Below, piece after piece: positions 1 through 64,000 of a stretch of DNA of 64,000 nt; positions within the stretch are counted from its first letter, which is position 1, and the number at the start of each line of letters is the position of its first letter. The DNA comes from Lentisphaera araneosa HTCC2155. GTDB taxonomy: Bacteria; Verrucomicrobiota; Lentisphaeria; Lentisphaerales; Lentisphaeraceae. The notes beneath the pieces were generated by a model. The model was not told where the DNA came from and searched no databases. It saw only the letters and a list, made by a program, of their open reading frames with translations. Where the stretch lies: contig NZ_ABCK01000009.1 of assembly GCF_000170755.1 (NCBI RefSeq), positions 62,001-126,000 of the forward strand, written 5' to 3'. Position numbers and translations under genes: made by a program.

Positions 1-290
1 AGAATATTGGTGCCGAGTATATCGGCGGGGAGCAAGTCAGGAGTGAATTGAATGCGTTTTGAGTCGAGGTGAATGGCTTTCGAAATCGTATTAACCAAGG
101 CAGTTTTACCGAGGCCTGGAACACCCTCGAGAAGAACGTGACCCCCAGCAATAATCGAGATGAGGACGTGATTGACCACTTCTTCTTGACCAACAATGAA
201 CTTGCCGATCTCTTCTTTGAGGGCAGTAAAAGTACTTCTAAATTCTGTTACCTCTTTCTCAACGGCCTCGTTTTCGTATGTGACTGACAT
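1..290 (-). CDS. MoxR-family AAA+ ATPase (N-terminal part, cut by window edge)
   Basis: The first 96 codons are visible; the rest lies outside the window. The start ATG at 288-290 has AGGAG six bases upstream. The protein has the MoxR pattern: a helical lead, then GQEEVV, then the Walker A motif GVPGLGKT at about residues 55-62, then the FTPDLLPADILG segment typical of MoxR. MoxR ATPases are chaperone-like AAA+ proteins that usually act with vWA-domain partners. The gene is last in a leftward operon behind a coiled-coil membrane protein (8-bp gap) and a giant TPR protein. A vWA protein (12826-16062) is encoded divergently nearby and is a possible partner, but that link is inferred. The family call is firm; the cellular role is not. 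Confidence 0.93.
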   Translation of the reverse strand, partial: MSVTYENEAVEKEVTEFRSTFTALKEEIGKFIVGQEEVVNHVLISIIAGGHVLLEGVPGLGKTALVNTISKAIHLDSKRIQFTPDLLPADILGTNI

Positions 291-298
291 ATGCTCTC

Positions 299-1840
299 CT
301 ATTCTTTATGAATTTTTTTAAAGTATTCTTTTACACCAGATTTCATGGCTTCAGGAACGTTTTCCTGTTCAATAAATGATTCCATTTGGCGCTTATATTC
401 GATTTGACGATTGGAGCCTTCTCGTGAGCGAGAAACACCAGCGCCGCTACTTGCCTGTTCGATTTGCGTGAGTGAACTTCCCTCGCCCTGCTGACCCTTG
501 AGTTGAGTGTCGTATGCGGCGTCAATTTTCTTCAATTCGGTATTTTTCGATTCCTGACTTCCGGTGCCGACTCCGGCGCCCTGTGCTAAAGATTGGAACT
601 TTGACATGCCGTTGATTTTTGCTTGCGACATGGCTAAGGCTTGTTGCATTTTGTCGAGTTTTGAGAGGAAGAGGTTTTTGGTTTCATTTTCGTTGAGTTT
701 ATCACAGAGTTGATAAACGGCATCTTTCATTTCGCCACTGCATTCTTTGGCTTCGCCCATCTTGCATTGCGAAGGGTTTTTGCAGATGTTATTGCAAAGC
801 TTTTTACTGAGTTTGGCCATCTTGCTGATGTCTTGCTTCATTTGGCTATTGTTGGCCTTGAGATTCTCAGCGGCATTTTTCATTTTTTGGCTGAGATTTT
901 TCATTTCATTGGCGAGATCTTGAGCTTCTTGAGAAGCCTGTTTTTGGGAGGCGTCTTTCAGAGCTTCTTGGAGCTTTTTCATTTTGTCTTTGAGTTCTTT
1001 CGCGGCATCTTTGTATTGCTTCTGGGCGAGCATTTTCCCCATCTTATTGGTGGCGCGATTTTTCTCGAGCTCACGTGAGATCTCGTCGAGGAGTTTTTTG
1101 TCGTGCTTGAGATTCATTTTGTCGCTCATGGAAGAGATTTCTTTTTCGAGCTTTGCATACTGACGTAGGGCATCGACTTTATTCTCGCTGGCCTCAATAT
1201 TTTTCAGTACTTGCTTGATTTTACTCGACTTAAAGAGTTCTCGTTCTTCCTCGGTCATTTTTTCTTCGAGTTCATCAATTGTTTTTTCGAGTTCCTTTTT
1301 ATTCTCAGTACTCGTTTTGAGGGTCGCTTGAGCTAAAGCTCGCTGGTTTTTGACTTCATCGGAATCATCAAAGGAGCACAGTACGAGTGTGGCTAAAGTG
1401 AATAAGATAGCAAGGCCTAGACTTTTTTTAGGGAGTACAATAGGAATCTGCGCGACTTTTTGTTGCTGACATAAATCTGAGGTTTGCTTGAGTTGTAAGT
1501 CGTAAAATTGTTTTTGAGTTTCATCGCTTTCGGGGCGCTGATGAAAATCTAAATGTGAAATGAGTGAGTTTTTGAGCTTAAAAAATGCATCGGCGAATTT
1601 TGCCGCATCAGCTTTTGTCGGAGCTTTTGTAAAAATCCCAATTAAGTACCCCAGTACAGCTAGCACGATAGGGTAGAGCAAGAGGCTCGTTTCGACTCGG
1701 TGGCCTTGAAGATAAAAAGAACTTGCAATGATTAAACAAATGAGGCTCAAGATTAAGCAAAAAGGGCCGAGCAAAGCGACAAAGCGAGCTTTGAGTAGCC
1801 TAGCTTTAACTCGGTCTAAAAAACTGTTGATCTCATTCAT
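299..1840 (-). CDS. membrane-anchored long coiled-coil protein, unknown function
   Basis: A 513-aa protein. Two hydrophobic segments lie near residues 21-47 and 53-70, and a third near 139-157. They are followed by a very charged Lys/Glu/Gln-rich region (about 168-420) that should form long coiled coils. A small cysteine cluster lies near residues 345-375, and the tail is low-complexity, rich in Gln, Gly and Ser. The layout (N-terminal helices, then a long helical domain, directly before moxR) recalls the DUF4175-type proteins of MoxR operons, but I see no diagnostic motif and do not assign it. It sits 12 bp after the giant TPR gene and 8 bp before moxR, so the three are probably co-transcribed. 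It probably acts at the inner membrane, perhaps as a scaffold for the MoxR or TPR protein. Confidence 0.8.
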   Translation of the reverse strand: MNEINSFLDRVKARLLKARFVALLGPFCLILSLICLIIASSFYLQGHRVETSLLLYPIVLAVLGYLIGIFTKAPTKADAAKFADAFFKLKNSLISHLDFHQRPESDETQKQFYDLQLKQTSDLCQQQKVAQIPIVLPKKSLGLAILFTLATLVLCSFDDSDEVKNQRALAQATLKTSTENKKELEKTIDELEEKMTEEERELFKSSKIKQVLKNIEASENKVDALRQYAKLEKEISSMSDKMNLKHDKKLLDEISRELEKNRATNKMGKMLAQKQYKDAAKELKDKMKKLQEALKDASQKQASQEAQDLANEMKNLSQKMKNAAENLKANNSQMKQDISKMAKLSKKLCNNICKNPSQCKMGEAKECSGEMKDAVYQLCDKLNENETKNLFLSKLDKMQQALAMSQAKINGMSKFQSLAQGAGVGTGSQESKNTELKKIDAAYDTQLKGQQGEGSSLTQIEQASSGAGVSRSREGSNRQIEYKRQMESFIEQENVPEAMKSGVKEYFKKIHKE

Positions 1841-1852
1841 AGAATGTCTCCA

Positions 1853-4800
1853 TCACTTAAGCTTGAGCCTTTTTTTCACTTTGTCAATTTCCTTAATCCG
1901 TTTCTTGAACATGAGCTTGCATTCTGGGGACTCAAGAACCTTAATTTGTGCCTCTTTTAAATTTTCTTTGCCAATACCATCATCCCATTTAGGAAGAGAG
2001 TTCAGCACTTTGTAGAGGTCATATTCGCGGAAGCGTTTGTTATACTTGGGGATCATTTTCGCGATCCAATTAGCAGCTTCCTTGGGAGTGTCGTTAAGGA
2101 TATGTTTCACAGCTAAGAGTTGAATGAGTGTAGTGAAATGATAGGGGTGATCATTCGACTTGAGCAAGGCATTGGCGATTTCACCTAATTGGCTGAGTCC
2201 CTCGGCACCTGAGAACTTCATTTTCCCTGAATTAATCTCATTCACCAGTTGAGTAGAGACTTCTTGTAAGTAGGAGTGCGCCGCATTTTTCAAACTACTA
2301 TTTTGATTGGCTATATCATTGACTTCCTTAATGACTTCGAGCGCTTTGCCTGAATTGTTATCTTCAAGTAGCTTTTGAACATAAAGCGCATAAGCAATAC
2401 GGTAATTGTAAACATTTTGCTTAAGAAGATCTTCTAGCTTTTTCGATTCAATGAAGCTCGTCACAATGTCTTTGGCAGCCTTTTTACCTTTGTTATTGCG
2501 AATGAGCAGTAGGGCAATGGTATTCTTAAGTTCGGGATCAGAGAATGTGCTTTGACTGAATTCTTCTACGACTTTATCGAGTTTCTTGCCAGCGCTTTGA
2601 GTGGTGTTGTAGCGGTAGTTCCCAAAGTCTTTGGAGATCAATTTCGATTGATTATAATAAAGTGATTTGGCGAGAAGTTGAAGTTCTTGTGAGCTAATTT
2701 TTGCGATGCCCGCAAGTGCCGTGGCTTCACGTTCTTTACTCGGCAGCAAGTAATTAGCCATGCTATTGAAAACTTTGATTTGTTTCCAGTTAGTTGAGAA
2801 TAAACTCGCGAACTCATCGTGTTTCCCATTATATAAAAGACTGAAGTAAGTTTCTTTCATTGGAATGAGGTCATTACTCATCACAGCTTCTTTGCCAAGG
2901 CGAGTGCGAATGTCATTAAGCAATATGTCGTTTTGCTGACGACGGTTCGAACCTAAGTTCGGCGTTGCTTCTTTTAGTTTGAGCAAGGAATTTAATCTTG
3001 TTTTATGTGAGGCATCCAAGTGCATAGATAAGACCAAGAGTTCGTGAAAAGAGTTGTTTAAGACATATTCCTGACTGGTATTATTCTTAAAAAGAGGAGT
3101 GATGAAATCAATGAATTGTGGTGTTTGCTTGAAGGCCGAATAGTTGTTGTAATAAGCCTGCAAGCGAGTTTCGATTGAGAGCTCTTTGTTAGAGAAGTAA
3201 GTTTGGTAATAATTGATAAACTCTTCGGGGCAATTTTCTGCTTTTGCATCAAGGGCCTGTTTATAAAATAAATTGACCTCTAATTCACTTAACCAATCAG
3301 CTTTGTCTTCGATTGAAGACAGGTAGTTGAGATTTTTCTCGCTGTCTTCTTTTTTGAGTGCTCTCAAGAAGTTATTCATTTTACTTGCCGTGAGCATATC
3401 ACAGTTTTGAATCACTTTGCGTGCCTGGTCAATCGTTGTACCAAAAGCATCAATCTCAGTGTTCTTCTGATTGTTTTTATATTGTTGAGCAATGAGCTGC
3501 CAGAGTTTGTAGCCATTATTACTTTTGGCAACGAGAGTGGCAAATTTGGGTGGGTATTTGTTCAAGTCTTCAAAATTTTTAATGTCTTTAGAAACTTGAT
3601 TTGAGATGTCTTTGACGGCTTGTGTTCGCGCTTTTTCCCTTGGGAAAAGAAGGGTGAATTGTTTTGACGTGGAAGATAAGAAAGCCGTTTTCTTTTTCAT
3701 GACCTCAGCATTTTGCTCAGCGTCACTGGTATCGTATAGCTTGTGAAAGACATTGAGTGATTTGATGAGGGCGTGACTGCGGAGTTCAGAGAAGTAGGTG
3801 TCGGAAAAACTTTTTAGCCACTCACTAGCAGCATCCTCACCTTCAAAGTGATTGGAGAGGATAAAAGTGGTGAAAAATAGGGAGTCGACTCCCCGTGCAT
3901 CATCGGAGATTTTGCAGAGTTGTTTACCGAGTAAGAGTAGTTTTTTGGCGGTGACTTCGTAGTTCTCGACAAAAGCTTTCTTCTCTAAGGACTGGCCATA
4001 AGTTCTAGAAATAGCATCAACTAAATTCTCCGCTTGATAATCATAGTCTTCGTCCATGCTAGCTTTTTTGATTTTACTCGCGACTTCCTTGATTTCCTCT
4101 GCAGTCATTTTTGCAAGGCCCGCAAGGAGGAAGGTGGCATAGGTATCGTTTTTATTGTGATCGTCAGAGTAGATGATGGGGAGTGGATCAGAGGAGTCAA
4201 AGAGCTCGCCATTAAACTTTTGGATCACTTTTTTGGTGTTGTTATTGTTATTAAAAATCTCAATCAGGTTTTTGCGAATATTTTTGTTTTGTGGATCGAG
4301 TTGTTCGAATTCTTTGACGAGAGTCACTTGTTGCTTTTTATCGTCAGCAGCAAAAGCATAATAGACTCGAGCTAAGTAATTGAGTTCTTTATCCTCAATG
4401 GAAGCGTAATACTTTTCAAGCTTGTCATCTATTTTGAATTTGCGTAGTTCGCGCCAAAAATTCGTTGGCGAATCCATCGTTGCGAGCTTTTCTTTCGACA
4501 GTTGCGCGGCTTCCGCAAATTCATCGTTCAAGATCAGGACCCAAAGAGTTTCAAAGCGACTCTTGAGGCGAAGACTCTCTTTGTTGAGGTAAGTTTTGGT
4601 TTTGCTACTTTCGCCTAATTTAAATAGGCAATCGAGTAAGGTGAGCATCGCTTCATTATAGGAATTTTCATAGGACTCAAATGCATCGGGTTGCTGCCTA
4701 ACTTTATTTTCAGTGAGCGTGACAATAGATTTGGTCGCAGTTTTCCATTTGTCATCTTTGTCTTTGATAATAAAGAGACGTTCTAAGAGGTTCTCGTAGT

Positions 4801-7800
4801 AATAAGAGTGTTCGGAGTTATTGCTTTTGGCTCCTGCATCACAAAGTTGATAAAAAAGTTCATTGAGTTCGGGGCTTTGAGGCGCACGTCTAAGGTTATC
4901 AAAAAAGATTTTGTGAATCGAAACAAAGCGCGTACTTATGTCCACTTTTTCGTTCTTGAGGTAAGTTATATAATGTTGACTAAGTTCAGCGGGTATCTGG
5001 CTTTTCTTATCTTTGTTTAGCTTTGCTAGGTAAGAACTGAGTAAAATGAGTTCGACATTATCCTTGTAATGGGGGTCGTTTTTGAGAAATTCTTCGAGTT
5101 TAGTAAGCTCGAGGGAGCTTGATTGAGTTAAGCTGTAACCCAATAAGCTCGCATAAGGCAGTTGGATATCTTTAAATAAATCTTTGTTTTTTAATAAGTC
5201 TTGAATAGCTAAAAAGTGAGCTTGGTCTTTTGTCTTTTTGTCAGCACGATATTTATCGTAAAGAGATCTCACAGTTTGTGAGTAAAGTTGCTGAAGAGCC
5301 TCTTGATGATCGTATTTATTGCGACGATTAAACTTCACAGCAGAGATAATGGAATTTAAAAAGCGTAGCTTAGCAATGCTATAAGAATCGTCGTGACGAA
5401 TTTCATTGAAGAGTTGCTCGGACATGGAATTCCCACCATAGAACTGTGACCCTTGGCGGAGTTGGTATTTACGCAATTGTTTCAGACTATGAGTCCAAAG
5501 GGCTTTCGCCTTCTCGATGTCTTTTTTCACAGTTTCGTTGATCAGTAAGCCCGCATCTTCGGAATAGTTGTAGTAATCCTCGCCCACTTTTCTATTGAGG
5601 AATTCGGCAACTTTATCGCCAGAGGAAGATGAAGTGAAGTTCGTTTCGTAATCGCGGAAAGCACCTGTGACGCTCGTTATTTTGTTTTTATAGGGATATT
5701 CCTTCATTATATGACCCAGAGAACTCAAGAAACTGACTTGTTGTTCTTTTGGGAGTTCTTTGATCTTGGCTAATTGTTGATCGAGGTAGGCATAGATCTT
5801 TTTCGGGTCACTTTGTTCAAGTAAAACAATGAGGTAGTTGACCCCAAAACTTTTAGGATCTTCTTTTTTGAGTTTAGCGAGATAGGCCTTTTGGCGCTTA
5901 CTATTGTTTCTTGAATTGCTCACAAACTCTTTGAGGATAGAACTCGCTTCTCTTGCTTTTGGCAAAGCAATTGCGTCGAAGTTTGCGGTATCCGCAAAGA
6001 GTGGGGTCGCCTTCAGTTCATCATAGAGATCGTCATTTTTACGGAAAATATTGCTTAAGGAATAGGATAAATTAGAATGGCGGAAGAGAAACTCGCTCTG
6101 TGATAATTCATATTTATTGAGTGCTTGGATCAAGGCAATTGTATGGCTGAGTTTAGAATTGATGCATTCACCAAAGACCTTTTCCAGTGCGGCGGAGAGG
6201 GCGTGGTTCATCGGGTTATGCCTATTATGATCCGTTTGCTTCGGCATCTTTTTAATTTTTTCGGCGAGTGCGCCACTCATTTGATCAAAAAAATCGGCGA
6301 GTTCATTTGGCTTGTTTTTGATAAGTGATTGCGTCCAAGTTCCGAGGTAGGTCATTTGATTCCCAAAATTAGCTGAATTATTGAGGTCGCTTTTGAGTTG
6401 TTTAATGATGAGGGGAGTAAGTGATGCAGGAATAGCACGGCTTTGGTGAGCTTGGATAAGTACTTTGGAGGCTTGGAACTGACCTGGAGCTTTATTATCT
6501 TCTAGGAATTTTTCGGCGCTTGAAATGAAATCTTTGGGCTCGCAGTCGTAAAGGACCTGAGTCTTTTTGATTTTCTCTTTAATCGTAGTGCCGAGGTAAT
6601 TGAGGCTTTTGATAAAGTCCTTTTCTTCTTCTATTAAAGAATTCGCCATGACATGTTGAATAAAAATGTCTTCTGCAGATTTGGCTTCAATACGCATATT
6701 GTTGACGTAAAAAGTCTGAGAATAACTTTGGTGGAATTGATTTTTACTAGAGTTTTTCAGTACTTCTTTGGCCAGCAAGAAGCTATTTTCATCTTTTAAT
6801 CTGCCTTGGCTAATTAAGTACTCGAGGCGACCAAAAGCATGGTTGGCGACCTTGGGGAATTTGAGTGAAACTTTACATAAGTCGACATAGCATTTTTCTC
6901 GTTTCTTGAGAATCTTAATCGCTTTTTCTTTGTTTTTAGATCTGCCCACAGACTGCTTTTTATCAAATAAATGAGGAAGCTGAATCTCATTGCTGTGCAT
7001 GCTGTTTTCCATTTGGCCCAAGATGTTATTAATCCAGTACTGATCTTGGTTAGGAGAGACTCTGGCCTCTTTTAGAAGCTCGACAATGACTGGGTAAATA
7101 TCATAAATACTAGGGTTGTTGTACATAGAACTGACAATTGAACCAATAACGGGGCCGATAAAATTAATGTTTTTCCCAGTGGCTTTCACGAAGTAAGTTT
7201 TTGCAGCTTCGGGATCTTTGTCCGCAATTAAAAAGGCCAGTCTCAAATTAGCCGCTTTGTTATCTGGATTACTCTGAAGAACAGCTTTGTAGTCGACAAT
7301 GGCCTTGTCACTTTGCTTGAGCAGCTCATAAGCTAAAGCGCGTTCTAAAACGACTCGCGCAAAACTGTCCGATTCTTTAGGGCTGAGTAGGGCAATGAAT
7401 TTATCCACAAGCTGCTTTTGCAGTACAGTGCGCATGAGGTTTTTGAGCTGCCAAGAGTTATTATTCCCCATCGAAGACTGGAGGCTGTAGTTAAGCTCGC
7501 TCTTGGCCATTTTGCGGAATTCTCTGACGGCAAATTGAAGAGCTTTTTCGTGCTCATTATTTTTGATATAATCGCGAACTTTTTGTGCGGGATCAGTATT
7601 GCGACGACCCGAAGAAAAGCCAGAGCTTGAAGTGACAGCATTTGAGCGACTGGTCGCTTTATCAATTTCTTTGTCCAAGCTTTCGGCCAATTTAGTGAAG
7701 CCGAGGGTCTCTAATGATGAGGCGAGGTCGCCTTTTTCTTGCAGGCTCAAACGTAGAGCGATGAGGCGCTCGCCTGCTAATTTAGCTTCATTGTTTAATT

Positions 7801-10800
7801 CCTCGTCTTCGCTGAGCTCAATATAGTAAACGAGTGCACCATTGATGGTTTTTTTCTCGCTTTTTTTCGAGCATAATTTTCGAGCATTTTTTAGGACCGA
7901 AACAGTTTCTTTGAATTTTTCATTTAAACCATACCAAGCAGCAATGAAGAGTTGCTTGTCGAGTGATTTATCATTTTTATCGAAGGAGGCGACGATTTCT
8001 TCGCTTACTTTTTCGTCTTCACAATAATGAGCGATATAGAGACGGATGATCGTAGATTTAACTTTGGAGATCTCTTTAATTAATAGATCTTTGTCGATGG
8101 GGTTTTCGCGATTGTAGTAATTCTGCTCACTAAAAGTCTGTTTGACAAAAGCGGGTATAAGCTTGGAGTTTTCAGGGGGGAAAGCAATAGGTGCCACAAC
8201 TTTTTTCTGTTGGCGACTTCCATAGCCGTAAAAACCGTAGTTATACATATTGTTGGGGCCTCTGGCCTGACTCTGATGCAATTCATCCTCGTGATTTACA
8301 ACATCAATGATGGCAGCGTAATCTTTGAGTTTGACCAGAGCGCGCACAATTTGGAGGGGGCCCCAAGTATTTTTATTTGGGTCTTGCTGACGATAGGTGT
8401 CGAGCATGAGTGTTTTGAGTTTGGCAACATTTTCTTCTTTGAGATTATCAATGAGCAAGACACTCGCGACGCGGCTACTGTTAAGTTTTTCAAGATCGCG
8501 TTCAAGCATAGTTTTGACCGCAAAATCTAAGTACTTCTCATCGAGTTCAACTTTTTTACGGGCTGTATTAACAATCATATTGACAGCGAGGATCTCATTG
8601 ATGGTTTTAACTTTTTCAAAGTGAGCGTTGAAGTCCTCGAGGGTGCGTACTTGCATGCTAAGCATGTAGGCGTACAAGGCTTCAAAAGTCTTATCCCCTT
8701 TATAATCGTCAGCAAACTTACTCCATAATTCGACTTGGTTTTGTTGGCGATTACGCTGGTTAAAAACGTTGAGTTTGAGCGTGGAATACTTAATGCCCAT
8801 TTCATCGAGCTTTTCAGCGATTTCATTTTGTTCATTTTCTTCAAGCCCTTGGTAAATCGTCGAGAGGTGAGGCATGATAAATTGCTCGACCTCTTCCAAT
8901 TTTTTTGGCATAGGGAAACCAGCTTGATTGCCAAAAGGAGAAAAGACGTATTGTCTTCGGTTATTGCGTCTGTAGGAGTAGGTGTTATGTACGGAGTTGC
9001 TGTTTTTGACGAGGTCAATCGCTTCTTGGGGAAGGTACTCTGCCATTTCTTTGTAGTAGGCATGAGAACTATAGCCGTAAGGATTGGTGTTTGTCTGAGC
9101 TGGTTTTTTGGGTGTTGAAACTTCTTTGGAGGCTTTGAGTACATTTAAGAACGCAAGCGCCGTATCGACGGTTAAATCCTGTTCTTCCAAAGCAATTGCG
9201 TAGAGAAAAGAAATTCTGTAGTCATCGGGGTGCTGCAATAAATAAGGTCTGATGAATTCAACAGTTTTTTCAGAGCGACTTTTAATGAGTGAGATACTAG
9301 TGCTCACAACGTCCTCCACAGGCATGTTTTTGCCACCCGCATTCTCAATAATTTGTTCAAAGGCCAATTCTTCTTCACCATTGCGCATGTAGAATTGTAC
9401 CAAGAGAGAATCTTGTTTATTAGTTTTATCTAAACTGATGATTTTTTTGATGGTTTCTAGGGCGCGGTCATACTGACCTTCTTCCTCTTCAATTCGCGCG
9501 ATTTCTCGGAGTAAGCCAATATCATTGGGTTTTATTTCAGTGGCTTTCAATAAAAATTTTCTGCGGTCTTCGTAATAACCAGAGGATCGATGCAGCTCGG
9601 CTAGGGCGAGTGGAGGGAAAATACTTTGAGGGTTATTTTCTAGGCGACCTTGGAGCTTTTGTGTGAGTTCTCCCATGGAATCATCATTTTGTGAAAGCTG
9701 AATGATTGAGCGTACGAGGCCGAGCTTTTCGGCGAGATCTTCCGTTTTATTCACCATGCGCCAGTACACACTTTTGGCTTCTTTCGTTTTGCCAGAAGTA
9801 CTTAAGTCTTGAGCAAGCAAACGCGGCATAGTCTTGTTTTCGGGGAATTTGAACATGGCCTTTTTCAAGACTTCGCTAGATTTATCGTAATCCATTTTGT
9901 TGCGATAAATCGATGCTTCCTGGATATAAGGAGAGGTGGAGCTAGCTGATGTTTTTTTCCAAACCGCAATCCACTTTAAGGCATCCTCAGTTTTTTCCGC
10001 TTTTAGTGAAAGGATGACGAGGTCTTTGATGCGGGTTGCTTTGTGTTTGGGCGAGAGCTGAGTGATGGCGGTGAGAGTGGCAATGGCCGCATCCCATTCT
10101 CGGTGTTTTTTACTTAAGTTCAGTTTTTGCTCGAGAAACAATTCATTTTGTGGGTTTTGCTGAAGTTTTGTCTCGATGATTTCAAATGCCGTGTCGACTT
10201 CATCTGATTGATCGTAAATAGCAGAGAGTAAAATTGTTTCTTTGTCAGATAGATCAGCTTTTTCTTCTAGGTTTTCGAGGACTTGTGCAAGTTTTTTCGC
10301 TTTTTTAGCCGCAAAAATGATGTTACTACAGGCTTTGCTAATATCAGCAATGCTGTCAGCCGAATCGAGCATGAGTTGTGCGGCTTGATCGGCAACTTTA
10401 GTGTCTTTCAGTGAGTTAGCGGAAGCCAAAAGGATTTCGTTGTACTTGTAATTATTTTTGAACTTCTCGTGTTGAGCCTTTAGGATAGAGAAAGCCGTTT
10501 CGTTTTCTTTGAGTGTGTTGAGCGTGCTAATCAAACGTTGAATCTCACCAATTTGCTCTGTCTTGCCTAAGTTGACGTATTCGTTGAGCGCAGCTTCTTT
10601 TTCGTCCAATTCATAAAGGTTCAAAGCATTGAGCATGCGTCCTTCGCGACTCTCGGGATATTTTGCGATGAGCGCAAGGTAAGCTTTTTTGGCTTCGTCT
10701 TTGAGCTCGAAGTTGCGCAGTAGGTTGGCAGCGCGCATAAATGAATACTCGGATTCTTTGTCCTTTTTAATATAAGTAAAGAGTGAGGCCGAGCATTGCT

Positions 10801-11914
10801 GTTTGTTTTTGAGCTCATGGTAGAGTTTGGCTTGGGAAATATAAAGTTCTTGATCGTCGGGGTATTGTTTAATCAAAGCTTGGACGAGTTCTAGCGCTTC
10901 TTTGAATTTTTTCGATCGACTCAGCTGCTGGGCGTAAACTTCTTTGTTTTCTTTGCTCATGGGAGTCAGCTTAACGATTTGCTGATAAGCTTTCAGTGAC
11001 TTTTCTTTGTCGTCGAGTTCGAAAAGCAGGGTGGCTTGGCGTTTGAGTATTTCTATATTGTTCGTCTTATCTTTGACCACCTGAGCGTAGTACTCTGCTA
11101 AACCATGTAAATTGTCCTCTGAACGAAAGACCTGTTCGATTTGAGAAAGAATTTCTTTTTCGAGCCAAGATCCCGTGCCGACTTTATCGAGAGTCTCGGA
11201 ATATTTTTTTAGAGCTTCACTTTTGTTGCCTTGGGTACGATATATATCACCTAAGCGTAGGGTGAGGGTGACTTGTTTATGCTTGTCTTTTGTCTGTGTT
11301 AAGAGCTTTTTAATCTGTTTGCGAGCTTCGGCAAAAAGCCCTTCATCAATCATTAGCTCAATAATTTCTTCGAGTAGATCTTCGTCACCGCTCTTTTCAG
11401 CCATGTCGAGCCAGACTTTTTGGCCGAGCTCCTTTTTTTCATCGCGGATATAAATTTTGCCTAGAAGCTTGTTGATTTGAATCGTGAACTTTTCTTTGCT
11501 CGATAATTCGCTAGCAGCCTTGAGATCGGCAATGGCCTTTTCGAATTCTAGAGTTCCTACCTGAAGCTTAGCGCGGCGGAAAAGTAGTGAAGCGGAATTC
11601 TGTGTGGCGATGATTTCATTATAGATATCTAAAGCGTCGCCATTGCTTCCTTCTGCTTCTAGGTAATAGGCCTTGATCTGTTTGTAGATGGGTTCTTTTG
11701 TTTCTTCAAACTTTTGATCTAAGAATTTTTCGAGGTCAGCTCCTGTGGCGTTCTCGAGCCATGAACTATAGAATTTATCAAAGAGGTAATCCGAACTTGG
11801 ACGTTTGATGAGTATTGATAAGTATTTATCTGTTTTAGATGAAATCTCCGCCTGAGTCGTTGAACTAATGACTAAGGCGATAAATAAAGCGTAAAATTTT
11901 GATCTGATATCCAT
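1853..11914 (-). CDS. giant secreted TPR-repeat protein (about 3350 aa)
   Basis: One uninterrupted 10-kb frame. I prefer the Met at 11914 because GGGAG stands eight bases upstream and a clean signal peptide follows (MDIRSKF, hydrophobic core, then Thr-Gln-Ala before Glu). An in-frame ATG at 11929, also with a distant GGGAG, is the alternative. The mature protein is almost wholly alpha-helical. TPR-like units are clear in the first 900 residues and again near residue 1500 (alternating small and aromatic residues, A-x-x-x-Y and P-x-N patterns), and diverge later. No enzyme motif was found. TPR solenoids bind other proteins, so a large periplasmic or surface scaffold is likely. It is first in the leftward operon ending in moxR and is divergent from an ECF sigma factor operon. 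Confidence 0.88.
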   Translation of the reverse strand: MDIRSKFYALFIALVISSTTQAEISSKTDKYLSILIKRPSSDYLFDKFYSSWLENATGADLEKFLDQKFEETKEPIYKQIKAYYLEAEGSNGDALDIYNEIIATQNSASLLFRRAKLQVGTLEFEKAIADLKAASELSSKEKFTIQINKLLGKIYIRDEKKELGQKVWLDMAEKSGDEDLLEEIIELMIDEGLFAEARKQIKKLLTQTKDKHKQVTLTLRLGDIYRTQGNKSEALKKYSETLDKVGTGSWLEKEILSQIEQVFRSEDNLHGLAEYYAQVVKDKTNNIEILKRQATLLFELDDKEKSLKAYQQIVKLTPMSKENKEVYAQQLSRSKKFKEALELVQALIKQYPDDQELYISQAKLYHELKNKQQCSASLFTYIKKDKESEYSFMRAANLLRNFELKDEAKKAYLALIAKYPESREGRMLNALNLYELDEKEAALNEYVNLGKTEQIGEIQRLISTLNTLKENETAFSILKAQHEKFKNNYKYNEILLASANSLKDTKVADQAAQLMLDSADSIADISKACSNIIFAAKKAKKLAQVLENLEEKADLSDKETILLSAIYDQSDEVDTAFEIIETKLQQNPQNELFLEQKLNLSKKHREWDAAIATLTAITQLSPKHKATRIKDLVILSLKAEKTEDALKWIAVWKKTSASSTSPYIQEASIYRNKMDYDKSSEVLKKAMFKFPENKTMPRLLAQDLSTSGKTKEAKSVYWRMVNKTEDLAEKLGLVRSIIQLSQNDDSMGELTQKLQGRLENNPQSIFPPLALAELHRSSGYYEDRRKFLLKATEIKPNDIGLLREIARIEEEEGQYDRALETIKKIISLDKTNKQDSLLVQFYMRNGEEELAFEQIIENAGGKNMPVEDVVSTSISLIKSRSEKTVEFIRPYLLQHPDDYRISFLYAIALEEQDLTVDTALAFLNVLKASKEVSTPKKPAQTNTNPYGYSSHAYYKEMAEYLPQEAIDLVKNSNSVHNTYSYRRNNRRQYVFSPFGNQAGFPMPKKLEEVEQFIMPHLSTIYQGLEENEQNEIAEKLDEMGIKYSTLKLNVFNQRNRQQNQVELWSKFADDYKGDKTFEALYAYMLSMQVRTLEDFNAHFEKVKTINEILAVNMIVNTARKKVELDEKYLDFAVKTMLERDLEKLNSSRVASVLLIDNLKEENVAKLKTLMLDTYRQQDPNKNTWGPLQIVRALVKLKDYAAIIDVVNHEDELHQSQARGPNNMYNYGFYGYGSRQQKKVVAPIAFPPENSKLIPAFVKQTFSEQNYYNRENPIDKDLLIKEISKVKSTIIRLYIAHYCEDEKVSEEIVASFDKNDKSLDKQLFIAAWYGLNEKFKETVSVLKNARKLCSKKSEKKTINGALVYYIELSEDEELNNEAKLAGERLIALRLSLQEKGDLASSLETLGFTKLAESLDKEIDKATSRSNAVTSSSGFSSGRRNTDPAQKVRDYIKNNEHEKALQFAVREFRKMAKSELNYSLQSSMGNNNSWQLKNLMRTVLQKQLVDKFIALLSPKESDSFARVVLERALAYELLKQSDKAIVDYKAVLQSNPDNKAANLRLAFLIADKDPEAAKTYFVKATGKNINFIGPVIGSIVSSMYNNPSIYDIYPVIVELLKEARVSPNQDQYWINNILGQMENSMHSNEIQLPHLFDKKQSVGRSKNKEKAIKILKKREKCYVDLCKVSLKFPKVANHAFGRLEYLISQGRLKDENSFLLAKEVLKNSSKNQFHQSYSQTFYVNNMRIEAKSAEDIFIQHVMANSLIEEEKDFIKSLNYLGTTIKEKIKKTQVLYDCEPKDFISSAEKFLEDNKAPGQFQASKVLIQAHQSRAIPASLTPLIIKQLKSDLNNSANFGNQMTYLGTWTQSLIKNKPNELADFFDQMSGALAEKIKKMPKQTDHNRHNPMNHALSAALEKVFGECINSKLSHTIALIQALNKYELSQSEFLFRHSNLSYSLSNIFRKNDDLYDELKATPLFADTANFDAIALPKAREASSILKEFVSNSRNNSKRQKAYLAKLKKEDPKSFGVNYLIVLLEQSDPKKIYAYLDQQLAKIKELPKEQQVSFLSSLGHIMKEYPYKNKITSVTGAFRDYETNFTSSSSGDKVAEFLNRKVGEDYYNYSEDAGLLINETVKKDIEKAKALWTHSLKQLRKYQLRQGSQFYGGNSMSEQLFNEIRHDDSYSIAKLRFLNSIISAVKFNRRNKYDHQEALQQLYSQTVRSLYDKYRADKKTKDQAHFLAIQDLLKNKDLFKDIQLPYASLLGYSLTQSSSLELTKLEEFLKNDPHYKDNVELILLSSYLAKLNKDKKSQIPAELSQHYITYLKNEKVDISTRFVSIHKIFFDNLRRAPQSPELNELFYQLCDAGAKSNNSEHSYYYENLLERLFIIKDKDDKWKTATKSIVTLTENKVRQQPDAFESYENSYNEAMLTLLDCLFKLGESSKTKTYLNKESLRLKSRFETLWVLILNDEFAEAAQLSKEKLATMDSPTNFWRELRKFKIDDKLEKYYASIEDKELNYLARVYYAFAADDKKQQVTLVKEFEQLDPQNKNIRKNLIEIFNNNNNTKKVIQKFNGELFDSSDPLPIIYSDDHNKNDTYATFLLAGLAKMTAEEIKEVASKIKKASMDEDYDYQAENLVDAISRTYGQSLEKKAFVENYEVTAKKLLLLGKQLCKISDDARGVDSLFFTTFILSNHFEGEDAASEWLKSFSDTYFSELRSHALIKSLNVFHKLYDTSDAEQNAEVMKKKTAFLSSTSKQFTLLFPREKARTQAVKDISNQVSKDIKNFEDLNKYPPKFATLVAKSNNGYKLWQLIAQQYKNNQKNTEIDAFGTTIDQARKVIQNCDMLTASKMNNFLRALKKEDSEKNLNYLSSIEDKADWLSELEVNLFYKQALDAKAENCPEEFINYYQTYFSNKELSIETRLQAYYNNYSAFKQTPQFIDFITPLFKNNTSQEYVLNNSFHELLVLSMHLDASHKTRLNSLLKLKEATPNLGSNRRQQNDILLNDIRTRLGKEAVMSNDLIPMKETYFSLLYNGKHDEFASLFSTNWKQIKVFNSMANYLLPSKEREATALAGIAKISSQELQLLAKSLYYNQSKLISKDFGNYRYNTTQSAGKKLDKVVEEFSQSTFSDPELKNTIALLLIRNNKGKKAAKDIVTSFIESKKLEDLLKQNVYNYRIAYALYVQKLLEDNNSGKALEVIKEVNDIANQNSSLKNAAHSYLQEVSTQLVNEINSGKMKFSGAEGLSQLGEIANALLKSNDHPYHFTTLIQLLAVKHILNDTPKEAANWIAKMIPKYNKRFREYDLYKVLNSLPKWDDGIGKENLKEAQIKVLESPECKLMFKKRIKEIDKVKKRLKLK

Positions 11915-11929
11915 AAAAAGAACTCCCAT

Positions 11930-12304
11930 TGTGTTATAATCTCCCGAACACGCTGATTTAATCTTATCGTGATTTGCAAAGTTTTACCAGTGACACTTTG
12001 TGATAAAGCGATGAAGCAATGATGAAAAAATTGCGATTTCAATCAAATATTTGATCTCTATCCGTAAAGAGGGAAGCCTTAGTAGGCTTTGTCGCTAAGA
12101 AAGCCATTAAACTGATTAATTCACGTAAAATTCTTCTACTCTTCACGCGTAAAGTTGTTTTTTGTTCTTTTTACTCAGTAGCTTTTAAGAACTTAGAAAG
12201 AAAAAAGAAACTTTTTTCAGTTTTTTTTGAAAAGCTTGTAATAAAGCAGGCACTTCTACGTCTTAGCTTTAGATCAACAGGATAAATGATGAGTAAAAAT
12301 TAAT
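11930..12304. other. divergent intergenic region between TPR and ECF sigma operons
   Basis: 375 bases without a gene, between two diverging operons, so both must start here. The half next to the sigma gene is rich in A and T tracts. There is no clear ribosome binding site before the sigma ATG at 12305. An AGG lies too far upstream, which suggests weak or regulated translation. Confidence 0.6.
12214..12242 (+). promoter_or_regulatory. possible promoter of the ECF sigma operon
   Basis: TTTTCA (12214-12219) and TGTAAT (12237-12242) are separated by 17 bases, about 60 bp before the sigma gene. Both hexamers are imperfect, so the call is tentative. An ECF-type promoter recognised by the encoded sigma factor itself cannot be excluded. 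Confidence 0.25.
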
Positions 12305-12825
12305 ATGGTGCAAGCCGAAGAAATAGAAGCTTTAATGGCGCAGTTGGAACGTCCCCTCGTTGCCTATGGCTTTTCACTCTGCAGTGATTTAGAGCAGGCG
12401 CGTGATGCAGCACAAAATGCCTTTATAAAGTACTTGCGTTTCTGTACCGATAAGGACGAGAAAATCGAGAAGCCAAAAGCCTGGTTATTTCGCGTCGTTT
12501 ACAATCAAATCATGGATGAACTTCGTAAAGAGAAACTCAAACGAAAATATGAAAGCGAAGTCAAACATCAGCAAGAAGTTCACGATGTGCACACGCCCTC
12601 ACGGGAATTAGAGATGAAGACAATGAAAGCCAATTTGAAAGAAGAAGTTGATAAGTTGAATGAATTAGAACAGCGAGTTTTTCAACTGCGTGTGTATCGC
12701 GAATATAGCTACCAATTAATTGCCGAGGAAATGGATATAAAAGTCAGTCACGTGGGAGTGATCTTACATAGGACCTTGAGGAAAATTTCGGGTCAACTTA
12801 AATCGGAAATGAGCGAGGTGCTCAA

Positions 12826-12829
<4 letters not shown>
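12305..12829 (+). CDS. ECF-type RNA polymerase sigma factor
   Basis: A 174-aa protein of typical ECF length with only sigma regions 2 and 4. Region 2 (about residues 15-75) has the DLEQARDAAQNAF and KPKAWLFRVVYNQIMDELRK segments that contact the polymerase and the -10 element. Region 4 (about 112-165) has LNELEQRVFQLRVY followed by a helix-turn-helix (YQLIAEEMDIKVSHVGVIL). The gene overlaps the next one by 4 bp (ATGA), and the next protein begins with an anti-sigma-type zinc finger, so it is probably held inactive by that membrane-bound partner. The expected regulon includes its own operon; that is inference. Confidence 0.93.
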
Positions 12830-16062
<3,233 letters not shown>

Positions 16063-16092
16063 TATCAAATTTTTAATAAAAGGAGTCAAGAG

Positions 16093-19000
16093 ATGAAAAG
16101 GTTAATTTTTTTATTGATCAGTTTATGTTTCTGTTTAAATGTCCATGCCTATTGGCCTTGGAGTCAGGATGAAAAAATCACTAATAAACTGACGGTGCAG
16201 AAGCTCGATTTTCGCATTGAAGAACAACAATTCCACATAGAGGCGGAATACCTCATTAGCGGAATGAAAGGTCATCGTTTTGACTTGGGCGGCGGCATGT
16301 CGATTCAAAGCTTTAGCTATCATAAAGACCTTGAAATGACGCGCGAGAAAAACCGCTATTACCTGCAATTAAAAGCTAATGTTAAGCCGCTGAAATACAC
16401 AGTTCAATATCAGGGATCAGTAGAGAAGCATGGGATAAACTACAAGACTCAAAGAATGAGTCTACCCATGCAAGCCTTGCGCCCTTTTACCTTAGCCTAT
16501 TCAACAGATTTAAAGAAAATGACCTTTAATGGTGTCGATATTAAAGCAGATCTAGGAGAAAATAATCAAAATATTTTCTCTGGTAACTTGCCTTTACAGC
16601 AGGGTTTTTCCTTCTCTTGGGAACAAGTGGAAGCACAGAAAGTTGAGAGCAAAGCTTTGGATGTGGTCAAAATCAAATCACAAATTCTTGTGGTTTCGGG
16701 AGCTTTGCAGTTAGATGCGCTTTATCAATGGTCGGTGATTAAGGGAGCACGTAAAGAGCTGGTTTTTGAAGTTCCCAATAGCTTTGTCCTGACAAATGTC
16801 GTGGCCGAAGGCTTTGAGGTCAAAGAAGAAGTCAAGGGAGGGGTGAAACTCTTGGTCTTGCAGAGCCCTAAAGAACACAGAAAAATCAATGTTCGTCTCA
16901 AGGGGGAAATCAGTGTAGAGAAAGTTCCTTCTGAGCACCATTTACTTTTGCCCATTCCGCAAAATGTCCTTAAGAGTTCGGGTGACTTATACATGCGGTC
17001 AATGATTCCCGTTAAAGTGATCACCACCAGTACCGAGGGCTTAATTCGCGTGGAGAATAAAACAAATAAGGGCGCGCAACTTTATACTTTCCCAAGTTTG
17101 CCCATTAAGCTGGGTTTAAAACTAAAAGCGATTACTCCAGTCGTCGATGTGAGTTCAAATCACGACTTATTTGTTCAAGAAAATGACGTGCGCCACTTGT
17201 CGAGTTTTAAACTGGATGTTCGTGAAGCGCCATTGAATGAATTGAGTTTTCGCTTGCAGGGAGATTTCATTCCTGTTTCCGTTAAAGGGGTCAGCTCTTA
17301 TGAAATCGAGCAAGTTGACGGGCATAGAGTCTTGCGAGTGCGTTTACCTGAGGTGCGCGGCAGTCATAATATTACGATTGAGCAAGAACGTGCTGTTAAG
17401 GCGTGGAGCGAAGATTTAGAATATCCGAGTGTGACTTGCCTAGATGTGCGTTCGCAACGCGGTTTATTAAATGTGGGGGCGATTGAAGGTTTTGCGGTGG
17501 AACTCAAAGAAGTCAAGGGACTCTTAGAATTGCCCAAAGAGGCCGTTGCCCAACGCGTTAAAAATCAACAATCCACTTGGCGTTTTAGAGAGTTTGGCTG
17601 GGGAACAAATTTCAGTGTTAAAAAATTAAAGCCTCGCATAAAAGCGGAAGCCTTGCACATGTATTCCTTAGGGGAAAGTGCAGTTTATGTGAGTTCATTA
17701 TTCACCATGAAAATTTCGGCAGCACCCACAAATAGCCTCTTACTGGCCATCCCCAAAGAAATTAAAAACCCTGAGATTGAAGGTGATCACCGACCACAGC
17801 TCAAAAAAATGAGTGAGGGAACTTATGAAGTGTTTTTAAACAAAAGAATTTCGGGGAATTACAACCTCTTACTCAGCTACGACTTGCCCAGTAATTTTAA
17901 GGATGCGGAATTAACTTGTGGGGGAGTGAGTCTTCTGAATGCGGAAAGTGAGAGCGGCTACATCACCTTAAGTGGCTCCAATACGATTAGAAGTCAAAGT
18001 TTCAGCTCAGAGGACGCAGTTTTTCAGATTGAAGAAAAGCTTTTGCCTGAGGCATATCAATTATTGCATTCAAATCCACTCATCGACGTCTTTCGCTACA
18101 CGGCTTCTCCGCATCGCATTAAGGTGAAACTGAATGTATTAGATGACGTGGATTTATTAGGCAATGTGATAGCGAGTTCCGTGCTAAAAAGTACTTTGCT
18201 TGAAGATGGTTCAGCGAGCCATAAAGCGACGTTTATGGTGGGGAATCGCAATAAACAATTTTTGACGCTGATGATGAAAGAGGGCAGCTTCTTGGGGCGC
18301 TGTCTTGTGGAAGGTGAGGTCGTTCAAGTTATTGCAGATGGCGAGAAATTATTGATTCCCTTAAAGCGCAATACAGATCCCAATAAGCTTTTGAAAGTTG
18401 AGTTGACTTGGACAAGCAAACAAAAGGCCTTGGACTTGGCAGAAGATCTCAATTTAAGTGCTCCGCAAGTGGATGCAGTTACGCTTCACTCTGAGTGGGA
18501 GCTGAACTTGCCCAAAGATTATATTCTCAGCAATATTGAAAGTAATATTCTACCTCAAGGGCATTATGAACGAGGCGGCAAATCCAGCTGGCTTGATTCT
18601 CTCAAGGGCGTGATGAAAAGACTTCACCTCCCAAGTTTATTCATTGTGATGATCGCTTGTTTTTGTTTAAGTTTCTTCCCAGTCTTTAAAGGTAAAGCGG
18701 GCATGATTCGAGTCATTATTATTTTACTTGCGGGAGTTTTTACTTGTGTCTATATGTCCACTATACGTATCGAAGTTCATCATGGGGTTCAGTTGCCACA
18801 GGAAGTGTATACTTTTAGGAGTATGTCTCTCAAAGAGTTAGCTCAGCCCTACATAAAAGCTCAAGTTGAAACTTTGAGTCAAGTGAGTTCTGGCGGAGCG
18901 CAAATCAATCATTACTTAATGTTGTTAGTGGCAGGAGTATTAGCCCTAGCTGCCTTTATTAAAAGACAGGCACTTTTATTGGGAGTGGCGTTTGTGATTG

Positions 19001-22000
19001 TCAGTTACACGGTGCAAACTTGGTCTTATGGCGAGTTAGTTTATTTAAGTTTCTTGCCCTTATTGATTGGTGCGAGCCTTGCCTTGTTTTCTGGACGTCA
19101 CCTCAAAGCTTTGTTCACCAAGTCAGCTGCCTCCCTGTTGCTGATCAGTCTTTGCTTGAGTCCCATCTCTGATGCTGAAGCAAAAGAGTTGAAGGTGAAG
19201 CCAATCAAATGTTTGCCGATTCCTCTTCCCAAAGCCTTCTCAGAAGCAGATGTGAACTTGAGTATAGATAAGTCTTCTTACCACAGTATAAATGTTGAAG
19301 TAGAGGCTTTTTTAAGTGGCGTCAAAGGGGATGTGTTTCACTTAATTCCCGAGAGGATAAAATCTAAGCAGGGTTTTAAATGGGCGCCTATTATGAGTGA
19401 TTTGATTTTTGATGAAAAGTTGGCGAAAAGTCGTCTGCATCCATCAGGAGCCTTGAGTTTAACTCTCAATGAAAAAGTGAGTCGGATGAAGCTCAAATAT
19501 AGCTATGTGATTCAGGCGGTGGCTTACAGTAAAGAGAACCAAGCCAAGTTAAAAAATGAAGAGGCTTATTTCAGCGAAAAATTGAAGTTTGATTGGAACT
19601 TTTTGCCTAATTCAGTGGTGAAGCGCGTCAAGTTATCTTTACCAGGGCAAGCTTGGCAAGCCCTTAGTAAAGAAATGCTTCTCCGCAAGGAATTAGCTGC
19701 ATCCTGTGAGTTTAGCTTTGTGGGGGTAATGCCTAAAGAATTTGTTCGAGAAACTCTCGACGCGAATTTGACCCAGCCAGATTTTTACGCAGAGCAAGAA
19801 GTGAAACTGATCGCCTCAGAGGGAGTCTTGAGTTTAGAGCAGAACTACCGTTTACGCTTAATGAATGGGATTTTACCTTCAGTGAACTTAGTCATGCCAG
19901 AGCACTGGCAGTTAGAGTCAGTGGAAAGTCTAGATTCTAAAAAGAAAGTATTATGGGATTACGATGCGAAGAAACGAGATTTAAAACTGATTTTCCCCAA
20001 TAGTGAGAACGAGAAAAATATCTCCTTCAAAATCACTAGCCGACGAACTAATTTGCGACTTCCGCAAAAAGTTCAGGTTCATTTAGCTCATTTAGAAGGG
20101 GCGCGATCGGTTCGGGGTCGCATGATTGTTGCATCTAAGTTGGGCATGGCCATGCGAGTGGAAGATCCAAAAAACTGTCGAAAATTATCAGGACGTCCTC
20201 AAATTGATTTTGCGACTGAACCCGAATCCGATTTGTCTGCCTGGCAATTTAGTTCAGAAAAACCAAGCTTAAGCCTATCGCTTTCGAAAGTGAATGCGGA
20301 GTATAGTCTTTATGGAGATCACCAGTTTCATTTATCGTCCAATCGCCTCAGTTTAAATTCGAACTTACAAGTTAATGTCAAGAAGAGTGGAGTGTTTAAA
20401 CTCCAGTTGCGAGTTCCGCAAGATTACGAAGTAGAGAATGTGCAATGCGAAAGTCTCTCCTACTGGGATGTGGAAGAAGATGGAACAGATAAGCTATTGA
20501 GCTTGTTTTTAAATGCCAAACTCCTCGGTCAATTAAAGGTGCAGTTATCTTTAGTCAAAATCGTACCAGAGATCCCTCTAAAACCTCGAGTTCCTCAAAT
20601 TAGCCTCATGGGTGGTGGACGCCAAACGGGTTCTCTGCGAGTGACGGTTGAGAAAGGTTTTAAGCTAGAACTTTTAGAGAGTCAAAATACCTCAACTCCC
20701 AAGCAACTCGATGATGGCAGTCAAAATTTACGACTCTTGACTTCAGACTGGGAAGTGACTTTCTTGAAAAAGAGTTTAGAAGCGAGCCGTCAATGTGAAT
20801 ATATGCAGACGATGCGCCTCGAAGATAATTTAGTGAAAGGCATGATGAAAATGGATGTGCACATCGAAAATTCTCCTGTGAAAACTTTGAAGTTTATCAG
20901 TGCTCAAGCTTTAGATAACTTAGATATTCGCGGCAAAAATATTGCGCGCTTAAGAACAATTGATAAGAAGAATTGGGAACTGGATTTGCTGAGCCCGCAA
21001 ATTGGTAAGTTAAGCTTCGAAATTAACTGGCAAAAGGAATTGCGTGATAAGTCGATGGAAATCAGCCCCCTCAAACTTGTGGGAGCCTCACGACAAATGG
21101 GACATCTAATTTTTTATGCGGCGTCAAATATTTCTTTGAAATATGAAAATCAGCAGGGCATAAAGAAAATTGATTTCCGTGAAATCGATAGCTTGAGAAG
21201 TCCCAAAGATATTGCCAATTCAAAAGCCTGCTTTAAGAGCTTAAGTTCCGAGAGTCGCATGAAAGTGAAGCTAGAGGTGAAGTCCTTAGCTCAGAGTTTA
21301 CCAGCAGAAATTAAATCTGTACAGATCAACACTCAAGTGGGGATAGATGCGTCACAAATATCTTCCTTGAAAGTGGTTCTGGATCCTGGAACAAAACCCT
21401 ACCTCAAACTCGTTCTACCTAAAAAATCACGCTTGGTCAATGTGAATATTGATCAGGAAACTGTACGCCCAATGCAAGGTGCAGATCATGTGCTGATTCC
21501 GCTTAAATCGAGACCTAAGAGTGCAAAAGTAAGAGATGTGACAATTGATATTCTTTACATCAATGAAAATCAAAGTTCAAATAAGCTTGTGGGGCCTGCT
21601 TTTGACCTGCCTCTGAATCAAGTGCGCTGGAATCTATTTATGCCTGAGAATCATAAGTATGATAAGTTTACGGGCAATATGAAATACCTCGAGTCCTACG
21701 CCATTGCCAACTTAGTGAGTGCTCAAGATCTTGAAGATCAATATTTTGTCAGCAAGCAAGGGCAAGCGTATAATAAGAAGAGTATTGACGAGGGGCTGAA
21801 ACTCAGTAAACAGGGTCGAAATGTGGAAGCCCGAATCCAGTTGGAGCAGGTGGTTGAGGAAAGTTTAGATGACAAAGGCAAGCAAGAAGATGCCAAGATG
21901 CAATTAAATCGACTTTGGCGAACTCAGGCACAAATGGCGATTAATAACCGTCGTGAAAACTTGTTGCTCGCGGGCAAAGACTTGCAGTTTAATAAAAATT

Positions 22001-22335
22001 ACTCAGTAAGTGATGTGAGGGAATTAGAGCAGAGCTTAAAAGAGAATGATTCTTCGGCTTTGGGAAGTATTGGTGAAAAAATCTTCTCACGCCAAAAGGC
22101 AGCTCGTAAACGAGTGCAAGCACTAGCCGTGAATCTACCTAAGCACGGGAAACACTTAGAATTTCATCGAGAAATGCTCATTGATCGAGAAGAACCCTTG
22201 ATTGTGGAGTTCCAAACTTCCGAGAAAACAAAAAGCATCAAAAGCTCCAACACCAGTTCAAGTGGCTTACTCTTATTTTTGAGCTTCTTGACCGGTTTAG
22301 GAATGCTAGTGAAATTGGGTGGTAAAGGGAAGTGA
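16093..22335 (+). CDS. 2080-aa exported multi-pass membrane protein, unknown function
   Basis: AGGAG lies about seven bases before the ATG and a classical signal peptide follows (residues 1-19, ending His-Ala). A beta-rich, Lys/Glu/Leu-rich region fills residues 20-840. A central block of hydrophobic segments follows (about 846-866, 870-890, 940-957, 959-975, 981-1001 and 1009-1026, the last ending like a second signal peptide at Asp-Ala-Glu-Ala). A second beta-rich half runs from 1040 to about 1900, and a C-terminal helix lies at 2055-2073. The two halves begin alike (an Ala/Val-Glu-x-LSG-x-KG-x-x-F pattern near residues 53-65 and 1074-1086), suggesting an internal duplication or ancient fusion. 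It lies 30 bp after the vWA/anti-sigma gene, so it is probably the output or sensor of that sigma system. No enzymatic motif was seen. Confidence 0.82.
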   Translation: MKRLIFLLISLCFCLNVHAYWPWSQDEKITNKLTVQKLDFRIEEQQFHIEAEYLISGMKGHRFDLGGGMSIQSFSYHKDLEMTREKNRYYLQLKANVKPLKYTVQYQGSVEKHGINYKTQRMSLPMQALRPFTLAYSTDLKKMTFNGVDIKADLGENNQNIFSGNLPLQQGFSFSWEQVEAQKVESKALDVVKIKSQILVVSGALQLDALYQWSVIKGARKELVFEVPNSFVLTNVVAEGFEVKEEVKGGVKLLVLQSPKEHRKINVRLKGEISVEKVPSEHHLLLPIPQNVLKSSGDLYMRSMIPVKVITTSTEGLIRVENKTNKGAQLYTFPSLPIKLGLKLKAITPVVDVSSNHDLFVQENDVRHLSSFKLDVREAPLNELSFRLQGDFIPVSVKGVSSYEIEQVDGHRVLRVRLPEVRGSHNITIEQERAVKAWSEDLEYPSVTCLDVRSQRGLLNVGAIEGFAVELKEVKGLLELPKEAVAQRVKNQQSTWRFREFGWGTNFSVKKLKPRIKAEALHMYSLGESAVYVSSLFTMKISAAPTNSLLLAIPKEIKNPEIEGDHRPQLKKMSEGTYEVFLNKRISGNYNLLLSYDLPSNFKDAELTCGGVSLLNAESESGYITLSGSNTIRSQSFSSEDAVFQIEEKLLPEAYQLLHSNPLIDVFRYTASPHRIKVKLNVLDDVDLLGNVIASSVLKSTLLEDGSASHKATFMVGNRNKQFLTLMMKEGSFLGRCLVEGEVVQVIADGEKLLIPLKRNTDPNKLLKVELTWTSKQKALDLAEDLNLSAPQVDAVTLHSEWELNLPKDYILSNIESNILPQGHYERGGKSSWLDSLKGVMKRLHLPSLFIVMIACFCLSFFPVFKGKAGMIRVIIILLAGVFTCVYMSTIRIEVHHGVQLPQEVYTFRSMSLKELAQPYIKAQVETLSQVSSGGAQINHYLMLLVAGVLALAAFIKRQALLLGVAFVIVSYTVQTWSYGELVYLSFLPLLIGASLALFSGRHLKALFTKSAASLLLISLCLSPISDAEAKELKVKPIKCLPIPLPKAFSEADVNLSIDKSSYHSINVEVEAFLSGVKGDVFHLIPERIKSKQGFKWAPIMSDLIFDEKLAKSRLHPSGALSLTLNEKVSRMKLKYSYVIQAVAYSKENQAKLKNEEAYFSEKLKFDWNFLPNSVVKRVKLSLPGQAWQALSKEMLLRKELAASCEFSFVGVMPKEFVRETLDANLTQPDFYAEQEVKLIASEGVLSLEQNYRLRLMNGILPSVNLVMPEHWQLESVESLDSKKKVLWDYDAKKRDLKLIFPNSENEKNISFKITSRRTNLRLPQKVQVHLAHLEGARSVRGRMIVASKLGMAMRVEDPKNCRKLSGRPQIDFATEPESDLSAWQFSSEKPSLSLSLSKVNAEYSLYGDHQFHLSSNRLSLNSNLQVNVKKSGVFKLQLRVPQDYEVENVQCESLSYWDVEEDGTDKLLSLFLNAKLLGQLKVQLSLVKIVPEIPLKPRVPQISLMGGGRQTGSLRVTVEKGFKLELLESQNTSTPKQLDDGSQNLRLLTSDWEVTFLKKSLEASRQCEYMQTMRLEDNLVKGMMKMDVHIENSPVKTLKFISAQALDNLDIRGKNIARLRTIDKKNWELDLLSPQIGKLSFEINWQKELRDKSMEISPLKLVGASRQMGHLIFYAASNISLKYENQQGIKKIDFREIDSLRSPKDIANSKACFKSLSSESRMKVKLEVKSLAQSLPAEIKSVQINTQVGIDASQISSLKVVLDPGTKPYLKLVLPKKSRLVNVNIDQETVRPMQGADHVLIPLKSRPKSAKVRDVTIDILYINENQSSNKLVGPAFDLPLNQVRWNLFMPENHKYDKFTGNMKYLESYAIANLVSAQDLEDQYFVSKQGQAYNKKSIDEGLKLSKQGRNVEARIQLEQVVEESLDDKGKQEDAKMQLNRLWRTQAQMAINNRRENLLLAGKDLQFNKNYSVSDVRELEQSLKENDSSALGSIGEKIFSRQKAARKRVQALAVNLPKHGKHLEFHREMLIDREEPLIVEFQTSEKTKSIKSSNTSSSGLLLFLSFLTGLGMLVKLGGKGK

Positions 22336-22343
22336 TACGAGGT

Positions 22344-22730
22344 TTAGCACTTATAAAATTGCGCATTGCCCAAGCGAGGGAAGAGGCTCTGGTCGCCACT
22401 TTCAAGGTTAATCATATTGACGGTATCTGAGTTGGCTTGATTTTGAGCCACTTGATAAGTGATGCCAGTATGAGCATGATAATAAGTTTCACCAGCCTCT
22501 GCCTCTTCTAAATCAATGGCTTGCTCAGGTAAGAGTTCAGCATCTTCTAAACTGAGAAAATAACTTCCACTTAAACACGACTCTTCCCCAGTCACTAAAC
22601 TGCGGACGAGATCATTGTTCGGTTCGATAACTTCGTAATACGATTCTTCAGGAAGGGTGAAGCCAAGGCGTTTCACTTCGTCGCCAGCATTAAACTGACT
22701 GAGTCCTTGATGGGGCTTGGGGAAATTCAT
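22344..22730 (-). CDS. hypothetical protein, 128 aa
   Basis: A complete frame, convergent with the 2080-aa gene (8 bp between the stops). AAGAGA precedes the ATG. The protein is acidic, with no signal peptide or membrane segment. It has a run of Glu/Asp-rich loops (EDAELLPEQAIDLEEAEAGE) followed by a short beta-like segment and ends in Cys. I do not recognise a family. The coding call rests on frame length, a plausible start and tidy placement. Confidence 0.6.
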   Translation of the reverse strand: MNFPKPHQGLSQFNAGDEVKRLGFTLPEESYYEVIEPNNDLVRSLVTGEESCLSGSYFLSLEDAELLPEQAIDLEEAEAGETYYHAHTGITYQVAQNQANSDTVNMINLESGDQSLFPRLGNAQFYKC

Positions 22731-23349
22731 TTCTGTCTCTTAGATTAATTGTGGGAAATTACTTATTGAGAAGACAAAAACAAGGTTTTTAGTGAAAATT
22801 ATTCTCTCATCCATAGTTTATGTGATAAAACGACCTCCACAATTTTTTCAACTACGGGCAAAAGTATGTAGTCCACCGCTTTAGCGTGCGTCCAAACCTT
22901 CCTTCCCCCTGGGACCGCCCAGCTCCCGCTTGGCAATTGGTTTCAAACCTTTCTTCCCCCTGGGATCGCCAAGCTCCCGCTTGGCAATTGGTTTCAAACC
23001 TTTCTTCCCCCTGGGATCGCCAAGCTCCCGCTTGGCAATTGGTTTCAAACCTTTCTTCCCCCTGGGATCGCCCAGCTCCAACTTGGCAATTGTGTTCAAA
23101 CCTTCCTCCCCCCTAGGACCGCCCAGCTCCAACTTGGCAATTGTGTTCAAACCTTTCTTCCCCCTGGGATCGCCAAGCTCCCGCTTGGCACTATTTCAAT
23201 CCTCCCATCTCCGATAACCTCATAAATCATTTAATTATTAATTTGTTGTAAAAATTGTTATTACAACGACAGATCTGTGTAGCCAGTTTCGTAAATAGTT
23301 ATAATATCTTCCATTATTTTAATTATTACTATATTTTAAGGCTATGACA
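22731..23349. other. intergenic region holding a tandem repeat block
   Basis: About 620 bases without a credible gene. The middle is the 51-bp tandem repeat described separately; the right part (23200-23349) is AT-rich and should hold the promoter of the surface-protein/RHS operon. Open frames on both strands inside the repeat exist only because the unit is a multiple of three. Confidence 0.6.
22893..23199. repeat. six tandem 51-bp units with internal hairpins
   Basis: The hexamer CAAACC recurs at 22893, 22944, 22995, 23046, 23097 and 23148, exactly 51 bp apart, with a degenerate end near 23197. Each unit carries a conserved GGGA-C/T-CGCC core. In the best copies this core continues into GCCAAGC-TCCC-GCTTGGC, a perfect 7-bp stem with a 4-base loop; other copies have one or two stem mismatches. 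Copies differ by a few substitutions and no indels. Hairpin-bearing repeats of this kind resemble REP-type elements, but no REP-associated transposase is visible nearby. Confidence 0.9.
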
Positions 23350-24756
23350 ATGAAAAAATATATACCCCTACTAATTTTGAGTTTTACCCCCCTTTGTTTG
23401 TTCGCACAAAGCAATACTAAATACGGCACTAATTCAGGTGTAAGTCTTACCACTGGAGATATGAATAGTTTTTTTGGTGTAGCCTCAGGAAAAAATACAA
23501 CTTCTGGATATAACAATACTTTTATCGGCCTCAATGCAGGACTGGAAAACACCACAGGTCATCAAAATACATTTTTAGGTTTATCAGCAGGGGTCAGTAA
23601 TAGTACCGGCTTTGAAAATACTTTTCTTGGTCGCGGTGCAGGTGAAAGTAATACTTCTGGTTACAGGAATACTTTCATTGGTCTTTCCGCTGGCGATAAA
23701 AATACAACCGCAGATTATAATACTTTCATTGGGTTTTATTCAGGGTTTTCCAACACTATTGGGACTAAAAATACATATATAGGTACTAAGGCTGGTCAAG
23801 ATAATCAGACGAGTAGTAACAATGTGTTTATTGGCTCTTCCGCAGGCGAGAGAAGCAAACTTGGGCACAATACATATGTAGGTAAAAGTTCAGGATATCT
23901 AAATGTAAGCGGTAAAGAAAACACTTTTGTGGGGTCTCAATCAGGTTACAATAGTACCGAAGGGAGTTACAATTTACTCATGGGAGTTAATGCGGGATTT
24001 AATAATAAAGGCAATGAAAATGTGTTTTTAGGACATGACTCTGGACGACAAAATACTACAGGCTTCGCTAACACTTGTGTAGGCAAAACTGCTGGTTATT
24101 ATAATACAACAGGCCGTAGCAATACCTTTATAGGGCGTTATGCCGGTTTTAAAAATACCACTGGCTTCGCTAATGTACTTGTGGGTAGTGCAGCAGGTAT
24201 TAATAATATAGTTGGAAATCACAACGTATATCTTGGTCATGCATCCGCTTCTAATAATAATGGCTATAACAATGTTTTTATCGGTTTTAATGCTGGTTCC
24301 TCATATACTCAAGCTTCCGATAAACTTGTCATTGAAAATTCCAATTCAACTTCGCCCCTCATTTATGGTGAGTTTGATAATAATAAGCTCCAAGTCAATG
24401 GAGAACTTCGCGTTACCAACGGCATCCGTACAAACGAAGTAAATGTCCAGCTTCAGTCGGCCTGGCCAGATTATGTCTTTGCCGATGACTACCAACTTCC
24501 CACCATTGCGGAAATGGCAAACCATATCAAAGAACACAAACACCTGCCCGGCGTGCCCTCCGCAGCGCAAATCGAAAAAGACGGTCTCGATATGGCCAAA
24601 GTCATGTCAGCCCAAATGGAAAAAATCGAAGAACTCAGCCTTTACATCATCGAGCTCGAAAAGAAGAATCAAAAGTTAGAAAGCGAAAACACTGAAATCA
24701 CCAAAGAACTTCTGCCCTCGATTCTCGAACGCCTGCAAAAATTGGAGAATAAATAA
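23350..24756 (+). CDS. secreted 17-residue-repeat protein with tail-fibre-like C terminus (copy 1)
   Basis: The Met at 23350 is preferred over 23344 because AAGG then sits eight bases upstream and the signal peptide (MKKYIPLL to Phe-Ala-Gln) starts cleanly. About sixteen repeats of roughly 17 residues follow, with consensus N-T-F-I-G-x-x-A-G-x-x-N-T-T-G-x-x. These resemble the head repeats of trimeric adhesins and marine tail-fibre-domain proteins. The C-terminal 130 residues (WPDYVFADDYQLP, HKHLPGVPSA, MEKIEELSLYIIEL) form the conserved end found on many Bacteroidota tail-fibre-like or S74-type surface proteins, finishing in a coiled coil. It probably forms a trimeric surface fibre. It is the first gene of the operon leading to the RHS toxin and overlaps the next gene by one base. 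Confidence 0.85.
   Translation: MKKYIPLLILSFTPLCLFAQSNTKYGTNSGVSLTTGDMNSFFGVASGKNTTSGYNNTFIGLNAGLENTTGHQNTFLGLSAGVSNSTGFENTFLGRGAGESNTSGYRNTFIGLSAGDKNTTADYNTFIGFYSGFSNTIGTKNTYIGTKAGQDNQTSSNNVFIGSSAGERSKLGHNTYVGKSSGYLNVSGKENTFVGSQSGYNSTEGSYNLLMGVNAGFNNKGNENVFLGHDSGRQNTTGFANTCVGKTAGYYNTTGRSNTFIGRYAGFKNTTGFANVLVGSAAGINNIVGNHNVYLGHASASNNNGYNNVFIGFNAGSSYTQASDKLVIENSNSTSPLIYGEFDNNKLQVNGELRVTNGIRTNEVNVQLQSAWPDYVFADDYQLPTIAEMANHIKEHKHLPGVPSAAQIEKDGLDMAKVMSAQMEKIEELSLYIIELEKKNQKLESENTEITKELLPSILERLQKLENK
24355..24657 (+). repeat. C-terminal segment duplicated in the next gene (copy A)
   Basis: This stretch aligns without gaps to 26142-26444 (offset 1787 bp) with only scattered, mostly silent differences, while the upstream repeats of the two genes are more diverged. 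Recent duplication or gene conversion would explain this. Confidence 0.85.
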
Positions 24757-26543
24757 TGCGCTACTTACTTCTTTTACTCACAGCACTTTCAGCTCATGCG
24801 ATAATTGACGAAACTGAACTCAATACATCCTGGAAACTTCTCTACTTCGATGATTTTGAAGACGGTACTTTTGGAAATTATAGTGATGGTGGGACAGATT
24901 GTGGATTAGTTACTAATGCAAGTTATGTCTACAGCGGTACAAGAAGTTTAAAAATACAAGATAATACAGCTAGTTCCTTTACGCAGTTCACAAGTAATAT
25001 GAATTTGGCAGATAAACATTATCATAAGCTGAGAATTCATTTCAAGTATTACGTACGAAGCTTCACGGGCACGCAACATTTTAACCTTCAATATTCTTCG
25101 GATGGAGGTGTAAACTGGGTCGTGGTGAAATCTTTTGACCTCAATGATTTTACCAATGGTAGTTTCACAGATGCTGAAGTGATTTTGATTGATTCGTCTT
25201 ATACTTTTTCTGATTTATCAAGAATTCGCTTTGAATGTGAAGGTGGAAATGATGATGATAAGGTTTATTTGGATGATATTTCGATTCACGTATCACAGTT
25301 TAACACAATTATAGGTAATTTAGCTGGTCAAAATAATACCACTGGCAGGTACAACACTTTTATCGGTAAAAACTCTGGGCATCGTAATACGACTGGCTAT
25401 TACAACACATTTCTTGGCTTGAATTCTGGTTTAAATAATACGACTGGTTACCATAATACTTTTTTAGGTTTATCAGCAGGGGTCAGCAATAGTAATGGTT
25501 ATGAAAATACTTTTGTCGGGCGTGGTGCAGGTGAAAATAATACCACTGGTTTTAGAAACACCTTCATTGGTCGTTCTGCGGGTGACAGAAATACAAGTGC
25601 AGATTATAACACTTTTATCGGGTTTTCTGCGGGGTTCTCCAACACTACGGGGACTAACAATACATATTTAGGTTCGAATGCTGGTCGAGATAATCAGACG
25701 AGTAATGCTAATGTATTTATTGGTTATGCTGCAGGTGAGAGAAGTAAACAAAATCACAATACATATATAGGGAAACAGTCTGGCTACCTAAATGTCAATG
25801 GTAAAGAAAACACTTTTGTTGGTTCACAATCAGGTCAAAATAGTACCGAAGGTGATTATAATGTATTCATGGGGGTTAATGCGGGTTATGATAATCAAGG
25901 AAACTTAAATACCTTTATAGGGCGTGCAGCGGGACGTTTTAATGCTGAGGGAACTGGTAATAGTTTTATCGGCCATACTTCAGGCTGGAAAAATACGATC
26001 GGTTCTCAAAATACTTATTTAGGTGTAAGTGCAGGGTACCATAATTTAACTGGTTCAAATAATGTTTTTATCGGTTTTAATGTTGGAGCCAACGAAACCG
26101 GTTCTAACAAACTCTATATCGACAATAATGCGACAGCAACCCCCCTCATCTACGGTGAGTTTGATAATAATAAGCTCCAAATCAATGGTGAGCTCCGCGT
26201 TACCAATGGCATTCGCACTAATGAAGTGAATGTCCAGCTTCAGTCGGCCTGGCCTGATTACGTTTTTGCCGATGACTATCAACTCCCCACCATTGCGGAA
26301 ATGGCAAACCATATCAAAGAACACAAACACCTGCCCGGCGTGCCCTCAGCTGCGGACATCGCAAAAGACGGCCTCGATATGGCCAAAGTCATGTCAGCCC
26401 AAATGGAAAAAATTGAAGAACTCAGCCTCTACATCATCGAGCTCAAAAAAGAGAATAATACACTCAAAGATAAACTCGATCACAGCATCGAAAACAACCA
26501 AAAACAGATACAATCTATTTTACAAAAACTAGAGGGGAAATAA
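24756..26543 (+). CDS. secreted 17-residue-repeat protein with beta-sandwich N domain (copy 2)
   Basis: Overlaps copy 1 by one base (TAATG), so the two are coupled. A signal peptide (MRYLLLLLTALSAHA) is followed by a beta-sandwich-like domain at residues 20-183 (FDDFEDGTFGNYSDGG near the start, VYLDDISIHV at the end), similar to carbohydrate-binding or MAM-type jelly rolls. Then come about fifteen N-T-F-I-G-x-x-A-G repeats (184-455) and the same tail-fibre-like end as copy 1. The extra N-terminal domain would be a binding tip that copy 1 lacks, so the pair may build a mixed fibre or act as alternative adhesins. The sugar-binding role is a guess from the fold pattern. Confidence 0.85.
   Translation: MRYLLLLLTALSAHAIIDETELNTSWKLLYFDDFEDGTFGNYSDGGTDCGLVTNASYVYSGTRSLKIQDNTASSFTQFTSNMNLADKHYHKLRIHFKYYVRSFTGTQHFNLQYSSDGGVNWVVVKSFDLNDFTNGSFTDAEVILIDSSYTFSDLSRIRFECEGGNDDDKVYLDDISIHVSQFNTIIGNLAGQNNTTGRYNTFIGKNSGHRNTTGYYNTFLGLNSGLNNTTGYHNTFLGLSAGVSNSNGYENTFVGRGAGENNTTGFRNTFIGRSAGDRNTSADYNTFIGFSAGFSNTTGTNNTYLGSNAGRDNQTSNANVFIGYAAGERSKQNHNTYIGKQSGYLNVNGKENTFVGSQSGQNSTEGDYNVFMGVNAGYDNQGNLNTFIGRAAGRFNAEGTGNSFIGHTSGWKNTIGSQNTYLGVSAGYHNLTGSNNVFIGFNVGANETGSNKLYIDNNATATPLIYGEFDNNKLQINGELRVTNGIRTNEVNVQLQSAWPDYVFADDYQLPTIAEMANHIKEHKHLPGVPSAADIAKDGLDMAKVMSAQMEKIEELSLYIIELKKENNTLKDKLDHSIENNQKQIQSILQKLEGK
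26142..26444 (+). repeat. C-terminal segment duplicated from the previous gene (copy B)
   Basis: Partner of 24355-24657, in the same frame and at the same place in the protein. It codes the conserved tail-fibre-like end and the first part of the coiled coil. Confidence 0.85.
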
Positions 26544-26546
26544 ACC

Positions 26547-28631
26547 GTGAAATACATATTTACACTGTTGTTAGGTCTTCAAGTTCTAGCTCTAGAAATA
26601 AATAATCAAACCATAAATAATCATTACCACCAGATTCTTAAAGAAGATGTAAATATTACGGCATCAAGTTTTTCTAATACTACTCACGGAATAATAGGAA
26701 CAAACAAAGCAATAAAAATTTTGCCCAATACTGTTCTTACATCTGATTCTGGATTCACACTCAGAGCAGGCAACTATTACAATGTTGTATTTAATACCTA
26801 TAATAATAATGGCGCACTTCAGGGAGAAATTGAGCAGGAGGTTTTTGAGGGGCTGGATGCAGAGTCTGTTGTTGTAACTCCTCCAGAAGGATATTCATTG
26901 GTTTTATGGTCTGACGGGACTCAGACAAGTTCTAACCTAATTACTAATGTTCGTTCAAATTTACAGGTTACTGCCTATCTTTCAGCAAACACTGCAAAAA
27001 TAGATTCATACCCACCATCGACTGAAAAAATTTATAATTATAATAAAACTCAAGCGAACATATTTACTTTTTCAGGGCTCACAAGTGCAATTGAACTTAA
27101 TTCGGTAAAGCTGCTGGAGCGAGTAGGTGATCAATATAAGGAATCTACTATTAGCTTCCAATTAACACCTAACGGCATTCTATTTGATTTTAGCGATCCA
27201 GATTATCGCACGTATGACTTTTTATTGATTGCCAGCAATGAAGAAGGTGAAAATATATATCATCTTAAATACGACTTGCTTGAGGGCTTAGTTAATACTG
27301 TGGCCAATTTAGAAAGCGGATTTTATACAAGTGCACAAACATTAGAGCTTACGGCCGCACCAGATCATACTATTTATTACTCAACTAACGGTTATCCACC
27401 AGTACCTGGAGAATCACACACCTTTTCTGCCCTCGGTGAAACCTCGATTAACATTAGTGATAACAAACTAATTTATTATTATTTTATTGATCCAAATGGT
27501 AATAGAGAAAAATCTATTAACAGTCGTTCATTCCGTTTTTATGAAAGTAAAGCTGCTTTGACCAGTATTTCTAATCCCACATACAATGGCAATGTAAAAC
27601 TCACTTGGGGAGCTCTAGCTGAGGCTACGAAATATAAAGTTTACAGGGCCGACAATCAGCTTGAATTAAATATCTTAAAAGAGGCTTTTAGTAATTCAAT
27701 TACCGCCCCTCAAAACCTGTTTATAGGAAGTACATCATTAACGACCTTTTCAGACTCTGAAGCAGCTCCACATATAGACTACTATTATGCTGTATCATAT
27801 TTAGATTCTAAAGGTGAGGAATCTTTGATTACTAACCCTGATTTGATGACCATTAATTATTCAAATAACGCCTCGATAAGCACGATTGCCGCATCAATTG
27901 ATAGGGGTTTAAAGTGGTTAAAGGCCAAGCAGATGACAAATGGACTCTGGTCAGTTGAAGACAAGGAGAACTTGGACTTTGTCTTAACAAGTGAGGCATT
28001 GAAAACTTTAGATGCATATGGTGAATATGATCTGTCTTATTATCTAGGTTTAAATGCATTAATATCTAAAGACTCTTCAGATAACGACTCACTGAGTCGG
28101 ATCTTATTTACTCTCTCAGCAGATTCTAATTACATAAAAAGTGGATATTATAAAAATTTCTTACTATTTAGAAAAACCAATGATTCAGGCTGGGGTTTAA
28201 ACACTAACTTTCAGCCTGACACGCTCACGACATTATTGGCTCTACAGTCACTTAACGGACTAGATTCAGATCAAAGTATAAGTTTAAATCATATTGCTAT
28301 TCCCAACAAGTACTTTGCTTCTAGCCAAGGCGACGGGCTGTCATTTGTTGCAGGTGGTTCTAATTCAGTATACTTAAATGCTTTAGCTTATGATCTTTTA
28401 AAAGAGTCGAATTTGGTTTCTGCCAATAGCTTAATTCAAACTATTGTACAACAATCAAATGGTTCTTATGATAACAGTTTATTAGATACCTGTGGAGCAA
28501 TTTTATATATGCCATTGAACACAGTAGCATTAAATAATGCAAAAAATTATTTAATTTCAAAACAAGAACTTAACGGAAGCTGGGGAGATATTTATCTTAC
28601 AGCTCTTTGTTTACAGGCAATGGCCAAATAA
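26547..28631 (+). CDS. secreted FN3 / cyclase-toroid protein
   Basis: A 694-aa protein starting at GTG, 3 bp after the previous stop, with AGGGG about 12 bases upstream. A signal peptide (MKYIFTLLLGLQVLA) is followed by a filament-type N-terminal region (SDSGFTLRAG), a chitobiase-C-terminal-like segment near 254-325 (YYSTNGYPP), an FN3-like domain near 341-438 (VKLTWGALAEATKYKVYRA), and from about 445 an alpha-toroid of the squalene-cyclase/prenyltransferase type (IDRGLKWLKAKQMTNGLWS; NGSWGDIYLTALCLQAM). The catalytic DxDD motif of cyclases is not evident, so the toroid probably binds rather than catalyses. It lies between the fibre genes and the RHS gene in one operon, so it may link the two at the cell surface; that is inference. 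Confidence 0.78.
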   Translation: MKYIFTLLLGLQVLALEINNQTINNHYHQILKEDVNITASSFSNTTHGIIGTNKAIKILPNTVLTSDSGFTLRAGNYYNVVFNTYNNNGALQGEIEQEVFEGLDAESVVVTPPEGYSLVLWSDGTQTSSNLITNVRSNLQVTAYLSANTAKIDSYPPSTEKIYNYNKTQANIFTFSGLTSAIELNSVKLLERVGDQYKESTISFQLTPNGILFDFSDPDYRTYDFLLIASNEEGENIYHLKYDLLEGLVNTVANLESGFYTSAQTLELTAAPDHTIYYSTNGYPPVPGESHTFSALGETSINISDNKLIYYYFIDPNGNREKSINSRSFRFYESKAALTSISNPTYNGNVKLTWGALAEATKYKVYRADNQLELNILKEAFSNSITAPQNLFIGSTSLTTFSDSEAAPHIDYYYAVSYLDSKGEESLITNPDLMTINYSNNASISTIAASIDRGLKWLKAKQMTNGLWSVEDKENLDFVLTSEALKTLDAYGEYDLSYYLGLNALISKDSSDNDSLSRILFTLSADSNYIKSGYYKNFLLFRKTNDSGWGLNTNFQPDTLTTLLALQSLNGLDSDQSISLNHIAIPNKYFASSQGDGLSFVAGGSNSVYLNALAYDLLKESNLVSANSLIQTIVQQSNGSYDNSLLDTCGAILYMPLNTVALNNAKNYLISKQELNGSWGDIYLTALCLQAMAK

Positions 28632-28648
28632 TGAGGGGAGTGAATAAA

Positions 28649-30184
28649 ATGTTAAAACAACTATTTCTGTTATTTATACTATCATTTTGCTTAAACTTAA
28701 AAGCAACAGATAATTTAGATGAAAATGGCAATCCTATAGATGATTACGTTTATACGGGTATTTTTGAGGAACTCAGCCCCGAGGATACAAATTCTGAAAT
28801 AGAATTACTGGTTCAAAATCTTGAGCATGATCCTTTGAAAATATTCAACTTTGTACGACAAAATATTGAATTTGAGGAGTACACAAAATCCATGCGTAGC
28901 GCAATTTCTGTCCTTGAAGCTCGACATGGAAACTACTATGATCAAAATATTTTATTGTTTACTTTATTGAAAGCTGCTGGCTTTAACGCAGATGGAGATT
29001 TACAAAATTTAAGGTACGCATACGACTCTGATTTAAACAAGATTTGGGTTGAAGTCAAATTAAATGTTTACGCATATCGTGGACTTAGTATTTCCTCACA
29101 GGAAATAAAATTAGAATGGATTCCTTTGGATCTGCATATAGATAAAGAAAAGCTTAAAAGTAAAAAGACCATTTTTAAATTTGATGTCCCTTTTTCGGAT
29201 GTGACTTCTTTTGATTATTCTGAGTACAACAAATCGTACAATGATATCGATCCAGTTGAATTGGTTTCTCAGCATGTAAGTGAATATGTAAAAAATAACG
29301 CTTATAGCTTTAAGGAATTATTGGCACCTAACAAAAAACCACACAATAAGCTTTTTTTATATCCTCTAAGTTTATCAACTAAGTTAGAAAATAATAACCA
29401 ACAACCTTCAATAAATTACTATAATTCTTTTCCTAAGCATCTTATGTCATACACCATTGTGGAAACATACCCCAATGGTTACAATTCTGATAAACTTTTA
29501 CAAAAAGTGAAAATTTATTTACCTACTGTATCTGATAAAATCATTGGTCTTACAACTACATACGTGAGTTCTGATCGAAGAAAAACAAAATTTACTGTTT
29601 ATTCTATTCAAAATGACTTCCAAGAATTAGGCTATGTAACGGGAGAATATTTTTCTGAAAGTTCATCCGGTGGTTATTACAAACCTGTTTTTAGCAATGA
29701 ATATCATGCACCTAGAGAAAAATCATTTAAATACTTTCGTGATGTTGTATATCTATGTGTAAATCCACTTGGGAATACCACAGAAAAAATTAATAAAATA
29801 GAAAAAGCCTTGTTAGCGATTAAAGATCAAGCATCCACAGATGATCAAAATAAAAAACATTTTTCTGTTTTGATGGATGCTTTAATTGGAACCAAATGGC
29901 TCTCAAAAACTTACATAAACACAAAAAAGCTATACAAAATGTTTGGTGTTTATGTTGACGATTATAGGCCATGTATAGAAATGATTGACAATGACTACAG
30001 AAATATTAAGTCAGATTTTAAAACTCCATATTCAAAGTATAACTACTCGCCACCAATTAGAGTGGATATTTCAACATACAGAGGTTATTTAAGAAATATT
30101 GATGGGTCTAACCTTTCAAATAATAATACTACTTTGGGGAGTTTAAAAAGGCACTCAAAAGAGGTCGAAATTTCAAGGTTGTGA
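28649..30184 (+). pseudogene. 5' part of giant transglutaminase-like/RHS gene, split by IS701
   Basis: The start is the ATG at 28649, with GAGGGGAG eight bases upstream, followed by a signal peptide (MLKQLFLLFILSFCLNLKA). Residues about 55-165 form a transglutaminase-like domain (DPLKIFNFVRQNIEFE; a GNYYDQNILL segment; WVEV). The usual catalytic Cys and His are not at the expected places, so it is probably not an active enzyme. This domain commonly precedes RHS repeats. From base 30129 the frame runs into the insertion sequence and stops 18 codons later. Joining base 30128 to base 31904 removes the element plus one target copy and continues in frame into the RHS gene (1480 + 7151 = 8631 bases, 2877 codons). 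As it stands the gene gives a secreted, truncated product. Confidence 0.85.
30121..30128. repeat. left 8-bp target site duplication
   Basis: TAATAATA directly before the left inverted repeat, matched by the same 8 bases at 31896-31903. The AAT-rich target makes the exact length uncertain by a base or two. Confidence 0.8.
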
Positions 30185-31895
30185 AGTATAGTAAAATCAT
30201 GAAAAAGAAACACTTACAACAAAAAAAAGGATCGAAAATGACCCCAAGCCCCACCTGCTAATGAGCATAAAGACAATATAGCATTATTAAGTCAAATCCC
30301 CAATAGATTATTGGGTTTTCTAGATAATTTCAAAGCTGTATTTAAGACACAAACTCATGATTCAAATGAACTTGCGTCTATGTATACAGGAGGTTTATTT
30401 ACCTCCGAGAAAGGTAATATAGAGCGTATCGAAGAAAGCGTCCCCGCCGTAAATTATGAACAACTTCGTCAATTCATCTCTAAATCACCGTGGTGTCACA
30501 ATCAGCTCATGACTGAAATAGCTTTGAGGGCTAATCGTAAACTGAAGGACTACTCCAACAAAAGCGAACTGCCAATAGGTTTTTATATCGACGAAAGTTC
30601 ATTCGTCAAAAAAGGTATGCACTCTGTTGGCGTATCACGTCAATGGCTCGGGTGTCGGGGTAAAGTAGACAATGGACAAGTTGCGGTTTTTTCATCCTTG
30701 GGGTGCGGAGCATATAACAGTTTGATTGACTGCCGGTTATTCCTCCCTGAGTGCTGGACCGAAGATAAAGAACGCTGTAATCGTGCTGGGATTCCCGAAG
30801 ATGAACAAGAATTCAAAACGAAAATTGAACTCGCAATAGAAAGCGTTATGGAAGCCCGAACGCAAGGTATTGTATATGATTTCATTGCAGTTGATGCACT
30901 TTATGGGAGTAGCTTTAAATTCATCAATAGACTCGATCAATTAGGGGAAGTTGTCATGGGGCGAATGCGTAATAGTATTCACGTTTATCTTGAGGAGCCT
31001 TTGTTTCAACTCCCTGAGCGAGAGTCTAATAAGGGACGTAAGCCCACAAAACTACGGGCACAAACTTTGAGTGTGACAGTAAAAAGTATCGCCGAATCCA
31101 TTAAAGAAAATCTTTGGGAAGATATTGACATTAGAAGTACAACCAAAGGCATATTAAAGGTTCAGGCATTCCAAAAAAAAGTGTGGCTGCATGATGACGA
31201 ATCGGGCGAAGTAAAACAGTGGGATTTAATAATTTGTAGAGATAATCAAACTACTTCATTGAAGGATTACACTTATACAATAAGCAACACAGCAAGCTCA
31301 AAAACGCTTCAGGAGATGATTCAAATGGATCGGCAACGCTACTGGATCGAGCGTTCATTCCAGGACAATAAAAATGAAGTGGCTATGGATGAATACCAAG
31401 TCAGGAAATATCGTGGTTTTTATCACCATATGAGCCTTTGCATGCTCGCTACCTTATTTTTAATGGAAGAGCGTATGGATTGTAAAGACACCTTGCCTCT
31501 TTTATCTTGTGCCGACATTAGAAGAGCTATGGAGTTTCTTATGCCCAAGAAAGTAACGAACTTGGAAGAATTCTGTGTTCAAATGGAGGTAAGGCATATA
31601 AAACGGCAAAAAAGTATAGATCATGCCAGTCGGGATGCTATTCCACATTAATAATTAAAATTCAAGCGGTCTCAATCTTACAAAAATTCTTCTATCAAGA
31701 TAGAGGAAGGCTTCCTGCTGTTTAAATCAGATGATTTTTGTGGCTTTTTTAGTCGAATCAGACCACCACTTCATCACAAAATCGAAATGTACCCTGTCTA
31801 CCATCTATTGATGGCGGGGGTAATCTGGGGTTATATATTTTATGATCACGCCGCGTTTGAATCTGAGCAATATGATTCTAAACGCCCCAAAGTAG
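30129..31895 (+). mobile_element. IS701-family insertion sequence (1767 bp)
   Basis: The left end (CTACTTTGGGGAGTTTAAAA, 30129-30148) and the reverse complement of the right end (CTACTTTGGGGCGTTTAGAA, 31876-31895) match at 18 of 20 positions. An 8-bp direct repeat flanks the element. It carries one transposase in the orientation of the operon. It interrupts the giant RHS gene, and its removal restores the frame exactly, so the insertion is recent enough that both ends and the host gene are intact. IS701 relatives usually make shorter duplications (about 4 bp), so the 8 bases may partly reflect the AAT-repetitive target. Confidence 0.92.
30311..31651 (+). CDS. IS701-family DDE transposase (N-terminal frame disrupted)
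   Basis: Characteristic IS701 motifs: VNYEQLRQFISKSPW; IDESSFVKKGMHSVGVSRQW with the first catalytic Asp; the middle Asp in IAVDALYG; and RYWIERSFQDNKNE with the catalytic Glu, followed by HHMSLCMLATLFLMEER. The listed start is a TTG with no ribosome binding site. The natural start looks like the ATG at 30238, which has AAGGA six bases upstream. From there the frame breaks at the run of four C at 30242-30245: with one C fewer, it would read straight through into the transposase. So the copy is inactive, is translated by a frameshift, or holds a sequence error. The C-terminal part is intact. Confidence 0.9.
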   Translation: MGFLDNFKAVFKTQTHDSNELASMYTGGLFTSEKGNIERIEESVPAVNYEQLRQFISKSPWCHNQLMTEIALRANRKLKDYSNKSELPIGFYIDESSFVKKGMHSVGVSRQWLGCRGKVDNGQVAVFSSLGCGAYNSLIDCRLFLPECWTEDKERCNRAGIPEDEQEFKTKIELAIESVMEARTQGIVYDFIAVDALYGSSFKFINRLDQLGEVVMGRMRNSIHVYLEEPLFQLPERESNKGRKPTKLRAQTLSVTVKSIAESIKENLWEDIDIRSTTKGILKVQAFQKKVWLHDDESGEVKQWDLIICRDNQTTSLKDYTYTISNTASSKTLQEMIQMDRQRYWIERSFQDNKNEVAMDEYQVRKYRGFYHHMSLCMLATLFLMEERMDCKDTLPLLSCADIRRAMEFLMPKKVTNLEEFCVQMEVRHIKRQKSIDHASRDAIPH

Positions 31896-31903
31896 TAATA
31901 ATA
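31896..31903. repeat. right 8-bp target site duplication
   Basis: TAATAATA directly after the right inverted repeat, matching 30121-30128. Confidence 0.8.
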
Positions 31904-32091
31904 AGAATTTTTTAACTAAAATAAAAGGTAATTTTTCATCATTATACGAAGCAACGGCAATTGAAGATGTATTAAATACCTCTAGCTCATCAACGGTCAG
32001 AGCTCTGCAAACTGCTAACGAAGCCGACGTTGACATAAATAGCTATAAGTTCACTAAAATTGAATCCAACAAACTCTCTGTAAACAAGAAT

Positions 32092-35000
32092 GTGTCAAAA
32101 GAATTATTTACAGGCGATTATATAAAAATTGATGGAACTAAGTTTCTCATCACCAATGTGGAAAGCAATGTTGTTACAGTTGACGGTGTTCTCAGTGACG
32201 AGGCCGATTATTCAAGAGTTTCCAGATCTGTACCTATTATCACAATAAGCAAAGGCTCCATTCAAACAAAAGACGAACTTAAAGCTCTTCTTCGTTTAGA
32301 TGGTTATTTAAAATATGACTCTCAATCTATCGATTGGATTTTTGACAAAATCCCAAATTACGATTTAGAAGTACCCCTTACACGTATAGCTCGAAACGGA
32401 ATGTCAGTTTATGCTTTGTCGGGTTTTAATGGAGGAAGCTATACCCAATCATTTTCTATAAATTCAATTGGCTTACCAAATAATGGCGCTGGTTCAGAGG
32501 GAGCCATAGGACCAGAACTTCCTAGAGAAAATGTTAAGGTACAAGAAATTGATTTTGTCGATTATATACCACATGTTCAACAAACCAATAATGATTTTTC
32601 AGTAGAGGCACATGAAACAGTAATTAAGCAGGGTACAAACTCTAATTCAGAAATTAATCTGGTGAACAAAGATTTGGCAAATGCTAGAGTACATGCTGCT
32701 GGCGATCCAGTTAATCTTGTGACAGGTGAATTTTATACCGAATGGAACCCAGATTTTGTCATACCGGGAAGATTTTCTCCATTAGCACTAAACCGTAATT
32801 ACCATAGTAGAATTACATACGATGGACCCTTTGGCTATGGATGGGCATGGAATCATTCAGAGACAGTTTTTTACAGTGTAGACGGGTTCATATTTTTTGA
32901 TGAAGAGAGAGTGTCACATATAATTGAAAGAGATCAAAATGGGCAATTTGTGCTGCCGCCAGGTAGTAAGTTTGAGTTCACAGAAAAGAGTGACACCCTT
33001 GAAGTGAGATACAAAAATAATCGCAAGTTAATTTTTGATATTGATGGTTATTTAATCAAAAAAGAAAATCCAACCGGCGATTTCATTGTATTTAATTATG
33101 ACGATGATTATAATTTAACTTCTTATGAGGATCAAATAGGTCGTGAAATTACTTTTCTATATGAAGATACCAATAATCCAAATAAAGTAACTACTGTTAT
33201 TGACTGTGCAGAAAGGCAATTTAAATACACCTACTCCGAGGGAGCATTAACATCCTATACAGATAGTCAAGGAAGAAAAACTGCTTACGAATATTTAACT
33301 AATCAAGACAATGTTGATAATGATTATAACATGACCAAAATGACTCTTCCTAACGGAGATTATTTGGATATAAAATATTATCAAAACGACAAAGTTGCAT
33401 GGCATCAAAATTCACAGGGAGATAAATTTCACTTCAAATATAGTCCAATCAATCGTTACACAGAGACATGGAATGAAGAAGATTATTATGCCAAAATCAT
33501 TTATAGTGAAAAAAATGATGTCCTCTACGAAGAATTTAGAGACTTTACCTTTAATACATTTACATATGATGATCAACATAATTTACTCACCAAAAAAGAC
33601 GGCAACAGTAATTTATGGTCCTATACCTACGATAGCCACAATAACCTGACTTCAAAAACCACCCCTTTAGGCATAAAAACCATTTATGTCTATGACCTAA
33701 ACTGGCATAAACCCAAAGCAGTTTACGGCCCCTTCAAGGCATCCTCCTATGGGGTCTTTGTAAATAACTTTTCGACAAACCCCACCAATCCTGAAAGCGG
33801 TATAGCAGCCAACCTCATTCCACCTCATCAGTCGTTTAATTATAGTGCTTCAACGGGTCAATTACTCAATCAAACAGATGCCATAGGCAATCCGACTTTT
33901 TATACTTATAATGCCACCACCAACAAGCTTGAAATAGTGACCAATGCTTTAGGTCATCAGCAAACGACGATCTATGACTCCAATGGCCTTTATGTCGATA
34001 AGCTAATAGATGCTAAAAATTATGTGACAGATTTGACTTACAACGCACGTGGATTGAAAACATGGCAGAAAGACCCTTTATCCAATGAAACCACCTATAC
34101 TTACTCAAATTCTGATAAACTTTTATCCATTAAATACCCTGATGATTCTACACAAACATACACGTATAATAGCTTAGATAAGCCGAGTACCACAAGCGAT
34201 ACTCTAGGCAATACAACAACTTACTCATATTTTCCAGCCAGGGACCTTGTTGTAGGTCAGAAGATCGCATCCATAAAAGACCCACTGAACTTTGAAGTGA
34301 AATACGAGTACAATGCCCGTGGCCTTAAAACTGCAGCCATCGATAAAAACGGCAATCGGACCGAATTCAAATACGATGGCGCCGAACGCCTAATCGAAAA
34401 ACTACTCCCCAGTCAAACTAGGCTCATCTACCAATACGACTCCAATGGCAACCTGCTGTCCGAAACCAAATACTACCGCGATACTATGGAGGCACAGAGC
34501 ACTTCTTCACAAAAGTTCTTTACTCAAGAAACCACCTACACCTACGATGCCGATAATCGTAAAATATCCATGACTACTCACGGAGATAAGACCACAAGCT
34601 ATCAATACAATGACGGTATAAATTTGACCGACATCATTCTTCCAGATGACACGCGTACGCACTTTGATTACGATGCCCTTAATCGCAAAGTTGCTCAGAC
34701 CCTCAACTATGGAGCCAGTGACCAACGCATGACCACTTACGTCTACGATGCTATAGGACGACTGGCCCAGACCATAGACCCACTAGGTTTAGTGCAAGAA
34801 AACGTCTACGATGCCAACTCAAATAAAATTCAGCAGCGCCTCTATAATCAGAGCTCCCCTACAAACGCCATCGTCACCAATTTCACTTACAATGAAAAAA
34901 ATCAGCTCATAAGTAAAACCGACCCCAATGGAACATTCTACAACGATGATGAGGCTTTTACAGAGTATTATACCTATAACTCAAGAGGTAAAATGCTCTC

Positions 35001-38000
35001 AAAAATTGACACCCTGGACTATGTCCAAAAATTCAATTACGACTCACATGGCAACCTCACTTCAGCAGTCGACCCACTCGGCAACTTGACTAAGTTTCAG
35101 TATAACTCCCGTCACGAGAGAGTAAGCTCCATCAACGCACTCTCGCATACAGAGCACTTTGATTTCGATCCCAATGGTAACCTCATCGCTTACACTGACC
35201 AAAACAAGCATTTGATCTACTATACCTACAATGCCCATAATCAGCAGACTTCCAGCATTTTTAGTGACTCAGTTTATGGTCAAGATGATCAAATTATCAG
35301 CGCCTCAACTGTATTCGATGGCTTAGGACGTGTGGCACTAAATATTGATCCACTTGGAAATGCCGTCGAACATACCCACGGCCCAGATAATCAACTGATC
35401 AGTAAAACCCTACCAAAAGTTGACAATTATTACATTAATTCAAACGCAACCATTACCTCAAATAACTCCCAACTAGCAGGTATATTGACATGGGATTATG
35501 ACAATATGAACCGCCTTAAGTCCACCACAGACTTAAACGGCAATACAACGCAGTTCGAGTACAATGCTTTTGGGCAAAAAACATTAGAAAGAAACCCCGA
35601 TGGCACAGAAACCCGTTCTCTATACAACAAACGCGGTCAGTTAACCGACGTCTTTACGGCCATTAGAACAGGCGATAATAACTACTATTCCAATTCCGCC
35701 AATCTAGCCGCGGGCCAGCATAGCAAATACCTCTACGATAACTTTGGTCGACAAACACATCTATACCAAGCCTACGGTACATCCGAACAAACATGCACCG
35801 AAAGCCAATACGATCATAACGGCAATATTGTAAAAATCATCAAACACTTCAAAAATGACCCAAGCAAAAATCAAGTTACAGATTTTATCTTCGATGAACT
35901 CAATAGACCTATTCAGACCATACAGCGTGGCGATGATATGGATCTTGATCGTATAACCTACACCCACTACAACGCATTGGGTCAAGTAACTTCCACAGAA
36001 GATGCCGAAGCTAGCCAGACCGTCTATGTTTACGATGTCATTGGCCGTAAAGTTGAAGAAATTGACCCAGATGGCAATTCAATGTTCTTTGAATACGACG
36101 CCAAAGGACAACTCATTACTCAAACCGATGCCGAAGGCATCACCACCACCTTTACCTATAATAATCGTGGACTCACCACTTCCCAAACCCTTGGCCAATT
36201 CACCCGCTATTACGAATACGACGCCCGCGGCAACCTCACCAAAGAAACAGACTACAATGGCACTGTTACTATGTACGCCTATGACGACCGTTCACGTCTC
36301 CAATTCACCTACGAAGCAGTGGGCACAGCTCAGTACAAGTTCACTAAAAACTTCTACGATGATAATGGCAATATATTAGCACACACCTCCGATTACCAAG
36401 GATCCAATTCATCCACTTATCGCTATAAATTTGCCTATGACTCGCTCAACCGTAGAATTAAAGAATACGATGGCAATAATAAACTCAAACAGTTTACTTA
36501 TAACAATCGTACAGGCCTTATCGATAACATTAGAAAACGTGACGGCTCCTACATTGTCTATAACTACGATGCCATGGCTCGCCAGAAAGAAGTGAAAGCT
36601 GGCCCAAGCTTAACAAATGTGAGCCTCAAGCAGTCCTTTACCTACGATAACTTTTCGAGGATGACCACAGCTAAAGAGCATGACCAAAATACCTACGATC
36701 AAGTAGAAATGATCTACAATATATTCGATGATTTAGTCATGGAAACAGACCCTGCCAATCGCACCACCATGGCAATCTATAATCAACGTAGTCAAATCAG
36801 TATGCTACAATACCAGTCCGGTAAAACATTGGAATACCAACATACGAACTCAGGCCTTATCTCAAGTATAGAAGAATTCGACAACACCAGTAAAGCATTA
36901 GTAGATTACACCTACAATGCCCGCCACAGTCGCACCCATACAACAATGGCCAATGGTCTCGAACAAAGCTTGTCCTATGATAACCGTGGTCTACTAGCAA
37001 GTTATTCCTATTCAAATAACTCCAATCAGAGCATCTATAGTTCCACAAATATGACCTACGATGGTCAAGCTAACCTCACCTCACAGCACTTAGCGACACC
37101 AACGGAAAATAATACCCGCACATTACAGTACGATGCACTCGAGCGTATCATCGCGGACTCTCGCTCAAACTATAACCATAACTGGACTTACGACGCTAAC
37201 GGCAACTGGACCTCCACCAATCACAACGGAGCCCACGAAAACCGTAGCGCCAATAACGCCAATCAATACAACCACTTAGGCTACGATGGTCACCAGCCTG
37301 GCTCGTCAGATAGTGCAAAGACTAATGGCAATATCACCTATGATGGTAAATATAACTATGTTTACGACTGGAATGACCGCCTTATCGAAGTTCGCAGCCA
37401 AGATAACTCCACCACTATAGCAAACTATACCTACGATGCCCTAAATCGCCGTATTTCAAAAACGACTGCATCCCACACCATCGAGTATCATTACTTCCAA
37501 TCAGAACTTTTAGAAGAATATAAAAATGGCTCCTTAGAGCGTTTGCACACCTACGGTGCCAGGATGGACGAAATCCTCACAACAGAAATTATTAACCAAG
37601 ATCAAGAACTTCATTACCTTCGCGATAGTTCAAATTCAGTCGTAGCTATTACAGATGAGACTGGCAACCTACTCGAATCCTATTCCTACACTTCTTTTGG
37701 CATCCGCACAATCTATAATCAAACTGGCCAAGAAATTGCCAACTCCGCATACGGCATTACTGCCGGTTACACAGGGCGTGAATACGACTCTGAATCAGGC
37801 CTCTGGCATTACCGTAACCGTATGTACTCAGCTGAAATCGGCCGTTTTATGCAAGTTGACCCAGCAGGATTCGTCGACGGCCTCAACCTCTACGCCTACG
37901 TGAAAAACAATCCAATTAACTTCATCGACCCTTGGGGTTTACAGGCTCTTAATCTCAATAGCAGAGGTGAAGGTAATTTTGATTGGAGTACTGGTAAGGT

Positions 38001-39054
38001 TACACCAATGTCTATGTTTGAGGATCAAGGTATAGGTTTAGGACCCGATGGTAGGTATCGTAAATTTAATACTAATACTGGAAAAAGAGAACTTTATTAC
38101 AATAATACTGTAGTTAGTGAATCGGGGTCGATTCTACAATCAGATTGGAATGGAAATGTAAGAGTTTTAGACACTGAAAATGCTAGTGTATATGACTATC
38201 AATCATTAACGGGTATAGCAATTTCTCAAAATTATGAAGGGGAAATAACATATGCACAATTTAATGGAGCAGAACAAATAAGCCCATTAAAAATAAATAT
38301 ATATAAAACCCCCGAACCTACCACACAGGGCAACCTTTCGGGAATCCATACTGATGTTAAAGCAGAGTGGGATGGTTACTTTTCAGGAGAGAGTAGTAAT
38401 CAGTTTTTTAATAAACAGCATAGCCTCTTATTAAAGAGCAACACTCAAGTTAAAAACTTCGCATATCATGGAGGTAAACAGAGTGATTGGGGGCGCTTTG
38501 GCATAGGTGCTGCTAAAACGGTGGCTTCAGTGACACCAATATTGGGTGAATATCAAGACCTAAGAGTCTTAGGCGCAAATGATAGTACGACTTCTGATAA
38601 ATTGGTAGCTATGGCAAGTTTAGGTTTAAGTGTGGTTTCTGGAACTATTACTCCTAATTTTGGTGGTATGTTAAAGTCTGGAAAAACCTATAATAAACAA
38701 ACAGGTCAAGGGCTTTATGCTTTAATTGATGATGTTGGTGATGTTCGTTATATCGGTAGAGGAGATGCACCTGTAAGGTTGAAAAAACACGCATCGTCAG
38801 ATCGTTTAGGTGAGTATCGTGGAGTAGTTTTGCGAAATAATGATTTAACTAAAGCCCAAGCGAAAGGTCTTGAAAATACTCTTATTGGTAGATATGGTGG
38901 TGCAGAATCAGTTAATCCTACTACTAACCTTCTAAATAGAATTAGATCCTTTTCACCAATGAACCGTAATGCAACCCAGTATCAAAATGCAGTTTCACCC
39001 GAACTTCTAAATGACATGATTAAAAAACTTAATAAAGCAAGAGTAGATTTATAA
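32092..39054 (+). CDS. RHS/YD-repeat polymorphic toxin with GIY-YIG-like nuclease tip (3' part of split gene)
   Basis: The frame is open from 31882, but the first start-type codon is the GTG at 32092, which has no ribosome binding site. The true start is probably 28649, before the IS701 insertion. A DUF6531-type segment (GDPVNLVTGEFY, residue about 205) precedes dozens of YD repeats. The RHS core ends at GRFMQVDPAGFVDGLNLYAY and NPINFIDPWGL (near 1920-1945). Next come a variable region, a hydrophobic pre-toxin segment (VASVTPILGEYQDLR), and a tip from about 2205 with the GIY-YIG order: GLY, YIG, a following Arg, Glu in GLENTLIGRYGG and Asn in TNLLNRIRS. GIY-YIG folds are nucleases, so the tip is a probable DNA- or RNA-cleaving toxin. 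An immunity gene overlaps by one base. Secretion would need the upstream signal peptide, now separated by the IS. Confidence 0.92.
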   Translation: MSKELFTGDYIKIDGTKFLITNVESNVVTVDGVLSDEADYSRVSRSVPIITISKGSIQTKDELKALLRLDGYLKYDSQSIDWIFDKIPNYDLEVPLTRIARNGMSVYALSGFNGGSYTQSFSINSIGLPNNGAGSEGAIGPELPRENVKVQEIDFVDYIPHVQQTNNDFSVEAHETVIKQGTNSNSEINLVNKDLANARVHAAGDPVNLVTGEFYTEWNPDFVIPGRFSPLALNRNYHSRITYDGPFGYGWAWNHSETVFYSVDGFIFFDEERVSHIIERDQNGQFVLPPGSKFEFTEKSDTLEVRYKNNRKLIFDIDGYLIKKENPTGDFIVFNYDDDYNLTSYEDQIGREITFLYEDTNNPNKVTTVIDCAERQFKYTYSEGALTSYTDSQGRKTAYEYLTNQDNVDNDYNMTKMTLPNGDYLDIKYYQNDKVAWHQNSQGDKFHFKYSPINRYTETWNEEDYYAKIIYSEKNDVLYEEFRDFTFNTFTYDDQHNLLTKKDGNSNLWSYTYDSHNNLTSKTTPLGIKTIYVYDLNWHKPKAVYGPFKASSYGVFVNNFSTNPTNPESGIAANLIPPHQSFNYSASTGQLLNQTDAIGNPTFYTYNATTNKLEIVTNALGHQQTTIYDSNGLYVDKLIDAKNYVTDLTYNARGLKTWQKDPLSNETTYTYSNSDKLLSIKYPDDSTQTYTYNSLDKPSTTSDTLGNTTTYSYFPARDLVVGQKIASIKDPLNFEVKYEYNARGLKTAAIDKNGNRTEFKYDGAERLIEKLLPSQTRLIYQYDSNGNLLSETKYYRDTMEAQSTSSQKFFTQETTYTYDADNRKISMTTHGDKTTSYQYNDGINLTDIILPDDTRTHFDYDALNRKVAQTLNYGASDQRMTTYVYDAIGRLAQTIDPLGLVQENVYDANSNKIQQRLYNQSSPTNAIVTNFTYNEKNQLISKTDPNGTFYNDDEAFTEYYTYNSRGKMLSKIDTLDYVQKFNYDSHGNLTSAVDPLGNLTKFQYNSRHERVSSINALSHTEHFDFDPNGNLIAYTDQNKHLIYYTYNAHNQQTSSIFSDSVYGQDDQIISASTVFDGLGRVALNIDPLGNAVEHTHGPDNQLISKTLPKVDNYYINSNATITSNNSQLAGILTWDYDNMNRLKSTTDLNGNTTQFEYNAFGQKTLERNPDGTETRSLYNKRGQLTDVFTAIRTGDNNYYSNSANLAAGQHSKYLYDNFGRQTHLYQAYGTSEQTCTESQYDHNGNIVKIIKHFKNDPSKNQVTDFIFDELNRPIQTIQRGDDMDLDRITYTHYNALGQVTSTEDAEASQTVYVYDVIGRKVEEIDPDGNSMFFEYDAKGQLITQTDAEGITTTFTYNNRGLTTSQTLGQFTRYYEYDARGNLTKETDYNGTVTMYAYDDRSRLQFTYEAVGTAQYKFTKNFYDDNGNILAHTSDYQGSNSSTYRYKFAYDSLNRRIKEYDGNNKLKQFTYNNRTGLIDNIRKRDGSYIVYNYDAMARQKEVKAGPSLTNVSLKQSFTYDNFSRMTTAKEHDQNTYDQVEMIYNIFDDLVMETDPANRTTMAIYNQRSQISMLQYQSGKTLEYQHTNSGLISSIEEFDNTSKALVDYTYNARHSRTHTTMANGLEQSLSYDNRGLLASYSYSNNSNQSIYSSTNMTYDGQANLTSQHLATPTENNTRTLQYDALERIIADSRSNYNHNWTYDANGNWTSTNHNGAHENRSANNANQYNHLGYDGHQPGSSDSAKTNGNITYDGKYNYVYDWNDRLIEVRSQDNSTTIANYTYDALNRRISKTTASHTIEYHYFQSELLEEYKNGSLERLHTYGARMDEILTTEIINQDQELHYLRDSSNSVVAITDETGNLLESYSYTSFGIRTIYNQTGQEIANSAYGITAGYTGREYDSESGLWHYRNRMYSAEIGRFMQVDPAGFVDGLNLYAYVKNNPINFIDPWGLQALNLNSRGEGNFDWSTGKVTPMSMFEDQGIGLGPDGRYRKFNTNTGKRELYYNNTVVSESGSILQSDWNGNVRVLDTENASVYDYQSLTGIAISQNYEGEITYAQFNGAEQISPLKINIYKTPEPTTQGNLSGIHTDVKAEWDGYFSGESSNQFFNKQHSLLLKSNTQVKNFAYHGGKQSDWGRFGIGAAKTVASVTPILGEYQDLRVLGANDSTTSDKLVAMASLGLSVVSGTITPNFGGMLKSGKTYNKQTGQGLYALIDDVGDVRYIGRGDAPVRLKKHASSDRLGEYRGVVLRNNDLTKAQAKGLENTLIGRYGGAESVNPTTNLLNRIRSFSPMNRNATQYQNAVSPELLNDMIKKLNKARVDL

Positions 39055-39461
39055 TGCCAAAAGTAATAGCAAAAGCAGGTGATTTAATTGCCATCCCCTT
39101 AGATGGTCAATTTGTTATTGGTCGAGTAATTTTTGTATCAAATATTTTTGAAGAAATAATGCAAATTGAATTTCGAGGTCCATTTAAGAATGAAAATGAT
39201 TCATGGCAAAATGGGGATGAGATATTCACATTGTTTACAGCGGCATCTAAATTTGCTAAGAGAGGATGGAAAATTGTTGATACAGGAATATCCCAAGAAG
39301 ATGATATAGATAAGACTCTTAGAATTATTGCTGATGATGTTTGGTTAGAGGATAAGATAGTTAGAAAAGCAAATTCGGAAGATATGAAAAAAATAAAAAC
39401 TATGTATGTAGATGGATTTATTAGAGTAGAAAAACTTCTTAGAAAAGCTTTGGGCAACTAA
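39054..39461 (+). CDS. Imm26-like immunity protein
   Basis: A 135-aa protein whose ATG overlaps the RHS stop (TAATG), which couples its translation to the toxin. The N terminus reads AGDLIAIPLDGQFVIGRV, matching the start of the Imm26 family (GD-x-x-AIPL-DG-x-x-x-GRV) known from polymorphic toxin loci. There is no signal peptide, as expected for a cytoplasmic antidote. The likely role is to bind and block the GIY-YIG tip of the neighbouring RHS protein. The pairing is inferred from position. Confidence 0.82.
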   Translation: MPKVIAKAGDLIAIPLDGQFVIGRVIFVSNIFEEIMQIEFRGPFKNENDSWQNGDEIFTLFTAASKFAKRGWKIVDTGISQEDDIDKTLRIIADDVWLEDKIVRKANSEDMKKIKTMYVDGFIRVEKLLRKALGN

Positions 39462-39478
39462 TTGCATTAATTATCTTA

Positions 39479-39517
39479 AAAACGGATGAAACCCTTAAAA
39501 GTTCTCATCCGTTTTTT
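39479..39517 (+). terminator. rho-independent terminator after the immunity gene
   Basis: Perfect 11-bp stem AAAACGGATGA / TCATCCGTTTT with a 15-base loop, ending in a run of six T, 17 bp after the immunity stop. It probably ends the surface-protein/RHS operon. The right arm and its flank recur at 39741-39759. Confidence 0.8.
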
Positions 39518-39606
39518 CTTGTAAAATAACCCAAATTCCCCCTCAATTCGCAACAGGTAGCCCTTAGCAGAATCGTATTCATTCTTGAGTTAAAGAGGGA
39601 GTGAAT

Positions 39607-39687
39607 ATGTTTGTTTTTCTACTGGCGATACAAGTGGTGGTTTTATTACTGATAGTGGGTGATTTGTTTAAGAAAAAGGGCTTGTAA
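39607..39687 (+). CDS. 26-aa hydrophobic membrane peptide
   Basis: A very short frame with a strong ribosome binding site (AGAGGGAG, seven bases before the ATG). The product is a single membrane helix with a charged end: MFVFLLAIQVVVLLLIVGD, then FKKKGL. It lies between two copies of the same hairpin (39479 and 39721). It could be a small membrane regulator or a type I toxin-like peptide. No antisense RNA can be proved from the sequence. The coding call rests on the site quality and clean helix design. Confidence 0.5.
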   Translation: MFVFLLAIQVVVLLLIVGDLFKKKGL

Positions 39688-39720
39688 ATCTTTTGTGTTT
39701 TTACCTAACCCATACCCTAA

Positions 39721-39759
39721 AAAACGGATGAGACTGAATCAAAAGTTCTCATCCGTTTT
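39721..39759. terminator. second copy of the terminator-like hairpin
   Basis: 13-bp perfect stem AAAACGGATGAGA / TCTCATCCGTTTT. It shares 19 identical bases (39741-39759) with the terminator at 39479-39517. It ends the transcript of the 26-aa peptide gene. Confidence 0.7.
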
Positions 39760-40011
39760 GCATTTGAGAGAAGAGGTTTAAACCTCGATAGGATTGATTT
39801 AGTGTATTGCTCGTGAACCAAGTAGTCTGGGTGAAGAATGAGCGACTAATAAAGGCTTTAAATCATGATTAACCAAATACTAGATTCCAATTTGGATTGG
39901 TGAGAACCAATGATATTGGTTGGAGTCGCCAAGCTCCGTTGAGAGTAAATGAGTATGATATACTTTAACAGGAATAAACAAAAAAGAACCCCGCACTAGG
40001 GGTTCTTAAAA
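39760..40011. other. non-coding stretch between hairpin and small reverse genes
   Basis: No gene seen. A short piece near 39926-39940 (TCGCCAAGCTCC) repeats the core of the 51-bp unit at 22893-23199 and may be a remnant of the same repeat family. Confidence 0.4.
39978..40007 (-). terminator. rho-independent terminator for the reverse HTH operon
   Basis: Perfect 9-bp stem AAGAACCCC / GGGGTTCTT with a 6-base loop. Read on the minus strand it is followed by TTTTT. It lies 5 bp after the stop of the small acidic gene. Confidence 0.85.
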
Positions 40012-40155
40012 CTAACCTTCATCCTCTTCATCAAGATCAATATCGAAATCAAGATTGATAAGATTATCAAGGTGGTGATTCTCCATCAGGCTTAGGATGA
40101 TTTTCTTTTGTTGCTCAAGAATATCTTTGGCGTCAGCCCAATCTTCATCGGTCAT
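40012..40155 (-). CDS. small acidic protein, 47 aa
   Basis: Starts at ATG 40155 with AGAGGAAGAAAG just upstream and overlaps the end of the HTH gene by 11 bp. The product (MTDEDWADAKDILEQQKKII, then an Asp/Glu-rich end) is strongly acidic and helical, with no known motif. Its position directly downstream of an excisionase-like gene and before a good terminator makes a two-gene unit. It could be an accessory or antagonist of the DNA-binding protein; that is a guess. Confidence 0.6.
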   Translation of the reverse strand: MTDEDWADAKDILEQQKKIILSLMENHHLDNLINLDFDIDLDEEDEG

Positions 40156-40417
40156 CTTTCTTCCTCTTACAATTTTTTGTGATCCGATCAAGTTCCTTCT
40201 TTAAGTCTTCCTTCTCGTACTCAGCTAAGCATGATCTTAGGAATTTATTTAACTGTGCCCAACTGACATAGATTTTCTTAGGGCTTACACGTAGGCATTC
40301 CAATCTATCTTCTTTTATATATTTGCGAACTGTCTTAATATTGACTCTAAGGAATTGTGCCGTCTCACGTAACGTGAGTAGATGCCTGTATTGGTTATCA
40401 TTAGGTGTATTATCCAT
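40145..40417 (-). CDS. excisionase-like helix-turn-helix protein (HTH_17 type)
   Basis: A 90-aa protein with a MerR-like winged helix-turn-helix: LTLRETAQFLRVNIKTVRKYIKE, then a basic wing, the normal form of HTH_17/excisionase proteins. AAGG lies about eight bases before the ATG. It is transcribed away from a small basic gene and a serine recombinase, so it may act as the recombination directionality or regulatory factor of a small mobile element. A simple plasmid-type regulator is the alternative. Confidence 0.78.
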   Translation of the reverse strand: MDNTPNDNQYRHLLTLRETAQFLRVNIKTVRKYIKEDRLECLRVSPKKIYVSWAQLNKFLRSCLAEYEKEDLKKELDRITKNCKRKKDDR

Positions 40418-40615
40418 CTTTATACCTTTTCATTTAGTTATAGGTATTTATAAAACTAATACGGATTTTTCGGGAAGTATGGAGAGATTTAGACCTAAGT
40501 TAAATCTTATTGGGCTTGGAGTTAGCGAGTGTATGTGTGAATGCAGTCTAACTAATCGGAGTAAGTTTTTTATTTTTTGTGAAATTTGATAAATATTTCT
40601 AAAAGGATTATAAAA

Positions 40616-40783
40616 ATGAACTCAAGACAAATAAGACAAAAGTATAATGACAAGGCTCGTGTTCTGAGAAAGAAAAATAAAGAGTTAGATTCCAAGAAAA
40701 ATACTAATAAGGCGAAACTTAATCAATTACGTTCTGATATGAACAGAGCACTTAAGTCAGCTTCTGATAAAAAGAGTCGATAA
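40616..40783 (+). CDS. small highly basic protein, 55 aa
   Basis: The ATG at 40616 has AAGGA eight bases upstream. This is a better start than the longer frame from 40586. The product is about one-third Lys/Arg, mostly helical (MNSRQIRQKYNDKARVLRKK; ending ALKSASDKKSR), with no signal peptide. It could bind nucleic acid. It is set between the HTH gene (divergent) and the recombinase. Confidence 0.55.
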   Translation: MNSRQIRQKYNDKARVLRKKNKELDSKKNTNKAKLNQLRSDMNRALKSASDKKSR

Positions 40784-40830
40784 AACACATAAAATATTGG
40801 TAACCAATACATTAAAACAAATATTTTTGC

Positions 40831-40863
40831 GTACATTGTACATGAAAACGTTTGGATTATCAT
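40831..40863 (+). promoter_or_regulatory. possible recombinase promoter and operator
   Basis: TTGTAC (40836-40841) and TATCAT (40858-40863) are separated by 16 bases. The -35 element overlaps the inverted repeat GTACA-T-TGTAC (40831-40841), which could be a recombinase or regulator site. Weak evidence. Confidence 0.25.
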
Positions 40864-40908
40864 TAAATGTATATATTGGTTGGGTATAATCAATAAAGGA
40901 AATTTATC

Positions 40909-41523
40909 ATGGAAGTTTATCAGTATCTCAGAATTAGTACTAACGACGGAAGACAAACAACTAAGAACCAAGCTTCCGAAATTAAGAAGTATGCAGAAGA
41001 GAATGGTTTTCGCATTGATCAAACTATCGAAGTTGAAATTTCCTCACGTAAAAATAATAAAGATCGTCGTATCGATGAACTATTAGAACGCCTTGAGAAA
41101 AATGACATTTTAGTCTGTTCTGAGATTTCTCGTTTGGGCAGATCAACTAGCGAGGTTATTGATATTGTAAACGCTCTTATAGCTAAAGAGGTTCGTGTTA
41201 TTTTTATAAAGCAAAATATGGACATTAAACAAAATGATATTCAATCACAAGTCATGATTACAATGTTTGCTTTATTTAGTTCAATTGAAAGGTCATTGCT
41301 TTCAGAACGTGTAAAATCATCACTTCAAGCACGAAAAGAAGCAGGTGTGGTACTTGGTAGACCTAAAGGGAATTCAAAGTATCTTCCTTTTAAAAAGAGA
41401 ATACAGAAGCTTTTAAAGAAAGGTGTTTCAGTTCGTAAAATTGCCCTTACTCATCTTCCCGAATTAGAACTTAAGAATCCTACAGGGTTGCATTTATTCA
41501 TTAAAACAGAGCTAACAAGTTAG
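40909..41523 (+). CDS. serine recombinase (resolvase/invertase family)
   Basis: A 204-aa protein with AAAGGA eight bases before the ATG. The catalytic domain is complete: YLRIST with the nucleophilic Ser at residue 10, then EISSRKNNKDR, LVCSEISRLGRS with the conserved Arg pair, and the E-helix region (FALFSSIERSLLSERVKSSLQARKEAG). It ends with a GRPKGNSKYLPF linker and a short helix-turn-helix. Size and motifs fit a resolvase or DNA invertase rather than a large integrase. The target site is not evident; nearby inverted repeats (40831-40841, 41507-41528) are candidates. It shows that this stretch is, or was, mobile DNA. Confidence 0.92.
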   Translation: MEVYQYLRISTNDGRQTTKNQASEIKKYAEENGFRIDQTIEVEISSRKNNKDRRIDELLERLEKNDILVCSEISRLGRSTSEVIDIVNALIAKEVRVIFIKQNMDIKQNDIQSQVMITMFALFSSIERSLLSERVKSSLQARKEAGVVLGRPKGNSKYLPFKKRIQKLLKKGVSVRKIALTHLPELELKNPTGLHLFIKTELTS

Positions 41524-41528
41524 CTCTG
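41507..41528. repeat. perfect 10-bp inverted repeat at the recombinase stop codon
   Basis: CAGAGCTAAC-AA-GTTAGCTCTG overlaps the end of the recombinase gene. With no T run it is a weak terminator at best. It may be a recombination or regulatory site. Confidence 0.55.
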
Positions 41529-41968
41529 GACGTACAAAGAAAATCGCTTATAGGTGCATATTTCCACAATATATTAAAACGCTCAATACAGATTTAATGG
41601 TTTTAAAAATCCCCCAACTATAAGTATAAACAATAAATGAATAATTATCCTTATTCTCGATTAGCTAGCTAACCCCATAATCAACTTATCTATATATAAT
41701 TGTTCTTCATGATGCTTTAGCATTTTCCTTTTCATCTCGATAAGGATTTGCTGTCCCAGAAAAGTTTAAAAATTGTGTTATCTATTTGTTTTCAATGACT
41801 TATGAATAATTTATATGGCTGATTTTAGCGACTTAATTTGGGCGAGCCTTTCTCAGAAAAGTAAAAAATCAGTGGAAGATAAATTCATTCAATAACTTAC
41901 AGAAAAGAAGAAAACAGGGACAGGTGATTTTAAATCCCAATAACTAACCACCAAATCACCAACCCACA

Positions 41969-42005
41969 AAAAAAGTATTTCGACTAAAAACCGAGATACT
42001 TTTTT
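41969..42005. terminator. bidirectional terminator-like hairpin
   Basis: AAAAAAGTATTTCG pairs with CGAGATACTTTTTT (13 of 14 bp) around a 9-base loop, with A and T runs on either side, so it would work on both strands. Confidence 0.7.
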
Positions 42006-42066
42006 CTTTTTAGTTTAAGCAACTAACAAAGAAATTAAAGGACAGGCCTTCAAAAAGGGCTGAGCG

Positions 42067-42095
42067 AAAAGAGTCTCGAAACGGGACTCTTTTTC
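42067..42095. terminator. terminator-like hairpin
   Basis: AAAAGAGTCTCG pairs with CGGGACTCTTTT (11 of 12 bp) around a 3-base loop, followed by T. It lies about 60 bp after the hairpin at 41969, with no gene between. Confidence 0.7.
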
Positions 42096-42260
42096 TGTGT
42101 TTATGGGGTCAAAATAGATGTTTGTTGTGCCCCTTGTTTACAAGTAGTCAAAAAAATCTACATAAACCATTATGAGGCTTAATAAGCTGTACGGAGAATC
42201 TCTTCGAACACAGTAATTCCTCCCCTTTTCAGACAAGAACTTTGAGTGACGAGTGTTAAA

Positions 42261-42280
42261 GCACTAGAATTTTTTAGTGC
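42261..42280. repeat. short inverted repeat
   Basis: GCACTA pairs with TAGTGC around an 8-base T-rich loop, followed by AAATTTT. A weak hairpin. Confidence 0.35.
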
Positions 42281-42300
42281 AAATTTTCTTGTTTTCATGA

Positions 42301-42328
42301 ACCTGTTAAATATTTAACAGGTATTTTT
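42301..42328 (+). terminator. perfect 22-bp palindrome followed by T run
   Basis: ACCTGTTAAAT joined directly to its complement ATTTAACAGGT, then ATTTTT. It could be a terminator or, given its position about 30 bp before the ndh -35 box, an operator for a dimeric regulator. Confidence 0.55.
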
Positions 42329-42351
42329 GAATGAGGCTTGGAACAGATTCA

Positions 42352-42379
42352 TTGACGGTATAAAATACTTTAATATTAA
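42352..42379 (+). promoter_or_regulatory. probable ndh promoter
   Basis: TTGACG (42352-42357), 16 bases, then TATTAA (42374-42379), about 35 bp before the start codon. A near-consensus -35 box makes this the best sigma-70 candidate in the region. Confidence 0.45.
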
Positions 42380-42413
42380 TCATATTTTAATTTTGTGAAT
42401 ACCTAAAGAGGAA

Positions 42414-43685
42414 ATGAAGGAAATGAAAAAAGTCGTCATAATTGGAGGCGGTTTTGCGGGGATTAACGCCGCGCGTAATCTAGGTAATAAAGAAGGCTTT
42501 GACGTCACTTTAATCGACCGACGTAATCATCATTTATTTCAACCTTTATTGTATCAAGTTGCGATGGCGGGCTTAAGTCCCGCAGATATTGCGGCTCCTA
42601 TTCGAACGATCTTGAAAAAATATAAGAATATCAAAGTCGTAATGGATTATGCGAAAAAAATTGATCCAGAAGACAAGAAAGTTATTTGTAAAGCAGGTGA
42701 ATATGATTTTGATCTCTTGATCATGGCTTGTGGGGCTCGACATTCGTATTTTGGCCACAATGAGTGGGAGAAATATGCGCCGGGCTTAAAAACAATCAAT
42801 CAAGCCACTGAGATTCGCCGTCGCGTTTTTATGGCTTTTGAAAAAGCTGAAAAGACTGAAAACGATCTTGAAATGAGCAAGCATCTTACCTTTGTTATTG
42901 TGGGTGCTGGACCAACTGGTGTGGAGCTCGCCGGGGCAATTGGCGAGATGAATCGCTATACACTTGGTGATGAGTTTAGTCAGTTGGATGTGAGTAAAAC
43001 ACGCGTGCTCTTAATTGAGGCTGGGCCGAGGATTTTGGCGGCATTTGATGAAGATCAATCACAGCGAGCGCAAAGTGACTTAGTCAAATTGGGTGTTGAT
43101 GTTCGCCTTGGTCAAGCAGTAACTCATATTGATGATCAATGCGTTAAATTGGGTGATGAAACGATTCAAACAAGCACGGTTTTATGGGCGGCAGGAGTGG
43201 AAGCGAGCCGTTTAGGTAAAAGTCTACCCGTAGAATTAGATAGAGCTGGGCGAGTCCCCATCGAAGAAGACCTAAGCATGAAGCAGTTTCCCTATATCTT
43301 TGTGGCTGGCGATCAAGCCAATTTTACAGGTAAAGATGGACGTCCTCTTCCGGGCATGGCACCCGTTGCCATGCAACAAGGGCGATATTTAGCGAAGCTC
43401 TTAGTGGCTCGCGAGAAAGGCAAGGATATTGGGGGCTTTAAGTATGTGGATAAGGGGAAAATGGCCACGATTGGAAGGAGCTCAGCGATTGCTCAAGCGG
43501 GTAAGATTAAACTTGAGGGCTTTATTGCTTGGTTAGCTTGGCTATTTATTCATATTCTTTATCTGAGTGGCTTTAAAAACCGCTTCTTTGTCTTTGTTCA
43601 ATGGACGTGGTCATACTTAAGTTTTCATCGTGGCGCCCGCTTAATCATCGGCAAAAAATGGCGTTTCTATTCGGACGACGATTAA
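42414..43685 (+). CDS. ndh: type II NADH dehydrogenase (NDH-2)
   Basis: A 423-aa protein of normal NDH-2 length. It passes electrons from NADH to quinone without pumping protons, at the inner face of the membrane. Seen: the FAD-binding motif GGGFAGINAARN at the N terminus, FQPLLYQVAMAGLSPADIAAP, the NADH-binding motif VIVGAGPTGVELAGAIGE (about 165), VAGDQA before the C-terminal part, and a hydrophobic C-terminal segment (FIAWLAWLFIHILYLSGF) for membrane attachment. AGAGGA lies only one base before the first ATG but ten bases before the in-frame ATG at 42423, so 42423 may be the real start. It is monocistronic, behind a palindrome and a good promoter. Confidence 0.95.
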   Translation: MKEMKKVVIIGGGFAGINAARNLGNKEGFDVTLIDRRNHHLFQPLLYQVAMAGLSPADIAAPIRTILKKYKNIKVVMDYAKKIDPEDKKVICKAGEYDFDLLIMACGARHSYFGHNEWEKYAPGLKTINQATEIRRRVFMAFEKAEKTENDLEMSKHLTFVIVGAGPTGVELAGAIGEMNRYTLGDEFSQLDVSKTRVLLIEAGPRILAAFDEDQSQRAQSDLVKLGVDVRLGQAVTHIDDQCVKLGDETIQTSTVLWAAGVEASRLGKSLPVELDRAGRVPIEEDLSMKQFPYIFVAGDQANFTGKDGRPLPGMAPVAMQQGRYLAKLLVAREKGKDIGGFKYVDKGKMATIGRSSAIAQAGKIKLEGFIAWLAWLFIHILYLSGFKNRFFVFVQWTWSYLSFHRGARLIIGKKWRFYSDDD

Positions 43686-43686
43686 T

Positions 43687-45097
43687 TTAGCGAAATTGAT
43701 TCATGTCCAAATGTTTCTCGAAATGATCAGCAATGCGGTCAATGGGATCTTGTTCTCGTTTTGGCACTTGGTAACCACTTTTAAATTTTTTAAAGAGGGC
43801 CTGGCGAAATTGGGGAGAATCTAAGACGCCATGAAGATAGGTTCCGATGGTGTTTTTATATATGATGCCATCCTTGCTGCTCTCGCAAAAATAATTTAGC
43901 TTATCTTTAGTGTGTGTGCTCAGGCCATGATGGATTTCGTAGCCACTGACTTCACAATTGAAATGATTTTCGACAAAAGAATTTTGTTGAGTGATTTTAT
44001 CTTTTTGCAAGACCGTTTTGAGCGGGATTAAGTTGAGTCCTTGATGTTCGCGATGGTCCGTTGATTCAATTCCGTGGGGATCATCGATACTTCACGAGAT
44101 TTGCATGCACACATATAGCGAAAATTTGTCCTGAAAATTTTTGTAGTTGGGTTTTCCATTTGGCGGCATAATGAAGGTCGCGGGGGACATTTTTGGAGCC
44201 AGGAAGAATGACTAAATCATAAGGACTTAAATCAGTGACCTTGCTTAAGTAGTGTACTTGTAGGGAGGGATCATTATCGAGAACTTGGAAGTCACTAAAA
44301 TTTGATAAGTGAGGGAAGAGTAAGATGGCGATTTTGACTTTATTGCTTTCAAATTGTTCATTCGGGTCGATACTGATTTCAGGGCTTAAACTATCTTCAC
44401 AATCTAAGTCGAGTCGGTGAAGGTAGGGGATGACGCCAAGCACGGGAAGCTGACAATGCTCTTCAATGAGTTTAATACCGTCTTGGAATAAGCTGATGTC
44501 GCCTCTGAACTGATTGATAATGAAACCTTTGACACGAAGGCGATCTTTGGGAGGCAAAATCTCCATAGTGCCAATAATTTGAGCAAAAACGCCACCGCGA
44601 TTAATATCGGCAATTAAATAGACATCCGCATCGGCTTCATGGGCGGTGTCAAAGTTGACAAAGTCGCGATCACGTAAGTTGAGTTCAGCACAGGATCCTG
44701 CGCCCTCAATAATGATCAATTCATGTTTATTCTGCAGGTGATTTAAGCTTTCGTAAGCCTGGGTACGAATTTTTGAGGTATCGTTAAAGTAGTCACCAGC
44801 ATCTCTGTTGCCCAAAACTTTTCCTTGAACAATAACTTGGGCACGGATATCTGCAGAAGGTTTTAAGAGTACGGGGTTCATATGGACGGATGGGACTTGT
44901 CCCGCAGCCTCGGCTTGCAGAACCTGTGCTCGTCCCATTTCTCCACCTGTGATGGTCACAAAGCTGTTGTTGGACATGTTTTGAGCTTTGAAAGGAGCCA
45001 CGTCATAGCCTTTGCGCTTAAAAATACGGCAAAGGGCTACGGCACATAGGCTTTTACCCACATCCGAAGCAGTTCCAAGAATTGCGATGTTTTTCAC
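43687..45097 (-). pseudogene. cobQ: cobyric acid synthase (CobQ/CbiP), disrupted at the glutaminase active site
   Basis: CobQ amidates the corrin ring side chains during cobalamin synthesis. The N-terminal synthetase domain is intact to 44117 (start GTG 45097; GTASDVGKS loop; FKAQNMSNNS). The C-terminal glutaminase half (GYEIHHG; GTYLHGVLD with the catalytic His) lies in another frame down to 43687. They should meet at the nucleophile, normally Cys-Gly-Gly. Here AICVHANL is read instead of an expected AICGGMQIS. The text fits loss of two G near 44108-44115. In the downstream frame a TGA also stands at 44092-44094 where GGA (Gly) is expected. Either the gene is dead or this short stretch has base errors. 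The GTG lies 4 bp after the MYG1-like gene, so they form an operon. Confidence 0.87.
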
Positions 45098-45101
45098 TTT
45101 C

Positions 45102-46022
45102 TTAATGAACGTGGGTGTAGGAGAGGGCCATTTCGGCTACTTTGAGGATTGATTGGCGTGACTTTGCTGCGCATACAAAGGCTGCATGGTGGCAGAAAAC
45201 GCCATCTGAGATTCCTAGAACACGAGAGAATTCATCATCTCGAAGGCCAGCCCATTCAGCAGGTAATCGCTTACGTGGTGTGTAGCTATGGGGTGTGCGA
45301 CTCACGCAACGTAGGTACCACTGATTGTTATGGGGAAAGACAACGAAGTAGATTTTGTGAGTGCGATCCAGGGAATAGAGAGCTTCTTCCCATTTCATTG
45401 AGCCGGGGAGCTCCATGAAGTTGGTATTCTTTTTCTCCGCATAAGCAAAGGCGTGGCGAACCATTTCTCGGGATTCAATGCGTTGCCTAGAGTTGTCAAT
45501 AAATCGACCTATGAGTCGACGACACCAAGTAACTTGTTCCAAAAACACGTCATCTGCTTGATCGATGGAGCCTGGATTCATGACCGCGAGTACAGCGGAA
45601 AGGGAGAGCATGTTGACTTCGGGGGCTCCACGCTGACGGCAGTGTATAGCAACGCCATTATCGGCGGCATCCACGGGGCGGACGAGTGAGCTTTGGATGT
45701 TTTCCTTGATTTCGCGAAGTCCGCAAATCTGTTCGCCAAATTTTTGCCAAACGAGGCCAAAAGAAGACATGAGTAGGCCATCATTATAAGCGGGGCCATT
45801 AGAGAAGTGATGGTCAAAGCGATTGCTTTCTTCATCGTAGATACCACCTACGTCGACTAAGAAATCGCAGGTAGATAAAATTTGTTTGTCGCGCGAACGA
45901 ATGATCTTGTGCTTAGGATAGATCATTGTGAGGGCTGCAACAGCCAGGCAGTCGTCGGCGTGGAAAAAGCCATTGTGTGTTCCAATGGTGACTTCCTGTT
46001 CGGGGCTTGGGTCTGTAGACAT
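45102..46022 (-). CDS. MYG1/UPF0160-family metal-dependent hydrolase
   Basis: A 306-aa protein with the family signature: THNGFFHADDCLAVAAL near the N terminus, DVGGIYDEESNRFDHHF around residue 55-72, and the DAADNGV segment near 115. MYG1 proteins are DHH-like phosphoesterases; the eukaryotic member is an exonuclease, while the bacterial role is not established. Length is slightly below the usual 330. It is first in a short leftward operon with the broken cobQ (4-bp gap). There is no obvious functional link to cobalamin. Confidence 0.9.
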   Translation of the reverse strand: MSTDPSPEQEVTIGTHNGFFHADDCLAVAALTMIYPKHKIIRSRDKQILSTCDFLVDVGGIYDEESNRFDHHFSNGPAYNDGLLMSSFGLVWQKFGEQICGLREIKENIQSSLVRPVDAADNGVAIHCRQRGAPEVNMLSLSAVLAVMNPGSIDQADDVFLEQVTWCRRLIGRFIDNSRQRIESREMVRHAFAYAEKKNTNFMELPGSMKWEEALYSLDRTHKIYFVVFPHNNQWYLRCVSRTPHSYTPRKRLPAEWAGLRDDEFSRVLGISDGVFCHHAAFVCAAKSRQSILKVAEMALSYTHVH

Positions 46023-46157
46023 TTTAATGATCCTAATACAAAATAAACTGAATTTACTATAACAATATGCCGAAAGAGTGCCAGTGCATAAAATCGGCGA
46101 GAAGAATTTAAAGAGAGAAAGAAATTTTAGCTCAGCTATTCACTGAGTGTTCTCTTT

Positions 46158-47123
46158 CTACTGAACTTTAATTTCTGTTGGAGTTTTCGTTTTTTTCTGT
46201 TCAGGAAGTGGTGTCTGAGGTAATTCTTTTGAACTAATGCCTTCTGCTCTGGCTAAGGAGTCAGCAGCACGTTTACTTGCTTGAAGCTGCATGTAGAGTT
46301 GAGTGAGACCGCGATTCATTGTGGATAGATTGGCGCTCAGTTTATTGTTTTGATCTCTAACTAAGTCATTGATTGTGCGGGCTTTGTCGCGGCTAACTTT
46401 TTGTCCGCCTTTGCCACCATACATGATTTCTGAAATGCTGTTTTGTAGGACCTTGATTTTAAGGTCGATGGCACTTATTTCCTTAGAAAGCTGGCTGAGG
46501 TCTTTTGTGGAGTTTGGGTTTTCAAAGTACTTTTCTAGTTTGCCACGTTCAGTCTCAAGATTACTGATACCTGTTTTGATATCTTTGATAAGTTTACCGC
46601 GAGTTTTATCAGCATCGCTTGCGTTTTTCTTGTCTCGGTTAAAGCGGTTGTCTCTAGCGAAATCATAGTGTTCTTTATATTCACCTAAGTGTTTGGTGAT
46701 TTGTACGATTTGATCGACGCGAGTCAGCATTTTTTTGTCGAAGAATGCCAATAACTTTTCAGTGTCTTCTTTGCGGAAACGCTTTGTTCTAAGTTTGAGG
46801 TCATTTGCTACTCTTTTACGCTGATCTGAGTAGAATTTGATCGAATCTCGTAGTTCTTTGATGAGTTTTTCTTTGTCGCCAAGGACACGCGATTTTGAAT
46901 CGTGTGAATCTTTGAATTTGTTGAGCATAGTAATCATGGCGGTGATTTCTTGCTCAATTTTAGTGTCCACAAGTTTTAAGTGAGTCACCAGTCTTTGAAC
47001 TTTGTCCTGGCTAGCTTTAAAATTTTTCTCCAAAATAGCAATTCGCCCAGTGCTGGCACTCGATTGGGAAAGAGTAGGAAAACTAAATAACAAAGCAGAT
47101 GCAGTGATAAGTAATTTTTTCAT
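46158..47123 (-). CDS. secreted coiled-coil protein, unknown function
   Basis: The start is placed at ATG 47123, where GAGG lies about seven bases upstream and a signal peptide begins (MKKLLITASALLFSFPTLS). An upstream in-frame codon at 47135 lacks a ribosome site. The mature part (about 300 aa) is Lys/Asp/Leu-rich and almost wholly coiled coil, ending in a Pro/Lys/Thr tail. No family is recognised. It is probably periplasmic. It stands alone, separated from the genes on both sides. Confidence 0.75.
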   Translation of the reverse strand: MKKLLITASALLFSFPTLSQSSASTGRIAILEKNFKASQDKVQRLVTHLKLVDTKIEQEITAMITMLNKFKDSHDSKSRVLGDKEKLIKELRDSIKFYSDQRKRVANDLKLRTKRFRKEDTEKLLAFFDKKMLTRVDQIVQITKHLGEYKEHYDFARDNRFNRDKKNASDADKTRGKLIKDIKTGISNLETERGKLEKYFENPNSTKDLSQLSKEISAIDLKIKVLQNSISEIMYGGKGGQKVSRDKARTINDLVRDQNNKLSANLSTMNRGLTQLYMQLQASKRAADSLARAEGISSKELPQTPLPEQKKTKTPTEIKVQ

Positions 47124-47222
47124 TATTGACCTCATATTTATAATTCATCTCAATATAGCGAGGCAATTTTATATAACAAAGTTATTTATGAGTCCGATCA
47201 TGGTACTTAGAGCATTTGTCAG

Positions 47223-48065
47223 TTAAGAACTAATCAATTTCGCTTTTATGGAGGGGCGCTTGAGTTTGTTGTGGGCAAGATCTAATGACTCTTCATCTTT
47301 GAAGAGGGCAAAGCAGGTGGGGCCACTTCCTGACACATTGCTACTATAAGCTCCTAGCGAGAGGAGTTCTTCGCATGTTTGTTTGAGTAGAGGAAATTTT
47401 TCTGTTAAAGCGTGAGCTAAGTCATTATATGTATCTGGTGATTCATTTGCATTCAATTTCCTTGTGTATTCTGCACAATTTATTTCCCCATGGGAAAACC
47501 CTGCTTGACGATTTTTGTATGCCCAGGAAGCTGCAATGGGAAAAGTAAAAGGGACGAAGAGAATGAAAAGGCTTTCTTCGATTTTTACGGGAGTGATCTT
47601 TTCACCAATACCTTGAACGAAGGCAGGAGATTTTTCAAAGAAAAAAGGGATGTCGGCGCCAATTTTGATGGCGAGCTGCTGCATCTCAGTTTTTGTGAGA
47701 GGGTGATTGTAGAGTTGGTTGAGTGCCATAAAAGTAGAGGCGGCGTTTGAGCTACCTCCCCCCATGCCACCAGCAACTGGGATGTTTTTATCGAGAGTGA
47801 TCTGCCATGTGGCTTCAATCTTAGTTTTGTCTGCAAAAGCTTGTGCGGCTTTGTAGACAAGGTTTTTAGAATCTGTGGGGACGTCTGGGTGATCGCAAGA
47901 AATTGATATGCCCTCTGTATCGACTTGCTTAATGCTTAATGTGTCCGCTATATCAGTTATGGGAAGGAAAAGAGACTCAATGAGGTGGTAGCCATCTTGT
48001 CTTTTGCCGACGACATCGAGGAATAGGTTAACTTTCCCTGGGCATGAAACTGTGATTGAAGACAT
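47223..48065 (-). CDS. ispE: 4-diphosphocytidyl-2-C-methyl-D-erythritol kinase
   Basis: A 280-aa GHMP kinase that phosphorylates CDP-methylerythritol in the MEP isoprenoid pathway. Seen: CPGKVNLFLDVVGKRQDGYH at the N terminus, the ATP-binding loop PVAGGMGGGSSNAA near residue 95, and a C-terminal VSGSGPTCFALF motif. GGAGAAAAC precedes the ATG. Two other MEP genes, ispH and dxs, lie within 5 kb on the other strand. Confidence 0.95.
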   Translation of the reverse strand: MSSITVSCPGKVNLFLDVVGKRQDGYHLIESLFLPITDIADTLSIKQVDTEGISISCDHPDVPTDSKNLVYKAAQAFADKTKIEATWQITLDKNIPVAGGMGGGSSNAASTFMALNQLYNHPLTKTEMQQLAIKIGADIPFFFEKSPAFVQGIGEKITPVKIEESLFILFVPFTFPIAASWAYKNRQAGFSHGEINCAEYTRKLNANESPDTYNDLAHALTEKFPLLKQTCEELLSLGAYSSNVSGSGPTCFALFKDEESLDLAHNKLKRPSIKAKLISS

Positions 48066-48083
48066 GTTTTCTCCGGAAATTGA

Positions 48084-48114
48084 AAGTGCCTAATTTTCAG
48101 AAAATTAGGCACTT
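48084..48114 (-). terminator. hairpin after mdh, before ispE
   Basis: Perfect 14-bp stem AAGTGCCTAATTTT / AAAATTAGGCACTT with a 3-base loop. It lies 28 bp after the mdh stop and just before the ispE ribosome site. There is no long T run, so termination may be partial. Confidence 0.65.
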
Positions 48115-48142
48115 ATTATCTAGTGTGAACTAGCGCTTGAAA

Positions 48143-49132
48143 TTATCCAAGAAGACCTTTGATAACTTCGCGTTCACCTTCAAGCTCAGCAACAGTTTTT
48201 GCTACGCCATCAGTGAGGTGTGAGTCAAGTTCGAAACCAGGAACGATTTCGTAAGTGCCATCACCGTTTGAACGACATGGGAAAGAGAAGATAAGTCCTT
48301 CTGGTATTCCGTAAGGATTGCCGTCAGAACAAACACAGCTTGAGAAAACTTCGCCTTCTGGAGTTGGAGTAAGGAGGCTCTTAACGTGGTCAATTAAACC
48401 ATTTGCAGCAGAAGCAGCAGAAGATTTACCGCGTGCAGCGATGATCGCAGCACCACGTTTTGCAACTGTAGAAGTGAATTCACTTTGAAGGTAAGCAAGG
48501 TCGCCAATCACGTCAGCGGCAGGCTTGCCAGAGATTGTTGCATTTTTGTAGTCAGGAACTTGAGTCGCTGAGTGATTGCCCCAGATAACCATGTTTTTAA
48601 CTTCAGTTACGGCAACACCAGCTTTTTGTGCGAGCTGTGATTTAGCACGGTTCTCGTCAAGACGAGTCATTGCGTGGAAACGATCGCGAGGGACGTCAGG
48701 AGCATTGTGCATAGCGATTAGGCAGTTAGTGTTGCAAGGGTTACCTACAACTACAACGCGAACGTCATCAGCTGCGTGGTCGTTGATTGCTTTACCAGTG
48801 CTGGTGAAAATAGGGCCGTTCTCTTTAATGAGATCGCCACGTTCCATTCCTGGCCCACGTGGTTTAGAACCTACGAGCAGTGCCCAGTTAACGTCTTTCA
48901 TAGCAACATTGACGTCGTCAGTCATAACGATTTCTTCAAGCAGTGGGAAAGCGCAGTCGTCGAGCTCCATAGCTACACCTTTGAGGGCGTCGAGAGCTGG
49001 AGTGATTTCGAGGAGGTTAAGAGCTACTTTTTGCTCGGGGCCGAACATTTCACCGCTAGCAATGCGGAAGAGTAAGCTATAATCAATTTGGCCGGCAGCA
49101 CCGGTTACACAAACGCGGATTGTTTTTGACAT
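48143..49132 (-). CDS. mdh: malate dehydrogenase (type 2), unusual glycine-motif residue
   Basis: A 329-aa NAD-dependent malate dehydrogenase of the cytosolic-like type, interconverting malate and oxaloacetate in the TCA cycle. Catalytic features are present: [11 protein letters not shown] in the mobile loop, [22 protein letters not shown], and the proton-relay His in [12 protein letters not shown]. The nucleotide-binding motif reads [12 protein letters not shown]. Residue 17 is normally Gly or Ala, but here the codon GAT gives Asp, one base from GGT. AAGGA lies nine bases before the ATG. It is divergent from ispH. Confidence 0.95.
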
Positions 49133-49158
49133 GATCCGTGGTCCTTTTTTTGGGTTTA

Positions 49159-49186
49159 CTTATACAGATGTTAAGTCGCGTTCAAA
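49159..49186 (-). promoter_or_regulatory. possible mdh promoter
   Basis: On the minus strand TTTGAA (49186-49181), 16 bases, then TATAAG (49164-49159), about 27 bp before the mdh ATG. Confidence 0.4.
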
Positions 49187-49277
49187 GCTAAACCAAAGTG
49201 CTGAAACTTCAAACAGTTCGGACGTTGAAATTCAAGCCTTTTCCATTATCTTGCGGAGAAAAATTCAAGGAAAAATT

Positions 49278-50204
49278 ATGAAACTGATTATGGCAGCACC
49301 GCGTGGTTTTTGTGCAGGTGTAGAACGAGCCCTGAAAATTGTTGATGAAGCACTCGAATTGCTTCCGCATCCGATCTATGTCAATCATGAAATTGTGCAC
49401 AATTCTCATGTTGTGGAGTTTTACAAAAAGAAAGGCGTGATTTTTGTCGAAGAGATCGATGATGTCCCCGATGGTTCAAGTTTTATTTTTAATGCGCATG
49501 GCGTGCCACCGAGCTTAGTGAAAGCTTCGAAAGAGCGTGGGATGAAAATAGTTGATGCAACTTGCCCTTTAGTGAGCAAAGTTCATTTTGAAGCGATTCG
49601 CTACGCTAAGCAAGGATATAAAATCATTTTGATTGGTCACGAAGGGCATCCAGAAGTGATTGGTGTGATGGGTGAAGCTCCTGATGCTATTTACTTAGTT
49701 GAGAAGCCTGAAGATGTGGATGATTTGGAATTCACACAAGACGATAAGATTGCCTACATTACCCAGACAACTTTATCTGTGGATGACTGTGCAGCAGTTA
49801 TTTCATCATTGAAAAAGCGTTACCCCGGAGTTTCAGAGCCTAAAAAAGCCGATATTTGCTATGCAACGACCAATAGGCAGGAAGCTGTGAAGCAAATTGC
49901 TGAAAAATGTGATGTGTTCTTGATTGTTGGTAGTCCGAATTCATCAAATTCGAATCGGCTACGAGAAGTGGCTAAAGCTGGTAAAGGTCTAGATGCCTAC
50001 ATGGTGAATTGTGCTGAAGGACTTGATCCGAAATGGTTTGAAGGTAAACAGACTTTAGGTCTAAGTGCTGGTGCATCGACTCCTGAAAAGATTGTGAGTG
50101 CGGTGGTAGATCGTTTGAAAGCCGAATGTGGTCTAATTGAAGTTTCCGAGTTTATCAGTCGTGAAGAGAATGAGCACTTTGCTTTACCGAAGATTCGCGC
50201 GTGA
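49278..50204 (+). CDS. ispH: 4-hydroxy-3-methylbut-2-enyl diphosphate reductase
   Basis: The ATG at 49278 (AAGGA six bases upstream) gives 308 aa, the normal IspH length. The frame is open 49 codons further up, but that part has no homology pattern and no ribosome site. The three iron-sulfur ligands Cys12, Cys96 and Cys194 are present (GFCAGV, DATCPLV, DICYATT), as are the substrate-binding motifs HGVPP, GHEGHPE, TQTTLS and GSPNSSNS. It makes IPP and DMAPP in the last step of the MEP pathway. It overlaps the next gene by 4 bp (GTGA). Confidence 0.96.
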   Translation: MKLIMAAPRGFCAGVERALKIVDEALELLPHPIYVNHEIVHNSHVVEFYKKKGVIFVEEIDDVPDGSSFIFNAHGVPPSLVKASKERGMKIVDATCPLVSKVHFEAIRYAKQGYKIILIGHEGHPEVIGVMGEAPDAIYLVEKPEDVDDLEFTQDDKIAYITQTTLSVDDCAAVISSLKKRYPGVSEPKKADICYATTNRQEAVKQIAEKCDVFLIVGSPNSSNSNRLREVAKAGKGLDAYMVNCAEGLDPKWFEGKQTLGLSAGASTPEKIVSAVVDRLKAECGLIEVSEFISREENEHFALPKIRA

Positions 50205-50476
50205 TTGACTTATTTAAAAAAGTAGCTTTTTGGGAAGGAGTATCTTACCTCCTCTTGGTCTTTGTGGCGATGCCTATGAAATATTTAGCGGGTTACCCAC
50301 AAGCTGTTCGAATTGTGGGCATGGCGCATGGGGTTTTATTTGTAATGTTTTGCCTTATTCTAGCGGACCTTCTTAGAAGAAAAGAGTTCACTTTTAACTT
50401 CTCAGTATTTGCCTTCATCATGTCGATCTTGCCGTTTGGGACATTTTATTTAGAGGGTAAGATAAAAAGTGCCTAA
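50201..50476 (+). CDS. DUF3817-family small membrane protein
   Basis: A 91-aa protein starting at a GTG that overlaps the ispH stop. It has three hydrophobic helices with the family pattern: FWEGVSYLLLVFVAMPMKY, then VGMAHGVLFVMFCL, then a third helix near the C terminus. DUF3817 proteins are small integral membrane proteins of unknown function. It is coupled to ispH here. Confidence 0.85.
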   Translation: MIDLFKKVAFWEGVSYLLLVFVAMPMKYLAGYPQAVRIVGMAHGVLFVMFCLILADLLRRKEFTFNFSVFAFIMSILPFGTFYLEGKIKSA

Positions 50477-50596
50477 AACTTGGCTTCATGAAGATTTCTT
50501 ATATAATTCATATAAATATCTTTAAAATTATTGTGAATCCTCTATATTCACCGCCATTTTATATTATTTAATAACCAAAATCTGGAGTTCAGTTTA

Positions 50597-51496
50597 GTGC
50601 GTGACCATATAAAAATACCAGAAGTTTTAGCTATTGCCGGTTTAGGGCAAATGGGTGCCTCTTTTGCTATGGCAGTACGAAAATTCTTACCTGAGATCCG
50701 TCTTAGCGGTTGGGCACCAAGTCAGCAAGAAGCGGAAAAAGCCGTTGAGCTTGGTATTGTAGATGAGGCGAGTACTAATACTAAAAAGGTTTTATCTGAA
50801 GCTGATGTGGTAATGTTGGCAATGCCGATTTCTCCCTTGATCGATTTTGTAAATGATCATGTCACTGAATTTAAAATAGGTTCAATTGTCACTGACTTGA
50901 GTTCAGTTAAGTCAGATATTGTCGATGGCATCCGCCCAGGTTTATGTGAACAAGGAGTCCATTTTATTGGCGGGCACCCTATGGCCGGGACAGAAAAGAC
51001 TGGTATGGAAAATGGTGATGCCGACATGTATACGGATAAAGTAGTGTTTCTAACTCCTTTCTGCACAGATGACCCTGCAGCACTTTCGATTGTTCGTGAG
51101 CTATGGCGTAGTATTGGTGGCAATACATTTGAAGTTGATGCTGTTGATCACGATGTGACTTTAGCTCGCTCAAGTCATGTTTTACATATAAATTCAAACA
51201 TTACGACACATGTCTGTTTACAGGCACCAAACAAAGATTTAGCAATGTTAGCATGTGGTGGTGCTTTTCGAGATACCTCGAGGATTTCGTCTTCCAACCC
51301 TGATTTATGGGTCAATGTAACAAAGCACAATAAACAAGCTATATTAAAAGCAATGGATGAAACACTCGACCAAGTTAGTCACGTACGTTCGTGGATAGAA
51401 GGTGAGGACTGGGATAGTCTTTACAAATTTTTAGCAGAGGGAAAAGCTTTGCGTGACGATTGGTGGGATTCATTTAATAAGTTGGATAAAAAATGA
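50597..51496 (+). CDS. tyrA: prephenate dehydrogenase
   Basis: A 299-aa TyrA-type NAD(P)-dependent dehydrogenase that converts prephenate to 4-hydroxyphenylpyruvate in tyrosine synthesis. It starts at GTG with GGAG nine bases upstream. Seen: the Rossmann motif GLGQMGASFAMA, TDLSSVKSDI, the HPMAGTEKTG motif near 128, and DHDVTLARSSHVLH with the substrate-binding His. There is no fused chorismate mutase domain. It overlaps dxs by 4 bp. Confidence 0.92.
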   Translation: MRDHIKIPEVLAIAGLGQMGASFAMAVRKFLPEIRLSGWAPSQQEAEKAVELGIVDEASTNTKKVLSEADVVMLAMPISPLIDFVNDHVTEFKIGSIVTDLSSVKSDIVDGIRPGLCEQGVHFIGGHPMAGTEKTGMENGDADMYTDKVVFLTPFCTDDPAALSIVRELWRSIGGNTFEVDAVDHDVTLARSSHVLHINSNITTHVCLQAPNKDLAMLACGGAFRDTSRISSSNPDLWVNVTKHNKQAILKAMDETLDQVSHVRSWIEGEDWDSLYKFLAEGKALRDDWWDSFNKLDKK

Positions 51497-53364
51497 TAAC
51501 GCGAATATTAGATAAGATTAAACAGCCAGACGATTTAAAGCAGTACAACACTGAAGAATTAAAGGGCTTATGCGAAGAGATTCGAGCGTACTTGGTAGAC
51601 GTATGTTCTACTCATGGCGGGCATTTAGGTTCGAATTTAGGCATCGTTGAGCTTACTGTTGCTCTTCACAAGGTATTTAACTCCCCTAGTGATAAGATCC
51701 TTTACGATATAAGTCACCAAGGCTACGTACACAAAATTTTAACAGGACGTAAAGACTACCTTAATACCTTGCGTTCTTATCAAGGTTGTAGTGGTTTTTT
51801 ACAGCGCGAAGAAAGTAGTCACGACCATTTTGGTGCCGGTCATGCAGGTACAGCGTTGTCAGCAGGCTTAGGTTTTGCAGCTGCAAGAGATCAGCGCGGG
51901 GCGAGTGAAAAAGTGATTTCAATTGTGGGTGATGCGGCCTTAGGCTGTGGCGTTTCATTAGAAGCACTAAATAATATCGCAGAAACTACTGATGACATGA
52001 TCGTTATCTTAAACGATAATAAAATGTCAATTTCACCTAATGTTGGTGCCTTGTCGAAATATCTAAATCGCATCATAACGGATAAGAATTACCGACATGT
52101 TCGTGAAAACGTTAAACAATTTTTGACGAAAATTCCAAAGTTTGGCCAAGCTATTCGTTCGGGAGTAGCCAAGGTAGAAGATGCAGCAAAGAGTATTTTG
52201 GTTCCTGGAGCCATTTTTGAAGAACTAGGTTTTCATTATATTGGACCAGTAGATGGCCATAATCTCGATTCATTGATTCCCATTCTCGAAGCTATTGCAA
52301 CTGACAAGAAGCCAGTGCTTTTACATGTGATGACGGAAAAAGGTCATGGCTTTCATGAAGCTGAATCATGTCCTGAACGCTTGCATGGATTTAAGAAGAA
52401 AGTGCCAGCTGAGCCCGATGCGGTTCCGCAACCGTCAGTCAAATCCTTTTCACAGTCTTTTGGTGATGCAGCCTGTCAGTTAGCATCTAAAGATTCGCGT
52501 GTTGTTTCAATTACAGCAGGTATGCTTTCGGGTACAGGTATGACAGTTTTTAAAGAGCGTTTTCCCGATAAAACTTATGATGTTGGGATTGCGGAAGAGC
52601 ATGCGGTGGTCTTTGCAGCTGGTATGGCTGCCAATGGATTGAGACCAATTGTTGCGATTTACGCAACCTTTATGCAGCGCGCCATGGATTGCGTCTATCA
52701 CGATGTTTGTCTTCAAGAATTACCCGTAATTTTCTGCTTGGATAGAGCCGGACTCGTTGAAGATGGCCCGACGCACCATGGTATTTATGATATTGGTTTT
52801 TGGCGTTCTTTGCCCCATATCCACATCATGCAGCCACGAGATGATTCAGAAATGAAAGCGATGATGGACTTAGCTTTGATATTAGATCACGCTACAGTTA
52901 TTCGTTATCCGAAATCATCTTCTGCAGATTTGACTTGTCCTCGTGCTAAAGTTGAGCTTGGTAAGTCTGAAGTCCTGCGCGAAGGAACTGATGCTGTGAT
53001 TTGGGCCGTTGGTCGCGAATGTGAACTGGCTCTGCAGTTGGCGGAAGATTTACAGAAAAAAGATTTCTCAATTAAAGTCGTTAACGCTAGGTTCTTAAAG
53101 CCTTTCGATAAAGAAGCCTTTTTGGCAGATGCTAAAGCGATGCCAATGATTACTCTGGAAGATCACGTTAAAACGGGTGGTTTAGCATCGATAGCCGCCG
53201 AGCTTTTTGTTGAAAATAAGATTTCAAAACCTTATCTTGCCAAAGCTTACCCCGAAGCTGAAGTTATTACTTGGGGCAAGGTTGATAAGTTGCGTGAGCT
53301 TTATGGCATGACTTCCGATAAATTAATAGAAGAGATTACTCAGTTTTTAGATGATTCAAAATGA
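51493..53364 (+). CDS. dxs: 1-deoxy-D-xylulose-5-phosphate synthase
   Basis: A 623-aa thiamine-diphosphate enzyme that joins pyruvate and glyceraldehyde 3-phosphate, the first MEP pathway step. Seen: STHGGHLGSNLGIVELT, GAGHAGTALSAGLGFA, the ThDP/metal motif GDAALGCGVSLEALNN to LNDNKMSIS, and AEEHAVVFAAGMA in the pyrimidine-binding half. Normal length. Its end overlaps the start of the following gene by 14 bp. Confidence 0.96.
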   Translation: MITRILDKIKQPDDLKQYNTEELKGLCEEIRAYLVDVCSTHGGHLGSNLGIVELTVALHKVFNSPSDKILYDISHQGYVHKILTGRKDYLNTLRSYQGCSGFLQREESSHDHFGAGHAGTALSAGLGFAAARDQRGASEKVISIVGDAALGCGVSLEALNNIAETTDDMIVILNDNKMSISPNVGALSKYLNRIITDKNYRHVRENVKQFLTKIPKFGQAIRSGVAKVEDAAKSILVPGAIFEELGFHYIGPVDGHNLDSLIPILEAIATDKKPVLLHVMTEKGHGFHEAESCPERLHGFKKKVPAEPDAVPQPSVKSFSQSFGDAACQLASKDSRVVSITAGMLSGTGMTVFKERFPDKTYDVGIAEEHAVVFAAGMAANGLRPIVAIYATFMQRAMDCVYHDVCLQELPVIFCLDRAGLVEDGPTHHGIYDIGFWRSLPHIHIMQPRDDSEMKAMMDLALILDHATVIRYPKSSSADLTCPRAKVELGKSEVLREGTDAVIWAVGRECELALQLAEDLQKKDFSIKVVNARFLKPFDKEAFLADAKAMPMITLEDHVKTGGLASIAAELFVENKISKPYLAKAYPEAEVITWGKVDKLRELYGMTSDKLIEEITQFLDDSK

Positions 53365-54291
53365 GATTTTAGAGAGGGCGAAAGCCGGCGAATTTGAAGC
53401 TTTATTAGCTTTAAATAAACGTGGTTTTTTTCCTGCATCTAAAGAGACTCCTGAAGAGTTTATTAAACGCTTGGAAGCTTTGCGCTCGTCTTACGAAAGT
53501 TTAGAATCTGATTTAGACAAAAATGATTTTTTGAACTCGAAGGTATTAAGTTCAATAAATCTGATGTCATTCCTCAAGAAATGTTTTGCGATGCCCGCAA
53601 AGGCAATTTAGAGCTCTACGATTTTGATTTAGACTGGGTTCCTGGCTTTTTTTATTCGCCGGGAGCTCTGTTTGGTGGCTGTGCTTGGGGGATCCCTCCG
53701 CATTACTTCACCTTGTTTATTTTACGCCCTAGCTTTCGAACGCGCGATAAATGGTATATCTATGGAAGGCAAGAACTGATGGCTCACGAGATGTGTCATG
53801 CAGTGCGTTTCCCTTTAGAAGCAGATAAGTATGAAGAGATGTTTGCGTATCAAACATCGACTTCATCTTTCAGAAAGCTCTTTGGGCCGATGGTCAGGAG
53901 TCCAAAAGAAACGTATATACTCATGGCCTTAATTGCGGCTCTGATGGGCACGCAGGTTTGGATATACAGTCAAGAGTATGTGAAAAATACTTATTTTCTA
54001 CCAATGCCAGTGATTATTCTGATGGCGATGATGTTGGGGTATTTTGCTTTTCTCATGTTGAGACAGCATTTACAAAACAAAAGTTATCAAAGGCTTCTTG
54101 GGATGTTATCTGAGCTTACCGACAAACCGCGAGCGGTGGCCTTTCGTCTCAACGATAAAGAAATCGATCTTGTGCTTAAGGAGCAAACCTTGGACCGGGA
54201 CCTTTTTGGAAGCCTTTTGGACCAGGCCGGCGCTGGAGGTCTGAGGAAGGAAGTCCTTTTCTCATATTTTCGCTGTAAAGAAAAACTCTAA
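53351..54291 (+). pseudogene. membrane zinc-metallopeptidase-like protein, frameshifted
   Basis: Two frames make one protein. The first (53351-53611) codes a helical N terminus. The second carries an HExxH zinc motif (HEMCH, about 53785) followed by a Glu-rich helix, then two membrane helices (about 53920 and 54000) and a basic tail. The break is at a run of six T (53527-53532): a seventh T would continue DKND into FFELEGIKFNK and on to MFCDARKGN. The cause could be a single-base deletion, ribosomal slippage or a read error. The C-terminal 116 bp overlap the kinase gene on the other strand. The peptidase role is inferred from HExxH only. Confidence 0.75.
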
Positions 54292-55909
54292 GGCGTTTGC
54301 CACTCTCGTCGAATGATGATCTTTGTATAATTTTTGGAGCCCCATTAGTGATGATTAGTCGGTCTAAGCTCAATTGTTTGAACGGTTCGATACTGCTGCC
54401 AGAGTAGTGCATCATTTTAAGTGTTTTAACCGATGAGCCAATGAGTGGTTTGATGTCATCGATGATGCCTAGTTCCAGTTCCCTAATGTTGAGCGACTTA
54501 AGTTGCTCGAGTTTTACTTCGGTGTTGCTGAGGTTCAGTATGTCTGCATTTTTTATGAGGTAAATATTTTGAACTGAGGTGTCGCTCAAATCGAGTTCGC
54601 CAAATTTAAATGGACTAAGCGGACTGACGTCTTTGAGGTTTGTTTGTCCGGATAGATCAAGGTTGATGAGGCCGTCTTTAATTTGATAGTTGTTGGGGCC
54701 GATGGCAGTGAGTTTGTTGATTTTACTCAAGTGCTTAAGAGCTTCGTTAAGTTGAGTGCTTAGAGGATCAAGTGAAGTTGCTTTAATCAGGTCTATATCA
54801 GCTTTTGGCTTATGTACAGTTTCCGGACTTACTGGTGTCTCTGTTGTAGCATTTTTAAGAATACTTTCTCGAGGCTTTTTCGTTGCGTTAAATTCTGTTT
54901 GTTCCTCGGGGATGAGAGCAAGAGAGATGACCCCAAGTAGTATGAGACAGGCGATACCACCAATAACTGTCTTTACTGGGAAGCCTTTTTTTGCTGGAGC
55001 CGGGGATCTAGCAGATTTTTTCTTATTTGGTAAATGTTGAGTCGTAGGTTTGTGTTCATACATCTCTTTGAGATGATTGAGTGATTTACTCGTTTTAAGT
55101 AGTCGCAGATCCTCAATTAATTCATCGCAATTTTGATAGCGCATTTCGGGCCGCTTCTCCATCATTTTGGCGATAACATTTGCGAAGTTCGCATTCATTG
55201 ATGGTTTTCTGACGATGGGGTGATCCATGGGTTCTTGGACGTGTTTCATCATGACTTCAAGAGGGCTTTTACCATCGTAAGGAGTTGAACCGCAGAGAAG
55301 GTGGTAGAGCGTCGCTCCAAGAGTGTAAATATCGGAGCGTTGATCAGCAGAGCAGGCGTCCAATGCTTGTTCGGGTGCAATGTAGTGTGGGGTGCCGAGG
55401 GCAATGCCTGTGGCGGTTACATTGAGTTCAGATTCTTGGTCTTTGGCAATGCCAAGGTCGGCTAGTTTGACATAGCCTTTTGGGGTCATTAAGATGTTTT
55501 CTGGTTTGATGTCACGGTGGATAATGCCTTTCGTGTGAGCGAGTTTGAGTGCGTCAGCTATGCCGAGTGCTGCATCTCTAACAAAGCCTTCATCTAAACC
55601 ATTTGGGCTGTTTTTGAGTAGCTCACCTAAGTCAGGGCCATCAATGAATTCCATTGCGAGGAAGTTTCGGCTACCGTCAGCACCTGCATCATAAATTCTG
55701 ACGAGGTTCTGGTGTTCAATGGATGCCGCGAGGAGGCCTTCACGTATAAAGCGTTGTTGAAATTCTTCTTGGTCTATCGAATTGTGGGGTTCAAAAATTT
55801 TGACGGCAAGGGGGATGTTGAGTAGGGGGTGGTGGCTTAAATAAACTGCGCCCATGCCTCCGCGACCTAGGAGTTTTTCGAGTTTATAGTCAGCAATGAT
55901 ATCGAGCAT
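54176..55909 (-). CDS. receptor-like Ser/Thr protein kinase with leucine-rich ectodomain
   Basis: A 577-aa PknB-type kinase. The catalytic domain occupies residues 8-275: GRGGMGAVY loop, Lys37 in AVKIF, HRDIKPEN at 131-138, DLG at 151-153, and an APE motif near 178-180. A Pro/Lys-rich linker leads to one transmembrane helix (313-333). The exported part has short leucine-rich units (LINLDLSGQTNLKDV, LDLSDTSV, ILNLSNTEV) and a basic Pro-rich tail. It starts one base inside the stop of an ECF sigma gene, so sigma and kinase are coupled. The ectodomain probably senses an envelope or ligand signal. The last 116 bp overlap the convergent metallopeptidase-like gene. Confidence 0.94.
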   Translation of the reverse strand: MLDIIADYKLEKLLGRGGMGAVYLSHHPLLNIPLAVKIFEPHNSIDQEEFQQRFIREGLLAASIEHQNLVRIYDAGADGSRNFLAMEFIDGPDLGELLKNSPNGLDEGFVRDAALGIADALKLAHTKGIIHRDIKPENILMTPKGYVKLADLGIAKDQESELNVTATGIALGTPHYIAPEQALDACSADQRSDIYTLGATLYHLLCGSTPYDGKSPLEVMMKHVQEPMDHPIVRKPSMNANFANVIAKMMEKRPEMRYQNCDELIEDLRLLKTSKSLNHLKEMYEHKPTTQHLPNKKKSARSPAPAKKGFPVKTVIGGIACLILLGVISLALIPEEQTEFNATKKPRESILKNATTETPVSPETVHKPKADIDLIKATSLDPLSTQLNEALKHLSKINKLTAIGPNNYQIKDGLINLDLSGQTNLKDVSPLSPFKFGELDLSDTSVQNIYLIKNADILNLSNTEVKLEQLKSLNIRELELGIIDDIKPLIGSSVKTLKMMHYSGSSIEPFKQLSLDRLIITNGAPKIIQRSSFDESGKRLRVFLYSENMRKGLPSSDLQRRPGPKGFQKGPGPRFAP

Positions 55910-56487
55910 TAGTTGTCCAATTGCTTGAGTACAGGTTTGATACGTTTCATCATACGATGCTTGACGACATAGACTGCGTCGACATTGATGTCGAGTTCTT
56001 CGGCAACTTGTTCAGGAGCCATGTGGTCTTGTGCGAGCATTCTGAAAATAGTGATGCTTTGGGGTTGGACCTCTGCACTTATGTATTCGATAGCCTGTTC
56101 AAGAAGATGTTTCTGCCACTCTTCTTCCCAGTGTTTTTCGGCGACTTCATGATCATCGGAACTTAAAACGATGCCCTTATCTCCAAGTTCGTTGAGACTC
56201 TCGAGAGCATTTTTTCTTTTGCGGATTAGGTCAAAACTGCGACGATCAATGATGGTTTTTAAATAGTCGCGGAAGCGACCTTTAGAACCATCGTATTTGA
56301 AAATAGAGTTTGATTTAAAAATATTAATTAAAACTATTTGGACGAGATCATCGAGCTCGTCGTTGCTAAGTCCGCGGTCGCGCCCACGTAAAAGGATAAG
56401 TTTGCGGTAGGTTTGATCAAAATCATCCCAAGCAACTTGGCTTCCCATGTTGAGCTTTTGAAGTAGTGTGCGACGCGTAGTAAACAT
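55909..56487 (-). CDS. ECF-type RNA polymerase sigma factor
   Basis: A 192-aa protein. Region 2 (about residues 15-95) shows DDFDQTYRKLILLRGRDRGLS, DELDDLVQIVLINIF and GRFRDYLKTIIDRRSFDLIRKRK. Region 4 (about 135-188) shows ITIFRMLAQDHMAPEQVAEELDINVDAVYVVKHRMMKR. The stop overlaps the kinase ATG (TAATG). Sigma-kinase pairs of this kind occur in PVC bacteria, where the kinase can control the sigma factor instead of an anti-sigma protein. That role is inferred here. Confidence 0.92.
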   Translation of the reverse strand: MFTTRRTLLQKLNMGSQVAWDDFDQTYRKLILLRGRDRGLSNDELDDLVQIVLINIFKSNSIFKYDGSKGRFRDYLKTIIDRRSFDLIRKRKNALESLNELGDKGIVLSSDDHEVAEKHWEEEWQKHLLEQAIEYISAEVQPQSITIFRMLAQDHMAPEQVAEELDINVDAVYVVKHRMMKRIKPVLKQLDN

Positions 56488-56496
56488 AATTTTTGT

Positions 56497-56616
56497 TTAA
56501 TCGAAATTAAAAAGGCTATCCATATCATTGTTAAAGTTTTTTTGACTCTTGTCGCTACATGAGCTGAGGCCGAAGATGGCGGTGATTAAAATGGCGATGT
56601 AAATAATTTTTCTCAT
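56497..56616 (-). CDS. small lipoprotein, 39 aa
   Basis: ATG at 56616 with AGGATG upstream. The product is a lipoprotein signal (MRKIIYIAILITAIFG, then LSSC with the lipidated Cys at 20) and a 19-residue polar tail. It lies 9 bp before the sigma factor gene and should be the first gene of that operon. It may report envelope state to the kinase or simply be a leader; function unknown. Confidence 0.65.
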   Translation of the reverse strand: MRKIIYIAILITAIFGLSSCSDKSQKNFNNDMDSLFNFD

Positions 56617-56699
56617 TTTTTTTCATCCTATATCTTAAAGTATGACTAAGTCATTGTACAAGGCTCAGTGAGTCTTTGCAATATATAAAAGTATGTGTC

Positions 56700-57335
56700 T
56701 TATTCGAAAGAAATTTTTTCTCCACTAAATTTAACAAAAAAACTATTCGGCATGCTGCTGGCCTTTGTTTTATCTTGTGGGGAGTATTTCCATTTAACAG
56801 ATCGTTTTGAAAATTTTTCATTGCTAGAAGCAATGATATCTGAAGGGGTGTTGATGACAATTTCAATTTCGAGCTGATCGATGCGTTTTTTGGATTCGTC
56901 TTTTGTGATATTTTTGAAATCGTATGGAGTCGAGTAAGTGAAGCTCCAATTTTCCTCATTTTTACTCAAGCGAGCATAGGGGATGAAGCCTGAATTGAGG
57001 GCCTCTCGAAGGTTGTTGATTTCAATTTTGATGTCAACATGTACGCGGCCGGAGTTCTTGTGGACGCGTACAGAGTGAGATTTTAGTTCCAAGAAGGAAT
57101 CGAGGTACTCTTCGATGGCTTTTTCATCAAAATAGTGGATAGATGATTTACCTTTGCTATTTTTAGCGGCTTCATCGAGATCTTTTAAACTCGTTAAAGT
57201 CTTATTATCTATCGAGTAAGAGATGTTTAGTGAGGCTGATCCATCGTTAAATATATTGAGTTCTTGTTCATAGACTAAGCAAGAAAAGAAAGAAACTGCA
57301 GCCAGGATTAAGAGGCTAAGTTTGGTGAGTTTCAT
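56700..57335 (-). CDS. lipoprotein, unknown function
   Basis: A 211-aa protein with a lipoprotein signal ([19 protein letters not shown], Cys19). The mature part is beta-rich, with alternating Lys/Asp/Glu and a [11 protein letters not shown] strand near 97-107. The N-terminal motif ([18 protein letters not shown]) is like the start of LppM/YbbR-type lipoprotein domains, but the assignment is loose. It overlaps clpC by 4 bp, so it is expressed with the chaperone. Confidence 0.78.
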
Positions 57336-59827
57336 TTCTTTTTTGCAGTCGTGCGAATTTTTCGAATGGTGAATCGCAAGGCATCTTTGCCCTTTTTAAC
57401 AGTGATGTGCTGTGTGTTGGTGATTTTGCCCTTTAGGATTTCTTCGGCAAGTGGATCTTCAAGGTGGCGTTCAACTGCACGACGAAGAGGTCGAGCCCCG
57501 TATTCTGGGGAGAAACCTTTGTCAATCAAGTAATCTTTGACTTCTTGGTCGTAAGATATAGTGCAGTCGCGGTTTTCTAGGCGAGTCGCAATTTTCTTGA
57601 CTTCGAGATCGATGATTTCTTGGAGGTCGTGCTTGACTAATTCGCGGAAAACAATGATTTCATCTAGGCGGTTGAGGAATTCAGGCTTGAAGTGCTTTCG
57701 TGCAGCGGATTGAAGTTTTTCGACGAGTCGAGAGTATTCAAGTTCGGTGTCGGGGTTAGTGAAGCCGAGTACACCTTGGCCGTGCGCTTGAGAGGCACCA
57801 ACATTCGATGTGAGGATGATGATGGTGTTACGGAAATCAATTTTCACGCCATTAGTATCCGTGACAATGCCTTCTTCTAAGATTTGTAGAAGTAGGTTCA
57901 TGACGTCGGGGTGAGCTTTTTCAATTTCGTCAAAGAGCACGACGGAGTAAGGACGACGGCGGACTTTTTCTGTTAGTTCACCGCCTTCGCCATGTCCAAC
58001 GTAACCTGGAGGAGAGCCGACTAAGCGTGTGACGTTAAACTTGTCCATATATTCTGACATATCGACTTGGATAAGGGCTTCGCTATCGCCGAACATCATT
58101 TCTGCAACGGTTTTGGCGAGTAAGCTTTTACCAACACCTGTGGGGCCTAAGAAGATGAAGCTACCAATAGGGCGTTTAGGGTCCTTGAGGTCGGCTCTAG
58201 AGCGTCTTAGGGCGCGAGTGAGTGAATGTGCTGCTTCGGGTTGGCCAATAACAACTTTTTTAACTTCTTCTTCGAGATGAAGGAGTTTTTGTACTTCACC
58301 TTCTTCGAGTTGACGGATGGGGATGCCAGTTAATTTGGCGACGATTTGATGGATGTCGTCGGAATCGATTTGGACGGTTTTTTCGTGGTTGTTCGCCCGC
58401 CAGTTTTCGAGGATGTTTTCAATTTCTTTCTTGAGTTCTTTCTCTTTATCGCGTAGAGAAGCCGCGAGCTCGAATTTTTGTTTTTCAATCGCGTTCTTCT
58501 TTTCAACTTGGACCTCATCGACGTGATCCTCTAATTCTTTGAGGTCAGGAGGGCGTACCATAGAGGAGATGCGTGCACGCGAGCCAGCTTCATCCATAAC
58601 GTCAATAGCTTTGTCGGGTAGTTGGCGACTTGTGATATAGCGGTTTGAGAGGGTGACTGCGTCTCGAAGAGCTTGAGTTGTGTAAGAGACGTTGTGGTGC
58701 TCTTCGTACTTTTCTACAATCCCTTGAAGGATTTTTACGGCGTCTTCGATGTCTGGGGGGTTGACGACGATTGATTGGAAGCGGCGTTCAAGTGCAGAAT
58801 CTTTCTCAATGTATTTTCTGTATTCATCCATAGTGGTGGCGCCGACACATTGGATTTCTCCACGCGAAAGAGCTGGTTTAAGGATGTTTGATGCGTCAAG
58901 TGCGCCTTCAGCAGAGCCTGCGCCAACAATTGTATGAAGTTCATCGATGAACAAGATGACATTTCCGCACTGGCGAATTTCTTCCATGACGGCCTTGATT
59001 CTTTCTTCGAATTGGCCGCGGTATTTAGTTCCTGCAATCATGCCAGGTAGGTCGAGGGCGATAATGATTTTATTGCGTAAAATTTCAGGTACATCACCAT
59101 TGATGATAGATTGTGCAAGACCTTCGATAATAGCTGTTTTACCAACGCCAGCTTCACCGATGAGGACGGGGTTGTTTTTGTTGCGTCGACAAAGGATTTG
59201 GATGATGCGCTCAATTTCGTTGTCGCGTCCAATAACGGGGTCGAGTTCTCCATTAGCAGCTAGTTCTGTTAAATCGCGTCCGAAGTTGTTGAGGTTCTCC
59301 ATGGATGGAGTGTTGGTGGCGCCTGTAGTTGGGCTGCTCTCGTTGGGGCGTGTGTCCGCGGGGATGTAGTTCGGGTCGAGTGCTTTCATGATCTCGTTGC
59401 GAATAGATTCAACGTCAACATTTAAAGAGCGAAGTACTTGAGCTGCAATGCCTTCACCTTCTTTGAGGAGGCCTAGTAAAAGATGTTCAGTTCCAATATA
59501 GTGATAATTAAGGGCTTTCGCCTCGCGGAGAGCTAGGGCAAGAGTCTTTTTTACGCGAGGAGTAAAGGGGATCTCTGTGTCAGGTTCAGGAGGGTTGTCG
59601 GAAGAGGGGGAGAGTTTTTCAATTGCAGTACGGATGGTTTCAAGGTCAACCCCCATGTTGACGAGAGCATTGACGGCTACGCCGCTTCCTAAGACAATGA
59701 TGCCTAAGAGGAGGTGTTCAGTTCCGATGCAATCGGCATTGTAATTTTTTGCTTCGTTTTTTGCTAGGGTAATAGCTTGCTGGGCTCTGGGAGTAAGGTT
59801 GTTGAGTGCTGATTCTGACTCGTCCAT
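57332..59827 (-). CDS. clpC: ClpC-type AAA+ protease ATPase subunit
   Basis: An 831-aa HSP100 unfoldase that feeds proteins to ClpP. Order: two Clp-N repeats (residues 10-150), the first AAA domain with Walker A GEAGVGKT at 224-231 and Walker B FIDELHT, a UVR-type coiled middle region (about 430-475) that marks ClpC rather than ClpA or ClpB, the second AAA domain with GPTGVGKS at 561-568, and the C-terminal D2 small domain. Normal length. No clpP is in the window. It overlaps the downstream lipoprotein gene by 4 bp. Confidence 0.96.
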
Positions 59828-59900
59828 AAGGCTTCCTTCTAAAAAGATTCTTTGATTATTTTAAAATTATACACCGATGGTTAAGAAAGGCCAATACGAT

Positions 59901-61025
59901 TTAGCTTCTGAGGGTATTTAAAAAGTATTCAAAGTCTTTATTCATTACTTTACTTGTGTCACAATCGCTTTGCTCGTCGTTCAGCAGTAGGATAGAGTGG
60001 AGTTGTGATTGGAAAAGTTGAGTGAGTTCTTGTAGCTTGTGTTTGTCTAGGTAGTTGAATAGGCATGCGCAGATCATGTCTTCTATATAGGAGAAGTATT
60101 CTTCAGATGTGAGTGAGGGGAGGGATCCTAATGACCAATAGCTTGAGGCAAAAAGCTTGTAACTGTGATCGGACTCTAGAGCTTTGAGTTGTGCGTGGGT
60201 TTCGGCTTTTTTTACAGCGTAGCCTAATTGGATGGCGGCAGTGATGGTTTCTTTTAATGTTGTGTTGGAGCTCGATTTGTTTTCTAATGTATAGATGAGT
60301 GGGGAGTTCTTCTTTATTTGCATTGGCTTCAAAGTGAAGCCGAGGTCTGAGCATGCCTGGCTAATTCGCTGGATTTGATTATCCATGTATAGGTGAGGTA
60401 GGGCTATGCCGAATTGGAGTTTGAAGGCTTCTCCTAGGTGGGAGGGGTCTGGGCCTAAGAATCCTAGCTTTTCGTGATAGGTGAAGTTGTTTTGGATATC
60501 TCGGTGCTGGTTTTTTAGTCGAGCGTCTTCTAATTCTTGAGTATTGTTGCTGGTGCCTATGTAGCCGAAGTTTATATGGTGTTCATTAAGAACTTTTATA
60601 TATGTGCCCTCCGAAGTTAAAACAGTATTATTGCTTAAGTCTTTTATTTCTCTGACTTCGGGGTTGCGGGAGTTTAGTTCACTGAGGATGGCAGGTTTTA
60701 ACTTATCGTTTTCGGAATTGAGGAATTTATAACTGTCGAGGTTTCTGAGGAACTCTATCCTAGTGAATAAATAAGGGTGCTCTTGCTTGGGGATCTTTAA
60801 ATCCTTAGAGAGTGAGTTAGCTAATTCGTATTTTTCGTTTTTTATAGCATCGCTAATTTGTTTGGGATTATAGCTGATTGCTTCACCAATTTTCATTGAT
60901 TGGGAAAAATATTCCAAAAAACAAGTGTAGCAATGAGGGCAAAAAGCTTGATTGCTCAGGGTGATTTTCTTGAGGCTACTCTCGCATTTTGGGCAGATTG
61001 GCTTGTGTAGAGCTGTGTTAAGCAT
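59901..61025 (-). CDS. hypothetical zinc-ribbon protein, 374 aa
   Basis: The N terminus has two CxxC pairs (CPKC at residues 12-15, CPHC at 33-36) that would bind one zinc. The rest is a mixed alpha/beta chain without a known signature or membrane segment. No ribosome site is clear at the ATG. It is divergent from a response-regulator-like gene. Function unknown; regulatory or RNA/protein binding is possible because of the zinc ribbon. Confidence 0.7.
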   Translation of the reverse strand: MLNTALHKPICPKCESSLKKITLSNQAFCPHCYTCFLEYFSQSMKIGEAISYNPKQISDAIKNEKYELANSLSKDLKIPKQEHPYLFTRIEFLRNLDSYKFLNSENDKLKPAILSELNSRNPEVREIKDLSNNTVLTSEGTYIKVLNEHHINFGYIGTSNNTQELEDARLKNQHRDIQNNFTYHEKLGFLGPDPSHLGEAFKLQFGIALPHLYMDNQIQRISQACSDLGFTLKPMQIKKNSPLIYTLENKSSSNTTLKETITAAIQLGYAVKKAETHAQLKALESDHSYKLFASSYWSLGSLPSLTSEEYFSYIEDMICACLFNYLDKHKLQELTQLFQSQLHSILLLNDEQSDCDTSKVMNKDFEYFLNTLRS

Positions 61026-61180
61026 AGGTAATGAGGTCGAAAAGGTGAGAATTTTGTATAAAAAGTGTCTTAATTAACTTTGTGCTAGGGAAAATGAAAG
61101 GACATTTTTTTGATTTTATGTGGTATAGAGGTATCTTAGTCATAGTTAAAAAGTTTAAGTGTTAATTATGGATGCCATAA

Positions 61181-61732
61181 ATGAGAGATAGTAAACGAGT
61201 GATTATTTGTACTGAAGATATGTTCAGTTCCAGTAGTTATACAAAGATTTTACAGGGTCAAGGTTACGAAGTTTTTAGTGCTTTTAATGGGAAAGATCTA
61301 CTTTCTCTATTTGAGAGACTTCACTTTGAATTTGATTTGATTATATCAGATGTCCGAATTCCAGGCTTAGAGAATTTTGATATTGGCGATTATGTGGCAC
61401 TCCAATCCGGTGAGTTTATTCCTATTATCGGTATTGCGGTTTTTCCACGAGATGAAGAATTGATGATGAATGCCTCTGAAGGTTATACAACTGTTTTAGA
61501 GAAAGGGTTTTCTGCAGAAGAGTTTATAAGTGCAACTAATTCTCTCTTGGGTTTAGATCTTTATAAAGAAGACGGTATTTCTGACGAGCAAGTGAAGGCC
61601 AAGGCTCAACAATTACAGGATACGGCGACCGTTGTTATTGATAATTCTGAGTTTTCTGAGTTTCTCAAAGTTTACGGTCAGAACCGCAGTCGTAATTCGA
61701 TGATGGACGATATCGCTAAAAATGAAGAGTAA
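61181..61732 (+). CDS. receiver-domain (response regulator-like) protein
   Basis: A 183-aa protein. Residues 5-125 fit a CheY-like receiver: RVIICTEDMF, GQGYEVFSAFNGKDLL, the phospho-acceptor Asp in IISDVRIPG (about residue 54), and a Lys near 110 (VLEKGFSAEEF). The acidic pair at the N terminus is reduced to Glu-Asp. The short C-terminal tail has no DNA-binding domain, so it is a stand-alone receiver. No kinase is adjacent. The ribosome site is weak. Confidence 0.78.
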   Translation: MRDSKRVIICTEDMFSSSSYTKILQGQGYEVFSAFNGKDLLSLFERLHFEFDLIISDVRIPGLENFDIGDYVALQSGEFIPIIGIAVFPRDEELMMNASEGYTTVLEKGFSAEEFISATNSLLGLDLYKEDGISDEQVKAKAQQLQDTATVVIDNSEFSEFLKVYGQNRSRNSMMDDIAKNEE

Positions 61733-61832
61733 ATTTTTTAAGTTCTTTTGAAAGTATTTGTTTTTTCTTTCAAATGGAATTTCTTATACAATTCTACAAC
61801 CAAACAACAAAAATGAATTAGGAGTCATCCCC

Positions 61833-62021
61833 ATGAAAAAACTATTAATCTTTGCATTCTTCTTTGTGTTCTTTGCAGGTTCAACTGCTCTTGCATGTGA
61901 TTCTTGTGCAGCACACAAAAAGACTGATAAAACAGAAAAATGCGACAAAGACGCTAAGAAAGAAAAATGCGATAAAGACTCTAAGAAAAAAGATTGCGAT
62001 AAGTGCCCTTCTAAGAAGTAA
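61833..62021 (+). CDS. small secreted Cys/Lys-rich protein, 62 aa
   Basis: GGAG eight bases before ATG 61833. A strong signal peptide (MKKLLIFAFFFVFFAGSTALA) is followed by about 41 residues: CDSCAAHKK, then three CDK-type units (KCDKDAK, KCDKDSK, DCDKCPSKK). Six cysteines and many Lys/Asp suggest metal binding or disulfide bonds in the periplasm. A terminator follows. The CDK units are too short to be coded by chance with a clean signal peptide, so I take it as real. Confidence 0.75.
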   Translation: MKKLLIFAFFFVFFAGSTALACDSCAAHKKTDKTEKCDKDAKKEKCDKDSKKKDCDKCPSKK

Positions 62022-62044
62022 GCAAATTATTACTTTTTGATTGA

Positions 62045-62073
62045 GAGCGGCCAAATGGCTGCTCTTTTTTTTT
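62045..62073 (+). terminator. rho-independent terminator after the Cys/Lys-rich gene
   Basis: GAGCGGCC pairs with GGCTGCTC (7 of 8 bp) around AAAT, followed by nine T. It lies 23 bp after the stop. Confidence 0.85.
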
Positions 62074-62158
62074 CTCTGTTTTTAAGGGCTTTTAAATGCC
62101 GCTAAATTCTGCATTCTACTTGTGGAGAGCATAGTTTTTAATTAATGATTTTTCGACC

Positions 62159-62186
62159 TTGCAGGTATTAGGTAGTGCTTTATATT
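62159..62186 (+). promoter_or_regulatory. possible glyA promoter
   Basis: TTGCAG (62159-62164), 16 bases, TATATT (62181-62186), about 45 bp before the glyA start codon. Confidence 0.35.
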
Positions 62187-62230
62187 GCAGGTCATTATAA
62201 ATAAGAAAACGTACATAAAGGGTTTTATAT

Positions 62231-63745
62231 ATGAGCGCATTAGCGGCATACATTAAAGATATAGTAGCAAATGGTCAAGAGCCAAATGCTGCTATGGTAG
62301 GTTACTTAGCTAATCTCGAACAAGTGGCTAAAGTCGATAAATCTATTCCAGCAGCCATCATTAAAGAATTAGAAGATCAACGTTCTTACTTAAAGATGAT
62401 TGCTTCAGAAAATTATTGTTCACTTTCAACTCAATTAACTTTAGGTAACTTGCTTACAGATAAATACGCCGAAGGTTTCCCGAATCATCGTTACTACGCT
62501 GGTTGTGATAATATTGATAATCTTGAAGGTCAAGCATGTAAAGAGGCGTGTGATCTTTTTGGCGCAGAGCACGCGTACGTACAGCCTCACTCTGGTGCTG
62601 ACGCAAATATGGTGGCTTTCTGGGCGATCTTGAATAAAGTTGTTCAGAAACCCTATATGGATAAAGTTGGAGAAACTAATCTTTATAATTTAACTGACGA
62701 GCAATGGGCTGAGTTACGCGCTACTTTTGGTCACCAAAAGCTTTTGGGTCTTAACTATTACTCTGGTGGTCACCTCACTCATGGTTACCGTCATAATGTA
62801 TCTGCACGTATGTTTGATGCGTACACATATGATGTGGATCCGAAGACACAAGTTCTCGATTATGATTCTATTCGTAAGCAAGCGGAAGAAGTCAAGCCAA
62901 CAATCCTTTTAGCTGGGTATTCCGCTTACCCTCGTAAAGTGAATTTCCGTATCATGCGTGAAATCGCAGATAGCGTAGGTGCTGTTTTTATGGTTGATAT
63001 GGCTCACTTTGCTGGTCTTGTGGCAGGTAAAGCATTTACGGGTGATTTTGACCCAGTCAAACACGCTGACGTTGTAACGACAACTACGCACAAAACACTC
63101 CGTGGTCCACGCGGGGGTTTAATTCTTGCGAAGAAAGAATTTGGTGATTTTATTGATCAAGGTTGCCCAATGGTTCTTGGGGGACCACTTCCTCATTGCA
63201 TGGCAGCAAAAGCGATTGCTTTTAAAGAAGCTAATACTCCTGAGTTCCAAGAATATGCTCAAAACATCGTCAAAAACTCAAAATCTTTAGCAGGATACCT
63301 ATCAGAAGGTGGCGTTAATCTTACGTCTGGCGGTACTGATAATCACCTCATGGTGCTTGATGTGACTAATTTTGGTTTGACTGGTCGTCAAGCTGAGGAT
63401 GCAGTTCGTGCTGCAGGTATTACACTCAACCGTAACTCAGTGCCTTTCGATCCGAATGGAGCTTGGTACACTTCTGGTTTAAGAATTGGTACTCCAGCTT
63501 TGACTACCCTTGGTATGGGTGAAGCGGAAATGAAAGAAATTGCACAGGTTGTAATAGAGATTCTTGAATCCACAACAGCAAATATAATTGCATCAGGCAA
63601 AAATGCCGGTAAAAAATCTCTTGCGAAGGCGACAACTGACGAGGCGGTGATTGCTTCGTGTCGTGAGCGCGTTACCAATCTATTGAATCGTTTTGTTCTT
63701 TATCCGGAACTTGACACGGAAATTTTGAAACAAGTTTTAAATTAG
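62231..63745 (+). CDS. glyA: serine hydroxymethyltransferase, long chlamydial-type form
   Basis: A 504-aa PLP enzyme that interconverts serine and glycine and supplies one-carbon units. AAAGGG lies eight bases before the ATG. Seen: [28 protein letters not shown], and the PLP-binding Lys in [14 protein letters not shown] (about residue 288). Most bacterial forms are 410-430 aa; this one is about 80 residues longer, with extra N-terminal residues and an insertion near 150-200, as in Chlamydia and relatives. That supports a PVC origin. An acetolactate synthase gene follows in 8 bp. Confidence 0.95.
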
Positions 63746-63753
63746 GTTATTTA

Positions 63754-64000
63754 ATGAACGCAGCAGAAGCAGTAATTAAATGTTTGGAAAAGCATGGCGT
63801 AGAGTACATTTTCGGCTACTCTGGCGGTGCAGCGATTCCATTCTTTGATGCTCTGGTCACCACAAAGACAGAAATCGAACTTATCCTTGTGCGTCATGAA
63901 CAGGGTGCGACTCATATGGCCGATGGCTACGCTAGAGCAACAGGGAAACCAGGTGTCGTTTTAGTAACGAGTGGTCCAGGTGCGACCAACACGATTACAG
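63754..64000 (+). CDS. ilvB: acetolactate synthase large subunit (N-terminal part, cut by window edge)
   Basis: The first 82 codons are visible. AGG lies seven bases before the ATG, 8 bp after glyA. The sequence has the ThDP-enzyme start: [36 protein letters not shown] with the catalytic Glu, and [11 protein letters not shown]. It catalyses the first common step of valine/leucine/isoleucine synthesis. A related ThDP decarboxylase cannot be fully excluded from the fragment. Confidence 0.9.

What the first reader, a model, noticed from the sequence alone, without database searches (positions are those of the whole stretch)
28649..39054. IS701 element cleanly splits one giant transglutaminase-like/RHS gene
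The 5' part (28649-30128) and the RHS part (31904-39054) join in frame when 30129-31895 and one TAATAATA copy are removed. The combined 8631 bases give 2877 codons. The inverted ends (18 of 20 bases) and the 8-bp direct repeat confirm the edges. Annotators would otherwise report two unrelated genes, one of them without a signal peptide or real start. A reversible or recent knock-out of a toxin in an otherwise intact operon is suggested.
Basis: seen in the sequence. Interest (0 to 1): 0.85.

Follow-up and report, generated by a model that had tools for sequence, protein, structure and literature searches.

The report
Mobile element splits bacterial toxin gene

Summary
An IS701-family element (window 30127-31897, 1771 bp; three copies in the genome) interrupts one large gene. 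Single-gene origin was shown with the pieces apart: frame arithmetic fits; the only long open frame on each side runs to the element; relatives in several phyla carry transglutaminase-like and RHS parts in one ORF; and a module that follows the transglutaminase-like domain in relatives lies on the RHS side, upstream of the apparent GTG start at 32092. The gene belongs to a published class: secreted RHS polymorphic toxin with catalytically dead N-terminal transglutaminase, C-terminal URI/GIY-YIG-like nuclease tip, and Imm26-like immunity gene. It sits on a ~19.6-kb segment absent from a congener. Recent inactivation is well supported; reversibility is unsupported. One possibly unreported point: a squalene-cyclase-like alpha/alpha-toroid protein is encoded beside such transglutaminase-like proteins in 27 of 77 loci, all on the same strand, and is fused in one.

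The parts
28649..30126 (+). 5' piece of the split toxin gene: signal-peptide-like start, catalytically dead transglutaminase-like domain (residues 63-161)
   Evidence: Transglut_core E=5.5e-06; open frame runs without a stop into the element; Cys position reads GNYYDQ
30127..31897 (+). IS701-family insertion sequence, 1771 bp, 13-bp perfect inverted ends TACTACTTTGGGG
   Evidence: 3 copies; edges from the three copies; transpos_IS701 4.4e-77
30311..31651 (+). IS701 transposase ORF (TTG start as listed)
   Evidence: DDE_5 2e-39; NF033540 4.4e-77
30123..30126 (.). left copy of 4-bp target duplication ATAA
31898..31901 (.). right copy of 4-bp target duplication ATAA
31912..32094 (+). conserved ~60-residue module that follows the transglutaminase-like domain in relatives; lies upstream of the apparent GTG start at 32092
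   Evidence: profile built from three relatives without the window hits residues 5-65 of the 3' piece, E=7.8e-05; coding score positive only in this frame
31898..39054 (+). 3' piece of the split toxin gene: module above, DUF6531, RHS/YD repeats, RHS core
   Evidence: RHS_repeat 1.4e-89, DUF6531 1.6e-15; Rhs_assc_core 5.1e-22
38671..39051 (+). C-terminal variable tip, URI/GIY-YIG-like nuclease by motif (GLY..YIG..R..KxxE..N)
   Evidence: translation against Tox-URI1 motif in PMC3482391; degraded plasmid homologue next to an annotated Imm26 gene
39054..39461 (+). immunity gene candidate, Imm26-like; start codon overlaps the toxin stop (TAATG)
   Evidence: Imm26 E=0.0059, below its cut-off; 24% identical, E=8e-06, to the annotated Imm26 protein on NZ_AP028044
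26547..28631 (+). upstream partner candidate: secreted protein with CHB_HEX_C_1 domain and a squalene-cyclase-like alpha/alpha-toroid at its C-terminus
   Evidence: (profile to squalene-hopene cyclase 1.5e-30); same-strand neighbour of TGL proteins in 27 of 77 loci
23344..26543 (+). two related secreted repeat proteins (NTTGYxNTFxG repeats), first genes of the presumed operon
   Evidence: translations; 64% identical to each other

Best explanation
A Lentisphaera-like bacterium carries a roughly 19.6-kb strain-specific segment with an operon for a secreted RHS polymorphic toxin: surface-type repeat proteins, a toroid-domain protein, the toxin (signal peptide, inactive transglutaminase-like domain, conserved linker module, RHS shell, nuclease-type tip) and an Imm26-like immunity protein. 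An IS701 element inserted, with a 4-bp ATAA target duplication, inside the toxin gene between the transglutaminase-like domain and the linker module. Translation of the 5' piece ends shortly inside the element, so a full toxin cannot be made; the RHS-tip part has no signal peptide and no evident start. Shown by sequence: the insertion, its edges, the single-gene origin and the architecture. Inferred: the nuclease activity, the immunity function, the bacterial target, the loss of toxicity and the recency.
For: Three IS copies with identical ends and exact 4-bp TSDs. Frame arithmetic and unique open frames on each side. Relatives with both domains in one ORF. Linker module on the RHS side of the element, ahead of the apparent start. 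Coding signal reaches both element edges in the right frames. Published class: inactive N-terminal transglutaminase, then RHS, then toxin, and Tox-URI1 paired with Imm26 (PMC3482391). No Cys at the nucleophile position in the window or in the sites read from relatives. Copies 1 and 2 of the element are identical and both gene pieces are stop-free, which suggests a recent event. Congener G002 has the flanking genes about 230 bp apart.
Against: Tip nuclease and Imm26 assignments rest on motif and weak scores (Imm26 0.0059, below its cut-off; no Pfam family hits the tip; the tip fold was uninformative, pLDDT 37). No uninterrupted copy of this locus was found in a close strain. Many relatives of the transglutaminase-like domain are stand-alone ~1000-aa proteins.
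Confidence: 0.92

Rival explanations
1. Two genes that were always separate, a stand-alone transglutaminase-like gene and an RHS gene, with the element inserted between them.
For: Most relatives of the transglutaminase-like domain are stand-alone ~1000-aa proteins without RHS in the held DNA; L100 has a 793-aa transglutaminase-like ORF followed 40 bases later by an RHS ORF.
Against: The 5' piece has no stop before the element and is only 493 residues; the module found at residues ~700-900 of most relatives lies on the RHS side ahead of the apparent start; frames agree; relatives with the same upstream toroid gene have the fused form.
Confidence: 0.04
2. The insertion is a reversible or regulatory switch: precise excision restores the toxin in some cells, or read-through from the element drives the 3' piece and the immunity gene.
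For: The transposase ORF is intact and points the same way as the toxin gene, with no terminator-like site found in 31400-32500.
Against: No empty-site evidence for this locus; precise excision is rare for such elements (general knowledge); the other two copies also split ordinary ORFs, so there is no sign of targeting.
Confidence: 0.05
3. Assembly artefact: repeat copies wrongly joined inside the gene.
For: Draft genome of 81 contigs, with two identical element copies.
Against: Each of three copies has its own matching 4-bp TSD, which a misjoin would rarely give; both pieces stay in register.
Confidence: 0.02

Closest known systems
RHS polymorphic toxins with inactive N-terminal transglutaminase domain (Zhang et al. 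2012, PMC3482391)
   Same: Signal peptide, dead transglutaminase-like domain, RHS filament, variable toxin tip, downstream immunity gene
   Different: Here the gene is split by an IS; a toroid-domain gene lies directly upstream, which that paper's held text does not mention
Tox-URI1 / Imm26 toxin-immunity pairs (PMC3482391)
   Same: Tip shows the Y, YxG, R, [RK]xxE, N pattern; next gene resembles Imm26
   Different: Scores are weak; no direct profile hit for the tip
IS701 family insertion sequences (PMC2266710)
   Same: Transposase family, YACT in the terminal sequence, 4-bp target duplication
   Different: 1771 bp, longer than the listed typical 1400-1550 bp
Squalene-hopene cyclase-type alpha/alpha-toroids (PDB 8pak, 1sqc)
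   Same: Upstream ORF 26547-28631, C-terminal ~250 residues: profile and predicted fold match
   Different: Part of a secreted multi-domain protein; enzymatic activity not tested

Membership tests
IS701 family element | IS701-type DDE transposase | tested here: met
   NF033540 4.4e-77, above cut-off
IS701 family element | 4-bp target site duplication | tested here: met
   ATAA, ATAA, CTAA in three copies; 4 bp per PMC2266710
IS701 family element | terminal inverted repeats with YACT at positions 4-7 | tested here: met
   TACTACTTTGGGG at both ends, against the end consensus in PMC2266710
IS701 family element | typical length 1400-1550 bp (a usual range, not a strict definition) | tested here: not met
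   1771 bp; the paper gives a typical range only, so this does not exclude membership
RHS polymorphic toxin with inactive transglutaminase | signal peptide followed at once by a transglutaminase-like domain lacking catalytic residues | tested here: met
   hydrophobic N-terminus (by eye); domain 5.5e-06; Cys absent
RHS polymorphic toxin with inactive transglutaminase | RHS repeat array and RHS core, in the same gene | tested here: met
   same gene inferred, pieces kept apart
RHS polymorphic toxin with inactive transglutaminase | variable C-terminal toxin domain with adjacent immunity gene | tested here: inconclusive
   motif match for the tip; Imm26 0.0059 below cut-off, supported by the plasmid pair
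Tox-URI1 nuclease tip | URI/GIY-YIG fold | tested here: inconclusive
   sequence motif fits; single-sequence fold pLDDT 37
Tox-URI1 nuclease tip | nuclease activity | not testable with these tools
   needs a bench assay

The most novel reading that the evidence does not exclude
The inactive-transglutaminase proteins, alone or fused to RHS toxins, work together with a secreted squalene-cyclase-like alpha/alpha-toroid protein that is regularly encoded beside them across several phyla and fused to one of them. This would be an undescribed two-part surface or export module, here disabled by the element.
Probability: 0.4. Interest if true: 0.5.

Novelty: new member of a known kind. Interest (0 to 1): 0.3.

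Why it matters
It shows a toxin locus apparently caught shortly after inactivation, with its likely immunity gene kept, and warns that annotation would list two unrelated genes. The recurring toroid neighbour gives a testable lead on how these secreted RHS toxins are anchored or exported, which the 2012 survey left as a guess.

Tried and rejected
An 8-bp TSD (rejected by the other two copies). The tip's predicted structure (pLDDT 37, uninformative). Tip relatives in 198 genomes of the class, in genome contigs and in PDB sequences (none credible). Relatives of the 5' piece in viral contigs (none). Anti-phage defence families (only a chance-level hit). RNA families in 22000-43000 (none). A promoter downstream of the element on the plus strand (none). 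Direct or inverted repeats of 12 bases or more shared by the edges of the ~19.6-kb segment (none).

Full report
Check of the element. The genome holds three copies of the element. With ends set at TACTACTTTGGGG, each copy is flanked by an exact 4-bp repeat: ATAA in the window, ATAA at C5, CTAA at C18. At C18 an uninterrupted tandem copy of the target gene lies in the same locus and shows what the empty site looks like. The family paper gives 4-bp repeats and YACT near the ends for IS701 (PMC2266710), and the transposase model agrees. The window and C5 copies are identical; the C18 copy has two single-base deletions that break its transposase frame. All three copies split ordinary ORFs, so there is no sign that toxins are targeted.

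One gene or two. The arithmetic works: 10406 minus 1775 is 8631, divisible by three, and the 3' frame is the one expected. On each side only that frame is open for long up to the element, and its codon usage stays gene-like to the edge. The 5' piece carries Transglut_core, the 3' piece DUF6531 and RHS repeats. In relatives G010, G066 (three loci) and G015 a single ORF carries similarity to both pieces; Pfam itself does not call the transglutaminase domain in G015. In a scan of named genomes 9-10 of 77 loci are fused, most of the rest are stand-alone transglutaminase-like proteins, and one (L100) has the two parts in adjacent ORFs. A profile built from three relatives, without the window, finds a conserved module that follows the transglutaminase-like domain; in the window it sits at residues 5-65 of the 3' piece (E=7.8e-05 among 436 sequences), upstream of the apparent GTG start at 32092. 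The element thus cuts inside one protein. No promoter-like site lies on the plus strand there.

What the gene is. The architecture is the one Zhang et al. described in 2012: signal peptide, inactive transglutaminase domain, RHS repeats, variable tip (PMC3482391). The nucleophile cysteine is missing in the window and in every relative whose site I could read. The tip fits the published Tox-URI1 pattern, and that paper pairs Tox-URI1 with Imm26. The next gene, whose start overlaps the toxin stop, is weakly Imm26-like, and a degraded tip homologue on a Phytobacter plasmid is followed by an annotated Imm26 gene. Nuclease and immunity functions remain inferred; the tip fold gave no usable model.

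Setting. In congener G002 the genes flanking window 22.73-42.30 kb lie about 230 bases apart, so the operon sits on a segment of about 19.6 kb that was gained here or lost there. The segment also holds a resolvase-type recombinase (40909-41523) and a 51-bp tandem repeat (22893-23190). The organism looks like a Lentisphaera species from genome size and relatives (my inference; no tool named it). It has no other relative of the 5' piece in its genome.

Possible new point. The gene directly upstream, 26547-28631, ends in a squalene-cyclase-like toroid (profile 1.5e-30 to squalene-hopene cyclase; model pLDDT 81, best PDB match 8pak). Similar toroids lie on the same strand near the transglutaminase-like gene in 27 of 77 loci, and in one the two are fused. 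The 2012 survey does not mention it in its held text, and no held paper combined at least four of five related terms. This is an association, not a shown function.

Verdict. The finding is right in substance, with corrected edges. It is a recent-looking IS701 disruption of a known type of toxin gene. Reversibility is unsupported. The toroid partner is the part most worth following.

Noticed in passing
window 22728-42300: A ~19.6-kb segment absent from congener G002, where the flanking genes are about 230 bases apart; it carries the toxin operon and a serine recombinase.
   Followed up: partly
window 26547-28631: Squalene-cyclase-like toroid protein encoded beside transglutaminase-like proteins in 27 of 77 loci, fused in L050.
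   Followed up: partly
window 22893-23190: 51-bp tandem repeat, 5.8 copies, just upstream of the operon.
   Followed up: no
L002 1499-3269 and L003 1499-3267: The other two element copies also split ORFs (an SGNH-hydrolase-like one by eye; a short ORF whose intact tandem copy lies beside it); the L003 copy has a frameshifted transposase.
   Followed up: partly
L100 5899-12195: Only clear case of transglutaminase-like and RHS parts in adjacent separate ORFs, 40 bases apart.
   Followed up: no
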